From: a virus
Length of the DNA stretch: 52,578 nucleotides
Virus record (IMG/VR): IMGVR_UViG_3300025141_014116
Location: 1-52,578 of that record
Strand: one strand, 5' to 3'
The notes under the pieces were generated by a model, which searched no databases, had not been told where the DNA came from, and worked only from the letters and a program-made list of their open reading frames with translations. Below, piece after piece: positions 1 to 52,578 of the stretch. Numbering within the stretch: the first letter of the stretch is position 1; each line of letters opens with the position of its first letter. A program made the translations under genes and the position numbers.

Positions 1-34
1 TCATTGTTGGTCCGGTAGCCGGTCCCCAACACAT
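1..34 (-). CDS. Start of a gene running off the window (partial)
   Basis: The minus strand has an ATG at 34-32 that overlaps the TAA stop of the RuvC-like gene as TAATG, the same coupling used at many other junctions here. The eleven visible codons read MCWGPATGPTM with no stop before the window edge. Short proteins beginning MCW are, from memory, common among virion or structural proteins of T4-like marine phages, but eleven residues are too few to assign anything. The call rests on the overlap architecture and the open frame. Confidence 0.45.
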   Translation of the reverse strand, partial: MCWGPATGPTM

Positions 35-573
35 TAGTCAGTATCTTTAGCTTCTTCTCTTTCACGGATCCAACCTGCCTTTGCTATCACATAGCTATCC
101 GACCGGTCGGTATAACCAGCCTTTGGATTTCCATGTCTAGTGTATTCTACCTCAAAGCTGGGCACATTGTCAACAACAAACTGCAAAGAGACCTTTTTCG
201 CTTTCTGCCCCTTTGGAATCTTAATCCCTACAGCTTTGCGCGCGCTGGTAGCAGCCAGATATTTGGGATCGGTATCAAACAAATCACTACAGATCCATGA
301 TAGTACACCGTTAAATCGCGACAAGAGAGAAAGAGTTTGAGCGGAAGAGAAGCCAGAACGAAAAGATTGCAGTGACTGTTCAATATAAATCTTCTTTATC
401 CATGATTTCGACTCTTTATCGATCGCCACAAGTGCATCGCGGGCTACACGAGCCTTGTCGAAAAAATCTTTATGCTTTCGTAAATCTATATGTCCGATCT
501 TTTCTATTTCTCCATCATCATTCAGGAGAGTATAGCCAGTTATACTGGTTGAGATGTCTAAGCCTAATATCAT
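34..573 (-). CDS. RuvC-like Holliday junction resolvase / RNase H-fold nuclease
   Basis: A 179-aa protein with the layout of RuvC-family endonucleases. The first beta strand is MILGLDIS with Asp6. A second acidic residue is Glu65 in IYIEQS, and an acidic pair Asp156/Asp159 in TDRSDS opens a C-terminal helix. These match the D-E-DD metal ligands of the RNase H-fold superfamily, and the length is close to bacterial RuvC (about 170 aa). The likely role is cutting branched DNA during replication, recombination or before packaging. It starts at 573, overlapping the stop of the upstream DUF2061 gene by one base, so the two are probably translationally coupled. A related RNase H-fold nuclease with a different substrate cannot be excluded. 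Confidence 0.8.
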   Translation of the reverse strand: MILGLDISTSITGYTLLNDDGEIEKIGHIDLRKHKDFFDKARVARDALVAIDKESKSWIKKIYIEQSLQSFRSGFSSAQTLSLLSRFNGVLSWICSDLFDTDPKYLAATSARKAVGIKIPKGQKAKKVSLQFVVDNVPSFEVEYTRHGNPKAGYTDRSDSYVIAKAGWIREREEAKDTD

Positions 574-791
574 TATTTCCTCTTTACGCCAAAATCAATT
601 TTATACCAAGCGCGTTCGTGTAAGTAATATAATATCATTTTTGTCAATACTTCTAAAGACCCGATTGTGAGCCCTATACGGGGGTCGCCTGACACCATCC
701 ATCCCAAGGCCACAGTATCTAACGTTCCAACAACGCGCCAAGTAATAGCCTTAAAGATATGCCGAAGGCGATTAATACGGGGCTTTGTCAT
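573..791 (-). CDS. DUF2061 family small membrane protein
   Basis: A 72-aa protein carrying the hallmarks of DUF2061: KAITWRVVGTLDTVALGW near the N-terminus, then a segment with EVLTKMILYYLHERAW. Hydrophobic stretches at about residues 17-35 and 38-56 suggest two membrane helices, with a basic N-terminus (KPRINRLRH) likely cytoplasmic. The family is found in bacteria and in many large marine phages, and its biochemical role is unknown. It lies 2 nt downstream of the coiled-coil gene and overlaps the next gene by one base. It is small enough to raise the question of a lysis role, but nothing in the sequence supports calling it a holin. Confidence 0.85.
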   Translation of the reverse strand: MTKPRINRLRHIFKAITWRVVGTLDTVALGWMVSGDPRIGLTIGSLEVLTKMILYYLHERAWYKIDFGVKRK

Positions 792-793
792 TC

Positions 794-991
794 CTATAAT
801 TTTTCATTCATGGCCCATTTAGCTGAATGTGCAAAAACATATCCATGTTCGGGATGGTCGGCGAGTACGGCGTCAGCTCGGCGGAGTGCTGTTTGCAGTG
901 TATCCACTAGGGCGCGCAGGTCCCCTATTTGTTTTTCCATATCCCTATTTTTTTTACGCGCGATTGTGTCGAGTGTTGAATCGGTTGTCAT
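794..991 (-). CDS. Small hypothetical protein with coiled coil
   Basis: A 65-aa protein I do not recognise. Residues about 15-45 form a charged heptad-like helix (MEKQIGDLRALVDTLQTALR) likely to be a coiled coil. A short His/Tyr-containing tail (DHPEHGYVFAHSAKW) follows. There is no signal peptide or membrane segment. Its ATG overlaps the stop of the 447-aa structural gene by one base, so it is translated as part of the tail operon. Its place at the operon end suggests an accessory or scaffold-type role, but this is inference. Confidence 0.6.
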   Translation of the reverse strand: MTTDSTLDTIARKKNRDMEKQIGDLRALVDTLQTALRRADAVLADHPEHGYVFAHSAKWAMNEKL

Positions 992-2334
992 TAGTAATCT
1001 AATTTCAATTTAAAAGTAAGCTCTCTCTCTTCTAGCTTTTTCACCGGTTTTGCAACCTTAGCAACTCCAATTAAGTTTTTATCAATGTCATACAGGCCGA
1101 TCGTAGTAATATAAGTTATCTTTTGAAATGATCCTGTGGGATCTGCGTACGCCGAACTAACCGTGTTTTTGATGTCTGCATTAAAATTTTGTTTATAAGA
1201 AAGTGAGGAGGTCGTCATTGCTAACGGTGTGGTGTAGTCCCGATATGTTATATTATTTGAATGATTTAATTGATTCTTGGGAGCTGTTATAAAATACATC
1301 TGTGTTGGGATCTTGTTCGACCCGCTATAATTTAATAGACAACTAGAAGAAATAGCGTGAGGCGCAGACGCAGAGATAGTTTGTGCAAAATTAACCCATG
1401 CAGGATAATTGCGATTAGTTCCATAGCTTTCAGTATGAGATCCGCTCGAAAGATCCCAAGAGCCAGTAAGTATAATAAACCCCTCATTATATAAAATTAT
1501 TCCTGCGGTACTTCCCGAGCCGACCGAATTACGGGGCGCTGTTTGAATTAAGTCGCCGTTATAGTTGATATCTTGAAGGCGCCCTACAAGAGTGCCGGTC
1601 ACATAGAACCGAAGATCGGTGCTCCCTTTATTAATACTATCACCATAAAAAATTGAGGGGATCGATACTAGTCCAACGTCAATTGAGCCGGGATCTGAGC
1701 CAGAAGCTCCCAAATTTCTAGCAGAGGAGGAGAAAGCATAATTAGTATTTAAAATTTGATAATAATTTAGTGTGTTTTTAAGTGCATAAAGATATGTAAC
1801 GTTTCCCGTCACTGGGGTGCTTGGTCCCGGCGGAACGCCGTCATCTGATTTAACAAACCTAGCAAAGCTTGCAGAATAATAATATTTTTGAAGTGATGAG
1901 CTAAGCGGCTGATATGAATATAAGACATCTCCAATATTCTTGGCGTTGTACTCCGCGTTCGACACGGATCTAAAATTGATACGCGTGCCATTTTTCACCA
2001 AAAAGGTGGCGTAATGTGGATTGGGGCCCACGTAATACGATGTAGGATCTGTGCCTGCTGCAACTGCTAGAGCAAAAGGATCTAGAGCTTGACCCGTCGT
2101 AGCAGAAGAGCTTGCTAGGGCAAAATCAAGTGTGCCGCTGCGATCAACATCCTGTTCATACAGGCTGATGTGGCCAGGAGGGACCCCTAAGATTCTAGAA
2201 GAAAAGGCCCCACTAATAGGCGCTTGGTTGTTATAGTACGACTCACCAGCATAAAAGACAAACGACGCCCTAGGAAAGGTCCCTACAACATTGATTATTT
2301 TGTCAGTGTTTTTAAGCTTGTAAAGATGCGGCAT
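991..2334 (-). CDS. Tail/virion structural protein, C-terminally related to its upstream neighbour
   Basis: A 447-aa protein rich in Ser, Tyr, Asn and Gly, typical of beta-rich fibre or baseplate-decorating proteins. It opens MPHLYKLKNTDKIINVVGTF and ends in KLKLDY. The C-terminal part (GIILYNEGFIILTGSWDLS, then ITTIGLYDIDKNLIGVAKVA) aligns by eye with the end of the 367-aa protein encoded directly upstream, so the two are probably paralogs sharing a C-terminal module. I recall similar proteins among uncharacterised virion proteins of marine T4-like phages. It has no catalytic motif. It sits 9 nt from its neighbour in a continuous tail operon. Confidence 0.7.
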   Translation of the reverse strand: MPHLYKLKNTDKIINVVGTFPRASFVFYAGESYYNNQAPISGAFSSRILGVPPGHISLYEQDVDRSGTLDFALASSSATTGQALDPFALAVAAGTDPTSYYVGPNPHYATFLVKNGTRINFRSVSNAEYNAKNIGDVLYSYQPLSSSLQKYYYSASFARFVKSDDGVPPGPSTPVTGNVTYLYALKNTLNYYQILNTNYAFSSSARNLGASGSDPGSIDVGLVSIPSIFYGDSINKGSTDLRFYVTGTLVGRLQDINYNGDLIQTAPRNSVGSGSTAGIILYNEGFIILTGSWDLSSGSHTESYGTNRNYPAWVNFAQTISASAPHAISSSCLLNYSGSNKIPTQMYFITAPKNQLNHSNNITYRDYTTPLAMTTSSLSYKQNFNADIKNTVSSAYADPTGSFQKITYITTIGLYDIDKNLIGVAKVAKPVKKLEERELTFKLKLDY

Positions 2335-2343
2335 TGCATTGGT

Positions 2344-3447
2344 TTAATAGTCTAGTCTAACACGAAACACCACTTCATCAGTCTTATTTTTCTCCACCGG
2401 GGTGCTACAAGCGAAAGTTGCCATGCATACCTTATTGGCATTGTAGAGGCCGCCGCCGGTAATATAGGCCCGGGCCATCGAGGTAGCAGAGGTCTTAACA
2501 CGAATTTGGCTGGCACTCAAATAAGTTGGATTACTTGAATAATTAAATTCATTGAAGTGAGCCCTACAATAATATATTGTTGAATTAATCTGAGTGGTGT
2601 TATTAAAAGAAATATTATACAAACGATTACGCAAAGCCGAACAACATCCTGAAACAGATGCACTTACCAATAACTTGCTTACGGTCTTATAGTTATTGGT
2701 GCCGCCGCCGGCTCCATTGTTGCCAATATAATTATCAGCGCCGGGGGTTGCGGGTACGTTGGATCCGGGGTCGCCCGGTTTTGGGAAGATACTGGCTGTC
2801 AGCACACATAAGCCTGTCTGATAAAAGATAAGACCCACACCAGATCCTGCAATAGCTGCAGAACCGGAGTACAGAATAGCATATTCGCCAACTGGTGAGT
2901 TATCTCTATACTGGCTAAGGGCTCCAAAGTCAGAAATTGTTTTTACCTTAGTGGGCGCTGCAACAGTGTTTCCCGTGAGAACTTGGATTGTAAATGACTG
3001 TTTCTGAATTTCATCCTTCGTCAGCAGTCGGGCGAAGTTAATAAAAAACACGTCTTTCATCTTTGTCCCGGTGGCGTCGCCCTTATTATCAAACTGCTTA
3101 ATATTGCCGCTAATGTCCGGATAAAGGTGAGTCAGGGCCATCTGATTGTAAATATTTAGCTTGTACTCTTCCATGTTTTTGCCGATGGAGCCCGAAAGAG
3201 AGGATTTCGGTGATATCCCCACAGTCAAATCAAAAATATGATTGGCCGACGAACTTAAGTAGGGATAATCATAAACCGACTGAAGCATTTCTTTACCAGG
3301 AACGTAGTCTTTTATGTTGGTGGTAAATACGGAAGCTTCGCTGTATGTACCGGAGGCGATTGTTCCCGTAACGGGTACCGTCTCGTGGAGGAAGTCCTCC
3401 ACCATATTAATATCATTGGGTCCAAGTTGTTTATAAGTGCTGGCCAT
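2344..3447 (-). CDS. Tail/virion structural protein, paralog of the 447-aa neighbour
   Basis: A 367-aa protein opening MASTYKQLGPNDINMVEDFL and ending VVFRVRLDY. The N-terminal half contains YDYPYLSSSANHIFDLTVG and a segment with KDVFFINFARLL, a pattern I recognise from virion structural proteins of large marine phages. The C-terminal part carries GLIFYQTGLCVLTASIF and ITGGGLYNANKVCMATFACS, which match the ends of the protein encoded just downstream. It is beta-rich, low in charge and without an enzymatic motif, consistent with a fibre or baseplate component. The start at 3447 follows a purine-rich stretch (minus-strand ATAGGAGTAGAAA), a good ribosome binding site. Confidence 0.72.
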   Translation of the reverse strand: MASTYKQLGPNDINMVEDFLHETVPVTGTIASGTYSEASVFTTNIKDYVPGKEMLQSVYDYPYLSSSANHIFDLTVGISPKSSLSGSIGKNMEEYKLNIYNQMALTHLYPDISGNIKQFDNKGDATGTKMKDVFFINFARLLTKDEIQKQSFTIQVLTGNTVAAPTKVKTISDFGALSQYRDNSPVGEYAILYSGSAAIAGSGVGLIFYQTGLCVLTASIFPKPGDPGSNVPATPGADNYIGNNGAGGGTNNYKTVSKLLVSASVSGCCSALRNRLYNISFNNTTQINSTIYYCRAHFNEFNYSSNPTYLSASQIRVKTSATSMARAYITGGGLYNANKVCMATFACSTPVEKNKTDEVVFRVRLDY

Positions 3448-3461
3448 TTTCTACTCCTATT

Positions 3462-4430
3462 CTATACAATCGCTTTTACATACCGGACTGGAACATCTAT
3501 CCTATACCCGGTTGTCTGCCCAGAAACACTAATCATACTATCCAGATAATAATAAGACGACATGCTGCCAATATTGTCTCCAGAAGATACTGTGTTTCCT
3601 AGCTTAGTAAATAGCTCGTTATTGCTTCGAAGGTCCATAGAAGCATTCAGTTTAAACTTAATTCTCGCACCAAATGCGCCGGCGACTGCCTTATAGGGAG
3701 GATCCGGCGACAAAGCTGACGACTGGAGAAACTGGGGCGATGACGACACGTACTGACCATCGGTTTGATCCGTAAAGACATAAGTGGCAATATGATTGTC
3801 ATCTGTGAAGGACCACTGTGCTGCGCGTCCTCCGGTGTGGCCTTGACCACTCGTCTCTGCAGAGAATGGTGAACCTAGGCGCGCATCTGCGCGCACTACA
3901 AATTGAGTTTCGCGAAGCTGGGGGTTCATTGTCAAAACTTTAGCATTATCAATTCCTTGATCAAGAACAATCGCTCGCCCATCCTGTTGGCCGGGGGAGT
4001 TACCATCAAGTACACCGGCGGGGAGGCCGTTTGAGGCAGGATTGTCGCTTCCTAAAATCTTTTTAACGGTTGTGGCATCCACGGCTACGACAAAAGCCTT
4101 GTTACCAGTGGAGAGCTTAAACGGAGAAAAGCCCCCGCCGCTATATAAATTAATAACGGGCAGATAAAGCAGGTTGTCGGGAAGACCCTTGAGAAGTTTA
4201 TATTTACACCCCCCCGTGCCAAATGCTTCAGGTATGGGGGTGCGAAAGATCCCTAAACCTTTGTAGGCAGTTATCTGATTTGTCTTAAATAATTCATAAT
4301 TGATAGGATCATCACAAAACGCGAAATAGGTAATCGTGAACTCGCCAGTGCCTGTAGCACAAGCCTTCCGGCCCGCGGGGGTTAACAGGGCATCTACTAT
4401 GATGTCTCCTGAGTTATCTAAAAATGCCAT
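3462..4430 (-). CDS. Virion structural protein with AFLDNSGDI-type N-terminus
   Basis: A 322-aa protein. Its N-terminal motif MAFLDNSGDIIVDALLTPAG, then TYFAFCDDPINYELF, is one I know from structural proteins of large T4-like marine phages. A similar arrangement (LTPWGR, then YYAFFDEDI) occurs at the start of the 363-aa protein at 12174-13265, so the two share a short N-terminal module, perhaps for docking to a common partner. The rest is Gly/Ser/Pro rich without known motifs. A 38-nt gap precedes it. The minus strand there carries AAGGAAG close before the ATG, a plausible ribosome binding site, so the gene can initiate independently. Confidence 0.72.
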   Translation of the reverse strand: MAFLDNSGDIIVDALLTPAGRKACATGTGEFTITYFAFCDDPINYELFKTNQITAYKGLGIFRTPIPEAFGTGGCKYKLLKGLPDNLLYLPVINLYSGGGFSPFKLSTGNKAFVVAVDATTVKKILGSDNPASNGLPAGVLDGNSPGQQDGRAIVLDQGIDNAKVLTMNPQLRETQFVVRADARLGSPFSAETSGQGHTGGRAAQWSFTDDNHIATYVFTDQTDGQYVSSSPQFLQSSALSPDPPYKAVAGAFGARIKFKLNASMDLRSNNELFTKLGNTVSSGDNIGSMSSYYYLDSMISVSGQTTGYRIDVPVRYVKAIV

Positions 4431-4468
4431 AATATATCTTCCTTGCTTTAATAAATAGTTTTATCAAA

Positions 4469-7400
4469 CTAATTCTCCTCTGGTAATTTTGGGTTTAGCA
4501 TGGGCTGCAATTTAAACCTCAAATTCAGGTCGACCTTTCTTCCAGTGTCTTTGCTGGTTATCCTAACCTTAAACTTTTCTGTAGATGAGTTCCAGAATCC
4601 ATTCGCCGGGTCGCCCACGTAACAATCCGGGAGTTCATCTAAGAGGCCGGCCGTTGTTGCTGCCGGGTTCGTATGAGTAACTAGTGTGTGGTCTAGCGCG
4701 GCGCCGATTTCCAAGTACTTTCGGAACGATTTTTCTGGTTTTCCGAGGGGAGGGGGTACCATCGGGAAGGGCTCCGATATAAAATACATCCGGCCGTTCT
4801 CATCAATCAACTCTACTTTCATAACAGGAGTCGGATTAGATGGAAAACCACCCTTGTCGAGTACTCGGAAACAATAATAGTAAGCCCTGTTTGGCTCAAT
4901 CTCATCTACGATCGCAATGTTGGTCGACCGGAAGCCAGTGGTTGTTCTCCCTTCCAAAGCATATCTCTTGTAATCACCAAAATCTACATAACTAGAAGGG
5001 ACCCTTGTTGTTCGGAATACTTCAAAAGTGAGTCTTGCATCGTCTGTCCCATATTCTAACATACCGTCGGTCCGCTCTTGTACGGTAGCCAACTGGTCGA
5101 ACTTCGACTGGTCGGTGGCCTCAATAAGAACTGGCGGGGCCTCGAAATGATTGCTGTTTTGATTCAAAAGAATCTTCACCTTATTGTTAACCCCATAGGT
5201 GGGGAAGAAGTTAAAATCAGGTGGGGCGGGGGGCAAGTCATGAACTAGTTTGGTAGGGCTTGTCCAGTATGGCACTTCTATTAATTTTAAAGACAGCTTG
5301 TTAACCATGTGTACTGTGGCTGTGCCGGCGTCGTCCAGGTCCCAAGGCACTTGTGGGTTATATCCATGTGGGCCGTCCAAGAACTTCAGGCTCGTGACTT
5401 GCGGTATGCCGGGAGTAACGGGGGCATACTGTAGCCCAAAAAATACATTAAACGCCATGGCGGCTCCATTCGACACGACCGCGGTCGACGCGTTATAGTT
5501 AGGAAAAATGCTTGTCAAATAATTCGGGTTAAGAATATTTAGCAAATACAACGCATGCGCTTTCTGGCTCTTTGTAAGTTTGGACATCATACTCCTTTCA
5601 CCAAGAAGGAAACGACCTTCGCCGCGGACGGCGACGTTAAAGCTAGGATCACCCGAAAGTAGAGAGGGAGGGGCGCCGGGCAAGATTGTCACGTCGTCGC
5701 CCGAACTTATAAAACGCGCGATCATAAAAGGATTGAGACACCCAGCATTAAGGCCGCTGCATATGCTCCTTATACTAACGTAACGAGACCAACTTTCTCC
5801 CTCGTTGGGTGGGAAAGGGCGCGTCAAATTCGTACTTTGAAACACGCGCTGTCGAAGGACTTCGTCAGAGCACTCTAAATCTAGGACAAAGGGGTAGCCC
5901 GCAGTATAATCGGGATATGTCATCGGGGACATCATCCCGGGTTCGCCCAAATCAACTGCAACATCGCTGCTTTGAACGAAACCCACTATCGATTGGAGGG
6001 TACCTTCGGCAAGATTTGGCGAAGCTTGAAAATATTCCAGAATGTTTCCGGGCGAAGGCTCTGCGTCGCCATGATACGCCTGATTCAGGCCGGCTACAAT
6101 GCCATAGTGTTTAAGGGCGGCCCGGGCTTCGGTCTTAGTTGGTATAGGGGAAGTGTTCACCAGACCGCCTCCGAGGAGGTAGTTCTCGGTCGAGTAATCA
6201 GTCAAATTCACATTCATGAGGCTGCTGTAGTCGATGCTGGCGTCGTACGCCGTCGAGGAGGGGTCTGGTCCGGCCCACAGTGAGCCCATTTCAAGTATCG
6301 CTTCTCCAATTCGAGAAGGATAAGGCTGGATGTCCAGGGCCGGGTAGACTTGAGGATTATAATAGTTATACTCATTTCCAAAAACTAGTTTATATGCACT
6401 CACCTCATAAAAATACGAGCGTCCATATTCTACCTGACTATCAAAATATTCAAATGTCTGGCTATTTGCCGGGATATAAATATGTTGTATTGGGGTTTTG
6501 GATGCCTCATGATCTCGGCCACCGCCGGGGACTTGCTCATATTTTGTGATCTTATACGCAATTGTATCACTATAGGCCGGCTGCCCTGTCAAGAGTTGCT
6601 CAATCGTCCGGGTTGCTCCATCTTGGAGACGAGGAGGAGTCGCAGGATGGCCATTCTCCCCGTACTGAAACGAAGACTGGTCCGATGAATTAAACTTGGC
6701 TACTTCTAACAGCGTAGATAAAAAGTCTAGGTAGGTTCCTTCAAAGAGGCCTAGAAAACCGTCGCCGAAAAGAACATTTCCATTGTAGGGAGGGTCCGTG
6801 GGAAGCTGAGTGAAGTCGCGACCGATCATTAGGCCATAACCTCCAGCAATACCGCCGAGGCCCGAATCTCCGGGGGTACTGGGCGTTTGACCTATGAACC
6901 CATTAGTTCCTAGATTTAGACCATAGTGTAATCCCCCGCCTGTCCCGGCATCCGTTGAATTTTGGGTCACCTTGCCTATACCCTGCAAGAGGATGTTTCT
7001 TACATCTATGCACTTTGTAGTGGAGTACTGGCGCTGCCAATAGTCATCCCCAGCTATTTCATAATTATCGTTACCATTAAATACGGGAGCCTCGCCTCCT
7101 AGAATCGGCTTGTTGATATGTTCTCCCGCATCTGTCGTCATGCCGTGTTGCGTGGTCCACGAAGTCATAGACATGGTATGATAAAGTTGAGCTTTATAGG
7201 GAGGTGATGAACCAGCGGCGAGGGCGCCGGCGGTCCCTCCGTGGAGCCCAACCACACCAGTGTGCCATTCGGTGTCGTTGATCTCTGCGGCGATATTTGC
7301 TTTCATTATTTCGAACAGAAAATAATCATAAAACGCTTCACGCATAGTTGTTTCGCGGCCGGTGCCGGGCGTCGCGGCGCTGGGGCCGGCGACGTCGGAG

Positions 7401-8857
7401 TACTCCTGGGCTACTTCACTAGTCGGCAAATCACTGATAGTGAGGGCTAGCCCGTAAGGCATAATATGAGTCTGACTATTCATAGCGTTCATGGTGTTCT
7501 TTGCCGCAACAGATAACCCAACGTGTTTCATAATAATTTTAATACGATCTCGCTCAGCTAGCCCGAGCGCGGAGTTGGGGCCCAATACATACTCAGAAAA
7601 TAAATTAATATAATTTTCTGGGCTCTGCGGGGCGCCGGCGACCTTCTCGGCATATATTATAGTTCGGCCGGTGGACGGTTCTTCCAGAGGTATGGCATCG
7701 AAATATCCGAATATGTTCCTCATCGTTGCTGCTGATGCTTCTGAGGAATAAAGACCGTACGGGATGCTCGGGGCAGGAGAATATATATAGTTACCTAGGG
7801 TTTCGGTTTCTAAGATACTACATAGCCCATAATAATTGGGTAACAAGAGTGGAGAATCATACATGGTTGACCCTAAACCCGGGTACTCCATCCTAGAATT
7901 ATAATAATTATAGTGACAAGACACCTGGACAGTCCCCTCTTTCGGAAAGATCCCCTCTGTAGCAAATGCGTGATCCCAAAATGCCTTTTGGGCAGATGTC
8001 ATTGATGAGGCCATAAATCCGCCAAAAACAATAGGCCCGAGAAGTCCGGGCATGCCAGAATTAGCCTGGGGTATTCCTGCTAGGCGCGGGTCTGCTGATC
8101 CCAGCACATATGTCTTCCACGTGTTATACATAGGATGATCAAATAACTCCCCAAACGTCGGCTCCACATTACTATTTGCAGCAATTTGATCCCATTGGTT
8201 AGCATTACCAGTTAAATATATCTCGCCTATCTGGCGGCCCGGGGGTAAACGGAAGGTTGGGGCCGCGATATTCTGCCCCGGCAACAGTAAATTTTCATAT
8301 GTTCCGTCCTCTCCGGGAATTGGTGCATTTAGGGGCCGGGGGCCACGATCAAATTCCCAATCTTCATTTGCCGGAAAGCCGCCGGCGGTGGCTTCATAGA
8401 GCTGGCCCGGCATATCGCTGGAGCAAAATACCATCCAATGAGGGGGATTGGCTGCGGCATATCCCCCGGGGTAAACAGAATCGAGTTCTTCGGTCAAGGG
8501 CGCGGTTTCGATTTTGTAAATCGAAGCGCCGGCGAAAAGATCGGTCGGAGGAACGGCGCCGGGGTTGTCGACAATTTGATGGGGCTCCTCATTAAGGTAT
8601 AAGTAAGAATAGTTGCCCAGAGTAGCGCGGCTGGTGCCATCTTTAAAGCTGTAGTAACGCCCGAGGGAGCGACGAAAATAATCTATAGTATCCATATCGC
8701 GCTCACTACTTGGGTTATACGTTTTTCCCGGTGCAGTGACGGCAGGATGGGCGCGTTCTTCCGAGGCGGGCCCGACGCGATATCCTTTTCTGCGATAATA
8801 CTTAGACGGGAGGCCAGCTTGGTATCGCCTATCTACATATTGTATTTTATACCCCAT
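4469..8857 (-). CDS. Giant tail/baseplate structural protein (1462 aa) with fibronectin-like segments
   Basis: A 1462-aa protein, hydrophilic and rich in Pro, Gly, Tyr and Ser, with no signal peptide. Two segments look like fibronectin type III-like beta sandwiches. The first is at about residues 765-830 (AYKITKYEQ, then a strand ending YGRSYFYEVSAYKL). The second is at about 1270-1350 (LTFEVFRTTRVPSSYVDFG, then EPNRAYYYCFRVLDKGG). Such paired Tyr-rich strands are typical of extracellular virion modules. The C-terminus returns to a charged beta-rich segment (EKFKVRITSKDTGRKVDLN). The N-terminus is basic (YVDRRYQ, KYYRRKGYRVG). It lies two bases from the 1104-aa gene. It is probably a tail fibre or baseplate-periphery protein; the exact position is unknown. 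Confidence 0.7.
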   Translation of the reverse strand: MGYKIQYVDRRYQAGLPSKYYRRKGYRVGPASEERAHPAVTAPGKTYNPSSERDMDTIDYFRRSLGRYYSFKDGTSRATLGNYSYLYLNEEPHQIVDNPGAVPPTDLFAGASIYKIETAPLTEELDSVYPGGYAAANPPHWMVFCSSDMPGQLYEATAGGFPANEDWEFDRGPRPLNAPIPGEDGTYENLLLPGQNIAAPTFRLPPGRQIGEIYLTGNANQWDQIAANSNVEPTFGELFDHPMYNTWKTYVLGSADPRLAGIPQANSGMPGLLGPIVFGGFMASSMTSAQKAFWDHAFATEGIFPKEGTVQVSCHYNYYNSRMEYPGLGSTMYDSPLLLPNYYGLCSILETETLGNYIYSPAPSIPYGLYSSEASAATMRNIFGYFDAIPLEEPSTGRTIIYAEKVAGAPQSPENYINLFSEYVLGPNSALGLAERDRIKIIMKHVGLSVAAKNTMNAMNSQTHIMPYGLALTISDLPTSEVAQEYSDVAGPSAATPGTGRETTMREAFYDYFLFEIMKANIAAEINDTEWHTGVVGLHGGTAGALAAGSSPPYKAQLYHTMSMTSWTTQHGMTTDAGEHINKPILGGEAPVFNGNDNYEIAGDDYWQRQYSTTKCIDVRNILLQGIGKVTQNSTDAGTGGGLHYGLNLGTNGFIGQTPSTPGDSGLGGIAGGYGLMIGRDFTQLPTDPPYNGNVLFGDGFLGLFEGTYLDFLSTLLEVAKFNSSDQSSFQYGENGHPATPPRLQDGATRTIEQLLTGQPAYSDTIAYKITKYEQVPGGGRDHEASKTPIQHIYIPANSQTFEYFDSQVEYGRSYFYEVSAYKLVFGNEYNYYNPQVYPALDIQPYPSRIGEAILEMGSLWAGPDPSSTAYDASIDYSSLMNVNLTDYSTENYLLGGGLVNTSPIPTKTEARAALKHYGIVAGLNQAYHGDAEPSPGNILEYFQASPNLAEGTLQSIVGFVQSSDVAVDLGEPGMMSPMTYPDYTAGYPFVLDLECSDEVLRQRVFQSTNLTRPFPPNEGESWSRYVSIRSICSGLNAGCLNPFMIARFISSGDDVTILPGAPPSLLSGDPSFNVAVRGEGRFLLGERSMMSKLTKSQKAHALYLLNILNPNYLTSIFPNYNASTAVVSNGAAMAFNVFFGLQYAPVTPGIPQVTSLKFLDGPHGYNPQVPWDLDDAGTATVHMVNKLSLKLIEVPYWTSPTKLVHDLPPAPPDFNFFPTYGVNNKVKILLNQNSNHFEAPPVLIEATDQSKFDQLATVQERTDGMLEYGTDDARLTFEVFRTTRVPSSYVDFGDYKRYALEGRTTTGFRSTNIAIVDEIEPNRAYYYCFRVLDKGGFPSNPTPVMKVELIDENGRMYFISEPFPMVPPPLGKPEKSFRKYLEIGAALDHTLVTHTNPAATTAGLLDELPDCYVGDPANGFWNSSTEKFKVRITSKDTGRKVDLNLRFKLQPMLNPKLPEEN

Positions 8858-8859
8858 CT

Positions 8860-11800
8860 TTAATATCCCTGCCTGCTTGATGCAAGTTTGTTTTGTGTTG
8901 CCCCTAAGGCAGCTTTAGCAACTTCGCTTTTGGCGCGTTTTGAAACAGGTACCAACTCTCTATGAGGATTATTGGAGTGTCGGGGTCCTTCCATAGCTAT
9001 AGCGACGCCATTCTCCTTAATGTGAATATGGTAGGCCCCTGCGTACCTACCCCCGTTTACCACCCTATAATCTCTTCCGTCAGTATACCTCACCTTATCT
9101 CGTTTTTTAGCACCTGATTGCAATTCTTTTTCAGTCTGGGCGGCGCGGATTGAGCGAAGTCCCTGATTGTATCCTACTGTTGTCTCGACTGAGTGTGCAT
9201 ATTTATTATAGTGGTCCGGGGGGGCGCCATTGGTTCTGCCCCCCTTAAGTGATATTGTCGAAACTGTCTTCGAGGACGATTGGCCTCGTTGGGGAATATC
9301 ACTAGTCCCATAAGGAGAGATAATAAAAATTTTATTGTATAACGGGCCGCGGACTCCATCATATCTCTTAAATTTACTATCAGTTTCTACTAGACGACAC
9401 AGCACCGTAGTGTTTTTAGCCCTCAGGGTATTATACTGCGCAACTGTAAAGTCTACCCAAGTAGGAACAGCGGGAGATATAATATTATTAAGTTTTTTAA
9501 ACCCCGCAAGATATTGGCATTTGCGTATCATTCCGTATTTAAGAGCCATGGCCTGGATTTCAGTGGCACGAGGCTTGGCGTTGAGGTGCGACGCATAATC
9601 TAATTCTTGTTGGGATGGCTTTTTAACATGGGTGTCGTCGTTCGCAAGAAGTGCAATCAGAGCATTCTTCGGCTCCGGATCTGTGCTGGCCTCCAAAACA
9701 TCCTGATAAATTGTATTGGTGGACATTCCCCTATCTCGGAAAACGTGTCCCGATGTTATTTCAAGGGGGGAAAATTCATGTTGATGGAGTCGATCTACTA
9801 AAAAGTCAGTCTGGATTAGGTGGCAGAGAACTTCGAGATTTATCTTGGCTGCGTTTTGGACTTCCACGCTATGATTACCATGAGCAATTGCTGCCATGGT
9901 GGAGGGATCCGGGATTTGGGCCGTATTTCTAATAAAAGGTGACTTCTCGGACAGTATATCGGCCGCATCAATTAATTCTGAGTTTAAGGATACAGTGGGA
10001 CTTATTATATCCCCGAAGGCATTAGAGGCCGCCGGAGGGCCGCATGGATTACCATCGGAGGTGGCCGGCTCAGATAGTATTTGGGGTGTACAATTGTTAG
10101 CTCCCATAATTGCAGTAATACTATTAACGATGTTCATTCGAAGAGGCGAGATATCTGATGGTGCCTCTGGGGGCGTCAGTTGCTGAAAATTCACAGCCGA
10201 GGACCTTAACAAGTTTGCCGCTGTTAACAGGGTGGCGGCTGCCAGATTATTCTCTTGTTGATCTGGGGCCGAAGAATTCACTGTAAATCGATTTTTTCCT
10301 AGTGTTAAAAAATTTGGTGTCAAATAAATACTAGTATTAGAGGCTTGCCCGGACATCGGCAAGTCCCCGATATCTGCTGCTTGCCCCGATGGGGTCTTAG
10401 TTGCTTCGCGATCCATAATATTTTGCATATGATCATAGGATATAACCTTAAAGGGGCCCTTTGAAGCTGGCATCTCATTACTAAGGTTTAAATAATCATA
10501 CCCAAAATCAAGAAAGTCATCAGCATCAACGCAGTCTTGAAAATAAAATTTAAGCTTCATTGTTCGGCGAGTTGATGTTAGGTCTTGGGAAGAAGCCTCA
10601 ATAATGTCTGCTTCGCCGTCGCGAGAACGACGATGGCCAACCAGAATGGTTTCTATTTCTGCTTTAAGGCCGTTTAAGAGTGAAGATAACTTCATCAAGC
10701 CTGAAGGTCCAGGGCCCTTCCAACCGGTTAAGGCTGCTAACTCAGCATCTAATTCATCAATATTTATTGAAGGATAAAAAAGATGCAGCGCCCGTAGATA
10801 GCTCTTCCTAGCTTGAACATCAGGTCTAGAATCAAATTTCATTTTATGATAAGACGACAATATTTTTGCACTATAAACCCCAGAACGTCGGTTATATGCG
10901 GGGCTGCGCGAGATGGTGGCAAAAAAGTTGTCCAAATTTTTAATGGCTTCGTCCAAACCAGAGTCCGGAGAGTCAATAAGGCTTCGAAGTTTGTCTGAAG
11001 TGTGATCTAAGAACTCAAATTCTACACCATATGCGTAGGTCCCAAAAGTTAGTTCTCCAAAATCCTTATCAATGGCTCCCAGGGTGAGAATGTCCTTATT
11101 TCCTACTAAATCATAGAACTGAGGGATTGCCGGTAAGAGCTCTTCGCTGTCTGGAATCGTCTTCGAGGCGCCTCCGCCGCCTGTTAGCCGGCTAATGGGG
11201 GCGTCACTCACCACTCTTCTTCTAAATATTTTAGTAGAGAGAAGAGAAAAGGATGTATTAAGTTCTGATGGATTTTTAATAAGATTTGAATAGAGACCGT
11301 GGTTCTGGAAGTATGCTTTTCTGTTAAATGCAAAAAATAACCCTACTCCGTGATCATCCAATTTAGCTGTATAAAGTGGGGAGAAATATGTGGTTGTCTC
11401 ACTATGTAATTTTTGGATTACGGCCGTGATGTCACTTACTTTAGAATTAAAGTTATAAAACTTTGCCATTGAACTTGAGAGAGTACCCTTCAATATAGAC
11501 AAGGAAGAGTCTTCTGTTACTATAGTATTCGGAACCAATACGGCATACAACGGGTCATAGGGGGCCTCCCCCTTGTACCATTTATCTCCTCGCTGGGTGA
11601 TCCGCCCTCGCCATAGTTTGGTGTGGCCCGGGCCTTCAAATAATAAAACATTTGTTTTGCTAATTGCGCCATCGCGGCGGAGAATTAGTGCGTCCATGGC
11701 CAGAAGAGTGTAAGTCGGTGACGCTGTAGAGTGTGGTGAACTGGCTCGCGGCTGAGCGATGCCTACAAATAGAGTTACATGAGGAGATTTTCCTTCGAAG

Positions 11801-12174
11801 GCCGTGTCTAAAAATCGTTTTTGAACCCAAGAAAGAGTCGTAGTCGAGGATTGAGCTAATTCCTCGTTATCCGGCAATTGAGCCAGCGGGTACCGAGAGA
11901 CAAAAACACCAGGTTTTGGGGTGGCAGTTTGTGTCAGATATTGTAATACGCGGCCTGGGTGGGCGTAAAGTGTATCTGCAATCTCTGGATTGTTAACTGC
12001 CACCAGATACACTATAGGGGAACTATTAATTTGAGGTGTCCGCGAAAGTATCGTATGATTATTTACGTCCACCAGGAGAGATAATTGAACCTGCATCTGT
12101 AATGAGTCGGGGTTAGATAGACGAACATGGTCAATATTAATCCCTAAGTTGGTGTTCCCCAGCGCGATAGCCAT
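8860..12174 (-). CDS. Large virion structural protein (1104 aa) with C-terminal YHIH motif
   Basis: A 1104-aa protein starting MAIALGNTNLGINIDHVRLS. No catalytic domain is evident. The C-terminal region has NGGRYAGAYHIHIKENGVAI, with the YHIH at about 1048-1051 and further histidines near 1066 and 1071 (PRHSNNPHRELVP). A Tyr-Gly-x-Tyr-His-Ile-His segment followed by spaced histidines recurs in structural proteins of large marine phages and could bind a metal, as in trimeric phage spike tips; that is inference. The last 25 residues are basic and helical. It overlaps the 363-aa gene by one base. It is most likely a baseplate or fibre-connector protein. Confidence 0.68.
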   Translation of the reverse strand: MAIALGNTNLGINIDHVRLSNPDSLQMQVQLSLLVDVNNHTILSRTPQINSSPIVYLVAVNNPEIADTLYAHPGRVLQYLTQTATPKPGVFVSRYPLAQLPDNEELAQSSTTTLSWVQKRFLDTAFEGKSPHVTLFVGIAQPRASSPHSTASPTYTLLAMDALILRRDGAISKTNVLLFEGPGHTKLWRGRITQRGDKWYKGEAPYDPLYAVLVPNTIVTEDSSLSILKGTLSSSMAKFYNFNSKVSDITAVIQKLHSETTTYFSPLYTAKLDDHGVGLFFAFNRKAYFQNHGLYSNLIKNPSELNTSFSLLSTKIFRRRVVSDAPISRLTGGGGASKTIPDSEELLPAIPQFYDLVGNKDILTLGAIDKDFGELTFGTYAYGVEFEFLDHTSDKLRSLIDSPDSGLDEAIKNLDNFFATISRSPAYNRRSGVYSAKILSSYHKMKFDSRPDVQARKSYLRALHLFYPSINIDELDAELAALTGWKGPGPSGLMKLSSLLNGLKAEIETILVGHRRSRDGEADIIEASSQDLTSTRRTMKLKFYFQDCVDADDFLDFGYDYLNLSNEMPASKGPFKVISYDHMQNIMDREATKTPSGQAADIGDLPMSGQASNTSIYLTPNFLTLGKNRFTVNSSAPDQQENNLAAATLLTAANLLRSSAVNFQQLTPPEAPSDISPLRMNIVNSITAIMGANNCTPQILSEPATSDGNPCGPPAASNAFGDIISPTVSLNSELIDAADILSEKSPFIRNTAQIPDPSTMAAIAHGNHSVEVQNAAKINLEVLCHLIQTDFLVDRLHQHEFSPLEITSGHVFRDRGMSTNTIYQDVLEASTDPEPKNALIALLANDDTHVKKPSQQELDYASHLNAKPRATEIQAMALKYGMIRKCQYLAGFKKLNNIISPAVPTWVDFTVAQYNTLRAKNTTVLCRLVETDSKFKRYDGVRGPLYNKIFIISPYGTSDIPQRGQSSSKTVSTISLKGGRTNGAPPDHYNKYAHSVETTVGYNQGLRSIRAAQTEKELQSGAKKRDKVRYTDGRDYRVVNGGRYAGAYHIHIKENGVAIAMEGPRHSNNPHRELVPVSKRAKSEVAKAALGATQNKLASSRQGY
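9117..9118 (-). other. No separate element; marker for the basic linker of the 1104-aa protein
   Basis: A short charged segment of the 1104-aa protein (TEKELQSGAKKRDKVRY) lies here, joining the central domain to the YHIH tail. It is included only to place the likely hinge between the main body and the C-terminal module. I see no nucleic acid signal at this point. Confidence 0.1.
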
Positions 12175-13265
12175 TAGTCACACTCCTCCTCGGAAGGTTT
12201 GTAGATGTCCCTAACCAAAAATTCTTTCGTGCTCACCACGTTTGCTATCGTAGAATCGGCGCGGAGCTCTTGGAGGTTAATAAAACTTAGATCCTTGAGG
12301 CTAGCGTGTTCGATGGCTCGGTCAAATGCTATATTTAAGTATTTTCCCACATTCATCGATCCTACTGAGTTCACGGAATCCGGTGCGAAGTAGAGGCGGT
12401 CGACGCCTAGGCTCGTACTATGAAACACCTGTATATCAAAGTTCTCTTTTTTATAAAGCGTATTTTTTTCTTCCACTTCAAAAATAATCTTCCCATCTAC
12501 TAAACGGAAAAAGGTACCATCGGGAAACAACTCAGAAGAAATCTCTTGTACAGCCTCGATATAAGATACCTGATCTGTGGTTATAGACGGCGACATATTT
12601 TCAGGCATAATAAAGGAGTCTGCACTGAAGCTTATGGAGGCCGTTGCCGCAAACACCGTGTTACCCATGTAGCCAGCTGGAAGGGGGAGCTTCTCGACAT
12701 AAACAGGATAATTCATATCAATATTTATTTGAGGAATTAGTTTGTGTGCGTCGCCGCCTATTTTCTTTTCGATTAGTAGATTTTGACTAGAACTTATTTC
12801 ACCTTTTAGAGCAGATATGCTCCATGCGGGGTACTTATTGGAGGAAAGTTCAGAAGTACCGAGGGGTTTCCACTCAAATCCATATTCTTCAGGCTGCTGT
12901 TGGAGAAGAGGATCGTTATAGATAGTATCTAAATACGTATCTTGAACCACAAAAGAGGACCCTGTTATCTCTATCCCATATGCCTCCTCAATATTGGTCC
13001 TAATTATTTGATTTTTAGTTGCAACTCTAGTTTCAATGCCGGCTGGGGTCGAAGGAGGGGCTGTATACGGGCTCTTCTCTTGAATTCTCGGTTCAATACT
13101 ATTTTGCCCTTCGCCGTTGCGGCCTCCCCACGAAGAGTCATACATAATGTCCTCATCAAAAAAGGCGTAATATTCTGGGTTGAAGCGGCCGCGGGCCTGA
13201 AGATTTCGGCCCCATGGGGTCAATACTATTTCCAAGACATCTTCTTTAGGATTAAAGAACTTCAT
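12174..13265 (-). CDS. Virion structural protein (363 aa), MKFFNPKEDVLEIVLT family
   Basis: A 363-aa protein whose N-terminus reads MKFFNPKEDVLEIVLTPWGR followed by a segment with PEYYAFFDEDIMYDSSWGG. I associate this opening with uncharacterised structural proteins of large marine myoviruses. It shares the LTP-x-GR and YYAF-x-D pattern with the 322-aa protein at 3462-4430. The remainder is acidic and mixed alpha/beta, without enzymatic motifs. The gene is fused head to tail with its neighbours: its start is directly adjacent to the stop of the 3624-aa gene, and it overlaps the 1104-aa gene by one base. This points to a fixed tail-assembly module. Confidence 0.72.
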   Translation of the reverse strand: MKFFNPKEDVLEIVLTPWGRNLQARGRFNPEYYAFFDEDIMYDSSWGGRNGEGQNSIEPRIQEKSPYTAPPSTPAGIETRVATKNQIIRTNIEEAYGIEITGSSFVVQDTYLDTIYNDPLLQQQPEEYGFEWKPLGTSELSSNKYPAWSISALKGEISSSQNLLIEKKIGGDAHKLIPQINIDMNYPVYVEKLPLPAGYMGNTVFAATASISFSADSFIMPENMSPSITTDQVSYIEAVQEISSELFPDGTFFRLVDGKIIFEVEEKNTLYKKENFDIQVFHSTSLGVDRLYFAPDSVNSVGSMNVGKYLNIAFDRAIEHASLKDLSFINLQELRADSTIANVVSTKEFLVRDIYKPSEEECD

Positions 13266-16200
13266 TTATTCATCTCCAAACCAATCCGGGTCGATCAAGG
13301 GTGATGAACCCAAGCCGGGCAGCGCTGCAGCTGTCGCGGTAAAGTTGCTGGTTGGAACTGCAGGTGCAGTTGGGATATTCTGCGGTGCTGCGGAGGCTGC
13401 CGTCGGACTTGGGGGCGCCGAGGGGGGAGCATCGTCACAGTCTCCGCCGCGGCCGGTGTATGTAATACTTTCATCTATCTTAACTAGTTCGACCAAGGAT
13501 AACCAATCGTACGGCCAGTTATAAGTATACTTATTTCTCGATCGTGATCTCGTATCTGTCTCTGTTATGAGTTGAGGCTCGCAGGGATCGTCTATTAATT
13601 CTGTCGTATACTGCTCACGGAAAGACTCAAAATTAGATTGGGCGCGCTGTTTAACTCTAAATACGAGCCATCTTAAGTCCTCCCGTAACTTGCGCGTTGT
13701 TTTATTAATCAATTCCCCAGCGCCAATGGGATCAAGCTGAATTCGCGCGTCGTGTTGGAAAACAGCTGTACAGGGGCTCGCAGTAGGATCCCGGAATTTT
13801 TGTGGTAATACATTTTGCCAGATATCAGTTAGATCTTGTTTAGTAAGATCCACGTGGAATTCAAAAACATACATAGCTACCTTTTCTTTTTCAAAAAGCG
13901 GCGGGAATATGTAAGTCTTGAGATGTTGATCGATCTCTGGCGCCCTCCTCGCGGAGCGGGGGAGCTTAAAGAACTTTCTTCTTCCGTCACTAGCAAGAAT
14001 AAACGGCACAGCTATGACGGCTTCTTTTACCCTAAGACCTTCACGTACTGTTCCGAGCCTTTTTTCAACTCCCTCTTCAAATCCCACGAGGTCTGCTAAA
14101 GAGCGCGGGGCCCGGTAGGTTTGGCCGGCTAAAGTTACAGATGTAGGAGTATCAATTGATGCAAACACTCCATTATGCCCCGTCGGAATTTGACCATATT
14201 GGTGCCACATTCCCACACTAGTGAGTCGCCGGTCCGCGTCTGCAGCCATAGGAGTGGCGGATTGAGGCGGTAGTGTGACGGAGGAAGCTATATCTGAGAA
14301 ATCAAGGACGGGGCATTCCCACTTGGGCGCTATTTCCCATACAACTTCGAGATCAGTGGTGCCTTTAATTTTAGCCTGTCTTATTGTATTTAAATGATAA
14401 CTTTCTGATAGCTGTTGAGCAAACCAATAGCCCACAGCACCAGTATGGTAATTATCTGACTCATAGTCGCGACTATAAATATACTTAGCATTACTCAATA
14501 AGTCACCTAAGGTAGGAGCGGCTCCGAAGGAAGCACTAGTCAAAATAGTCACAGAACTCTTCCCGTAGAAATATGAAGGAAGGTTGGGCGCCTGAGAAGC
14601 AGAGTGAACTATCGTGCTTGTGCCATTAATGCCGCCTGCCATGCCGCCAGACGCGTAATAGCTGGCGGAGGTTATAGAGGACCAAATATTCTTATTTCCC
14701 GCTGAGCCGCCGCCCTGATTTGTTAAGCTAATGCGCGCGTTGGCTGCGGAGCCGTTGACTGTACCAGAGATATTCATGGTAGCAGAATCATGAAGTTTAT
14801 TAATGAAATTGGTAGCGGTGGTAGCGGCGTTTTCCGCTAGCAACTGAAAATCGGTACCAAGGCTCGGAGAGCCCTTCATAGTGAAGGTCGTCGTCGTTGC
14901 GCTACCGTCAGTGCCCCCATCTCGCAGAGTAAAGCTATCACCAGATGTAAGAGAATATCTAGCCATGGCTCCGCCGGCCATACCATGCACCTTCGAGAAT
15001 CGATTTAGGCCTGGGTATCCGAGCGAATTGGTGACGGCAGTAATCGCGACATTACCATCGCTGCCAGTTGTCCCATTGGTCACCACCACTCGGGACGTGT
15101 TCAAGACTGTACTAGGTTCATGATTTGTTGCCGTAGCTGTAACATTAAATGCAGCTTGTGCATTAATAGCAGCTGCTAAGTTCGTTCCCGTTTGCATTGC
15201 ACTACTAGTAATTAACGCCACCATCTTATCCTCGGCGCCTTCTGCGCAAAGGCCGGCCTGTTGCTGAAGGTAAAAGTCGAAAGCCGTAGTACTTCCGTCC
15301 GTGCCTCCATCAGATATAGTATAAGCATCGCAATTTAACGAACCAGTCCAGGAGCCGGTGGCTCCATTGGCGAAGCCGGATTTTGAGGCGCCGGCGAAAG
15401 TGTATTCAATACCGTAGTTGTAATCAGGGCCGGCGGTGCTCTGAGTGAGCTGAACGTATTCGGTACCTCCCTTATTGCATGTGCCGCCAGTCTTGACAAA
15501 CGCGGAATTTGTAATGGCGGTGAACAAATTCTCGCGCTGAGTGGTATTGCTCGTTCCTACATTAACATCCCATTCGGTATTTTCCTCATTAATTACGGCT
15601 GTTGGGCCGTCGCTCAGAATAAAAGTATAAACGGTTCCGCTAGAGCCGGTGAAGTACATCCGTTGCCCGGCGACGTTGTCAGCGTAGCTCCATATTCTTA
15701 CATAACCATTAGCTTTAACGCCTGGGCCGCGGCTGGCCGTAAGTAAGATGTAGCCGCTTGCAGCTTTGCCGGCAATTGCGATACTACTAGTCAGATCAAT
15801 GTAGCCGGATGACGAAACTGCGCTTGTTGTCTGTGCGCTGCCGCTGTCTAAAACAAATGGTGCACCAAAAGCTGTTGCGCGATTATACATCTCGAAATTA
15901 GTACGGTCTGCGCGGAGATCCTTGCCCAGCGTACGTCTTAAATTAAATGTCATAGCGTAATGCTGACCGGCGATGACGTCTTCTTTAAACTGGCCTTCCG
16001 GCTTCGAACGAAAAACTGGGCGCTGAGATTCATCGATAAACCAATACATGCTGGAAGCCAAAAAGTTATCAATAGCTAAATTATATAACGGGCTGGCTTG
16101 TCCGGACCACCGTACCTTATTAAGTTGTGAGGTGGTGCCCGCAGACTGGGATAAACTAGCAGATGCAAGTCCATTATCATAAAAAGATCCTTTTGTGGAG

Positions 16201-19200
16201 CTAGAGCCGCTCACCACGTTCGCGGAAAATCCTATCGCGGGACGATACAACGCCTCAAATGGAACACGCTGGAAGTTATAGAAATTATCCGACCGGTTGG
16301 ATGAGGCTGAAAGAAGACTAGAGCTTCCATAATTCACGATTCCTTCGGGGAAGGTGGTATTTCTACAATTAGCTGAAGCTGAGGCTCTAGGCTTGGAAAT
16401 ATCATATAGCTTTCCGGCTCTCTCGTGGGCAGTACAAATATGGCTTCCTACGGCGATACCAGATTTAACTGAATTGAGTAGGAGGGACGTCCATGGTTCC
16501 AGGAAGGCGCGCCAAGTTGCCCTATAGGACGTTTCTTTGCCGTCAGCGTCGGTCCCGTTAAGGGCGACGTCGTCGGTGATCGACTTAGAAAACAAGGTGC
16601 CAAGTTTAAGAGCATATTCTGCCGGGAAGAATCCTTCATACGGAAGTGGTTTTACTAAAGCGGTGCACATCAAGCCAAACTGAGATTTTTCTAAAACAGA
16701 GCCGTCAACCAGTTCCGCTGATTCTGCAGTATCAACGAACTTAAAGAATTTCATGAAATCTGAGTTTGCGTAGTCTCGGAAAAAGCCGTCTTGGGATGAG
16801 TTTGCATACTTGGAACCCGTAATCTCAAACCAATCATCGATATTATCGAGAGTAAAGAAGTCTTCTTTATTGGTCTCATAATATTCTTCTAAGTGTTCAG
16901 AGATGCGGAATTCTGGAACCAAGGAGTGGTCCTTTCCTATAAGCATAATATTCTTACTATAAACTTTATAGGTTTCGTGAGGAATGCGAGTATGATAGTC
17001 TGATGTGCCGGCATAGGTGCCTGACAATTGAAATTCAGTTCCGCCGCCGAGGGCCAAGTTCCCGTACGTGTCTGAGCCCACAGGCACTTTCCAGGCATAG
17101 GTCACGGCGCCAGAGATAGAATTTCTCCCGGCTTTGCCGTAGCGGCTATACGAATTTTGTAGTTCTCCATCGCCCATTGAGGCGCCAGGGTTGATTCCAG
17201 GCAAAATCGGAACAACTGTTTTAAAGTTAACATGTGCATCGAGTGGCCACGCGCTTTGGCTCAGAATAATTTGTCCTTGTGAATTGCGAGTAGTAAAGCC
17301 CTGTTGAATAGGGATGGATGTCCTCAATTTACGGCGATCGTTCCAATATCTATCAATACTAAAGTTCTGTCGTAAGAATGTGCGACCCAAATAAGAATTA
17401 TAAGCCGCAGGGTAGACGCGCTGGCGGTATACCAACGAGATTCCTGAAATAGCAGCCCCCAAATCACTATCGTTATTACTTTTGAATATCAAATTATTAA
17501 TACGATTTACGTATAAATCAGCAGCTGCAGGGTTAGAACTATTAGGTACGCGGCTGTTCAAGTCATAATCAGCGAAATTAATCAACTTATTCCCATACGT
17601 ATTGGTAAGAACCACATTCGAATTTGCGGCGCCGTACTGTACACTGGCGTCGGCGGCGTTTGTGGTCTGCTGAACCTCGGGTGTGAAAGCACTAACCTTC
17701 ATGCGATGAACAATTGGATGTTCTTCCGAATACATCGCGGGCTCGACATACTGGCGGAAGGAATTTCCTCGTGTAGAGTTTATTTCTCTATCGTATGCTG
17801 TTTGTGTAACGATAGTAATAAGATTATTTTTCCTATTATGCCTCATCACGGGGCTCTCGGCCACCCTCATTTGTTTCCAAGAGGGCCACTGATATGGACC
17901 GTTGCGCATAAGCATCAAATGATGAAAAATATCTCCTATCCTAACGCGGCGTTTAAGCTTCTCATCGCGGGCGAGAATCCGATAAGCTGTGAGATTTTTT
18001 GTGAGTGGGTACCCTAACGTATTGATCGAGGATGTTATCGGATCATAGAGGAGCAAGTTTAGATTATCAAAGTTGGTTTCGAGACGTGACATCCAACCGC
18101 TGGCCGGGGATTCGTCAATCTCTACTGCCGGCGTTGTAGAAGAGGTTATCACCGGCAACGTTGGTATAAAATATCCGCCGCTTAGGTGTGAGTAGCCAAA
18201 TATAGAGGCTCCCCGCTGTAGGGATGATGTTACCCACATATATCCCTGGGTAGACCGTGGGATCGGATGTTGGATATACCAGTTATCATACCAGGATGAA
18301 GTAATATAACTCGTAGCACCAGTTTCTTTGATTCGCTTTCGAGGATTCATGTTAACTTTGTGCCAGGAAGCAGACAAGCGCGTCTGGGTAGGACTCCCGT
18401 AAACAGCATCAAGACCATACTGGCCACAGTGGAGGGTCTGAAGTTGCTTAAGGCCTCGCTGGTGGTTAATTTGATCCACCACTCTTATGCTTCCAGTTAT
18501 AGATTTGTCTGGAAGGACGCTGGTTGAGCCGCTAGTGGTACCGGGATATCCGTAATCACGAACTCGTAAGTTTCGATATGGAAGTACACTATAGACCGAT
18601 TTCTCTTCATGGGGTGGTTCCAGATACCCGCGTGATACAGATTCGTAAGAGCCGGGTGACCTAAACAAGCAAACCATCACTGTCTCATTGGAGTTGGGAC
18701 CATCACGGTTTGGCAGTTGATAGTCTAAGTTGCCTCCCACATTAGGTGTTTCGGTAGTGGGAGTTAAAAGCGGGAATCGGCCACGAGTGGCTAATGTCTC
18801 GGGATAACTAGCAAAACTGAAATTTGTGCGTTCGAAAAACAAATCGTTAGTAGTGCGGCCCGGCGCTTGAATAACTTGCAAATTTTGATTATAATTGCCA
18901 ATACGGCCGTGAGCTATTGTACCCGAGAGTCTGGTGCCTAGTGACTCAGTTGTTATTAAAATATTACTAATATTAACCGGCCGCTTGGTTCCAACATTGC
19001 GCCACAAGTTACCAACCGGAGTATTTGGATTTTCAGTGAATCCGGTGCCAGCCGTATAAGACGTAAAGTTGGGAGGCAAAAGGCCGATATTGCGTCCCGA
19101 TATAAAACCCCCTCCTGAGGAGGAGACCTTCTGATATCCTAGGCGTATCAGCCAACCTTCTTGACGCGTCGTGGCCATTGGCTCAACGTGTCGATACTCG

Positions 19201-22200
19201 CGGCCGCCGACGAATCTTTCAGCAAAGGGGCCTTGGAGGGGTTTCCGGCCGTCATTACTGATTAAATCATCATGTAAATTAGTAAGAATAACATCCCTCT
19301 TGAGCTCGTAATTACGTGGGCCTGAGGAGTTAAAATCCGCAATCGATGAAGAATACATACTAAATGGAGCACCAACGTTACCATTGCCTCCCCATGGAGA
19401 TGTGAATGATGATCCGCTTTCATTTGGGGCCCCCAATAATGAAAAGCCTAGACGCGGCGAAGGAGTGGGGATAGTCGGACTATAGCGGGGCCTCTTTTTA
19501 AACCGCTGAATATTGCTCCCCGTTGCTGGGGCCATCATCACCTTTGCCGGAGCATTCGTCGGCCCAACCTTTCCCCCAAAAGGTCTTGTTTCTTCAAAAA
19601 CAATGCCTACTTGTTTGTTCGGAGAAAAGTTAGAGCCGGGGCTGAGAGGTGTACGCAATCGAGCGCTGATTCGATAGGGGCGATATGGAATTCGTACGCC
19701 ATATTCAATTTTCCTCTTGGCCTCCGGGACGTTCTTCTTATCTTCATCTTTACCCGGGTGGGTGTGCGGCGGCTTCCATGGTGTGTCCTGTGAGTGGTGA
19801 CCCGGCTTATCGGGCGAAGGGCTGTCGGATTCTGGGCTCGGGGCGCCACCACCGCCGGACGGCGCGCCGCCAGGGTGGAAGGGGGGATCCGGCAGGTTTA
19901 TGACCTCCGGCGGCGTTTCGACACTAGGAGGGGCGCCAGCGCTGGCCGGCGCGTTGGCATTGTTGTTGCCTGGGTTTGTCGTGGCGGGGCTTGTCAGGGT
20001 GGTCGTAAAAACGTCGGGGTATCTAACAATTCTGGGGATACGATGCTGGTATTTGTTCCTCTCTAATATATGACTTTCTATAGTGGTCCGGATTGATTCA
20101 CTAAAATCTGCGCCGGCGGGAACAAGCTGTTGCAAGATGCTTGTGAGAGCAGAGTCAAACCATTTATAAAACTCAATATAGTGATCAAGGTCCGGGATGT
20201 TGCCAACACGTAAAAAGAAGTTCTCTCGTAAAATGCGTAAGTCCTTATATTCGCGGCGGTACTTATTAACCGGATTACCTACTAAATTATTAAAATCTAC
20301 AATTTCAGAAAACATTTTGAGCATATTTTCCGAGATAGTCTGGTACATGCTCTTTTCGATGGCAAATTTAAAATTGATGGGACGTGAGTCTCGCTTAAAA
20401 ATAATATCATCCTGACGATTGAGTACCTTAATCATATCCATCGAGGTAAGCTGTTCGAAGTTTAAGAGTTCGGCTGCCAAGACATAATCAGGATCTATGA
20501 CTTGTGTAGAACTGGCTGGAAATCCATACCCTTGACCTGTATGTTGCGCTCCCAGTAAATTGCCTAATAGGCCATATTGAGAAGCCTGGGCTGCAACGGA
20601 GCCAGAGGAGAAGTCGGGAACTGTAAACTGACCCGAGGCGTTAGAGCCCGTAACGGTTTCAAAATCCCAGTTAAGAGCTAAGGTCTGATTTTGTTTAATT
20701 TCGGTGTTTTGCTGGGCGGCCGGTCCGTCAAACAGATATGCATTATGACTTGGGTTCTGGCGCCCATAGTTGTGTACATCTTGACCATGCAGCAGAAGGT
20801 CGGTTGCTGTAAGTTCATCAACCCAATAGCGACAAAAGCCCGGGCGTGAATCCGTACGAGTCAAAACTGCACCGGTGAAATCTTGGCGATGGGCGCCGAC
20901 ATAAACACGAGTGGAGCCAGTTATAAAGCCATATCCCACCGTGGTCGGGTTGAGAGACGCAGTAACGCTGAAGGAGTTAATCTGTGTTCCAGCATCTACT
21001 TGAGATCCCTTAAATTCTATAGTATAGTTAGGGGGTGACGAACCTGTAAAATTCCATCCCTCGCGGGTGCGAGATGGCTTAAGCGTAACAGCTAAAATCC
21101 AATTACTATTGCTGTATACATCGTCGAAATAAGATGAACTAAGTAAAGGAATTACTCCGCCGGCGGAAGAGGTAAGAACGAATCTAGCAGCGCGCGAGTT
21201 CCTCTCGTTGCGAACCGCATAAACTTGGAAATTAGCGTTATCCGGAGTATTCCATGTTAATGAATTCGGAGAGACTCCAAAACGTCCAACGGTGTGTCGG
21301 CCGAATAAAGAAGCGCTTAAATATCTAAACTCTTGGTTGCTATAGCCTTCGTCATATACCTCCGGCTTGTCAGGAAACAGAACATAGGTCTCAAGAGTAG
21401 ATGCGTAGCCTCCGGTAAGCTGATTGGATGCGCTTAAATAAGATACTGAGTTACTGTTTGAGCTCGCAGTTTGTTGGAACACAGTGCTATCAAAGCGCTG
21501 TTTATGATTAAAATCAACAAACGTTTTCTTAACTGAGTTGAGTTCCCTGTTGTTCCGGATGCGATACTCGATGTTATTGCCATAAACATTAATCTTGTAA
21601 ATTTCATCGTCGACACCGAAGCATCGGAGAACATTTCTAAAGGAGCGCAAAGTTCCCTTGCTCTTAAAAATGCTACTTAAATTATTGTAGATATTTTGAT
21701 AAATAGCATTTTTAATATCTGTGAGGCTCTTCTGATAAACTATGCTCTCACTTCGGTCGCCGAGTTGCTCAAGAATATCTGCATCTAAAAATAACTCTGG
21801 TACCAACAGACCTTTGGCCTCTAAAAGACGGTTTGCGATCGTATTAGGTTTGCGAGAGCCGCTTACATATTGGATTGCATGAACTTCATTCAATTGTTGA
21901 ATTTGTACATAGAGAGTATCCAGATAGCTACTCATAATTTGAGTTAACTTCTGTAGCTCGTTGCCGTTTTGACCGTCTGCCTCTTGTATCCACGATGGGA
22001 AGGTTGTAAGAAGCTGCGCTGGGTTATTTAAATCATGGGCCGAACCTGTTAGACCTAGGCGCGTTATCGTAGCCTCAACTGCCGGATGGGTACTATAAAT
22101 AATTGGATCTTTAAACTCAGCAGTGGCCGCCTCACTTTCGACAATAGCTGAGCCGGTGTTACGCGAGCCGTCAGCAGAGTAGCCAGTCCAGGAACCATTG

Positions 22201-24140
22201 GTTACTCGACCCGAATAATCTAGAATTGTAGTATCATAGGAAGTAGTGCCAGTAATCCCTTCATTGAACTTGTAATAGACCCCTAAGGTGGTATTTGCCG
22301 GATCTGTGTTGGTTCCTCCTCCTACTTGTGTAAACCAATAGCGCCCTATATCCTTGGAGCTTCGCTGTGTTTTCCAGTAACGGAACTCATCGAGAGAGGC
22401 CGATAGTTTACCGGAATAGGCAGACGCTATGGGAGCAGAAGAAGAAGGGGCGGCGGCAAGGGCACCAATGGTGGCCACAAGGCCCCCTTGGATTGGGCCG
22501 ATAGCGGACGCTGTTAGAGTAGTCAGGCCAGTACTCACATATTGTGTTTTATTCAAATTGCCATCAATATAAAACTTAGCTGTAATCGTGTTATTAAGGG
22601 GAGAATATGCCTGAATTTGATCATTTTCAATCTTGCCGCTGATGGCGAAGGCTGTCGGGGCGCCATTTACTAAGCTCGGTAATTGATTTGTAAAAGAGGG
22701 TACGTTTGTCCCGTCGAGTTGGTCGCGGGGGCCGTTGCCGAGTGGATACCAGGCGGTAAGATAATCTGCGGCACTATGACCCATAAGATCGTCGGGAACG
22801 CCGGAATTATATATTTCCTGGGCTTCTGCCAGGGAGAGTTCTTTTTTCCAGATACTTGCATTGTTAAGATTCCCGCCAAGGGAATATTGTAACAGATTGG
22901 CACTCTTACCGATCGTCGACGCCTGGTCGCCGCCCAGGAGGCCAGGGGCGCCGGCGGTCGAGGTGGAGTCGTCAGCGAGGACGCCATTAACATAAATATG
23001 TGATGCTCCGGCGATGCCGCCAGCATATGTAGCAACGACATGATACCATTCGCCGGTTGCAAGATTGACAGAACTCTTCCGCCAATTGGTGGCGGCATTT
23101 TTGAGGGTGATCTGGCCAGTGGCTGTGGTGATATAGAGCCTTCTGGTTCCGCCGCTATAGCCAAAGGACATCAAGTCCTCGGCGACTTCAGTAGAAGATC
23201 CATCACGATAGACCCATATTGATAAGGTGTATGGCTTCGCTGCAGTGCCGGCCCCACCTATAGAGGCATTCCAGTCATCCGTAACTCCAATTTGAATACC
23301 ATCATCTATTCCATCAAAATTAACAGATTTTCCTTCCGTTGTATTTTTGAGCGAGACAGCATAATGTTGCCACTGATCATTTGCCACCGAAGCTGTGGTG
23401 ACAGTGTTCTGCGCCAAAGACACCGATTGAAATCCCGTGGTGCCCGAAAGCACTGTGAGGCGCCATGGGCTAGCTGCAGCCGATGTTAACTCTAATCTAA
23501 AGCGACCGTACTGTGCTGAGCTCGTTAATTCATTATTCCACAGATCGAATATGACTTCTTTCTGAGTTTTAGTCGGGTCATAGGCTGCTTTACGCATCCA
23601 AAACTCTAACGTTGTACCGGTGGCCAAATTAAATTCTAGATTTGATTTACGATTTTGGGATGGTTCCCAAACATTGGCGGTTTGTGTGTGAGGCCCTCCT
23701 CCTAGGCCCGGGCCACCCTTAATAAAAATATATTCGGTGCTGGCAGGTAATCCGTAGCCCTGTGCAGCTGACGAAACCGCGCCCCAGCCTCCATAAGAAA
23801 AATTAATATACCCCGTGGTACGTGGATATTCATTATCAAAAACATGCTGATCTAAATACGAGCCACTGTTCCTCCATGCCAACCGTTCGTATAAAGAGCC
23901 GTCATATGGATAAGAATTATAAATGTACTTACAAGCATTAAGATAATATTGCTCTGCCGAGCCATATTGAGCAAACTCTTCTGGATGTGAAAAATTGAGA
24001 TTGGGCACAAACCGTTTCTCATTGACAATATCGGCCGCGTGAAATCTCTCGGACTCGACATTATTGCCAATTTGATCGGCTGTTTTGTTAGCAACTGTCT
24101 TAACAACAGAAACCTTTTCGAATAAACCTTTAAGTGTCAT
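13266..24140 (-). CDS. Giant LamG-domain tail protein (3624 aa)
   Basis: One uninterrupted 3624-aa frame, the largest gene of the window. Residues about 165-268 and 517-605 form the two halves of a LamG/concanavalin-like beta sandwich (TTLEFWMRK, WQHYAVSLKN, then TAKFYIDGNLNKTQY and SASLDEFRYW). A complete second LamG (about 270-515, with VNFDGIDDGIQI, YTLSIWVYRDG, GEWYHVVATYAGG and IYVNGVLADD) sits between them. A Pro/Gly-rich hydrophilic linker spans about 1380-1475. Around 2763-3175 lies a block with three related repeats, two of them marked DGGTDGS. The C-terminus is a Pro/Ala-rich tail. LamG domains bind glycans, so this is probably a host-recognition or baseplate-periphery protein. The basic opening (MTLKGLFEKVSVVKTVANKT) may anchor it. 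It lies 10 nt downstream of the DNRLRE-like gene. Confidence 0.78.
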   Translation of the reverse strand: MTLKGLFEKVSVVKTVANKTADQIGNNVESERFHAADIVNEKRFVPNLNFSHPEEFAQYGSAEQYYLNACKYIYNSYPYDGSLYERLAWRNSGSYLDQHVFDNEYPRTTGYINFSYGGWGAVSSAAQGYGLPASTEYIFIKGGPGLGGGPHTQTANVWEPSQNRKSNLEFNLATGTTLEFWMRKAAYDPTKTQKEVIFDLWNNELTSSAQYGRFRLELTSAAASPWRLTVLSGTTGFQSVSLAQNTVTTASVANDQWQHYAVSLKNTTEGKSVNFDGIDDGIQIGVTDDWNASIGGAGTAAKPYTLSIWVYRDGSSTEVAEDLMSFGYSGGTRRLYITTATGQITLKNAATNWRKSSVNLATGEWYHVVATYAGGIAGASHIYVNGVLADDSTSTAGAPGLLGGDQASTIGKSANLLQYSLGGNLNNASIWKKELSLAEAQEIYNSGVPDDLMGHSAADYLTAWYPLGNGPRDQLDGTNVPSFTNQLPSLVNGAPTAFAISGKIENDQIQAYSPLNNTITAKFYIDGNLNKTQYVSTGLTTLTASAIGPIQGGLVATIGALAAAPSSSAPIASAYSGKLSASLDEFRYWKTQRSSKDIGRYWFTQVGGGTNTDPANTTLGVYYKFNEGITGTTSYDTTILDYSGRVTNGSWTGYSADGSRNTGSAIVESEAATAEFKDPIIYSTHPAVEATITRLGLTGSAHDLNNPAQLLTTFPSWIQEADGQNGNELQKLTQIMSSYLDTLYVQIQQLNEVHAIQYVSGSRKPNTIANRLLEAKGLLVPELFLDADILEQLGDRSESIVYQKSLTDIKNAIYQNIYNNLSSIFKSKGTLRSFRNVLRCFGVDDEIYKINVYGNNIEYRIRNNRELNSVKKTFVDFNHKQRFDSTVFQQTASSNSNSVSYLSASNQLTGGYASTLETYVLFPDKPEVYDEGYSNQEFRYLSASLFGRHTVGRFGVSPNSLTWNTPDNANFQVYAVRNERNSRAARFVLTSSAGGVIPLLSSSYFDDVYSNSNWILAVTLKPSRTREGWNFTGSSPPNYTIEFKGSQVDAGTQINSFSVTASLNPTTVGYGFITGSTRVYVGAHRQDFTGAVLTRTDSRPGFCRYWVDELTATDLLLHGQDVHNYGRQNPSHNAYLFDGPAAQQNTEIKQNQTLALNWDFETVTGSNASGQFTVPDFSSGSVAAQASQYGLLGNLLGAQHTGQGYGFPASSTQVIDPDYVLAAELLNFEQLTSMDMIKVLNRQDDIIFKRDSRPINFKFAIEKSMYQTISENMLKMFSEIVDFNNLVGNPVNKYRREYKDLRILRENFFLRVGNIPDLDHYIEFYKWFDSALTSILQQLVPAGADFSESIRTTIESHILERNKYQHRIPRIVRYPDVFTTTLTSPATTNPGNNNANAPASAGAPPSVETPPEVINLPDPPFHPGGAPSGGGGAPSPESDSPSPDKPGHHSQDTPWKPPHTHPGKDEDKKNVPEAKRKIEYGVRIPYRPYRISARLRTPLSPGSNFSPNKQVGIVFEETRPFGGKVGPTNAPAKVMMAPATGSNIQRFKKRPRYSPTIPTPSPRLGFSLLGAPNESGSSFTSPWGGNGNVGAPFSMYSSSIADFNSSGPRNYELKRDVILTNLHDDLISNDGRKPLQGPFAERFVGGREYRHVEPMATTRQEGWLIRLGYQKVSSSGGGFISGRNIGLLPPNFTSYTAGTGFTENPNTPVGNLWRNVGTKRPVNISNILITTESLGTRLSGTIAHGRIGNYNQNLQVIQAPGRTTNDLFFERTNFSFASYPETLATRGRFPLLTPTTETPNVGGNLDYQLPNRDGPNSNETVMVCLFRSPGSYESVSRGYLEPPHEEKSVYSVLPYRNLRVRDYGYPGTTSGSTSVLPDKSITGSIRVVDQINHQRGLKQLQTLHCGQYGLDAVYGSPTQTRLSASWHKVNMNPRKRIKETGATSYITSSWYDNWYIQHPIPRSTQGYMWVTSSLQRGASIFGYSHLSGGYFIPTLPVITSSTTPAVEIDESPASGWMSRLETNFDNLNLLLYDPITSSINTLGYPLTKNLTAYRILARDEKLKRRVRIGDIFHHLMLMRNGPYQWPSWKQMRVAESPVMRHNRKNNLITIVTQTAYDREINSTRGNSFRQYVEPAMYSEEHPIVHRMKVSAFTPEVQQTTNAADASVQYGAANSNVVLTNTYGNKLINFADYDLNSRVPNSSNPAAADLYVNRINNLIFKSNNDSDLGAAISGISLVYRQRVYPAAYNSYLGRTFLRQNFSIDRYWNDRRKLRTSIPIQQGFTTRNSQGQIILSQSAWPLDAHVNFKTVVPILPGINPGASMGDGELQNSYSRYGKAGRNSISGAVTYAWKVPVGSDTYGNLALGGGTEFQLSGTYAGTSDYHTRIPHETYKVYSKNIMLIGKDHSLVPEFRISEHLEEYYETNKEDFFTLDNIDDWFEITGSKYANSSQDGFFRDYANSDFMKFFKFVDTAESAELVDGSVLEKSQFGLMCTALVKPLPYEGFFPAEYALKLGTLFSKSITDDVALNGTDADGKETSYRATWRAFLEPWTSLLLNSVKSGIAVGSHICTAHERAGKLYDISKPRASASANCRNTTFPEGIVNYGSSSLLSASSNRSDNFYNFQRVPFEALYRPAIGFSANVVSGSSSTKGSFYDNGLASASLSQSAGTTSQLNKVRWSGQASPLYNLAIDNFLASSMYWFIDESQRPVFRSKPEGQFKEDVIAGQHYAMTFNLRRTLGKDLRADRTNFEMYNRATAFGAPFVLDSGSAQTTSAVSSSGYIDLTSSIAIAGKAASGYILLTASRGPGVKANGYVRIWSYADNVAGQRMYFTGSSGTVYTFILSDGPTAVINEENTEWDVNVGTSNTTQRENLFTAITNSAFVKTGGTCNKGGTEYVQLTQSTAGPDYNYGIEYTFAGASKSGFANGATGSWTGSLNCDAYTISDGGTDGSTTAFDFYLQQQAGLCAEGAEDKMVALITSSAMQTGTNLAAAINAQAAFNVTATATNHEPSTVLNTSRVVVTNGTTGSDGNVAITAVTNSLGYPGLNRFSKVHGMAGGAMARYSLTSGDSFTLRDGGTDGSATTTTFTMKGSPSLGTDFQLLAENAATTATNFINKLHDSATMNISGTVNGSAANARISLTNQGGGSAGNKNIWSSITSASYYASGGMAGGINGTSTIVHSASQAPNLPSYFYGKSSVTILTSASFGAAPTLGDLLSNAKYIYSRDYESDNYHTGAVGYWFAQQLSESYHLNTIRQAKIKGTTDLEVVWEIAPKWECPVLDFSDIASSVTLPPQSATPMAADADRRLTSVGMWHQYGQIPTGHNGVFASIDTPTSVTLAGQTYRAPRSLADLVGFEEGVEKRLGTVREGLRVKEAVIAVPFILASDGRRKFFKLPRSARRAPEIDQHLKTYIFPPLFEKEKVAMYVFEFHVDLTKQDLTDIWQNVLPQKFRDPTASPCTAVFQHDARIQLDPIGAGELINKTTRKLREDLRWLVFRVKQRAQSNFESFREQYTTELIDDPCEPQLITETDTRSRSRNKYTYNWPYDWLSLVELVKIDESITYTGRGGDCDDAPPSAPPSPTAASAAPQNIPTAPAVPTSNFTATAAALPGLGSSPLIDPDWFGDE

Positions 24141-24150
24141 CTTATCCTAA

Positions 24151-25662
24151 TTATTCAGTAACCCTAAATTTAAACTCTTCAGGCTGTTCTATCCAACCTC
24201 CTATAGAGTCATTATAATAGGATAATTTAATTTTATACATATATCCGGCCTCCAAAAGCGACATGTCCAAGTCAAAGTAGTTGCCATCGCCATCATAGGA
24301 TAAGAAGGTGTGATAGGTGGATCCCGTTCCATAAGGAACAGCGGCAAATGTGTCCGTAACCCGTTTAATTGTATAGGACGCACTCGTAATAATGTCAGTG
24401 GGGTTTTTAGCTGTAGAGACCGTGTACACTGTTGGGCTCCAATTCTTGTCTCGAACAAAGAAGCGGAATCGAGAGGTATCCTTTCGAGAATAACTCTTCT
24501 TAAGATATACGGCGCTTGTTGCCTTATTAAAAGTAGGTGCCACGCCATAGCGAGGCATCAACTCTGGATATAAAGAGCCGGTAAAATATTGAGTAGTGCC
24601 AGAATACCATACATCAAACATGGCTTGAAGTGGAGTAGTGGACGCAGTGATACAGAGAGATGCTGAGTAGACGCCGCGGCTAACATATCCGCCCGTTACA
24701 TGAGTTTTTCCGTTATGCAAAAGCAATTTGGATCCGGTGGGGGCCGTGGAGCCAGAGTAAAGAGAAACGAAAATTGAACCTGTGCCCACTGCAGGAATAT
24801 TAACCAATCGCCCTTTTACGTAATTGTAATAATAAAGACGATTACGATTGTCGATAGCTGGCGCATTAGAGCTTGAATAATAAAAGTTTTCACGATTATC
24901 CATAGTACGCGAATCCCATCGTGCCTCTATTGTTGGTCTTTTAAAGAAGTATTGAGAAGATCGAGCTGAAAATCGTTTTGTATAATATGTGTCGATTGAG
25001 CCGACAGTGTTCTGAATAGCGCCACTGGTGTCGTTCCCCGTAGAGCTTGAATAGTACGCCTCAAGAGTATCAGGGAGCTTAATGATCAGTCCATTATTTG
25101 CCAGTGTGCCGGACATCCAACGCTCTACCGTGGGGGATATGTCTATTTCTAGATCCTCCGGGCCCTTAGCGAAGCTAGCTGAATATACCGGTAATGAATT
25201 ATAGTGTCCTCCAATGTCGGGAGAGGCAGCGGGGCCCCAGATATTACCCGCGGATCTCTTCATCCAATTAGCGGTACCTATATCACTATACTCTTCCATG
25301 TCGAGGCCAGTGCCCTCCGACCACGACTGTGAGACGGCATGAATATTGAGCGAAAAGTCTTGAGGCAGTGTAAAAGCAGTTTCTACATTAAACAGACGTA
25401 GAAAAAACGATACGTTTCCTGATGCGGGCAACGAGCCGGCCGTCCGGTCAGAAGACAAAGTTGCAATAGGAAACTGTACCAAGGTCCTTGCTAGTTCTTG
25501 TGACTTGCCTTTAGCTGACGAGGATGTCTGGCCAGATATAGAATAGACTTCGAGCGAGTCAGCATACCCCATATTGGAGCCCGTGCCGCGGGTCGTCAGT
25601 GTATAATCGTAACCATTGGTGATAATGGTGTCCTGGCTCGCGATATAGCGCCTGATTCCCAT
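24151..25662 (-). CDS. DNRLRE / CBM96-like virion protein
   Basis: A 503-aa protein. Its N-terminal 250 residues resemble the DNRLRE (carbohydrate-binding module 96-like) beta sandwich: RTLVQFPIATLSSDRTAG, then VSFFLRLFNVE, SQSWSEGTGLDMEEYSD and LEIDISPTVERWMSG. The last motif corresponds to the strand before the final Asn-Gly of such domains (here NNGLIIKLPD). The C-terminal half is beta-rich (VYSASLCITAS, TIKRVTDTF). Similar proteins lie next to gp6 in many large marine phages, in my recollection. It directly follows the gp6 gene with a one-base overlap, so it is probably a baseplate-proximal fibre or adaptor. Carbohydrate binding is inferred from the fold only. Confidence 0.72.
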   Translation of the reverse strand: MGIRRYIASQDTIITNGYDYTLTTRGTGSNMGYADSLEVYSISGQTSSSAKGKSQELARTLVQFPIATLSSDRTAGSLPASGNVSFFLRLFNVETAFTLPQDFSLNIHAVSQSWSEGTGLDMEEYSDIGTANWMKRSAGNIWGPAASPDIGGHYNSLPVYSASFAKGPEDLEIDISPTVERWMSGTLANNGLIIKLPDTLEAYYSSSTGNDTSGAIQNTVGSIDTYYTKRFSARSSQYFFKRPTIEARWDSRTMDNRENFYYSSSNAPAIDNRNRLYYYNYVKGRLVNIPAVGTGSIFVSLYSGSTAPTGSKLLLHNGKTHVTGGYVSRGVYSASLCITASTTPLQAMFDVWYSGTTQYFTGSLYPELMPRYGVAPTFNKATSAVYLKKSYSRKDTSRFRFFVRDKNWSPTVYTVSTAKNPTDIITSASYTIKRVTDTFAAVPYGTGSTYHTFLSYDGDGNYFDLDMSLLEAGYMYKIKLSYYNDSIGGWIEQPEEFKFRVTE

Positions 25663-27479
25663 TATGTAACACTCCCTTGTATGTCGCCGCCCGGGAATTT
25701 CAATTCAAAAATCACATCCACTGGGGCGCTGATAAAACGACCATCGACAGACATGCTCGCATCAAAATTAAAACTACTCTCGGAATACGGTGTCCCCTGC
25801 CGATGTAAAATAGCTACATCTAACACATCGACGACGCCCGGTACTCGATGCAATTCTTTATAAATATCAACAATTTGAAGGGACTCTCCTAAATCAAACC
25901 GGCGCCGGCTGTAAACATTTCGTAGGCGCTGGGTTGCCAAATTTACAACGTTGAACCGGTTCTCCTCATAATCTGCCACTATAGTAAAATTTATCCCAAA
26001 ATTCACCACGCGTGCGTCGCGAATATCAATTGTATCATTAACCATTTTATAGTTCGCGAGCCATGTTTTTAAGTTTTGTTTGATTGTCTGATTAGTCGTA
26101 GTGAAGAATCCCTTTTGATCGTAAGATATAACAAACATGTTTAAATTTCTTTTAAAAGAATTAAAATCCCTTTCAAAAGAACAGCGTTGGATTCCCCCAA
26201 AACTAGGAGGCATCGCGTAACTAATTGCCTTATAATCTTCTAAAGTAACGGCTCGATTTTGTGCGGCGAAATGACTATAAACACGCTGTTTAAGTTCGTC
26301 TACATTCGGGATAGAAACACTTCCAACGATTGGCTCTTCATTAGATACTTCCAATGAGTTCTGAACAGTGCCTATTTGGCCGGGATTTAAAGCTGTACTA
26401 TTCTTAAAGGCAAAAAGAGGAATAGCAACACCTGACAATTTCTTAGCGGCGACATTCACATCCTGGGCATCATTTAGTCGATAAACAATGGTGAGGCGTG
26501 TATTAGAAGGGCCCACTCCAAACTTGTCTGTACTAGTTAAATTAGTGGGATCAAAATCAGGTTGAGTAATATAGTCCCGGCCATGTAATTTTAAAACAAT
26601 TTTACTCGGGTCTACCACTGACTCGTTCGTTAACTCCTTTTCTGATCCGTACCCAAATTGAAGATAGGCCTGGTTGACCGTCTTCTCTAAAGTAAACCGT
26701 CGCGTGACCGGGATGGCCTTTAGGATTGATGGAGCGGAGTTTCGGTCTGCATTATTATTAATAATTGCTTTGAAAACGACTTCCTGGGCCAAATGATCAA
26801 CCTGATAATAACGATGGCCCTCTGAATCTGTAACACGGGTGATCTCTACGGGATTGGCAATATCGAGGAAGACTTTACGAAATTTTGAAAATCCGCCAAT
26901 ATCTACTTGTTGGCTCCTAAGCTGCCCAGAGATTACTGTGCCAGCGGACTTAACTGCATAACTAGTGGGCACCCCTGTTACGGAGTCGACTTTATCAACC
27001 ACTACGCGATTAGAGGTGACCGAAAAGTCTACATCATTGATTAAAGTAAATAGTTGGCCCCCCTGCGCAGTGAAGGTTGAGTTAGCTTTTAGAATAGGCA
27101 TATACGCCTGGTTTGGTGCGCCAGCACTGTCAGCCGGCACAGAAATGTAAAATTCAGCAATCCCTGTAGATGAAAAATCAGTTGAGTATTTATACCCCAG
27201 CTGCCGGGCGATTTTAACTACATTTTGATATTCCCCGGCAGTGTCTAAAAAACTTTCATTTAAATTGTAATCCAAATAGAATGATAGAACATCCCCCACG
27301 TAAGATACTGTGTCTAATACTAGGGAACCAAAGCCAGCAGTATTAAAATCTTGGTAGGAATCAGGATAATATCGCTTTACATAATCTAGTAAGCTAGCGC
27401 GGATTGATCCAAAATCTCGCCCCGCATAATTAATTACCTTTAGCTGTTTTGTGCTATTGTTTGCCCTATCATCTGCCAT
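25662..27479 (-). CDS. 6: Baseplate wedge protein, gp6-like (baseplate J family)
   Basis: A 605-aa protein of the T4 gp6/baseplate J family (T4 gp6 is 660 aa). The N-terminal segment (KVINYAGRDFGSIRASLLDY, then DFNTAGFGSLVLDTVSYVGD and LSFYLDYNLNESFLDTA) is diagnostic of this family in marine myoviruses. Later segments include VYSHFAAQNRAVTLEDYKAI and a C-terminal VDVIFELKFPGG. In T4, gp6 dimers link neighbouring wedges into the ring that drives sheath contraction. The gene lies just downstream of gp25, as expected for interacting wedge proteins. It starts at 27479 after a short 23-nt spacer. Confidence 0.92.
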   Translation of the reverse strand: MADDRANNSTKQLKVINYAGRDFGSIRASLLDYVKRYYPDSYQDFNTAGFGSLVLDTVSYVGDVLSFYLDYNLNESFLDTAGEYQNVVKIARQLGYKYSTDFSSTGIAEFYISVPADSAGAPNQAYMPILKANSTFTAQGGQLFTLINDVDFSVTSNRVVVDKVDSVTGVPTSYAVKSAGTVISGQLRSQQVDIGGFSKFRKVFLDIANPVEITRVTDSEGHRYYQVDHLAQEVVFKAIINNNADRNSAPSILKAIPVTRRFTLEKTVNQAYLQFGYGSEKELTNESVVDPSKIVLKLHGRDYITQPDFDPTNLTSTDKFGVGPSNTRLTIVYRLNDAQDVNVAAKKLSGVAIPLFAFKNSTALNPGQIGTVQNSLEVSNEEPIVGSVSIPNVDELKQRVYSHFAAQNRAVTLEDYKAISYAMPPSFGGIQRCSFERDFNSFKRNLNMFVISYDQKGFFTTTNQTIKQNLKTWLANYKMVNDTIDIRDARVVNFGINFTIVADYEENRFNVVNLATQRLRNVYSRRRFDLGESLQIVDIYKELHRVPGVVDVLDVAILHRQGTPYSESSFNFDASMSVDGRFISAPVDVIFELKFPGGDIQGSVT

Positions 27480-27502
27480 TTTTTAAAGATCCCATATAAT
27501 TC

Positions 27503-27898
27503 TTAGGTCGCTGTCGTCGTTGATAAAATTTCTATAACTTCAGTGTCCGTATTGCCCCCTAAATTGTAATGTATTGCCATCTTTAGAAGGTGATCGCCAG
27601 CCTGGGAACCTTCCGAGTCATTAAAATGGATGTGCTCTAATTGTATAAAATTCATATATCTGGCGACCTGGGTTCGGATCTGTTGTCCTATTGTTCTATG
27701 CAGCGCTCTCGTATTTTGCTCAAATAAATAATGGCGTAAGCCTGCCCCAAAATGGGGATCCATAACCCGCTCGCCGGGAGCTGTTAAAAGTAAATTTTTA
27801 AAATTTTGTTGAACCACTGCACTGACAGTTTTATTCAGCGAATAAGCGCCGACGTCGTTATCTATTAGCAGCGGAAACTTGGGGGATATACCAATCAT
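27503..27898 (-). CDS. 25: Baseplate wedge protein gp25 (GPW/gp25 family)
   Basis: A 131-aa protein matching the GPW_gp25 family in length and motifs: the N-terminal helix SAVVQQNFKNLLLTAPGERV, then MDPHFGAGLRHYLFEQN and a late segment LLKMAIHYNLGG. The conserved PGER-x-x-x-P-x-F-G-x-G-L is nearly complete. gp25 is the wedge core that contacts gp6 and nucleates the sheath. A strong purine-rich ribosome binding site (GGGGTGGAGAGG on the minus strand) precedes it. So does a T4-late-like promoter motif, in one of the few gaps of the structural region, so it probably heads its own transcription unit. Confidence 0.95.
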   Translation of the reverse strand: MIGISPKFPLLIDNDVGAYSLNKTVSAVVQQNFKNLLLTAPGERVMDPHFGAGLRHYLFEQNTRALHRTIGQQIRTQVARYMNFIQLEHIHFNDSEGSQAGDHLLKMAIHYNLGGNTDTEVIEILSTTTAT

Positions 27899-27933
27899 GC
27901 TCTACCTCTCCACCCCTAATTAGTCTATAGGAA

Positions 27934-27940
27934 TATTTAG
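27934..27940 (-). promoter_or_regulatory. Candidate T4-type late promoter (CTAAATA) upstream of gp25
   Basis: The minus strand reads GGATCTAAATATTCC across this site, within the 48-nt gap after the 2281-aa gene. The heptamer CTAAATA is close to the T4 late consensus TATAAATA and lies about 36 nt upstream of the gp25 ATG, leaving room for a start site and leader. A gp55-like sigma factor gene is present in this window. It is a single short match in an AT-rich gap, so chance is possible. Confidence 0.45.
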
Positions 27941-27946
27941 ATCCCA

Positions 27947-30900
27947 TTAAGAAGGGGGCCATGACCTTTCTGTGCACGCTGGGTCCACCACCACTTGGGA
28001 CGATGGGAATTGTGATAGCTGCAATAAAAGATAAATTATACCGAAAGGAGTAATCGGCGGAATCGCAAAAATATATGGAATAGACCCCTCTAAATCTATC
28101 CCATCCTTTACAGAGATTATAGGTTTCATGGATGCGGGGAAGTCGGAGGGATAGTGCTCGTCGATCCCCTCACGGATCAGGCCGAGGACGTCCTCCAGCG
28201 ACAACGGAATACTTGGAATCACGGCATTCGGGTCGCCGGCTAAGGACATATCTTGTACTTCGGGGCCCCAGCATGGAGCGCCCGGGGGATTGAGGCCTGC
28301 CATGGCTTCCGAAATCCCTCCGACACCCTCAGCGATGGCTTTAAATTGTTCTGCCGATTCGATAGACTGAAAAATCTGTTTAGACACATCGCGAATGACC
28401 TTAGCCACAATCACATGAGGCTCTGTAAGCTCCACCACGCCCTTGAGGATTTGCTTGGGGGTCTCCTTCAGCATTGTACTAATGAATGAGGTACCTAGGT
28501 TGCCCAGCTGGCTTGTAAGGCCGTCCATGGCGCTATTCTGCAAGGCACTTACGTCACAATTGCTTGTAGCGGTATAATCATCCCCTGCAAAAGCTGCTTG
28601 CAATGCTAGAACGATAATTTCCTTTGTATCTGCAAACATCTCTGTGGAGTCGAAGTTCCCAAATAGCGTTTGTATTTCACCTATGAGATAGAGGAATTGA
28701 AGCACTCTTCCCACATCCAACAATTGTTTATTACCAAAAAGGCGTTGGACTCCCGCATACGACGCAAGATTTTGAGCCATCTGCTCTCGGTGATTATCGT
28801 AGGTATCATCAATAAATGCAGAAAAAGAAGCATTAGGAAAGGTCTCAAGATGATTTGTGAACTTATCTCCAAACAAAAGGTCGGAGACGTCGATACGTGT
28901 ACTGTAGGGGGTTGCGATATGAGCAAGGTACGTAGGCATATCTCCGTCAAACTTATAGAAAAAATACGACTTATATTGTTTTATTATATTGCTGTCCACC
29001 CCGTTCAGCAGGTTTACCAAGGTACGCGAGTGGCCATTGTTGGGGTATGCACGTATAGTAGCGTCCGTGCCGTCAACCGTGGCCGCGGCAGGACTCAGAG
29101 ATACGAGACGAGTACCCATTTCTACGATAGGAAATATTATTTGCAGCGCGTCGGAGATCGCGTTGCCCGATGGCTGGCCGGGATCCTGGATCAACGGGCC
29201 GTCGATATCTTGCTCCCGCAAAGCTGCTAGCAACATATTACCAAGAGACGTCTGAAGTTCTTCCTCTGTTTCATAGTCGTCAAACATGTTTACTGCCGCT
29301 TGGCGCATTCCGGTCCAGCCGGCTTGGGAGACTGTGACGCCAGGGATGGTGCCCGGGGACCAGGCCCAAGAGAGGAATGGATATACATTATTATTGCTCA
29401 CGTTGGTCGCACCCGTCGTCCCAACGCCGCCGCCTAATTCAATTCCGTTTTTATCGTGTTTTGCCTCGAGGTACACATAGATGCCTGCCTCGTCGCAGTC
29501 GACGAGCGGGTCAGCGTCGGTGAAGTACGAGCTGTGGTATATTCCGGACTCCGGCGCAGCTGCTTTCGGGTAGACTTTTTCCATTCGAGCCACAACGCGA
29601 TAATTCTGGGACTCAAACAAGGTATACCAGTTCTCGTTATGAGTGCCGCCTTCAGGTGTTATTTGGCCGTTGTACCATTTTGCGCCTGCGTTCCACATGA
29701 CCACGTGGCCAAGCCCAGTGCGGCGTTGTGAGGTGACTTCGGTGGTGGGGTCTAAGTACTCAGCGTTGGCGTTGAGCATCTTGCCGCGGCGGCTGCAGTA
29801 ATTCAAAAAGCGCAGGCGCGCTTCAGCCAGCACCTTGGTGCACTGCCGCTCGGCAACATCGGCGAATCCATAATCTCCTCCTGTCCGTATAGGATTCCAC
29901 GCCTGTCGTGTAATTCCTGCTTGTTGATCAACAATATTCTCCCCATATGGAAAATTGCCAAATTTTTTGTCAACTAGGTCTCTTAACTGCATTACTGGCC
30001 ATGAAGACTTAAATACTAAGTCGCCACTACAGGTGATGCTTACTTTCTTACTATCACGAGGAGTGTCAAGGTGACCCGATTCGACTATGCGTTTCTGGAA
30101 ATCCATGGTCCAGTTTCGAATTAATGTATAGTCCGACATGAGGTACGGGTTCGATCCATTATCCCCAGAGCCCCATGGAATAGGATCGTTAATATCAAAG
30201 TCAGGATTTGCAGGATTGATACCTAAATACATGCCCATACTTTGCCTTCGTTGGCGCCAGCCGGGCATTTCGTCATTAAACCAAGCATAAAAAGTAGTAT
30301 CATTGTTGCCTCGGGCGGTCGCTTCGGGCGAGCACAACTCGTTAGCAGCTGCAACCGAGCCGCGCCAAGTTGCGCCATCCGCGTCGCCAACATATTCCCT
30401 TATTTTAGAATTAATCTTATAAGGAGTGGTGCCTCGCAAAGAGAAGGGAAGCGGCAGGAATCCCTGTATCCGGCCGTCGGCTAATTGTGCAATTGTCGCA
30501 AACATCCTTTTAAACGCATCAAAGCCAATATAATATGTATTAATCTCATCGGTGGACTCGACGCCGCTCTGGTCCAGGGCGGCGCTCTGGTATGTGGTGA
30601 ACCCTAATCCTTCGAGGGGGGTTTGGCGTTCCAGGGTCGCCGCGATTTCGTTCAGGCGCCCGGCAGCGAGCTGTAAAGTTGAGTTTCCCGAATTTTGGAT
30701 GGTCGCGATCAATTCATTTATTTTCGTCAGATTGACCTGAATTTTAAAGAACTTTTCTAGTACGAGTCCTCCGTACGTCATAAACGAGTCAACCTCTTTA
30801 TTGGCTTTGATGACCTCTGCTGACTCATCTGTATAGTCCGTGCCGCGGCGAGTTACATAATTATCCCATATCTTAGACCCTTCATTCACATAGTTATGAG

Positions 30901-33900
30901 CAAAGAAAAAATAATTCCTCGGGGTGCGCGTGTCTTCCATCCCTGAGGATTTCTGCCATGTCGCGATCGCATAATCCGGGTCGTCCGTCGGAAGACCATT
31001 TGTGATAGTGCCGTACTCTACTTCCGCGTCGTCGTCGTACGGTCTCATAAGTGGCAGCTCATCTGCAGCGTCAATCAGTTCCACGTGAGGAATTCCATGA
31101 ATTAAGAAAGTCTCGATCGTATTATTTCCTAACAACTTAAAATATTCGTTAATGGTGGGGCCGGCTTTGAGCAGCCGGTTTTCAAAAAGATATCTCACCG
31201 CAACTGCTTGCAGGGCCGAGTTCTCGATACTGGGTGACATCGAGATGGGTGGGTCCGCGGACCATGCAGCTGTCAAACTTGTTATAAGGTTGACCTCGTC
31301 GCTGCCATACCCCCACACATTGGCTGGCTCGCCGGAGATGGGGAGTAAGAAGCTTCCATTAGCTTGGACTTCTCTTTTTATAATTTTCTTTACTGTCAGC
31401 GCGGCTCCCTTGCCCACAATCGGAGGTATCCCCGGAACTTCAATTGCGATAAAGCCTTGATGAATGCGTCGGGTTATCGTCTGCGATGCCAATTCCTTCA
31501 CAATGGTTTCCTGTTCCCCACCCGAGAAAAAATTTATACCAAACTCGCTTACAATAAAAATATTCTTAAGAATAAAATCCACAACCAATACTTGCATATA
31601 TGCATTTACGAGGCCAAGTATCCCAGCATCGCGGACGGGTCCTAATTCAGTTTCTTGATCGGAACATCCATTATCCACGAACTCTTGAAGCGACTCTCTT
31701 TTAATTTGATTCGCGTCAAGGAGGTCTATATCACCGGGTTGGCCGTCGCTGCAAAACTTGGGGAATAGGCTAAAATTTTCAAGCGCGCGTGGAGAAAAAA
31801 GATCAGAGTTCGCAATTTGGTAGGCGAACATGTTAATAAGTGAAAAATAAGCAAAAGGATATATTTTTTTAGTATAAATGGCCGCGGAAGGGAGCGATGG
31901 CGAAAGGCCATGGGAACCTAAGACGTCTAGTACTGACTCCGGGCCGCTGGCTATCGCATGCAAAAAAGACTCGCCCTCTAGAATTCGGGCTGATATTTGG
32001 TTAGGAGTTGAAGCAGGGCCCAGAAGAGCGTTAGCGGCCGTACCAGTAGTGGCATTTATATCCCCTGCGGTTATTACGTCGTTGAAAATATTTATGGTAT
32101 CCCCGTATACATGCGTGCCCTCCTCGTTCGCTAGCTGAGGATCACCGGGGGAGCCGGGGTTGCCTGAGCCTTCTATGTTATAGACCACCGTTTTACCAAA
32201 CCCAGTATTGGCCGCATTCGCTCTAATATTAACTAAAAATGCCCAATTTCTGACAAGATCTTGGAGGTTGGCATTCAAGGGATATTCCGGGAGGCCGTGT
32301 TGATCGAACAATGGGCAGCTGCCCACTATATAGTCCTCAATAGTTTCGTATAGCCGTTGAGTGGCCGGCGCGACGGCCCAGGTAAGGGCCGCGGTCATAG
32401 TACTAAGTGATTGGTTTTGAGCATTTTTGATAGCATTATCAAGGGTCTGCTGAAGGCCGCCGAACTCTCCATATGTGCTAGAGACTTGAGCGGGAATTAA
32501 ATTCTCCATCATGGAGCCCAGACCGGGCGGGCCGTCATTGGGGATTCCAGAAGCAAAGGGTCCCGTGTTCATGGCGTCTTGAAGTTGTTCTAGTTTTTCT
32601 TGAAGTTCGGCATTTGCTGGTTCATTGGGGTCCGGGATTATAAGCTGAGTTTTGTACGCGCGAAGATCAGTTAAAAAAGATTGTTGTACGGGGGACAATA
32701 CTGCATCGATAAGTGAGATAACGGAGTGGTTATAGCTCGCGATATCGGAAAGGCTCGGTACAATGCCGGCGCCGCAAGCCATATCCGCGGCAATATCCTT
32801 GATTCCATTTAAAATATCTAGCAAGTCATCAAAGGCATCTCCCAGAGCATCTTCAATGTCGCAGGGATCTATGCTTGTCAACTCAGGCACCAGTGAATCG
32901 TAAATGCCAAGACAATATGCAGGATCAACTAAGTCTCCCAAGCATCCAAAAAATACTTCTAGTTGCCCAATGTTAAATTCACTATCGACCACAAATGTGT
33001 CATGAACCGATTGGTATGACGGTCTCTTTAGTAAATTGGTTACAATCTGTAATACTTCATCAGACGCTGTACGGTTAAACAGATCGCAGGCTTCTCGAGC
33101 CGTAATCAAGGGTGCCAGGGCCTCTAAAAAACTTGTAATCTCTATGATGTTAAGCCCAAAATCTTCATAGCAATCTTGAGCAGTAGTAGCAATACTGGTA
33201 GGATTAGGCCAGGAATCAATAATGTGCGGTAATGGTTCTGAGGGAGGCGCCGTTTCGGCATCTTCTGTTAAGCATAGGTCCCGGATTAACTCTGCTATGG
33301 CTTCCATGGCTCCGTATAAGGCACTCATTGCGGCGCTCTTAAGGCCGGCTTCAATTTGAGCTTGGAGTTCTTTATTTATACTAATAATCGGCAATTTCAT
33401 GTTCACTGCCGGGAAGCGGATCTTAATTTGAGGAGGGGAGGGGAGAAGAGGGTCGATCCCCGGAACGAAGTCTGGCATTGCTCCCTGAAAACCTAGTCGG
33501 TATAAAAGACATTCGAGGGCCGCTTCCAAGAGTACATCAATCTTCCATGTTGCAAGCCATTTGGAAAACTCAGCGGTGCTGTCCGCTACCTTTTGAAGGT
33601 CCTTTGTTGCTTTTTCCAAACGTTTATTTAGGGTGTCCTCTACGCTTTTCATCTCTTTTTGGCGCGCCTCAAGAAAGGCCCGATTTAATACATCAGGCTG
33701 CTTTGCAAACGCACTAAAAATAGTTTTTTCGGCAGATGTTTGCCCTAAGGGCCCCGCTTCACCTTCTTGGCTTTGTGTGGAGGCAAGATTGGCAACTGTA
33801 TTGGTTTTGGGCGTACCAAAGTAATCTACCTCTATACCGGCATTTGACAAAAACGCATCAACAAATTGAGTCCAGTTAAGTTGGGTACGGCGGCGATTGG

Positions 33901-34792
33901 CGAGTGTATCAAAATGAGTAAGGATCTCGATTACATAGGGATTTGTGCCCTTAGGGGGCTTCCACTCCGGTCGAAGGCGTCCGGGCGCTAGCGGGCCTGC
34001 CGGGCCGGCGACGGCCCCAAAATAAAATTCAGTTCCTTTGTTGAGGATTATAGAATCAGCGTTAGTATCTTCTAGCGTTATGGCGCCCTCGGCCTGGGCA
34101 TATGCTACTCTTTTGGGGGGAACCAGAAAGTTAGTTTTATAGAGCTGGACCGCAACCACACGAGGATCTTGTTTGTGCAACCTCAGGCGCATCCACGTAA
34201 AATTAGACTTTTTTAATCCATTAAAATTAATAAATGCATCTAAATGTTGAAAAAATTGTTTAACACGATGATAGAGAGCGGCAAATTGAATTGCCGGGGT
34301 GATTGACCCCTGAAAAAACTTCACTTGCTGATCGTATATTTTGAACGCTGTGTCTAGATTTTTAAGGAAGACTGGGATCTGGCTAAACCGAATATCAACA
34401 TCAGCCCAGTGGGGAGCAGATCCTCGTAGGTCCACGAGTTGGGCCATGGTGCGTACACCGCGGTTGTACTCTGGGTTCGAAGCTATCGATTCGTTTGTCT
34501 TTGCTGTCAGCAATACAACAGGATTAGCCAGCTGACGTTTAGGAAAATAAACATTTTTAACCTCTAAATCATCAGGACCTAGGGCGTCAGAAGAAGATCC
34601 ATAATAATCCAGGATGGTATCTACGGCCCAGGTTCGCAAAGAGAGTGGAGCATAATTGTCAATATCCGGGAGGTTGCGTTCGATGACCGGCGAATACATA
34701 GTAATGTAAACAGTATCAGTGCCGTCCGTGTATGGCTTATTAATTTGGCGATGATACCAATTGCGTTTTTTGTGACGTGGTTCGATTGACAT
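27947..34792 (-). CDS. Giant baseplate-region structural protein (2281 aa)
   Basis: A 2281-aa protein between the spike-like protein and gp25. The N-terminus is basic (IEPRHKKRNWYHRQINKPY). A charged helical stretch at about residues 375-425 (ARQKEMKSVEDTLNKRLEKA) is a likely coiled coil. It is followed by amphipathic and proline-rich regions (FVPGIDPLLPSPPQIKIRFP) and many acidic helices with regularly spaced Cys residues (around CLGDLVDPAYCLGIYD). Near the C-terminus are helical segments and a hydrophobic stretch (IIYLLLQLSQFPSSQVVVD). No enzymatic motif is visible. Position argues for a baseplate hub, wedge or tape-like role. T4 gp7 (1032 aa) is the nearest functional analogue by place, but I see no clear sequence match. 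Confidence 0.68.
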   Translation of the reverse strand: MSIEPRHKKRNWYHRQINKPYTDGTDTVYITMYSPVIERNLPDIDNYAPLSLRTWAVDTILDYYGSSSDALGPDDLEVKNVYFPKRQLANPVVLLTAKTNESIASNPEYNRGVRTMAQLVDLRGSAPHWADVDIRFSQIPVFLKNLDTAFKIYDQQVKFFQGSITPAIQFAALYHRVKQFFQHLDAFINFNGLKKSNFTWMRLRLHKQDPRVVAVQLYKTNFLVPPKRVAYAQAEGAITLEDTNADSIILNKGTEFYFGAVAGPAGPLAPGRLRPEWKPPKGTNPYVIEILTHFDTLANRRRTQLNWTQFVDAFLSNAGIEVDYFGTPKTNTVANLASTQSQEGEAGPLGQTSAEKTIFSAFAKQPDVLNRAFLEARQKEMKSVEDTLNKRLEKATKDLQKVADSTAEFSKWLATWKIDVLLEAALECLLYRLGFQGAMPDFVPGIDPLLPSPPQIKIRFPAVNMKLPIISINKELQAQIEAGLKSAAMSALYGAMEAIAELIRDLCLTEDAETAPPSEPLPHIIDSWPNPTSIATTAQDCYEDFGLNIIEITSFLEALAPLITAREACDLFNRTASDEVLQIVTNLLKRPSYQSVHDTFVVDSEFNIGQLEVFFGCLGDLVDPAYCLGIYDSLVPELTSIDPCDIEDALGDAFDDLLDILNGIKDIAADMACGAGIVPSLSDIASYNHSVISLIDAVLSPVQQSFLTDLRAYKTQLIIPDPNEPANAELQEKLEQLQDAMNTGPFASGIPNDGPPGLGSMMENLIPAQVSSTYGEFGGLQQTLDNAIKNAQNQSLSTMTAALTWAVAPATQRLYETIEDYIVGSCPLFDQHGLPEYPLNANLQDLVRNWAFLVNIRANAANTGFGKTVVYNIEGSGNPGSPGDPQLANEEGTHVYGDTINIFNDVITAGDINATTGTAANALLGPASTPNQISARILEGESFLHAIASGPESVLDVLGSHGLSPSLPSAAIYTKKIYPFAYFSLINMFAYQIANSDLFSPRALENFSLFPKFCSDGQPGDIDLLDANQIKRESLQEFVDNGCSDQETELGPVRDAGILGLVNAYMQVLVVDFILKNIFIVSEFGINFFSGGEQETIVKELASQTITRRIHQGFIAIEVPGIPPIVGKGAALTVKKIIKREVQANGSFLLPISGEPANVWGYGSDEVNLITSLTAAWSADPPISMSPSIENSALQAVAVRYLFENRLLKAGPTINEYFKLLGNNTIETFLIHGIPHVELIDAADELPLMRPYDDDAEVEYGTITNGLPTDDPDYAIATWQKSSGMEDTRTPRNYFFFAHNYVNEGSKIWDNYVTRRGTDYTDESAEVIKANKEVDSFMTYGGLVLEKFFKIQVNLTKINELIATIQNSGNSTLQLAAGRLNEIAATLERQTPLEGLGFTTYQSAALDQSGVESTDEINTYYIGFDAFKRMFATIAQLADGRIQGFLPLPFSLRGTTPYKINSKIREYVGDADGATWRGSVAAANELCSPEATARGNNDTTFYAWFNDEMPGWRQRRQSMGMYLGINPANPDFDINDPIPWGSGDNGSNPYLMSDYTLIRNWTMDFQKRIVESGHLDTPRDSKKVSITCSGDLVFKSSWPVMQLRDLVDKKFGNFPYGENIVDQQAGITRQAWNPIRTGGDYGFADVAERQCTKVLAEARLRFLNYCSRRGKMLNANAEYLDPTTEVTSQRRTGLGHVVMWNAGAKWYNGQITPEGGTHNENWYTLFESQNYRVVARMEKVYPKAAAPESGIYHSSYFTDADPLVDCDEAGIYVYLEAKHDKNGIELGGGVGTTGATNVSNNNVYPFLSWAWSPGTIPGVTVSQAGWTGMRQAAVNMFDDYETEEELQTSLGNMLLAALREQDIDGPLIQDPGQPSGNAISDALQIIFPIVEMGTRLVSLSPAAATVDGTDATIRAYPNNGHSRTLVNLLNGVDSNIIKQYKSYFFYKFDGDMPTYLAHIATPYSTRIDVSDLLFGDKFTNHLETFPNASFSAFIDDTYDNHREQMAQNLASYAGVQRLFGNKQLLDVGRVLQFLYLIGEIQTLFGNFDSTEMFADTKEIIVLALQAAFAGDDYTATSNCDVSALQNSAMDGLTSQLGNLGTSFISTMLKETPKQILKGVVELTEPHVIVAKVIRDVSKQIFQSIESAEQFKAIAEGVGGISEAMAGLNPPGAPCWGPEVQDMSLAGDPNAVIPSIPLSLEDVLGLIREGIDEHYPSDFPASMKPIISVKDGIDLEGSIPYIFAIPPITPFGIIYLLLQLSQFPSSQVVVDPACTERSWPPS

Positions 34793-34796
34793 TTTC

Positions 34797-35771
34797 CTAG
34801 TTTACATGATTGAGCGCGCTCAATACATATTTTTCTCCGAGCGGGCTAAAATAGTTATTTTTGTCCGTAGCTTTGTTAACAACCATACTAAAGGCCGACA
34901 CCTCGGTCGTGGCTACTAGTTGAAAAGTGCTTTTGATGCCTTCAAACAATAGATTAAAGGACATCGAAGTTGGGGATCCCCAAAAGGGAGAATTATGATT
35001 ATGTTCCGTTAGCTTCTGGTTGAGGCCTTTCTGATACTTAATAAACGAACTGACGACCTCCCGCAGATCATCGGTTTCAGCTGCAACTGTGGAAAGAGCT
35101 TCGAGCATGTTCTCTCCCAATACCATGGGCTGCAGACCTCCTGCTCCTCCTGCTATTATATCGACACCGGCATTTGTCATGGTACGATTGGACGAAGAGC
35201 TGCGGGGATCTGAGCCCGCTACTATTTTAATTCCAGCATCCCGAGATACGAGACGAATAGCGTCTGCTTTCAACCCTATAACAGAGGTGCCCATATAGTT
35301 TCCAATAGACCCCTCGGGGAGACCGCCCGCCATAAGATTATCATCCAAATCTGATTTTTGAGATACATACACCTTCGCAGCATCTAAAATCATATTGGGA
35401 TTATTGTATAAAGAGTTCCCCTCCGCATCCACATTGGTTGCATAATCGCCCATAGAACCGGCGGTTATATCGATGGCGCCTGCAGGGACTCCTTCGCCTC
35501 CGTATCCACTAAACAGATCGCCCGGGCGGTCGACTCCTATACATATTCCTGCATTAGTGAGTCCACACAAGTAGGTCTCAGCCGGGGCGAGATTGCGCTC
35601 GGGGGTACGATCCAATGTAGGCCTGCAGCCTAGGCCGGACTGGTCTATACGGGCTGAGGGGGCTGGTTTTGATGCTGACCCGTTTCTGTTTACAAGAGAG
35701 TCGCCGGCGACGTCGGTTATCTCGGAAAGGAGCTTGCGAAACGGGCTAACATATTTCAAATAGTTTTTCAT
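34797..35771 (-). CDS. Spike-like baseplate protein (putative)
   Basis: A 324-aa protein with a central region of repeated short beta-strand motifs: VPAGAIDITAGSMGDYATN, then IGLKADAIRLVSRDAGIKIV and GVDIIAGGAG. Such stepwise strands alternating with Gly/Asp turns recall the beta-helical spike of gp5/VgrG proteins. The C-terminal third is helical (MLEALSTVAAETDDLREVVS) with a TEHNHNSPFW motif containing two histidines that might bind metal. It lies directly after the amidase gene with a one-base overlap, so amidase and spike may form the puncturing device. The family is not certain, and the spike role is inferred from pattern and position. Confidence 0.55.
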   Translation of the reverse strand: MKNYLKYVSPFRKLLSEITDVAGDSLVNRNGSASKPAPSARIDQSGLGCRPTLDRTPERNLAPAETYLCGLTNAGICIGVDRPGDLFSGYGGEGVPAGAIDITAGSMGDYATNVDAEGNSLYNNPNMILDAAKVYVSQKSDLDDNLMAGGLPEGSIGNYMGTSVIGLKADAIRLVSRDAGIKIVAGSDPRSSSSNRTMTNAGVDIIAGGAGGLQPMVLGENMLEALSTVAAETDDLREVVSSFIKYQKGLNQKLTEHNHNSPFWGSPTSMSFNLLFEGIKSTFQLVATTEVSAFSMVVNKATDKNNYFSPLGEKYVLSALNHVN

Positions 35772-37327
35772 TATACTGCGCTTGGGAGGTTCAAAGGAAT
35801 TTCCTGGGGGTTGTCGGAAGCTTCAAGGTGCTGTACTATCGCTTTAAAATACGCGAGGGCAATCATATCTTGTCCTGTATGGCTGGACTGAATTTGGGCA
35901 TCTTCTAAGTTGGTGAAGAATCCTATTTCCCCTAGGCACGAATCCATTCTTGTTTGGCTAAGTACATAAAAATTGGCCTCGTAATCATGCTTGTAAGTTT
36001 GTGTCGCCTGTAGGTATTTCGGGTCGAACTCTTTGCATGTCTGCAGCTGCTTTGTCTTTTTTCGGTTCATCTGGGGCGACCCATCGTCGTTCCACAACGG
36101 GGTGCAATCTATTGTCTTCCACTTGCTGCTAGCTGCATATTCCTCGCCGCGGCGAGATTTTACTTTCATGCCGGTTGCCGTCGACTTAAAGGAGTTATAA
36201 AGAGTGTCCCCGAAGGCATCGCTGCCGTCGCTGCCTCCGGAAGTGAAGATGATCACGCCGCGGGTTTTGTTCCCGTTGCCAGCTGCGAGTTCCTTGCTCG
36301 AGCCGGCTGCGTTTCCATGTAAACTAATATACAGCGAATCTTTGGGCTCTTTGTTGGCATATCTTGTGCGGGCTCTGAGAGAGACGTTAGATTGCTCTAA
36401 GTCGTAGAAGGTAACTGGCTTATCAATCTTTTTGCCGGCAACTACATCATGGACTTCAACTTCTTGTTCCTGGATGGTGATGGCTTCTTCATGTACGTCA
36501 GTGGTGGGGGTTGTTATATTCAGCAACATGTTAATCAGCCTCCACGCGACCTCTCTATTATATTCTCCCTCAAAAAGAGTATTTGGATCTCCGTGAGCAC
36601 TCAAAGGGGGGCCGCTATAGTTCTTGAATGTATATTTTTTCCCCTCCGAAGGTTTCATTTGGTACTTCTCTCCCACCATACCTCCATGACCATAATCAAT
36701 GTAAATTCTTTTGTACTTAGGCTTATTTTGGCCGGTCGAGCTCGGTAAATCCTCGAGGGAGACGTCCTCTCGGAATAGGTCAGGCTTCGGGCTGCTCAGA
36801 TCTTCGGCTAGTTCGGCCTCCATAAGATGTTGCACGTTCATATCCAAGGCACTATTAATACGACCTACGTCTAGGGATCCTGCGCTAAATGTTGCACTCA
36901 CCAGAGCACCTGTCACAATTTTTCCATTTAACGATTTATCGTAGAAAAACTCAGGATATACATCGATTAGCGATTGGGCGTGAGAATCTCGTGGATCGAC
37001 GGTGCGTGGTATGGGCAGCAGTGTAGTATGAAAATTATCCATAATCATCAACTTCGCTATTTGTGCATCATCGTCGGGCAGGCTGTCGCTCGTGCTCTGG
37101 ATTGCTGGATCAAGACGAAGGACGATGCCTACAACCGAATCAGCGTTTCCAAAAGCTGAGGGGGTTGCTGCATTCAAAATGGTCCTACGTATTACATCAA
37201 AAGAACTCTCAAAACGAGTATCAATTAAAGCGCTAGGAATCCACTTAGGCTTCGGAAACATATCATACAGAGTTCTTAATGTGTGGTTCGGCAGCTCGTC
37301 GTTTTTACCCATCGCTCTGATCCTCAC
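35771..37327 (-). CDS. Tail-associated N-acetylmuramoyl-L-alanine amidase (Amidase_3)
   Basis: A 518-aa protein. Residues about 205-505 are an Amidase_3 zinc amidase domain: IYIDYGHGG (His214), EGEYNREVA (Glu255 the likely ligand), YISLHGNA (His337) and CLGEIGFFTNLEDA (Glu467 catalytic). It cleaves the amide bond between N-acetylmuramic acid and L-Ala of peptidoglycan. An N-terminal domain of about 200 residues precedes it, including GKIVTGALVSATFSAGSLDV, which resembles an OB-like strand set seen in gp5-type hub proteins. A poorly conserved insert of about 110 residues lies between the second His and the catalytic Glu. It has no signal peptide. Its place in the baseplate operon argues for an entry lysin rather than an endolysin. 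Confidence 0.85.
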   Translation of the reverse strand: MRIRAMGKNDELPNHTLRTLYDMFPKPKWIPSALIDTRFESSFDVIRRTILNAATPSAFGNADSVVGIVLRLDPAIQSTSDSLPDDDAQIAKLMIMDNFHTTLLPIPRTVDPRDSHAQSLIDVYPEFFYDKSLNGKIVTGALVSATFSAGSLDVGRINSALDMNVQHLMEAELAEDLSSPKPDLFREDVSLEDLPSSTGQNKPKYKRIYIDYGHGGMVGEKYQMKPSEGKKYTFKNYSGPPLSAHGDPNTLFEGEYNREVAWRLINMLLNITTPTTDVHEEAITIQEQEVEVHDVVAGKKIDKPVTFYDLEQSNVSLRARTRYANKEPKDSLYISLHGNAAGSSKELAAGNGNKTRGVIIFTSGGSDGSDAFGDTLYNSFKSTATGMKVKSRRGEEYAASSKWKTIDCTPLWNDDGSPQMNRKKTKQLQTCKEFDPKYLQATQTYKHDYEANFYVLSQTRMDSCLGEIGFFTNLEDAQIQSSHTGQDMIALAYFKAIVQHLEASDNPQEIPLNLPSAV

Positions 37328-37613
37328 TTAAGAGATCAAATAATTGTTCTTTATCATCGGCTGTTAAGCCAAACTGCTCTGATTTTTGTTTTTGAATTAT
37401 CGCCGCCAATTTCACCATTTGTTCATTAGAACGTTGCAGGTTTTCTACATATTTGGCGGCAATAGGCCCGAGGTCCTTCCGGGCGGCGTCGGAAACTTTC
37501 ATATCACTAATCGCATCCATAAGCAATGATTTTGCCATGGCCCGGTCTTCGCGAATATTCGTGGTAGTTTCCCCGATATATTCTTCTAATTTTAAAGGTC
37601 GCCTTTTTCCCAT
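37305..37613 (-). CDS. Small helical hypothetical protein
   Basis: A 102-aa protein I do not recognise. It is charged and helical, with an N-terminal basic patch (MGKRRPLKLEEYIGE) and a long helix (MDAISDMKVSDAARKDLG, then KYVENLQRSNEQMVKLAAII) that may be a coiled coil. It overlaps the sigma factor gene by 22 nt and the amidase gene by 23 nt, so all three are probably co-translated. Genes of this size next to a late sigma factor could encode a transcription cofactor or a tail assembly chaperone, but nothing in the sequence decides. Confidence 0.65.
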   Translation of the reverse strand: MGKRRPLKLEEYIGETTTNIREDRAMAKSLLMDAISDMKVSDAARKDLGPIAAKYVENLQRSNEQMVKLAAIIQKQKSEQFGLTADDKEQLFDLLSEDQSDG

Positions 37614-38296
37614 TTATCTTTAAATACCCTATATCTCTTTCGGAGTTTGTTCAGATTATTAACAACCTGTTTAGTGTTAAGACCGGTGATCTCCCGTAGA
37701 TATAAGTAAATAGCTTTTTTATTGAAAATTTCAATATGATCTGCAGAATCTAAAAGAATACGTACAGCCATCAACACTCGTTTTTCATTTTCTCTTAACA
37801 TAAAAGAGTCCCAAGTATCAATCTCTCCGTATAGAGAAGTCCAAAATTCTTGCTCTGTCCGAACTTGTTCGTAAGTAGGCTCTTGCGATATCAGCTTTTC
37901 ATCGAACTGGCAGAGGATATCCTCCATAAAAACTTCTATGCGGTTGCGCTTTTGGGTCTTTTTTACCTGGTGTATAAACCAATTTTTAGTTACCACACTA
38001 AAATAAGAAAATGCTTTGGACCCCTTTGAGGGATCATACTTATTAAGAATAGTGGTGAGCCAGATTTTACAATCGTCTTTAAGATAGTCAATGTTGGGCA
38101 GCGTTGTAAATTTATATGTATAAATTATTTTATCGACCATCTGGTCGAAGGCCGGCTGAATATATTCTATGTATAGTTTAGTTCGAAGTTCGCGGTCCTC
38201 TGTGTTAGAGTACTTAACTATTGCATCTTCGTGTACTTGGGTGAAATAATGATTTTTATTCCGTTTCTTTCTCTTCTTCTTCGGTAAGGTCATCAA
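37592..38296 (-). CDS. Late-transcription sigma factor, gp55-like
   Basis: A 234-aa protein with sigma-70 region 2-like features. Residues about 35-120 contain LNKYDPSKGSKAFSYFSVVT, then KNWFIHQVKKTQKRN, the core of a sigma region 2 that binds RNA polymerase and the promoter -10 region. This arrangement resembles T4 gp55 and its cyanophage homologs. The C-terminal part (IFNKKAIYLYLREITGLNTK, then NNLNKLRKRYRVFKDKW) looks like a helix-turn-helix. It overlaps the upstream membrane-protein gene by 41 nt. MM at the start allows ATG 38296 or 38293. It would direct host RNA polymerase to late promoters such as the candidate before gp25. Confidence 0.78.
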   Translation of the reverse strand: MMTLPKKKRKKRNKNHYFTQVHEDAIVKYSNTEDRELRTKLYIEYIQPAFDQMVDKIIYTYKFTTLPNIDYLKDDCKIWLTTILNKYDPSKGSKAFSYFSVVTKNWFIHQVKKTQKRNRIEVFMEDILCQFDEKLISQEPTYEQVRTEQEFWTSLYGEIDTWDSFMLRENEKRVLMAVRILLDSADHIEIFNKKAIYLYLREITGLNTKQVVNNLNKLRKRYRVFKDKWEKGDL

Positions 38297-38585
38297 GTTC
38301 CTCCTCTAACTCTTCATCTAATGTATATTCGAATACATCTCTAAATACCTCAATTTCATTCTGGACTTCATCGATGCGTTGGACCATTTCTTGAATCATT
38401 GGTTCTCCATGATAATTATTCATACTATATAAAGACTTTACAAACACTTGAAAGGCTTTAGTGGTTAGGTGTAGATCTGCCAAAGTTTGCGAAATATACA
38501 GAAACTTTCGCAAAAGACGTGACACATACCACAATAATAGCCCATTTAGGCCCACCGAAAGTGCCAGAGAGAGGTAGGTTATCAT
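38256..38585 (-). CDS. Membrane-anchored acidic protein
   Basis: A 109-aa protein with one N-terminal hydrophobic segment (about residues 2-24, ITYLSLALSVGLNGLLLWYV), a helical middle (MIQEMVQRIDEVQNEIEVF) and a strongly acidic tail (DEELEEELDDLTEEEEKE). It is likely an inner-membrane protein with a cytosolic acidic domain. I recall small proteins of this design in T4-like marine phages, without known function. The acidic tail is coded in the same DNA as the basic start of the sigma factor, in another frame. It overlaps the zinc ribbon gene by 4 nt. Confidence 0.7.
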   Translation of the reverse strand: MITYLSLALSVGLNGLLLWYVSRLLRKFLYISQTLADLHLTTKAFQVFVKSLYSMNNYHGEPMIQEMVQRIDEVQNEIEVFRDVFEYTLDEELEEELDDLTEEEEKETE

Positions 38586-38833
38586 CTCTTTTTCACCAAT
38601 TCCTCTCTCTGACTCCGCAACTCTCGTCGACTCGTTTCAATAAATTCTTCTGTTACATCACCCACTTTCTTCGGTGATGTCTCTTTTTTTGGGGCCGTGG
38701 CAAAAGCTGTTAATACTTTTATCAAGCTATCTGCCCCACTGCACTTTGGACAATCCACCATACTTTCGGTGGAGAGATGAGACAAAGTCATGTGAGCGGT
38801 GCATGCTGAGCACCTATAATTATAGCGTGGCAC
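38582..38833 (-). CDS. Zinc ribbon (FmdB-like) protein
   Basis: An 83-aa protein with a CxxC...CxxC zinc ribbon: Cys8 and Cys11 (YRCSACTAHM), then Cys28 and Cys31 (DCPKCSG). It begins MPRYNYRCSAC, typical of the FmdB/CxxC regulatory family. The rest is a basic and acidic helical tail (TSRRELRSQREELVKKR). Such small proteins are frequent next to late transcription genes in marine myoviruses and may bind nucleic acid or RNA polymerase. The 4-nt overlap with the next gene suggests coupling. Confidence 0.78.
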   Translation of the reverse strand: MPRYNYRCSACTAHMTLSHLSTESMVDCPKCSGADSLIKVLTAFATAPKKETSPKKVGDVTEEFIETSRRELRSQREELVKKR

Positions 38834-38839
38834 TTTCCT

Positions 38840-39025
38840 CTAACGACCCTCAAGTGCGACGAGGCGATTGTGAATGTTCTCGAGGTGCGCTTCCATCTCC
38901 CGTGCTTGTGTACGCAGCGCATTGGCGACGGTATCTTCAACAATCTGACGGACGGCCGCATCGCTGACTGTAAAGGCACCGGTGGATTTACCATTTTTTG
39001 CTGATTTTTTTATATTACGTGGCAT
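38840..39025 (-). CDS. Small helical protein
   Basis: A 61-aa protein, unassigned. The basic N-terminus (MPRNIKKSAKNGKSTGAF) is followed by a helix rich in Ala, Val and Glu (DAAVRQIVEDTVANALRTQA) that could form a coiled coil. The start at 39025 is preceded on the minus strand by GAAAGGAGAAAC, a strong ribosome binding site, so it is chosen over the overlapping frame at 38788-38994. It lies 6 nt before the zinc ribbon gene. Confidence 0.6.
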   Translation of the reverse strand: MPRNIKKSAKNGKSTGAFTVSDAAVRQIVEDTVANALRTQAREMEAHLENIHNRLVALEGR

Positions 39026-39093
39026 ATTCTGTTTCTCCTTTCTCTATTTCTATTATTTTTCAAACTTTTATTCGAATCTGTCGAGATGTTCAA

Positions 39094-39285
39094 TTACTCG
39101 TCACTATCGCCATCGGGGGCGCGGACGACGGGAGGGTTGGTAACAATCAACACTGTTCCTTCACCTTCATGTGTAGCTTCCTCAAAAACCATCTCTTTCA
39201 ATGTTGGTACGATATCACTTTGTTCCATCAAAGATTTTTGAAGGGCCATCATAACGGCACCAACCGCTTGATCTGATAAATTCAT
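39094..39285 (-). CDS. Small phage protein (MNLSDQAVGAVMMALQ type)
   Basis: A 63-aa protein beginning MNLSDQAVGAVMMALQKSLM and ending with an acidic tail. Short proteins with this opening recur near late genes in marine T4-like phages, in my recollection; their role is unknown. A good ribosome binding site (AAGGAGAAAAAG on the minus strand) precedes the ATG. It is the first gene downstream of the sugar cassette and marks the return to conserved phage genes. A weak late-promoter-like GTAAATA lies about 30 nt upstream. Confidence 0.62.
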   Translation of the reverse strand: MNLSDQAVGAVMMALQKSLMEQSDIVPTLKEMVFEEATHEGEGTVLIVTNPPVVRAPDGDSDE

Positions 39286-39312
39286 CTTTTTCTCCTTATT
39301 TTGTGCTTCGCG

Positions 39313-39319
39313 TATTTAC
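39313..39319 (-). promoter_or_regulatory. Weak candidate late promoter (GTAAATA)
   Basis: The minus strand reads GCGGTAAATACGCG here, within the 61-nt gap between the end of the sugar cassette and the MNLSD-type gene. It shares TAAATA with the T4 late consensus but lacks the leading TA. The flanking CGCG pairs could form a 4-bp stem. It is a suggestive site only; location at a module border is the main argument. Confidence 0.22.
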
Positions 39320-39346
39320 CGCGCGCATATCATCTTGTTATATATT

Positions 39347-40213
39347 CTATCTGTTTCTCACAGATAATTTAACCTGTTTATTCCACTCCCTAAAATTTTC
39401 TATCACATACTCAGGGTTTGGATGCCATTCGTAGGCAGACAAAAACAAAACAGGGGTATCGAGGGGATTCCAGTTGTCTAAATAACGTAGTTCGTTTTGG
39501 GGCCTCGACCATACAACATGGGGCGCCCCGCATAAGCTCGCTAAGTGCATTGGCCCCGATGAGGGACCGAAGGCGGCCTCACAATTATGCAGAATATCAA
39601 CTAATTCGGTGAGGGGGGCGCCCCTTAAATCATCTGTTCCGGGGAGGACCTGGGCCTCCGCTTGAGATCCCATGCACGCAACGGTGTGCCCCTCTTTTGT
39701 ACATAACTCTAATAATTCCTCCCATTTAGCCATACTCCAGTTATCTTCCTTCCGGATCGAGCGAGTTCGGATATGAAAAATATAATCATATTTCCGCCGT
39801 TGGCAAGAACCATAACGAATATAATCCGGGACGATCGAAGCATTCGCGAGACTCACAGAGTCTTCAAAACTAGTAATACCATCGTTGGGGATACCAATGC
39901 GCCGCGGCAATAAGACACTAGTACCAGGACTTACAAGCAGCTTTTTGTGTTGTGTAAATAAATCTTTTAAGCATCGTTGTATATCACAGCCGCGACGAAA
40001 CCACTGGTCAGACGGGCCTCCAGGTGGTTCGTAATGTAAAATAGAAGAGGCAAAATCTTCATAAAGAAGGCTCGAGGATTCTCGACAAATTATCACCGTT
40101 GTGTCGTAGTGTTTGGCCAATGAGCGCAGATATGCCTGCCACGCAAACAATTCCCATCCAAATTCTCCTACCCACGGCCCAGCAACTAATGTTGATTTAG
40201 GCTGGTCGTTCAT
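39347..40213 (-). CDS. GT9-like glycosyltransferase
   Basis: A 288-aa GT-B glycosyltransferase related to ADP-heptose:LPS heptosyltransferases (family 9). The N-terminus has WVGEFGWELFAW. The donor-binding C-terminal half has LTELVDILHNCEAAFGPSSG then PMHLASLCGAPHVVW (about residues 201-235), the family hallmark. The preceding strand IFHIRTRS matches the phosphate-contacting loop. Length is a little short for the family (about 340). It is the last gene of the sugar cassette and overlaps the previous gene by 17 nt. The likely role is transfer of a sugar to a phage- or host-surface glycan; the donor cannot be read from sequence. Confidence 0.78.
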   Translation of the reverse strand: MNDQPKSTLVAGPWVGEFGWELFAWQAYLRSLAKHYDTTVIICRESSSLLYEDFASSILHYEPPGGPSDQWFRRGCDIQRCLKDLFTQHKKLLVSPGTSVLLPRRIGIPNDGITSFEDSVSLANASIVPDYIRYGSCQRRKYDYIFHIRTRSIRKEDNWSMAKWEELLELCTKEGHTVACMGSQAEAQVLPGTDDLRGAPLTELVDILHNCEAAFGPSSGPMHLASLCGAPHVVWSRPQNELRYLDNWNPLDTPVLFLSAYEWHPNPEYVIENFREWNKQVKLSVRNR

Positions 40214-41048
40214 AGATCTCTCTGAAATCTTCGATTCCCTCTAGATGCTCTATCCATTGAGGCAGTGTGTCTTCTCTATGAAAAAGGCGACCCTGCTCAT
40301 CACCATGGGATTGACCCTTTGCAATATGAAATAAATTGCGATGACCGTACGTTTTAGCACAGTAGTCTAACCAGTAGTCTTCGTCTTCTAACGAAACTCG
40401 TTGATATACATCTCGCATCCACTGAACCTTATGATTTTGGTTATGGTTATATTCAGTCATCCAAAACTCTTCTTTCGCATAAGGATTACATAAGAAAGAG
40501 AGATGATGCATTAGACCTGTGCGTATCTGATTTTGTGGGGGGGATGACCAAACTTGTGTGGGCACAAAATAATCATTATCCTTTTGAATTTTCCACAGGC
40601 GGGGGCGGCCGGTGGATTGATTGAGGTATCGATGAAGATTAATATAGTAGAACCTCTCATTAAACAAGACTGAATCATACTTCGACTCTTCTACTATTTT
40701 TTTCACGTCGTCGATGGTTTCTTTGCTATAAAACTCATCATCATCGAGGAGCCATAGCCAATTTCCGGGTTGAAAATATTCACTTTGTTGGAGCATCTTG
40801 TTCAAAGTCACATTCTTAGTAGTGACATGGTTTCCTTGATGTTCAACAGTAACAAACTTAACCGGATATTCTTTAAAAATCTCTAGAGTTTCATCCTCAT
40901 ATTTGCGCATGTTATCAGTATGTGCCTCCACACATACCAATACTTCATCACACATATATGCAGCCTGCTCCATTACCGGGCGAGCAAAGGGGCCTGAGCC
41001 CCATGCAAATATAAGGCCCGTAATTTTAGCTTTCTTTTCTTCTCTCAT
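40197..41048 (-). CDS. GT2-like glycosyltransferase with DDD motif
   Basis: A 283-aa protein of GT-A type. The metal-binding motif is WLWLLDDDEFYSKETI (Asp102-Asp104), preceded by a nucleotide-binding start (ITGLIFAWGSGPF) and a strand-turn (VLVCVEAHTDN). The C-terminal half is unusual, rich in aromatic residues and His (HNQNHKVQWMRDVY, HIAKGQSHGDEQGRLFH). No membrane anchor is present, so it is probably cytosolic. A 22-nt gap and an AGGATATT ribosome binding site precede it. The exact family is uncertain. Confidence 0.65.
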   Translation of the reverse strand: MREEKKAKITGLIFAWGSGPFARPVMEQAAYMCDEVLVCVEAHTDNMRKYEDETLEIFKEYPVKFVTVEHQGNHVTTKNVTLNKMLQQSEYFQPGNWLWLLDDDEFYSKETIDDVKKIVEESKYDSVLFNERFYYINLHRYLNQSTGRPRLWKIQKDNDYFVPTQVWSSPPQNQIRTGLMHHLSFLCNPYAKEEFWMTEYNHNQNHKVQWMRDVYQRVSLEDEDYWLDYCAKTYGHRNLFHIAKGQSHGDEQGRLFHREDTLPQWIEHLEGIEDFREIYERPA

Positions 41049-41070
41049 AAGAATATCCTATTTTAACATA

Positions 41071-41988
41071 TTAAAGCTGGTTTTTCAACCAGTCAATGAA
41101 TTCAATTTGTGCTTTCCAGCCGAGCCGTTGATGAATCTTGTCACAGTTGGCCAATGTTGCAGCTGCTTCGCCGCGGCGAGGGGGCAGAAATTCGCAGGGG
41201 GCATCGATTAATTCAGCAATTTCCAAGATAGAGGTGTTGACTCCGGTACCTACATTAAACAATTCCCCGAAAACCTTCCGATTAGTCGTCTCCAGACATG
41301 CTATATTCGCCTGTACGACGTCTGAGACATGTGTGAAATCACGTCTTTGTCGCCCATTTCCCACGATTGTAAGAGGTTGGTTGTGTTTTTTTTGTTCTAA
41401 AAAGAGGCCTATTACCGGCGCATATTGCCCTTTTAAGGGCTGTCGGGCTCCATATACATTAAAATAACGTAATATTACTGTCTGAAGGCCGAACAAAGCA
41501 GTATACATAGAACACATATCTTCCCCTGCACACTTAGTAACTGAATATGGAGTTAGGCAATCCCGGGGCATCTCCTCTCTCAGCGCCGGAGGGGGCGGGT
41601 TCACAAGGCCATAAGCTGATGAAGTAGACGAATAAACAACTCTATCTACCAGGTGCTCCCGAGCAGCCTGTAGGACGTTACAGGTCCCTAGAACGTTAAC
41701 TTTCGTAGTGGCCCGAGGGTCCCGAATAGAAGGTTGTATACGAGATCTAGCTGCAAGGTGAAACACAGCGTAAACGCCATCAAATAAAGGATATATTTTT
41801 TCGTAATCACAGATATCATAAGCATAGTATTGAGCCTTATCATTGTAATAAAATTTACTATTCGATGTCGCCGATAAATCGTCGATTACTACCACTTCAC
41901 AGCCTTTCTCAATTAACGCATCAGTAATATGGCTTCCGATAAAGCCGCAGCCGCCTGTTACCAAAACTTTATTCATAGATGCAAACAT
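41071..41988 (-). CDS. NAD-dependent sugar epimerase/dehydratase (UDP-hexose 4-epimerase-like)
   Basis: A 305-aa extended short-chain dehydrogenase. The Rossmann motif TGGCGFIGSH is at 11-20, the active-site region is VYSSTSSAYG, and Tyr148/Lys152 form YSVTK. Later motifs (RYFNVYGARQPL, DFTHVSDVVQANI) match UDP-glucose or UDP-GlcNAc 4-epimerases. The product is likely a C4-epimerised nucleotide sugar. The start at 41988 gives MFASMNKVLV. Met5 at 41976 would reduce the overlap with the upstream gene and gives the canonical beginning MNKVLVTGG, so it may be the true start. Confidence 0.85.
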   Translation of the reverse strand: MFASMNKVLVTGGCGFIGSHITDALIEKGCEVVVIDDLSATSNSKFYYNDKAQYYAYDICDYEKIYPLFDGVYAVFHLAARSRIQPSIRDPRATTKVNVLGTCNVLQAAREHLVDRVVYSSTSSAYGLVNPPPPALREEMPRDCLTPYSVTKCAGEDMCSMYTALFGLQTVILRYFNVYGARQPLKGQYAPVIGLFLEQKKHNQPLTIVGNGRQRRDFTHVSDVVQANIACLETTNRKVFGELFNVGTGVNTSILEIAELIDAPCEFLPPRRGEAAATLANCDKIHQRLGWKAQIEFIDWLKNQL

Positions 41989-42631
41989 GCTTATGCCACT
42001 CCTTTACCATACCTACGCGAACGCTAACAGCGTGACGATCCGATTCATTGCGAAGAAAGATATGTGTCAACACTTTTTGACTACAGGCAAAAAACGATAG
42101 TAACCCTTGGGGACCGTAAAAATTAGATGCTGCTGCAATCACTGAGAAACTCTCCGCTATAGTCGTCTTATTACGTAGGTCTACATAATTTCGATCGCCA
42201 AGAAGATCCAACGATTCATCATCCGTTCCCACGATTGCTAGAGGAAGGTCTGAAGCAATATGCTTTACATCCCCTAGGTATAGGCGGCGCCACGCTTGAT
42301 TGATGCCCGAACTGAGCTGCACAACGTTATAGGCCTCAGGTAACGTTTTTGCCGCATATGGGGGCAAATCAAATTGAGGGTATGGTTCCCACGTTTCATG
42401 GTCCTCCATGTAACCGTTCACACAGACTTGATCAAGGGGGTCTTTTAGTAGTTCCACGGGAACCTGTGGGTATAAATTATAGATTTCTTGGATTGCGGAA
42501 TATACATGTTGATGTTTTGAGTAGTGCTGTACCCTGGCGATGTTGTCAGTGTTTGCAATGAGCTTTAACACTATCATAAATGCATCGCCTAACGTGCCGC
42601 GGGCGTAAATAGTTTGTTTACTTTTGGTCAT
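41969..42631 (-). CDS. Short GT9-like glycosyltransferase (putative, reduced)
   Basis: A 220-aa protein. The N-terminal strand TIYARGTLGDAFMIVLKLIA resembles the opening of GT9/heptosyltransferases (G-x-L-G-D). A later region (FSVIAAASNFYGPQGLLSFF) resembles the donor-binding motif, but the Ser-Gly-x-x-H segment is changed to GPQGLLSFFAC. It is about 100 residues shorter than typical members and could be a reduced, accessory or inactive version. It overlaps the epimerase start and the GT8-like gene (4 nt). Confidence 0.5.
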   Translation of the reverse strand: MTKSKQTIYARGTLGDAFMIVLKLIANTDNIARVQHYSKHQHVYSAIQEIYNLYPQVPVELLKDPLDQVCVNGYMEDHETWEPYPQFDLPPYAAKTLPEAYNVVQLSSGINQAWRRLYLGDVKHIASDLPLAIVGTDDESLDLLGDRNYVDLRNKTTIAESFSVIAAASNFYGPQGLLSFFACSQKVLTHIFLRNESDRHAVSVRVGMVKEWHKHVCIYE

Positions 42632-43317
42632 CCATAAATTTTGGCATAATCATGGCGGAGCTGTTCAGAGCCCGTGCGCACGCCGCTGTCAAAAACTCCC
42701 TGGCCGGCATAATGGATTATATGGGAGGCAAACCGATCAGCGCTTTTATTCCATTTCTCGGAAAACATTGTCATATGATTAAATTTATACCCCAAGTCCT
42801 GGATTTCAAAACCATGTTTGTAGATATTATACCCCAAATGTACATCGTCCTGCCCGGCGCCTTTCCAATAGTCATCATTAATGGTTTGATAGATATCCTT
42901 ATGACACTTTGATGTAATAAAAACTCCTGTATTAATATATTGTTCTTTCCAACCAATGGAGCCATATTGTTGCTGAATGGCTGAAATACGATGTAGCCGG
43001 TCGCCGCGGCGCGTTCCTTTGTCTTCCAAAACAGTGCCGATTTTATTATATTCAACCATCTCAAAAATATTTGGACAATCAGGAGTGAGAAGAAGATCGG
43101 TGTCCAAGATGAGGATCCGGTCATATTCTTCATGCAATTCTCCATGCTTAAGAATACGATAGTGGGAGCGGCCATTTCCTTCTTTGCATCCCGACTCATG
43201 ATCCAAAACCATAAAATCAGCCCCGACTCTATCGGCGTATCTTTTGAACAGTGGATGAGTGATATCGGCATCATCTTGAACAGTTGCATCTGCTCTGGTT
43301 GTAATTAATAACTTCAT
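42628..43317 (-). CDS. GT8-like glycosyltransferase
   Basis: A 229-aa GT-A protein. The DxD motif RILILDTDLLL (Asp72, Asp74) is followed by QYINTGVFITS, the GT8 strand after the donor pocket, and by a C-terminal HYAGQG (His202) that normally supplies the third metal ligand. The features fit family 8 or a related retaining transferase using UDP-hexose. It overlaps both neighbours by 4 nt, so it is translated with the sulfotransferase. No membrane anchor is visible. Confidence 0.75.
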   Translation of the reverse strand: MKLLITTRADATVQDDADITHPLFKRYADRVGADFMVLDHESGCKEGNGRSHYRILKHGELHEEYDRILILDTDLLLTPDCPNIFEMVEYNKIGTVLEDKGTRRGDRLHRISAIQQQYGSIGWKEQYINTGVFITSKCHKDIYQTINDDYWKGAGQDDVHLGYNIYKHGFEIQDLGYKFNHMTMFSEKWNKSADRFASHIIHYAGQGVFDSGVRTGSEQLRHDYAKIYG

Positions 43318-43991
43318 TGGTACCCAAACTCCTTTTGGTATTTCTCTAAATTTGCGAACAAGGATTCCAAATCTATATCATGCGTTGTAAAAAACCCCTC
43401 ATAGACTGTGTCAACCCTTTCGTGTAATGCAACCTGGCTCGGATCTAGTGTTTTATATCGTGTAGCTTTATGTGAATTTCTATAACGATGGGTAAAGTTT
43501 TTCATTTCTTCCCTGTACTCGATCTCGCAAAAGGTACATACTCCTTGAATGGTTTCGTCAAATTTTAAAATAATATCTTCCATCTTCACTACCAGAAGCT
43601 GAGTAGGGTGACGCTCTTGAAGAAAAGTATAAACTTTATGCATCCATTCTATGTCTTCTAGACACCCCTCATAGGTAGCATCGTCCGATAGGTTGGGCGA
43701 ATCTCCATTAGGCTGGCCGCGATATATTTTAGACAGCGCAGTGTCCCGGAGGTCGCGAATAGTCCACAAGACTTTAAGATCCGGATTCAGTGTTAACAGG
43801 CGATCTGCCATTTCAAGTTGTGGCAAATAGACAGTGTCACATTTGCTCAAATAATTAGATGGAAGCTCGGCTCTGTGGAATACCTGCTTATCTTCTACAA
43901 AGGGTATTGCCTGTAGTTCCGGTGCCCCCCTTAAAATCTCCAGCAGCATGTTGGTGCCCGTACGGCCGCAGCTAAATACTAATACGCTCAT
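43314..43991 (-). CDS. Sulfotransferase (PAPS-dependent)
   Basis: A 225-aa protein with the two PAPS-binding motifs of sulfotransferases: the 5'-phosphosulfate loop VFSCGRTGTNMLLEIL (residues 5-20) and the 3'-phosphate strand LWTIRDLRDTALSKI, with Arg79 and Ser87 as expected ligands. It probably transfers sulfate to a hydroxyl of a carbohydrate. The length is slightly short but the family is variable. It sits inside the glycosyltransferase block with 4-nt overlaps, so the sulfated product is probably the cassette's glycan. This is rare in phage genomes in my experience. Confidence 0.8.
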   Translation of the reverse strand: MSVLVFSCGRTGTNMLLEILRGAPELQAIPFVEDKQVFHRAELPSNYLSKCDTVYLPQLEMADRLLTLNPDLKVLWTIRDLRDTALSKIYRGQPNGDSPNLSDDATYEGCLEDIEWMHKVYTFLQERHPTQLLVVKMEDIILKFDETIQGVCTFCEIEYREEMKNFTHRYRNSHKATRYKTLDPSQVALHERVDTVYEGFFTTHDIDLESLFANLEKYQKEFGYQ

Positions 43992-44251
43992 GGTTTGTTT
44001 TTTCCATACATCTTGGTTGACCCTTGTTTATATAGTTTTTGTAGGTGACCGGTCTCAATCATGTGGTTAAGTGATTCGTCAATCTCTTGAATAAGATCAT
44101 TTCTATATGAATTCGCCACATTGGTGATCCGACATGCATCAGCTATTTCTTTATCCGTGGCGTTACTTTTTCTTTTAACATCCTCTGCTGTCCAAATTCT
44201 GATGTTGGCGATCGTCAATTTATCCACTAGATTTCCTATTGTATCAGACAT
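43988..44251 (-). CDS. DUF4254-like small protein
   Basis: An 87-aa protein with the pattern of DUF4254: an N-terminal MSDTIGNLVDKLTIANIRIW followed by AEDVKRKSN, then a second helix (NVANSYRNDLIQEIDESLNH). Proteins of this type occur near bacterial polysaccharide and lipopolysaccharide genes; the function is unknown. It is the first gene after the internal promoter element at 44.28 kb and carries its own ribosome binding site (AAAGGAAG). Helices only, no enzymatic motif. It may be a partner protein for a glycosyltransferase, which is inference. Confidence 0.72.
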   Translation of the reverse strand: MSDTIGNLVDKLTIANIRIWTAEDVKRKSNATDKEIADACRITNVANSYRNDLIQEIDESLNHMIETGHLQKLYKQGSTKMYGKNKP

Positions 44252-44265
44252 AGTTCTTCCTTTAC

Positions 44266-44308
44266 TCTTGTTACTTTCTATTATATCAGTCTACAAGAGA
44301 AATTACAA
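44266..44308 (-). repeat. Copy 1 of a conserved promoter-boundary element
   Basis: About 40 bp that match the segment at 51589-51631 with only two or three differences. On the plus strand both read TCTTGTTA, T-rich spacer, then TATATCA and CTACAAGAGAAATTA. On the minus strand the element gives CTTGTAGA, then TGATATAATAG and TAACAAGA, i.e. an extended -10 promoter. It lies between an FkbM-like methyltransferase and the DUF4254-like gene. Two near-identical intergenic copies in a 13-kb cassette exclude chance. Confidence 0.85.
44280..44288 (-). promoter_or_regulatory. Extended -10 promoter for the DUF4254-sulfotransferase-glycosyltransferase unit
   Basis: The minus strand reads TGATATAAT, a perfect TGnTATAAT extended -10 box. 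Seventeen bases upstream lies TTGTAA, a reasonable -35. The predicted start site is about 7 nt downstream, followed by AAAGGAAG and the ATG at 44251. This is a host-type sigma-70 promoter, unlike the late motif before gp25, so this unit may be expressed early. Confidence 0.65.
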
Positions 44309-44317
44309 GAGAAATTA
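44294..44317. repeat. Tandem 12-bp repeat upstream of the internal promoter
   Basis: CAAGAGAAATTA occurs twice back to back (44294-44305 and 44306-44317). The second copy of the boundary element at 51.6 kb has only one unit. The duplication lies at the -35 region of the promoter on the minus strand, where it creates the TTGTAA -35. Confidence 0.85.
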
Positions 44318-44329
44318 CAGTTTTCTCTT
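44307..44329. repeat. Inverted repeat (8-bp stem, 7-nt loop)
   Basis: AAGAGAAA at 44307-44314 pairs with TTTCTCTT at 44322-44329 around ATTACAG plus neighbours. It lies just downstream of the FkbM-like gene stop. No T-run follows on the minus strand, so it is not a classical terminator, but it could be an RNA hairpin or a weak transcription pause. Confidence 0.5.
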
Positions 44330-44336
44330 TTCTGTT

Positions 44337-45029
44337 TTATTTTTTTCTCTTATAAACGGCATTATACTTAGCCTTCTCTGCTTTGAAGTTTGTCCCGAAG
44401 TTTTCCGTAGTGACCGTAGCGCACATTTCAACATATCGAGAGTACCAAGGATCCGGGATTTTTTCATAACCCCAGGCCCCAAGGTAGGCAGCAAGAGACT
44501 TGTTCTGATTTTTGCTGTTGTGGATTACTTCGGTCTTTATGTACTTGGGTTTAACAAGATCAAAGTCTGTAGTCATTATAATATCATAATCAAGTTTCTC
44601 TACGTCTGTAATTAGTAAATCAAAGTCTTGGCCGGCCATATCATACTTGACCACCAGTTCTAATAATGTCATTGCATCAACAAGGAACTCGTCGGGGCCT
44701 GTGGGGACTGCGCCGCGGACAATACTGCTTTGCTCCCCTGTTTTACCAGTTTGATGGATAAGAACTTTGCCTTCTCTGTCGAGCGGAAATCCTTGATTAC
44801 CGTGATCAAGTCCTAACTCTTTTTTAGGTGGCGGCGCTGGGTCGGGGATGATAGCTATGGGCTCAAAATAACTCCCTGTAAGATTTTCATAACATTTAGT
44901 AAGTTTATCAAAGCACTCCGGGACCGGCTCGACGAAAATCCCATTCCAACCCATCTCGGGGGCAAGCCACCACATCATATCTGACATTGACTTGCCAACG
45001 TTTGCTCCGAGTTGAATAAAATTAATCAT
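44337..45029 (-). CDS. FkbM-like methyltransferase (divergent)
   Basis: A 230-aa protein with the FkbM-type SAM fold: INFIQLGANVGKSM (residues 2-15) for SAM binding, GIFVEPVPECFDKL after strand 2, and a late FDLLITDVEKLDYDII, where the usual D-x-EG is changed to DVEKLD. Such enzymes O-methylate sugars. It is the last gene of the upstream transcription unit, with a 4-nt overlap to the C-methyltransferase. In frame after its TAA stop, the DNA still codes NRKEKTVISLV...VD before a TGA, a possible remnant. Confidence 0.7.
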   Translation of the reverse strand: MINFIQLGANVGKSMSDMMWWLAPEMGWNGIFVEPVPECFDKLTKCYENLTGSYFEPIAIIPDPAPPPKKELGLDHGNQGFPLDREGKVLIHQTGKTGEQSSIVRGAVPTGPDEFLVDAMTLLELVVKYDMAGQDFDLLITDVEKLDYDIIMTTDFDLVKPKYIKTEVIHNSKNQNKSLAAYLGAWGYEKIPDPWYSRYVEMCATVTTENFGTNFKAEKAKYNAVYKRKK

Positions 45030-46261
45030 TTGCCAATAATCTCGAACTCAGGACATGGAACAATAAACTTGCCACCTCCCTCTAAAAATTCTTCTTCGCG
45101 CTCGACGAACTCTTTAATAAAATGCCAGGGTAACACCAACAAATAGTCTGGCTTGTCTGCACGCATTTCCTTTTCCGATACGATCGGAATATTGGTTCCT
45201 ACTACATATTTGCCAAACTTTTGAGGAGATCTTTCAGCAATTGCTATAATGTCTTCTGTTGTCAGGCCATAATATTGTAACAAGGTGTTTCCCTTCGTTG
45301 AAGCACCATAGCCGTATACTTTTTTCCCCTTCGCGACCTCGGCGCGAATAAAAGAAACTGTTTGTTCCTTCATTGACTCCAACTTTTGAGAAAATTCCTT
45401 CCATACGGCTGGGTCAGAAATGTCCATATGCGCTTTTTCATATGCCAAAAGCGATTCTACTCGAAAGGCACAAACATCACGTAATGGGGTTGTTCCGAAG
45501 GAGGTCTCCTTGGCGCCTTCTTTCTGAACATACACCCGGAAACTCCCTCCATTGGTATCGTTCAATGAACAATCCATAATTTTCAGGCCATGGGCCTCCA
45601 TAAGCTGTTTGATACTGGCAAGAGAATAATAATAAACATGTTCATGGCAAATATTGTCAAAAGCCATCTGTTTTACCATTAAGGGAGTATATGACATCTG
45701 TAGGACCCAAATTCCATCGTCTTCCAAAACTTCTTTCACGTCCTCTATAAAGGGCGCCGGGTCGTCGATATCATAAAACATAGCGATAGTGGTGATAACC
45801 TTACATTTTTTATCTCCATGGCCTGTTCGTTGGTAGGCACGGAGCGAAAAGTAATCTTGTACCACCGAGTCCGCTAGCTGTGAGGAAAACTCAAGAAAGG
45901 AATCTTCGACGGGATCAATTCCCACTTTTGTAAACTCATCGGGTATAAAATTAAACATCGTACCGTCGTTACACGCGATGTCCAACCATACATCGCCGGA
46001 CGAGTATTTAACTCGGCTGGCAGCTTCTTCAGCTATCTCTTTCAATTGATTTGTCATGGAGGCATTTGTCCCAGAGCGGTACCAATAGGTGCCGTACATT
46101 TTATCGGGGTCGACCGCCTGAGTGAGGCGAAGGGCCCCCTTCTTCTCATCTAATATAAGTGTTAGCGGCGCTAACTCCCTCCCTTCGTATTCAACGTCAG
46201 GATCAGCTAAAAAATCCGAAACGTATAAACTTCCTAAGTCTAGTAATATATCAGCCATCAT
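45026..46261 (-). CDS. TylC3/NovU-type sugar C-methyltransferase lacking the zinc-binding cysteines
   Basis: A 411-aa protein with the domain order of C-3 methyltransferases of deoxysugars: SAM motif WLDIACNDGTMF (about 92-103), active-site CHEHVYYYS (about 205-213), and a C-terminal domain with VYGYGASTKGNTLL (about 315-328). In TylC3-like enzymes the N-terminus normally carries Cys pairs that bind zinc. Here the corresponding region (MADILLDLGSLYVSDFLADP, then LTLILDEKKGALRLTQ) has none. The enzyme would add a methyl branch to a dTDP-4-keto sugar, fitting the rmlA/rmlB genes upstream. Confidence 0.8.
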   Translation of the reverse strand: MMADILLDLGSLYVSDFLADPDVEYEGRELAPLTLILDEKKGALRLTQAVDPDKMYGTYWYRSGTNASMTNQLKEIAEEAASRVKYSSGDVWLDIACNDGTMFNFIPDEFTKVGIDPVEDSFLEFSSQLADSVVQDYFSLRAYQRTGHGDKKCKVITTIAMFYDIDDPAPFIEDVKEVLEDDGIWVLQMSYTPLMVKQMAFDNICHEHVYYYSLASIKQLMEAHGLKIMDCSLNDTNGGSFRVYVQKEGAKETSFGTTPLRDVCAFRVESLLAYEKAHMDISDPAVWKEFSQKLESMKEQTVSFIRAEVAKGKKVYGYGASTKGNTLLQYYGLTTEDIIAIAERSPQKFGKYVVGTNIPIVSEKEMRADKPDYLLVLPWHFIKEFVEREEEFLEGGGKFIVPCPEFEIIGK

Positions 46262-46896
46262 TCTCTCCTTTTACAATAAAAATCATTTATTTTCCAGCGT
46301 GCATCTTTATAATAGCCTTTATGTGCTAAATACGCTTCGATCTCTGGGTCATTAAAATTATTCTCTACCACCAGCAAAGATACATCCCACAAATCCAGAT
46401 TTAAGCCCTTAAGTGCATCAAGCTCTGTACCTTCGGTATCAATTGAAATAAAATCAATCTGTGTATCAAATTCTTGTTGTGCCAGTATTGTATCTAATGT
46501 CTTTACGTCCACCATAATTTCTGATTTAGAATTAATGATATGATCGTGTTGTTCGACAAGCCGCGTATCGGGCATTAGTCCACTCACTGACGACATAATA
46601 TTGTGTTTCCCAATATCAAAAACAGTAAAAGGCACATTATTTTGGTTTTCGCTTCCGCATGCGCATCGGACCGACTCTTTACGGATCTTTTGAACCATTT
46701 CATAGTATTGAGGATTGGGTTCGATACATAGGGCGCGCCAGCCGAGCTTTTCAAAGTAGAGGGTGTTAGACCCACGCTCTCCATTAGCGGCGCCCACTTC
46801 AACACATGTCCCGCGCAGCTCGCCAGGGAAATATAATTCTATTAACAAATCAGTACTAAACTGACCATGATATCCGGTTAGTGGTTCGTAATTCAT
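46258..46896 (-). CDS. FkbM family methyltransferase
   Basis: A 212-aa FkbM methyltransferase: TCVEVGAANGERGSNT (about residues 30-45) binds SAM, CIEPNP (Glu59) contacts the ribose, and FISIDTEGTELDALKGL (about 149-165) is the family hallmark. It is a little short for the family but complete. It probably O-methylates a sugar. It overlaps its neighbours by 4 nt on both sides, within the strictly coupled run 44337-49215. Confidence 0.85.
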   Translation of the reverse strand: MNYEPLTGYHGQFSTDLLIELYFPGELRGTCVEVGAANGERGSNTLYFEKLGWRALCIEPNPQYYEMVQKIRKESVRCACGSENQNNVPFTVFDIGKHNIMSSVSGLMPDTRLVEQHDHIINSKSEIMVDVKTLDTILAQQEFDTQIDFISIDTEGTELDALKGLNLDLWDVSLLVVENNFNDPEIEAYLAHKGYYKDARWKINDFYCKRRE

Positions 46897-47612
46897 TGTC
46901 GGAGTTTGTCCTTGTGTCTTTGGAGATATGCAAGTAAATAGTCAATATCTTCTGGGTTGGGAACGACATCATTGCTAGTACCATACAAACGACCACACCA
47001 TGGTCGAGGGATTGGTCGGCCTTTGAAAAATACGTTACAGTTATAATAAAGATCTTGCTCTTGATCTAATGTAAGAATAAGGGCGCCGTCGTTGTAAGAG
47101 GCTCCCATGTTTTTTAGTTCAAAATCCCAGGCCGTGTAGCCGGGCTTTAAAAATTTAAGAAAATATTCCTTTCTCCAAATTGCAGGGGCCAAGCTAGTCC
47201 GATAGGAGGCGTTCTGTCTCATCATAAGAAGACCCTCCTGGTATGGGTCGGATCGATTTTGTATCGTGTTGTCTAAATGAGCCTTTTGAGCGCCGGCTTT
47301 TACACAGCCTTCAAGAAGATCTACCTTCTTTTGTTCTATATGATTTAGTAACACCACATCTTCTACCGTAAAACCAAAATATTCATCTTCTAAGTTTTCA
47401 ATGTACGGAATAAGAGGATCAGTCCAATTGCTACCAAAATTTTCTTGTTTTCCTAGGGATACAAAGTCAAAGCCATCAGGGAGTGGTGCATACTGGCATT
47501 CATCGAATCCAAGGAAAACCACTTCTTGTCCCGGCCAGTATTTTTGATAGAGAGTTACAAACGCTTCTAATAAAAACGAATACTGCGACGACGTGGCTAC
47601 AAACATTTTCAT
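46893..47612 (-). CDS. Putative glycosyltransferase
   Basis: A 239-aa protein. Its opening KMFVATSSQYSFLLEAFVTL, the segment FGSNWTDPLIPYIENLEDEY, and a later LAPAIWRKEYFLKFLKPGY then TAWDFEL recall a group of uncharacterised transferases in polysaccharide loci, where a short DxD-like acidic motif (here FTVEDVV) may bind metal. The C-terminus has FFKGRPIPRPWCGRLY. The assignment rests on pattern and on its place between gmd and an FkbM methyltransferase. Confidence 0.5.
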   Translation of the reverse strand: MKMFVATSSQYSFLLEAFVTLYQKYWPGQEVVFLGFDECQYAPLPDGFDFVSLGKQENFGSNWTDPLIPYIENLEDEYFGFTVEDVVLLNHIEQKKVDLLEGCVKAGAQKAHLDNTIQNRSDPYQEGLLMMRQNASYRTSLAPAIWRKEYFLKFLKPGYTAWDFELKNMGASYNDGALILTLDQEQDLYYNCNVFFKGRPIPRPWCGRLYGTSNDVVPNPEDIDYLLAYLQRHKDKLRQ

Positions 47613-48583
47613 AAGTTATGAACTGCCTTCGTTAGTTCAATATCGTTGGTGACCATCCTAGAAACCATTTCATCAAACGATACTTTCGGCTTCCAACCTA
47701 AAATGCGATGCGCCTTTGAGCAATCACCGATTAACACATCTACTTCTGCAGGTCGCATGAAAGCCGGGTCTTGTACCACATAACGCTCCCAATCCGCAAT
47801 TCCCACACAAGCAAAAGCCTTGCTTAAAAAGCTTTTAATAGAATGACTTTTGCCAGTTGCTATAACATAATCATCAGGAGTATCCTGCTGGAGCATCAGC
47901 CACATAGCTTCTACGTAGTCCGGGGCATATCCCCAGTCACGCTTAGCCTCGATATTTCCCAAGGCTATGTGGTCCGCCAAGCCTAGGTGGATTTGAGCGA
48001 CACCATCCGTAATTTTACGGGTGACAAATTCCTTGCCACGGCGTTCGGACTCATGATTAAACAGAATACCACTGCATGCAACAATCCCATATGATTCTCT
48101 ATAATTTTTTGTAATCCAGTGCCCGTATAACTTTGAAACCCCATAGGGACTGCGGGGGTAAAACCGGGTCGTCTCAATCTGTGGTGTCTCAGTTACTCTG
48201 CCAAACATTTCAGATGTCGAGGCTTGATAAAACTTAATAGGGCGATCATATTCTCGAATGGCTTCCAGCATCCGTAAAACTCCTAGTCCATCAATATCCC
48301 CAGTCGTCTCCGGAGTATTCCAACTCTCACCCACAAAAGACATGGCGCCTAGATTATAAATTTCGTCTGGTTTTGACTCTTTAATCACCCGTAGTAGTGA
48401 GTTTTGGTCTCCCAAGTCGCCGTTAATAAATGTGATCTGGCCTTCTAGGTGGCCAGTATTTACCCTATTTTTACGGGAAGAGCGGCGCTCCATACCATAT
48501 ACATTATATCCTTTAGTAAGCAAGAAATCTGCCAGATAGCTGCCATCTTGACCATTGACTCCCGTGATAAGGGCTGTTTTCAT
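47609..48583 (-). CDS. gmd: GDP-mannose 4,6-dehydratase
   Basis: A 324-aa enzyme with all GMD motifs: ALITGVNGQDGSYLADFLL (NADP site), FYQASTSEMFG with Thr123 and Glu125, and SPYGVSKLYGHW with Tyr147 and Lys151, the catalytic set corresponding to E. coli Thr132, Glu134, Tyr156 and Lys160. The SRKNRVNTG loop (about 36-44) and NHESERRGKEFVTRKI are family signatures. It turns GDP-D-mannose into GDP-4-keto-6-deoxy-D-mannose, the precursor of fucose, rhamnose, perosamine and colitose. No gene for the next fucose step (fcl) is visible. It is coupled by 4-nt overlaps. Confidence 0.95.
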   Translation of the reverse strand: MKTALITGVNGQDGSYLADFLLTKGYNVYGMERRSSRKNRVNTGHLEGQITFINGDLGDQNSLLRVIKESKPDEIYNLGAMSFVGESWNTPETTGDIDGLGVLRMLEAIREYDRPIKFYQASTSEMFGRVTETPQIETTRFYPRSPYGVSKLYGHWITKNYRESYGIVACSGILFNHESERRGKEFVTRKITDGVAQIHLGLADHIALGNIEAKRDWGYAPDYVEAMWLMLQQDTPDDYVIATGKSHSIKSFLSKAFACVGIADWERYVVQDPAFMRPAEVDVLIGDCSKAHRILGWKPKVSFDEMVSRMVTNDIELTKAVHNL

Positions 48584-49215
48584 TCTTTATCTCCCAAGTT
48601 TCTCAAAACTGTCATGTGGTAGTTGTATTGCGGATATTTAAAAATATCAACTATTTCAAAATTATACTTGCTGCAAATTTTCGGGATATCGTATCTTCCC
48701 GGGATCTCATGGGCTGATTCTACCAATCGATCCAATCCACCCATTAATATTAAAATCCCGCCCTCGGTTAATATGGCTTTTGTTTTGTGTATGGCTGCGG
48801 CTTGACCCCCTTTTTTCAAGGCCTTACTGCTGCCTGTTTCATCTTTAAAATTAAAAAGATAAAAAACGCCGTTCATAAAAATGATATCATACTTTTGGGC
48901 GCCCATCCAATCGGGTATATCGAAATCCATCAGACCAATTTGTTGATAGTGTAAATTATCAGCCACAAAAAGAGGGTTGAGATGTTGCCATGGATCTATG
49001 GCACTGACGTTCTTTACGTAGGTTTTAAAAAAATTAGAGAACCTTCCATTTCCACATCCAACATCTAGCACTGTTTTATCTTTAGAAAAACAATCCTCTA
49101 TGTGGGGCCAAATATCTTTTTCAAAATCCGACACCCTTGGGCGACCCTTGATATCACTGTAATCATTATCATACCAGGAGTCGCAGCCCCTCATCGGGGT
49201 ACTTTTCTTTTCCAT
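48580..49215 (-). CDS. Class I SAM-dependent methyltransferase
   Basis: A 211-aa protein with the SAM-binding motif KTVLDVGCGNGRFSNFF (about residues 47-63), an acidic strand-2 end (VSAIDPW), and later KYDIIFMNGVFYLFNF and LTEGGILILMGG. The substrate cannot be read; a sugar or lipid-linked intermediate is likely from context. It begins after a 72-nt gap and a purine-rich site (GAAGAGAAAAAG) on the minus strand. Confidence 0.75.
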   Translation of the reverse strand: MEKKSTPMRGCDSWYDNDYSDIKGRPRVSDFEKDIWPHIEDCFSKDKTVLDVGCGNGRFSNFFKTYVKNVSAIDPWQHLNPLFVADNLHYQQIGLMDFDIPDWMGAQKYDIIFMNGVFYLFNFKDETGSSKALKKGGQAAAIHKTKAILTEGGILILMGGLDRLVESAHEIPGRYDIPKICSKYNFEIVDIFKYPQYNYHMTVLRNLGDKE

Positions 49216-49226
49216 CTTTTTCTCTT

Positions 49227-49283
49227 CTAATCTCTCTTAAGTTTTAGTGCCAAGGTGGCACCGTGTAAATCATCTAAATTCAT
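49227..49283 (-). CDS. Mini-ORF between rmlA and the methyltransferase
   Basis: An 18-codon frame MNLDDLHGATLALKLKRD fills most of the 72-nt gap between rmlA and the methyltransferase gene. An AAGGAG lies about 13 nt before its ATG, inside the 3' end of rmlA, a workable but long spacing. It contains the palindrome at 49247-49261. It may be a real micropeptide, a leader, or the residue of a deleted gene; I cannot choose. Confidence 0.3.
   Translation of the reverse strand: MNLDDLHGATLALKLKRD
49247..49261. repeat. Perfect 5-bp inverted repeat (GTGCC-5-GGCAC)
   Basis: GTGCC AAGGT GGCAC on the plus strand, the same on the minus strand with loop ACCTT. GC-rich stem, but followed on the minus strand by TAAAACTTAA rather than a T-run, so it is unlikely to be a terminator. 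It could be an RNA hairpin or coincidence. Confidence 0.4.
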
Positions 49284-49287
49284 TGTT

Positions 49288-50013
49288 CTATGTTTTCTCC
49301 TTGTACATTAGCCAATTGGTTGTATGATACGAATCCATCGTGCCGGCGTCGGACCAAACGTCTTCCAGTACGGAATGGCCGCATGCGTCGCGTGCAATAA
49401 AAGCATTATTAACGCTGGTAATCTCATACTCCCCCCGATCTGACGGGGTGGTTCCCTCAATAATATCAAAAACTTTATTGTTGTAAAAATAAATTCCAAC
49501 ACAAGCCAAATTGCTCTCAGGTTTTTCTGGTTTTTCGTTTATCTCGCTGATTTTGTCGCCCTTGAATGTGACAACACCATACCGACGTGGGTCGCATACT
49601 CGTTTAAAGAAAAGGTGGCATTCTTCCTCACTCTTCGCATACGCTTCGACAGCCGATTTCAGGTTGTCTTTAAATATATTATCACCAAGGAGGACTACAC
49701 ACGATGAATCTCCCACAAAGTTTCTGCACAACCGCAGGGCCCCGGCGATGCCGTCGGGCTCATCCTGAACCTTGTATGTAAGGGAGCACCCATGGTCTTT
49801 GCCGGATCCCAATAAAGAAGTAATTCCGGTGGCATGGTCGACTCCCGTTACAATCATAATCTCCTTGATGCCGGCTTCTGTCAACTTACGAAGGGGGTAG
49901 TAGATCATGGGTTCACCAGCAATAGGTAAAAGGTGCTTGTTGGTAACTTTTGTAAGAGGGTAGAGGCGTGTACCTTGACCTCCCGCTAAAATAATTCCTT
50001 TAATATCTCTCAT
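49288..50013 (-). CDS. rmlA: Glucose-1-phosphate thymidylyltransferase (short RmlA type)
   Basis: A 241-aa nucleotidyltransferase: IILAGGQGTRLYPLT (residues 7-21), NKHLLPI with Lys26, VQDEPDGIAGALRL, VVLLGDNIF with Asp111, and WSDAGTMDSY. These are the motifs of RmlA, which makes dTDP-glucose from dTTP and glucose 1-phosphate. It is about 50 residues shorter than E. coli RmlA (about 290 aa), lacking the C-terminal extension. It overlaps rmlB by 14 nt, so the first two steps of the dTDP pathway are linked. Confidence 0.9.
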   Translation of the reverse strand: MRDIKGIILAGGQGTRLYPLTKVTNKHLLPIAGEPMIYYPLRKLTEAGIKEIMIVTGVDHATGITSLLGSGKDHGCSLTYKVQDEPDGIAGALRLCRNFVGDSSCVVLLGDNIFKDNLKSAVEAYAKSEEECHLFFKRVCDPRRYGVVTFKGDKISEINEKPEKPESNLACVGIYFYNNKVFDIIEGTTPSDRGEYEITSVNNAFIARDACGHSVLEDVWSDAGTMDSYHTTNWLMYKEKT

Positions 50014-50953
50014 TATACCACCTTACTGTTGATGCGATACCTTCTTCAAACGATGTTCGAGGAGTCCACCCCAACTCATTTTGAATTTTCGTATTGTCAA
50101 TCGCATACCTAAAATCATGACCTAAGCGATCCGTCACATGTTCTATGCATTCCTCGGGCACAACCTGAAGATGGTGGCATAGAACCTGAATCATTTCAAT
50201 ATTCTTCTTTTCGCAATCAGCGCCCATACAATATGTTTCTCCCAGTTTCCCTTCAGTGAAAACCTTCCAAATACCATCGCAGTGATCCTCAACATAAATC
50301 CAATCGCGCACATTCAAACCAGCTCCATACAAAGGTATTTTTTTCCCTTGAAGCACCGACCGAATAACAGTAGGTATGAATTTTTCATCGTTCTGGTGAG
50401 GTCCATAATTATTCGAGCAATTCGATATGGTGACCGGGAAACCATATGTATGGTAATAGGAGCGCGCAATAAAATCAGAAGACGCTTTTGATGCAGAATA
50501 CGGATTTTTTGGATTATAGGGAGTCTCTTCGTTGAATTTACCCGTATCTCCTAATTCCCCATAAACCTCGTCGGTAGATACATGATGGAATCGCTGCACT
50601 TTTTGTCGACGAGATATCTTCAGCAAATTGTGGGTTCCCACAACATTGCTTGTCACAAAGGAACTCGGGTCATCAATAGACTTATCCACATGCGACTCTG
50701 CCGCCAGGTGTACAACGTGAGTTATACTATGTCGTTCAAATACTTCCAAAAGATCCGACGCGTTACGCAAGTCGACCTCTTCAAACACATATTTTTCGTC
50801 ATCCTGAAAGTCTTTAGTATTTTGGAGGCTGCCGGCATATGTCAAAGCATCTACATTAACCACCTTTGATACCGAATCTCTATGACGATCCAGTACCATT
50901 TTTACAAAATTAGATCCTATAAATCCACATCCTCCGGTTACAAGCAGATTCAT
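50000..50953 (-). CDS. rmlB: dTDP-glucose 4,6-dehydratase
   Basis: A 317-aa extended short-chain dehydrogenase with the RmlB set: VTGGCGFIGSNFV (about 5-17), HLAAESHVDKSI, FHHVSTDEVYGEL with Thr127/Asp128/Glu129, and NPYSASKASSD with Tyr152/Lys156. It also carries SNNYGPHQNDEKFIP and DWIYVEDHCDGI. It converts dTDP-glucose to dTDP-4-keto-6-deoxyglucose. The single-base overlap with the aminotransferase gene upstream and 14-nt overlap with rmlA make a three-step unit. Full-length catalytic residues suggest it is active. Confidence 0.95.
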   Translation of the reverse strand: MNLLVTGGCGFIGSNFVKMVLDRHRDSVSKVVNVDALTYAGSLQNTKDFQDDEKYVFEEVDLRNASDLLEVFERHSITHVVHLAAESHVDKSIDDPSSFVTSNVVGTHNLLKISRRQKVQRFHHVSTDEVYGELGDTGKFNEETPYNPKNPYSASKASSDFIARSYYHTYGFPVTISNCSNNYGPHQNDEKFIPTVIRSVLQGKKIPLYGAGLNVRDWIYVEDHCDGIWKVFTEGKLGETYCMGADCEKKNIEMIQVLCHHLQVVPEECIEHVTDRLGHDFRYAIDNTKIQNELGWTPRTSFEEGIASTVRWYNERY

Positions 50954-51570
50954 TATATTACCTTTACATCCTTAAATATTTCAAACTCCGTCAAATCTCT
51001 ATATGGTGGATCTTCCGGGATATCTGGCATGTGCTCAGGATAATTTTGCATCAGCATGAGACCAAAGGCTGCCTGTTCGGGGGTCATATACATATTCCAC
51101 CCCCCTTCATCCATCTGATCTTCATGATACATCTTGGCAGAGCGCCCTTCATAGCGGCGCGCTTTTAGCCATTCGACTGCTTCCGCGTTATCTGTTAATA
51201 TGATGCCGCCTTTACCAATTTTGAGATGCTTCTTGATATGAAAAGAAAGACACATATAGGCACCGGGAATATACATCCCAGAAGTAAAGCGCTTGGCCGC
51301 GTCATAAATGGGAAAGGGTTTCAATTGATACGCACCCTCCCACTTTCTCTCATCAAAAATCAGTATTCCCCCCGCTTGTTGTATAGATTGGGGAGTTGAG
51401 AGATAAGTGCGCTTTGGAATTGTAACCTCTTGGTCTGCAACATTATTCCACTTACACGCCAAGAATAATGCATTGGTACAGCTATTCACCGAAACGGCAT
51501 ATGGTGCTCCGGTATAATGAGCTACCTCCTCCTCAAACATCTCAACTATTTTATAAGGACTGTGTAACAT
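50953..51570 (-). CDS. Short DegT/DnrJ/EryC1-type aminotransferase (half-size)
   Basis: A 205-aa protein with the PLP-binding core of sugar aminotransferases: VSVNSCTNALFLAC (phosphate loop), FPIYDAAKRF with Asp90, and SFHIKKHLKIGKGGIILT with Lys114 as the expected internal aldimine lysine. The full family is about 360-400 residues; here the N-terminal arm is trimmed and the C-terminal substrate domain is almost absent (the protein ends in IFKDVKVI). It has a proper start after a promoter element and a stop overlapping rmlB. I see no second half nearby, so it is either a natural short version or degraded. Confidence 0.72.
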   Translation of the reverse strand: MLHSPYKIVEMFEEEVAHYTGAPYAVSVNSCTNALFLACKWNNVADQEVTIPKRTYLSTPQSIQQAGGILIFDERKWEGAYQLKPFPIYDAAKRFTSGMYIPGAYMCLSFHIKKHLKIGKGGIILTDNAEAVEWLKARRYEGRSAKMYHEDQMDEGGWNMYMTPEQAAFGLMLMQNYPEHMPDIPEDPPYRDLTEFEIFKDVKVI

Positions 51571-51588
51571 TGTTCCTTGTCTCCATAT

Positions 51589-51631
51589 TCTTGTTATTTT
51601 CTATTATATCATTCTACAAGAGAAATTATAG
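51589..51631 (-). repeat. Copy 2 of a conserved promoter-boundary element
   Basis: Matches the element at 44266-44308. It overlaps the last codons of the CgeB-like glycosyltransferase gene: that gene's TGA stop is the TG-A of the extended -10 box. On the minus strand, coding ACT-ATA-ATT-TCT-CTT-GTA-GAA is followed directly by TGATATAAT. Confidence 0.85.
51603..51611 (-). promoter_or_regulatory. Extended -10 promoter for the aminotransferase-rmlBA-gmd unit
   Basis: TGATATAAT on the minus strand, with CTATAA at the -35 position (weak) and 17-bp spacing. The start site should be about 7 nt downstream, and GGAGACAAGGAAC precedes the ATG at 51570. The same box is found at 44.28 kb. It overlaps the upstream gene's stop codon. 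Confidence 0.62.
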
Positions 51632-52493
51632 TTCTAGCCCAATTTTTTGGCATATACTTTTGAACTGTATTAAAGCCGTGTGTTCGGATCTGTTCTCTCT
51701 TGTCTTCGTTGCTAAGATAATATCTTATTTTTTCTTGGAGTTCGGCCGGCGACGTAAAGATGTCGAAATCCTTTCCTGGTGTAAAGAGATCATCCATCCC
51801 CTTCCAGGGTGTCGTAAGCAAAAAGCCTCTGGCGGCTAGAATCTTATATAAGCGCACAGACGTTCCTTCTGTGGAAGTATGTGAGAAATTAAGATTTATT
51901 TTGCTCTGATTGACCACCAGGTTGTGCTCTAGACCATGGACGTTCTCAAAATGCTGAAATTTTACTGTGTCGAGGTACTTTTGGCGGTCTGTATGTGTGC
52001 CCGTGGGGGCTCTTACATTTCCGATAAACGTTACATCATATTTTGAGTCACAGTCGGGGAGGGGATAATTCATCTTGTCGTCCGGACATTGAGGGATAAA
52101 TTCCGAATTAGGATTATATTTAGCCGCCTCCTGTACAACACCCTCAATTCCTCCCACAAAGTACGATACTTTTTTGATTTTCTCTATCAACTCAATGTTA
52201 AAGTTATTCATTCCGTCCATATACCAAAGCACACTAGACCCTATAAGGTTGGCCGCGTCCACGACGCGCGAGGCCATCATATTACACTTACTAAAAAGGA
52301 TGATATGAGGCTGAATTTCATTGATCTTTTCTATTAGATCATCATCCCGTGATTTAGCAGACGAGTACTCTCGTAATTTTGCTCGATAATCGTATGCATA
52401 AGTCTCCCAGCTATTGTCGAGGAATCCTCGAGCTTGGGCCACATTTGTTGAGTTGGGGGTAAAAACTCCCACAAACAGTATTTTACGGCTCAT
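51609..52493 (-). CDS. CgeB-like glycosyltransferase (GT-B)
   Basis: A 294-aa GT-B protein. The N-terminal half has KILFVGVFTPNSTNVAQARG and IQPHIILFSKCNMM. The C-terminal half has YDVTFIGNVRAPTG, NLNFSHTSTEGTSVRLYKIL, then AARGFLLTT and a final DFDIFTSPAELQEKIRYYL, the pattern of CgeB and family 1-type glycosyltransferases. It probably adds a sugar to a surface glycan or protein. An AAAGGAG ribosome binding site lies in the last codons of the upstream gene. Its 3' end overlaps the promoter element. Confidence 0.75.
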   Translation of the reverse strand: MSRKILFVGVFTPNSTNVAQARGFLDNSWETYAYDYRAKLREYSSAKSRDDDLIEKINEIQPHIILFSKCNMMASRVVDAANLIGSSVLWYMDGMNNFNIELIEKIKKVSYFVGGIEGVVQEAAKYNPNSEFIPQCPDDKMNYPLPDCDSKYDVTFIGNVRAPTGTHTDRQKYLDTVKFQHFENVHGLEHNLVVNQSKINLNFSHTSTEGTSVRLYKILAARGFLLTTPWKGMDDLFTPGKDFDIFTSPAELQEKIRYYLSNEDKREQIRTHGFNTVQKYMPKNWARTIISLVE

Positions 52494-52496
52494 TTA

Positions 52497-52578
52497 TCAG
52501 TCTCCTTTCTCGATTCGATGACTATCAGAATCAAAATGCTGCGTTGAAAATTCAAATACTTCAGTATCTTCTAAGGCT
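52497..52578 (-). CDS. 3' end of an upstream gene, possibly a cupin-type sugar isomerase (partial)
   Basis: From the window edge the minus strand is open for 26 codons (ALEDTEVFEFSTQH, then FDSDSHRIEKGD) and ends TGA, followed by TAA. The tail pattern, an acidic strand 'EDTEVFEFST' then a His/Asp-rich end, is like the C-terminus of small cupin proteins in nucleotide-sugar loci (3,4-ketoisomerase or phosphomannose-isomerase types). Too little is visible for a firm call. Its last codons carry the ribosome binding site of the next gene. Confidence 0.45.
   Translation of the reverse strand, partial: ALEDTEVFEFSTQHFDSDSHRIEKGD

Follow-up and report, generated by a model that had tools for sequence, protein, structure and literature searches.

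This locus appears to encode one LamG domain lodged inside another, which raises two questions: whether the two domains are truly nested or only adjacent, and how such a pair came to be distributed as it is among related phages. The window analyzed here is the whole stretch of 52,578 nucleotides of the IMG/VR virus record IMGVR_UViG_3300025141_014116. Its 3624-aa protein belongs to a family of hundreds of members, and the homologs in IMG/VR contigs are about 2800-4300 aa long. A first-pass annotation had placed a full LamG domain at 22596-23333, interrupting an outer LamG domain after the strand WQHYAVSLKN, and had regarded it as a recent acquisition of a host-range protein.

Profile searches divide this region into three segments (Table 1). 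Pfam Laminin_G_3 (PF13385) has two matches within residues 160-602 (4.9e-24). The inner domain covers nearly all of the 151-position profile at 66.9-67.9 bits and passes the cut-off of 27.6, and the N-terminal half of the outer domain scores 24.3 bits alone and 30.4 bits when considered with its neighbors in frame. A family-specific LamG HMM matches residues 157-268, 268-510 and 517-672 in turn, such that the outer domain is broken at HMM position 113/114 and picks up again there after the insert. In all carriers that could be resolved as N-half, insert and C-half, the split falls at about HMM position 110-115. The motif WQHYAVSLKN begins at residue 257, TAKFYID at residue 520 (window 22583) and DEFRYW at residue 584. 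The arrangement is therefore of the A1-B-A2 type, with an outer domain that is split once by a complete second domain and is continuous in insert-free homologs. The first-pass interval was correct within a few bases, and its refined boundaries are those of the table.

Table 1. Features of the window discussed in the text
Feature	Position	Strand	Remarks
3624-aa ORF	13266..24140	minus	giant, probably tail- or baseplate-associated protein; carries the nested LamG pair
Outer LamG, N-terminal part	23340..23675	minus	residues 156-267; Laminin_G_3 profile 14-110; family HMM 23-113; ends in strand WQHYAVSLKN
Inserted complete LamG and C-terminal tail	22593..23339	minus	residues 268-516; Laminin_G_3 profile 14-149; family HMM 2-228
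Outer LamG, C-terminal part	22125..22592	minus	residues 517-672; family HMM 114-246; opens with partner strand NTITAKFYIDG; includes DEFRYW and YYKFNEG tail
Conserved core right after outer LamG	21507..22406	minus	residues 579-878; backbone for tree
Three tandem copies of second ~110-aa module family	14679..15722	minus	residues 2807-2912, 2922-3036 and 3052-3154; iterated HMM
gp6-like baseplate wedge gene	25662..27479	minus	PHROG baseplate wedge subunit, 6.4e-19; context for virion location

We gathered relatives (loci designated L) by searching viral contigs with two queries. Querying with the nested region favors carriers, whereas querying with nothing but the conserved core that follows the outer domain is free of that bias and yielded the 80 best of more than 595 relatives. 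The insert is absent from the outer LamG in 69 of these 80 core-ranked relatives, which thus offer natural empty sites. Eight others carry a LamG in the same hairpin, L121 carries one a loop earlier, ahead of the WHHYAF strand, and L099 and L137 carry an unrelated ~110-aa non-LamG module in two further loops of the outer LamG. A LamG also occupies the hairpin in L034, a divergent locus from the nested-region search. The length of the gap separating the outer halves has three modes (57-75, 208-213 and 306-324 residues), with non-carriers in the shortest class and carriers in the longest. The uninterrupted outer domain matches Laminin_G_3 as a single domain (in L083, profile 13-150, 41.8 bits, 1.6e-10; in insert-free L088, profile 16-150, 29.7 bits). 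On these alignments, chance is excluded as the cause of the nested appearance, because so many relatives show a gapless outer domain and eight have a LamG in the same position. The possibility that all relatives carry the insert can be set aside, and the insert-free majority supports the view of a domain that is gained or lost. As a separate observation, the outer LamG of one relative is interrupted by a frame break (L009:7454-8112, with ORFs of 236 and 1377 aa) that is either a sequencing error or a real disruption; the core of the L009 contig is identical to that of L006.

We used two trees to examine the history of the nested pair. On a tree of the conserved core (residues 579-878, 125 rows), hairpin carriers are scattered and require ten changes, or nine without L034; with L034 set aside, an AU test rejects a single clade of ten carriers (p-AU 5e-47). 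Many carriers on this tree have an insert-free locus as their nearest neighbor (L085 beside L088, L146 beside L066 and L119 beside L093), and the window has L083/L022 nearby. The tree of the outer LamG, built from only about 164 columns with the insert left out, requires just two changes for nine carriers and does not reject one clade (p-AU 0.525), and 300 random labelings of it always required at least six changes. Core segments of equal length require 8-9 changes and the N-terminal residues 26-155 require 9-10. Pairwise identities follow the same pattern: in the flanks, 8-9 of the nine carriers are more similar to their insert-free sister than to other carriers, but this holds for only 3-4 of nine across the outer N-half and for one of nine across the outer C-half. 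Affinity to the insert-free sister thus drops across the outer domain and returns directly after it. Among parts of the outer domain, the C-half requires two changes, the N-half four and the first 60 columns of the N-half seven. Because those first columns need so many changes and the signal weakens toward the domain start, the left breakpoint may fall inside the outer LamG.

The simplest reading of these trees is that the outer LamG and its insert are exchanged as a unit. Since carriers lie apart on the core tree yet cluster on the outer-LamG tree, the nested pair behaves like a cassette, and we give a probability of roughly 0.8 to the interpretation that it is an optional cassette swapped between phages by recombination, with the outer LamG hosting exchangeable modules. 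Under this interpretation, a conserved LamG close to the N-terminal end of the giant protein would serve as the host for such modules. In the window phage, a second complete LamG sits in the hairpin between the WQHYAVSLKN and NTITAKFYIDG strands, and the outer domain is made of the two segments that flank it. The outer halves would travel with the insert when homologous recombination in the conserved flanks replaces this part of the gene. The insert would present a further ligand-binding surface that juts out from the outer domain, and in this way might vary attachment to hosts. LamG domains of this protein would, on this reading, bind host surface glycans, the insert would add to or change that binding, and exchange would track changing hosts.

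Alternatively, LamG domains might have been inserted and lost repeatedly and independently at a favored loop, the outer halves then converging to fit their insert with no exchange of a cassette. At least one clearly separate event did occur, since the LamG of L121 lies one loop earlier and groups as sister with a LamG that occupies a different site in a relative. Moreover, the L034 insert and outer domain are very divergent (about 30-34% identity), and the nine nested inserts do not form one exclusive clade (three changes). Part of the outer-tree signal, which is strongest near the insert, could also reflect convergence of the outer-domain sequence around the insert. Nevertheless, independent insertion alone does not readily yield only two changes on the outer-LamG tree where equally long flanks need 8-9, nor an affinity to insert-free sisters that disappears over the outer domain and returns immediately beyond it. 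We therefore consider it unlikely as the main explanation of the hairpin carriers.

A tandem pair of LamG domains, nested in sequence appearance only, would also be listed by a Pfam scan as two LamG stretches in a row, but the outer C-half restarts at the profile position where the N-half ended, and in insert-free relatives the two halves follow each other directly and form one complete LamG. The predicted structures contradict a tandem arrangement as well. An AlphaFold2 model of window residues 131-683, based on 77 aligned sequences, has a pLDDT of 78.4 and a pTM of 0.77, with the outer N-terminal part and the insert mostly at 85-95; the model of the insert-free relative L083 is of moderate confidence (pLDDT 68.7, pTM 0.75). 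The outer strands occur in the same order in both models, and only one hairpin is interrupted, by 251 residues: the L083 strands 127-137 and 140-147 correspond to 127-136 and 388-395 in the window model. Window strands 388-395, 398-406 and 452-459 likewise correspond to L083 strands 140-147, 150-157 and 199-206. The modeled inner domain matches BACOVA_03559, PAPP-A, PTX3 and other LamG/pentraxin structures (Z 14-22), and the L083 outer domain, in which the empty site is predicted to fold as a single LamG, matches PAPP-A, pentraxins and laminin LG domains in the PDB (Z 12-16), as expected of a concanavalin A-like beta-sandwich. From strand order, HMM coordinates and empty sites, rather than from measured contacts, we infer that the two outer segments pair with each other in the predicted fold. 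Profiles, insert-free relatives and models agree that a LamG lies within a LamG, as first proposed, so the nested pair in the 3624-aa protein is real and the tandem reading is very improbable. Although the window is a single record from a metagenomic contig, there is next to no chance that the pair is an assembly chimera, given a frame open over 3624 codons and at least eight other contigs with the same architecture and divergent sequences.

The proposal of recent acquisition was based on GC-heavy codons of the insert relative to its flanks. The insert (50.7% GC) is indeed richer in GC than the outer N-half (45.2%), but not richer than the outer C-half (51.0%), and 12% of equal-length stretches of the ORF (47.2% overall) are as GC-rich. 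Its codon usage is ordinary, with 36% of stretches deviating as much. The GC of the insert exceeds the gene mean in nine of nine carriers, and LamG modules of this family generally lie 2-3 GC points over their gene (86% of 120 modules are GC-richer). We therefore rejected GC and codon content as evidence of recent gain. Insert identity among carriers is about 31-63%, and no other module found exceeds about 42% identity to the window insert, which likewise does not indicate a recent arrival.

LamG modules are also variably present at several other sites of relatives of the 3624-aa protein. L142 differs from L111 by a clean extra LamG at about residues 1196-1448 (L111 1192-1202), on either side of which the two are 90% and 87% identical. 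No obvious direct repeat was seen at this site by eye, and the pair is well suited for a study of the insertion mechanism. The nested insert of L084 has as its nearest match the LamG at residue 2512 of L121 (53%), and the nested LamG of L121 is sister to the LamG at residue 1585 of L089 (47%, with a FastTree support of 99 that is itself rough). The second, ~110-aa module family has DGGTDGS-type motifs and no Pfam match. It is the same family as is nested in the outer-LamG loops of L099 (227-344) and L137 (242-361), and it occurs at other sites in L020, L107, L110 and L126. The stretch holding its three tandem copies in the window is nearly absent from most relatives in our first full-length alignment, in which loci were cut at ~3020 residues, a cut that partly lowered occupancy beyond that point; the loci were refetched with larger flanks.

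These patterns might tempt one to see the outer LamG as a dedicated docking platform, with ready-made lectin modules moved by phages of this lineage between permissive loops of the one giant protein, within and between genomes, by a site-biased process rather than by ordinary rare recombination and so diversifying attachment. We regard this stronger proposal as quite doubtful. The relatives do provide a natural series within one beta-sandwich (empty, with a LamG in the hairpin, with a LamG one loop away and with another module in two further loops), which allows one to ask how phages add attachment parts while old ones stay intact and which supplies natural templates for domain insertion into lectin scaffolds.

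Large phages are known to carry LamG3 domains on tail fibers and elsewhere on the virion (PMC7824862). Both the outer and the inner domain resemble the Laminin_G_3/concanavalin A-like LamG domains of phage tail proteins, but in this protein a complete copy is inserted into a hairpin of the other, and we found no description of LamG within LamG in the open-license papers searched. In an ECOD survey of domain insertions, 65.8% of events cross homologous groups, so about a third occur within one group (PMC13114784). The A1-B-A2 insertions of that survey share with our case a discontinuous host domain and an inserted domain; in contrast to them, presence and absence are visible here among many close relatives with natural empty sites, and several loops are used. 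Recombination is also known to swap domain-sized pieces of phage tail and baseplate proteins (PMC10684548). The shuffling of fragments is common to such mosaicism and to the present case, whereas what is exchanged in this family seems to be a nested pair, accompanied by traffic of modules between sites of one protein.

To judge from gene order, the 3624-aa protein is probably associated with the baseplate or tail, the gp6-like wedge gene lying two genes upstream (its match to Pfam Gp6-like_1st, E 0.006, is under the cut-off). With its LamG domains and this adjoining gene, the protein may reasonably be considered a host-range protein, as the first-pass annotation had it. By gene content, the window phage and its relatives are T4-like myoviruses, because the Gp23 capsid protein is found in large contigs of five relatives and the window has the wedge gene and an amidase gene; Gp23 has no match in the window itself, which is a genome fragment. 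A search of the window for the T4 gp19 tail tube, run without a positive control, found none. Matches in BFVD to uncultured marine viruses suggest a marine source. A tblastn search of INPHARED phages with residues 1-1280 gave no match, and the genome collection holds a few distant relatives in MAG contigs that are possibly misbinned phage DNA, so we make no host call.

The full 3624-aa protein had no match in Pfam or PHROGs, all matches coming from pieces of it. In a test of gp7-like or P2 gpI placement, the helical core at residues 664-983 gave weak Tail_P2_I matches in three of 50 members (best E 0.14), weak unnamed PHROGs and no significant PDB match. Residues of about 880-1160 (window 20660-21503) resemble by eye a further diverged LamG/ConA-like domain (YVGAHR, RYWVDEL), which neither Pfam nor the family HMM calls. 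Directly after the conserved N-terminal third, residues of about 1380-1480 form a proline/glycine-rich linker of variable length, and extra LamG modules of relatives are located near this junction.

What the first reader, a model, noticed from the sequence alone, without database searches (positions are those of the whole stretch)
44266..44308. Two near-identical promoter-boundary elements partition the sugar cassette
A ~40-bp element occurs at 44266-44308 and 51589-51631 with two or three differences, in the only substantial gaps that bracket the cassette's transcription units. Each carries TGATATAAT on the minus strand and is followed by a ribosome binding site and ATG. Dense ATGA-coupled genes elsewhere have no such gap. 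The pattern suggests a portable 'gene end plus promoter' unit that lets cassettes be swapped by homologous recombination and expressed with host sigma-70 polymerase early in infection. I know of no description of such an element in phage sugar cassettes.
Basis: partly seen in the sequence, partly recalled or inferred. Interest (0 to 1): 0.72.

Follow-up and report, generated by a model that had tools for sequence, protein, structure and literature searches.

The report
Duplicated host-type promoter in phage cassette
A T4-like phage carries the same short promoter sequence twice in its sugar-gene cluster, and one copy includes a leftover scrap of a glycosyltransferase gene end, which suggests the promoter was copied once to split the cluster into two transcription units; this resembles promoter cassettes already described in T4-like phages.

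Summary
The repeat is real: 40 of 43 bases match (44263-44305 and 51586-51628, minus-strand sense), far beyond chance. Both copies carry an extended -10 box TGNTATAAT, then a ribosome site and ATG, in otherwise tightly packed genes. The claim that these are the only substantial gaps is wrong.

Anatomy points to a duplication. In copy 2, the first half of the repeat is the coding 3' end of a glycosyltransferase gene (..TIISLVE-stop; the stop TGA lies inside TGATATAAT), and homologues align through it. In copy 1 the same DNA is a non-coding remnant between an FkbM methyltransferase gene and a DUF4254 gene. Those two genes abut directly in two syntenic phage cassettes that lack the element. So copy 1 is most simply a derived copy of the glycosyltransferase-linked promoter, dropped into a conserved junction. 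It gives the DUF4254 block its own start.

No third copy was found in this 52.6-kb record, in related phage contigs, or by exact search of large viral and genome collections. Portability for swapping cassettes is unsupported, and synteny speaks against it at copy 1. Nor are such elements undescribed: T4-like phages have PeSLs (promoter plus stem-loop cassettes). This element lacks the terminator part. Interest is modest.

The parts
51586..51628 (-). Copy 2 of the repeat: coding 3' end of the glycosyltransferase gene, then the promoter
   Evidence: 43 nt, 93% identical to copy 1; sequence
51603..51611 (-). Extended -10 box TGATATAAT of copy 2; its TGA is the stop codon of the upstream glycosyltransferase ORF
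   Evidence: ORF 51609-52493 ends here
51609..51632 (-). Codons ACT ATA ATT TCT CTT GTA GAA TGA (TIISLVE-stop), native C-terminus of the glycosyltransferase that forms the upstream half of the repeat
   Evidence: translation; homologues in G006 and G008 align to residues 294 and 292
51571..51602 (-). Leader with ribosome-binding site (AAGGA) before the DegT-type aminotransferase ATG at 51570
44263..44305 (-). Copy 1 of the repeat, wholly intergenic (gap 44252-44336)
44280..44288 (-). Extended -10 box TGATATAAT of copy 1; -35-like TTGTAA 17 nt upstream (44303-44308)
44286..44321 (-). Non-coding remnant of the glycosyltransferase gene end, with a 12-bp tandem duplication (reads TVISLVISLVD-stop); the duplication builds the TTGTAA -35
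   Evidence: compare
44252..44279 (-). Leader with ribosome-binding site (AAGGAAG) before the DUF4254 ATG at 44251
44337..51570 (-). Inferred transcription unit 1: DegT aminotransferase, SDR, nucleotidyltransferase, methyltransferase, GDP-mannose dehydratase, unknown, FkbM, C-methyltransferase, FkbM
39347..44251 (-). Inferred transcription unit 2: DUF4254, sulfotransferase, two unknown ORFs, SDR, GT2, GT9
41060..41088 (-). Third, unrelated promoter-like site (TTGAAA-17-TAAAAT with TG) in the 22-bp gap before the GT2 ORF

Best explanation
The element is a promoter for the host's sigma-70-type RNA polymerase (extended -10 type) together with its short leader and ribosome site. It originally sat overlapping the 3' end of a glycosyltransferase gene, in front of the DegT aminotransferase gene. 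A stretch running from the last seven or so glycosyltransferase codons to the leader was copied once into the junction between the FkbM methyltransferase gene and the DUF4254 gene, about 7.3 kb downstream. There it gives the DUF4254-sulfotransferase block its own transcription start. A 12-bp tandem duplication in that copy created a better -35 (TTGTAA, 17-nt spacer). Shown by sequence: the repeat, the promoter-like motifs, the coding origin of the upstream half at copy 2, and its non-coding state at copy 1. Inferred: promoter activity, time of expression, and the direction and mechanism of copying (replication-linked or short-homology recombination in a T4-like phage).
For: Repeat at 93% over 43 nt. 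Exact TGNTATAAT sits 37-41 nt before two ORF starts, in a genome with under 2% non-coding DNA; the other two exact TGNTATAAT matches in the window lie in coding DNA. Copy 1 has TTGTAA-17-TATAAT with TG. The glycosyltransferase C-terminus WARTIISLVE aligns with WAEKIVDLHE and WAKQIVEIYN of homologues in G006 and G008, so the upstream half is native to copy 2; the same DNA at copy 1 reads TVISLVISLVD-stop outside any gene. FkbM44 and DUF4254 abut in G006 (0 nt) and overlap by 8 nt in G008, with no element. None of the 30 DUF4254 loci or 34 DegT loci examined has the element upstream. One unrelated phage (L054) has a consensus TTGACA-17-TATAAT in a 67-bp gap in front of the same DegT gene, so a separate promoter at this place has arisen more than once.
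Against: No transcription data. Copy 2 has no recognisable -35 at 17 nt (CTATAA), so its activity rests on the extended -10. The direction of copying rests on a short C-terminal match (about seven residues, two homologues at 29-36% identity). The host is unknown, so use of the E. coli-type sigma-70 consensus is assumed. The record is a fragment: sequence beyond 52578 could hold further copies.
Confidence: 0.66

Rival explanations
1. A mobile promoter cassette like the PeSLs of T4-like phages: recombination between copies shuffles, excises or circularises the genes between them (here 44.3-51.6 kb).
For: Direct repeats flank exactly one inferred transcription unit; the phage is T4-like (baseplate wedge and late sigma genes); cassette gene order and content differ among relatives at the same genomic place; PeSLs have been proposed to do this (PMC4503421).
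Against: Only two copies known. The FkbM44-DUF4254 neighbourhood is conserved without the element, so the block was not inserted between the copies as a unit. No intrinsic terminator was found at either copy on the sense strand.
Confidence: 0.14
2. A regulated promoter whose whole 40 nt is held constant because a regulator binds it (for example the CTCTTGT...ACAAGAG inverted arms around the -10), so similarity reflects a shared operator rather than a recent copy.
For: Spacer and leader bases are as conserved as the hexamers; inverted arms flank the -10 in copy 1 and nearly so in copy 2.
Against: The right arm is imperfect in copy 2 (ACAAGAA). The upstream half is explained by coding sequence at copy 2 and serves no coding role at copy 1. 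No further sites in the record or relatives.
Confidence: 0.1
3. An RNA hairpin (TTTCTcTTGTA-loop-TATAAtAGAAA) in read-through transcripts, a terminator or processing site, with the promoter match incidental.
For: The hairpin can form in both copies and its arms do not differ.
Against: Weak and AT-rich; no U-tract after it; fold no better than shuffles for copy 2 (z 0.39) and only modest for copy 1 (z -2.06); no Rfam match; no base-pair change to test covariation.
Confidence: 0.05
4. Chance or convergent similarity of two independent promoters.
For: Both are AT-rich gene starts under similar constraints.
Against: 40 of 43 positions match including non-consensus ones; expected number of such matches about 1e-10 (my estimate).
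Confidence: 0.01

Closest known systems
PeSLs, promoter early stem-loops of T4-like myoviruses (Arbiol et al. 2010 doi 10.1093/gbe/evq006; Comeau et al. 2014 doi 10.1093/gbe/evu129; originals not held, known here through PMC4503421 and my own knowledge)
   Same: Short repeated sigma-70-type promoter sequence between gene blocks in a variable region of a T4-like phage; repeat copies could serve as recombination sites.
   Different: No intrinsic terminator stem-loop found; only two copies; copy 2 overlaps a coding 3' end; no sign in relatives that the copies mediated block exchange.
T4 early promoters and host-like early promoters of T4-like cyanophages
   Same: Host sigma-70-type -10/-35 in short gaps ahead of gene blocks in phages that encode a late sigma factor.
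   Different: Here two promoters share 43 nt of sequence by descent, not just hexamers, and the -35 is weak or absent.
Promoter reuse / putative mobile promoters in prokaryotes (concept known to me from the literature, not read here)
   Same: Intragenomic copy of an upstream region placed before an unrelated gene.
   Different: Those are mostly described from bacterial genomes; here in a phage, with a scrap of the upstream gene carried along.

Membership tests
PeSL (promoter early stem-loop) | Located in a T4-like myovirus | tested here: met
   Baseplate wedge gp6- and gp25-like and late-sigma-like proteins
PeSL (promoter early stem-loop) | Strong sigma-70-type early promoter | tested here: inconclusive
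   Extended -10 TGNTATAAT in both; -35 4/6 in copy 1, 2/6 in copy 2; strength and timing not testable
PeSL (promoter early stem-loop) | Stem-loop acting as transcription terminator | tested here: not met
   No terminator-like site on the sense strand at either copy; only a weak AT-rich hairpin without U-tract
PeSL (promoter early stem-loop) | Several copies, dense in shuffled regions | tested here: not met
   Two copies in 52.6 kb, none in relatives; the record is a fragment
PeSL (promoter early stem-loop) | Recombination between copies exchanges or excises modules | not testable with these tools
   Needs reads or close relatives; synteny argues against it at copy 1
sigma-70 extended -10 promoter | TGNTATAAT at a plausible distance before a gene start | tested here: met
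   37-41 nt before ATG, in non-coding gaps
sigma-70 extended -10 promoter | Transcription starts about 6-8 nt downstream of the -10 | not testable with these tools
   No RNA data
T4-type late promoter | TATAAATA (or the clade's own late motif) at -10 | tested here: not met
   Element has TATAATAG; the clade's gap motif CTATTTAT is absent from it

The most novel reading that the evidence does not exclude
A terminator-less, PeSL-like mobile promoter that arises from a gene's 3' end and spreads with a fragment of that gene, so that phage sugar cassettes gain independent transcription units and the flanked 7.3-kb block can be excised, circularised or exchanged by recombination between copies.
Probability: 0.1. 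Interest if true: 0.55.

Novelty: new member of a known kind. Interest (0 to 1): 0.3.

Why it matters
It gives a legible case of promoter duplication in a phage: because half of the repeat is a coding gene end at one site and a non-coding remnant at the other, the likely source and the derived copy can be told apart, and the target junction is seen without the element in relatives. If transcription is confirmed, it shows how a tightly packed phage cassette splits into separately controlled units by copying one short promoter. It does not reveal a new kind of element.

Tried and rejected
Exact element searches in IMG/VR and GTDB genomes: nothing but two chance hits inside unrelated sequence (L003, L004). 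BLASTN of the 74-nt module against annotated phages: only short chance matches, E 0.6-7. Scan of all related loci at 27/41 identity or better: one chance coding hit. A promoter-like site in G008 at 91843 (TTGTAAAGTGATATAATA) resembles the element in an intergenic gap after another gene, but two mismatches in 18 bases over 128 kb is near chance expectation (my estimate about 0.1-0.3); not counted. Promoter matches followed by ACAAGAG in G003 turned out to lie in coding sequence and were dropped. Repeats inside the cassettes of relatives: none comparable. Rfam: no match. Search for the glycosyltransferase in IMG/VR and GTDB by patterns found no relative; homologues came only from syntenic contigs, plus partial matches in a faecal phage and in G023. 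Reading the original PeSL papers failed, as they are not held.

Full report
The window is a 52,578-base virus record with almost all genes on the minus strand and under 2% non-coding DNA. It is a T4-like myovirus fragment: baseplate wedge proteins of the gp6 and gp25 type, and a late sigma factor-like protein; the best annotated relatives by baseplate protein are a Microcystis phage and Flavobacterium phages at about 30% identity. Five IMG/VR contigs (G001-G005) share the structural genes at up to 73% identity in the baseplate protein, and in those that extend far enough (G002-G005) different sugar genes lie in the same place next to the late sigma module.

The observation. Two 43-nt stretches, 44263-44305 and 51586-51628, are 93% identical. 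Read on the minus strand, both give CTCTTGTAGA[C/A]TGATATAATAGAAA[G/A]TAACAAGA and then a ribosome site and ATG. These are the only exact TGATATAAT sites in the window.

What the repeat is made of. At copy 2 the upstream half is protein-coding: it is the last codons and stop of the glycosyltransferase ORF 51609-52493 (ACT ATA ATT TCT CTT GTA GAA TGA), and the stop TGA is the TGA of the extended -10 box. Homologous glycosyltransferases in two syntenic phage contigs align through this end (WARTIISLVE with WAEKIVDLHE and WAKQIVEIYN). At copy 1 the same DNA, with a 12-bp tandem duplication, reads TVISLVISLVD-stop but lies outside any gene, about 15 nt after the stop of an FkbM methyltransferase gene. 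Copy 1 is thus most simply a derived copy that carries a scrap of the glycosyltransferase gene. The duplication places TTGTAA 17 nt before TATAAT in copy 1, where copy 2 has CTATAA.

The junctions in relatives. Contigs G006 and G008 carry the same cassette in the order GDP-mannose dehydratase, unknown, FkbM, C-methyltransferase, FkbM, DUF4254, sulfotransferase, then later SDR, nucleotidyltransferase, unknown, glycosyltransferase, GT9. There FkbM and DUF4254 abut or overlap, with no element. Copy 1 therefore lies in a junction that exists without it. Copy 2 lies at a junction (glycosyltransferase before DegT) that those two contigs do not have. Across 30 loci with DUF4254 and 34 with the DegT gene, none has the element; nearly all have the preceding gene running up to the start codon. 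One (L054) has a 67-bp gap with a perfect TTGACA-17-TATAAT before DegT, an independent case of a promoter placed at the same gene.

No further copies were found: own record, related contigs, IMG/VR by four exact patterns, GTDB genomes, annotated phages. The record is a fragment, so copies beyond its end are possible.

Mechanism. I take it as a host-polymerase promoter of the extended -10 type, copied once, which divides the cassette into two transcription units (DegT to FkbM44; DUF4254 to GT9). Promoter activity and early timing are inferred from sequence. It does not look like a late promoter of this phage: it lacks TATAAATA and also the octamer CTATTTAT that is concentrated on the sense strand of gaps in this clade. 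A hairpin can be drawn in both copies but is weak and has no U-tract, and no terminator was detected on the sense strand at either copy.

Comparison. From my own knowledge, PeSLs combine a strong sigma-70-type promoter with a terminator stem-loop and recombine to shuffle modules and even form small circles. The present element shares the promoter and the repeat but not the terminator, the copy number or any sign of module exchange; I do not file it as a PeSL. It works like a simple promoter duplication.

Noticed in passing
4451-4458 (-), and gaps in G002, G003, G004, G006: Octamer CTATTTAT on the sense strand about 20-30 nt before late-gene starts; in the window, G001-G004 and G006, 10 of 22 sense-strand hits lie in non-coding DNA and 0 of 3 antisense hits do. 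A candidate late promoter of this clade, different from T4's TATAAATA, to be paired with its gp55-like sigma factor (37592-38296).
   Followed up: partly
L054:4957-4985: Consensus TTGACA-17-TATAAT in a 67-bp gap directly before a close homologue of the window's DegT gene; the other DegT loci examined have little or no gap there.
   Followed up: partly
50953-51570: A short (205 aa) DegT-type aminotransferase, well under the full length of the Pfam model (360), whose 205-aa length is matched nearly end to end in most of 35 viral contigs; likely a distinct phage family rather than a broken gene.
   Followed up: partly
49216-49287: 72-bp gap with an 18-codon open frame (MNLDDLHGATLALKLKRD) overlapping the end of the nucleotidyltransferase gene; may be the remnant of a lost gene.
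   Followed up: no
39347-51570 versus G006 and G008: The DegT-SDR-nucleotidyltransferase block lies upstream of the GDP-mannose dehydratase block in the window but downstream of the sulfotransferase in G006 and G008, so the cassette is rearranged while the FkbM-DUF4254-sulfotransferase order is kept.
   Followed up: partly
G004 (reverse-oriented) 94930-94965: Perfect TTGACA-17-TATAAT only 6 nt before the start codon of the RuvC-like gene, which would give a nearly leaderless transcript.
   Followed up: no
13266-24140, 27947-34792: Very large structural-region ORFs (3624 and 2281 aa) for a T4-like phage, only partly alignable in relatives.
   Followed up: no
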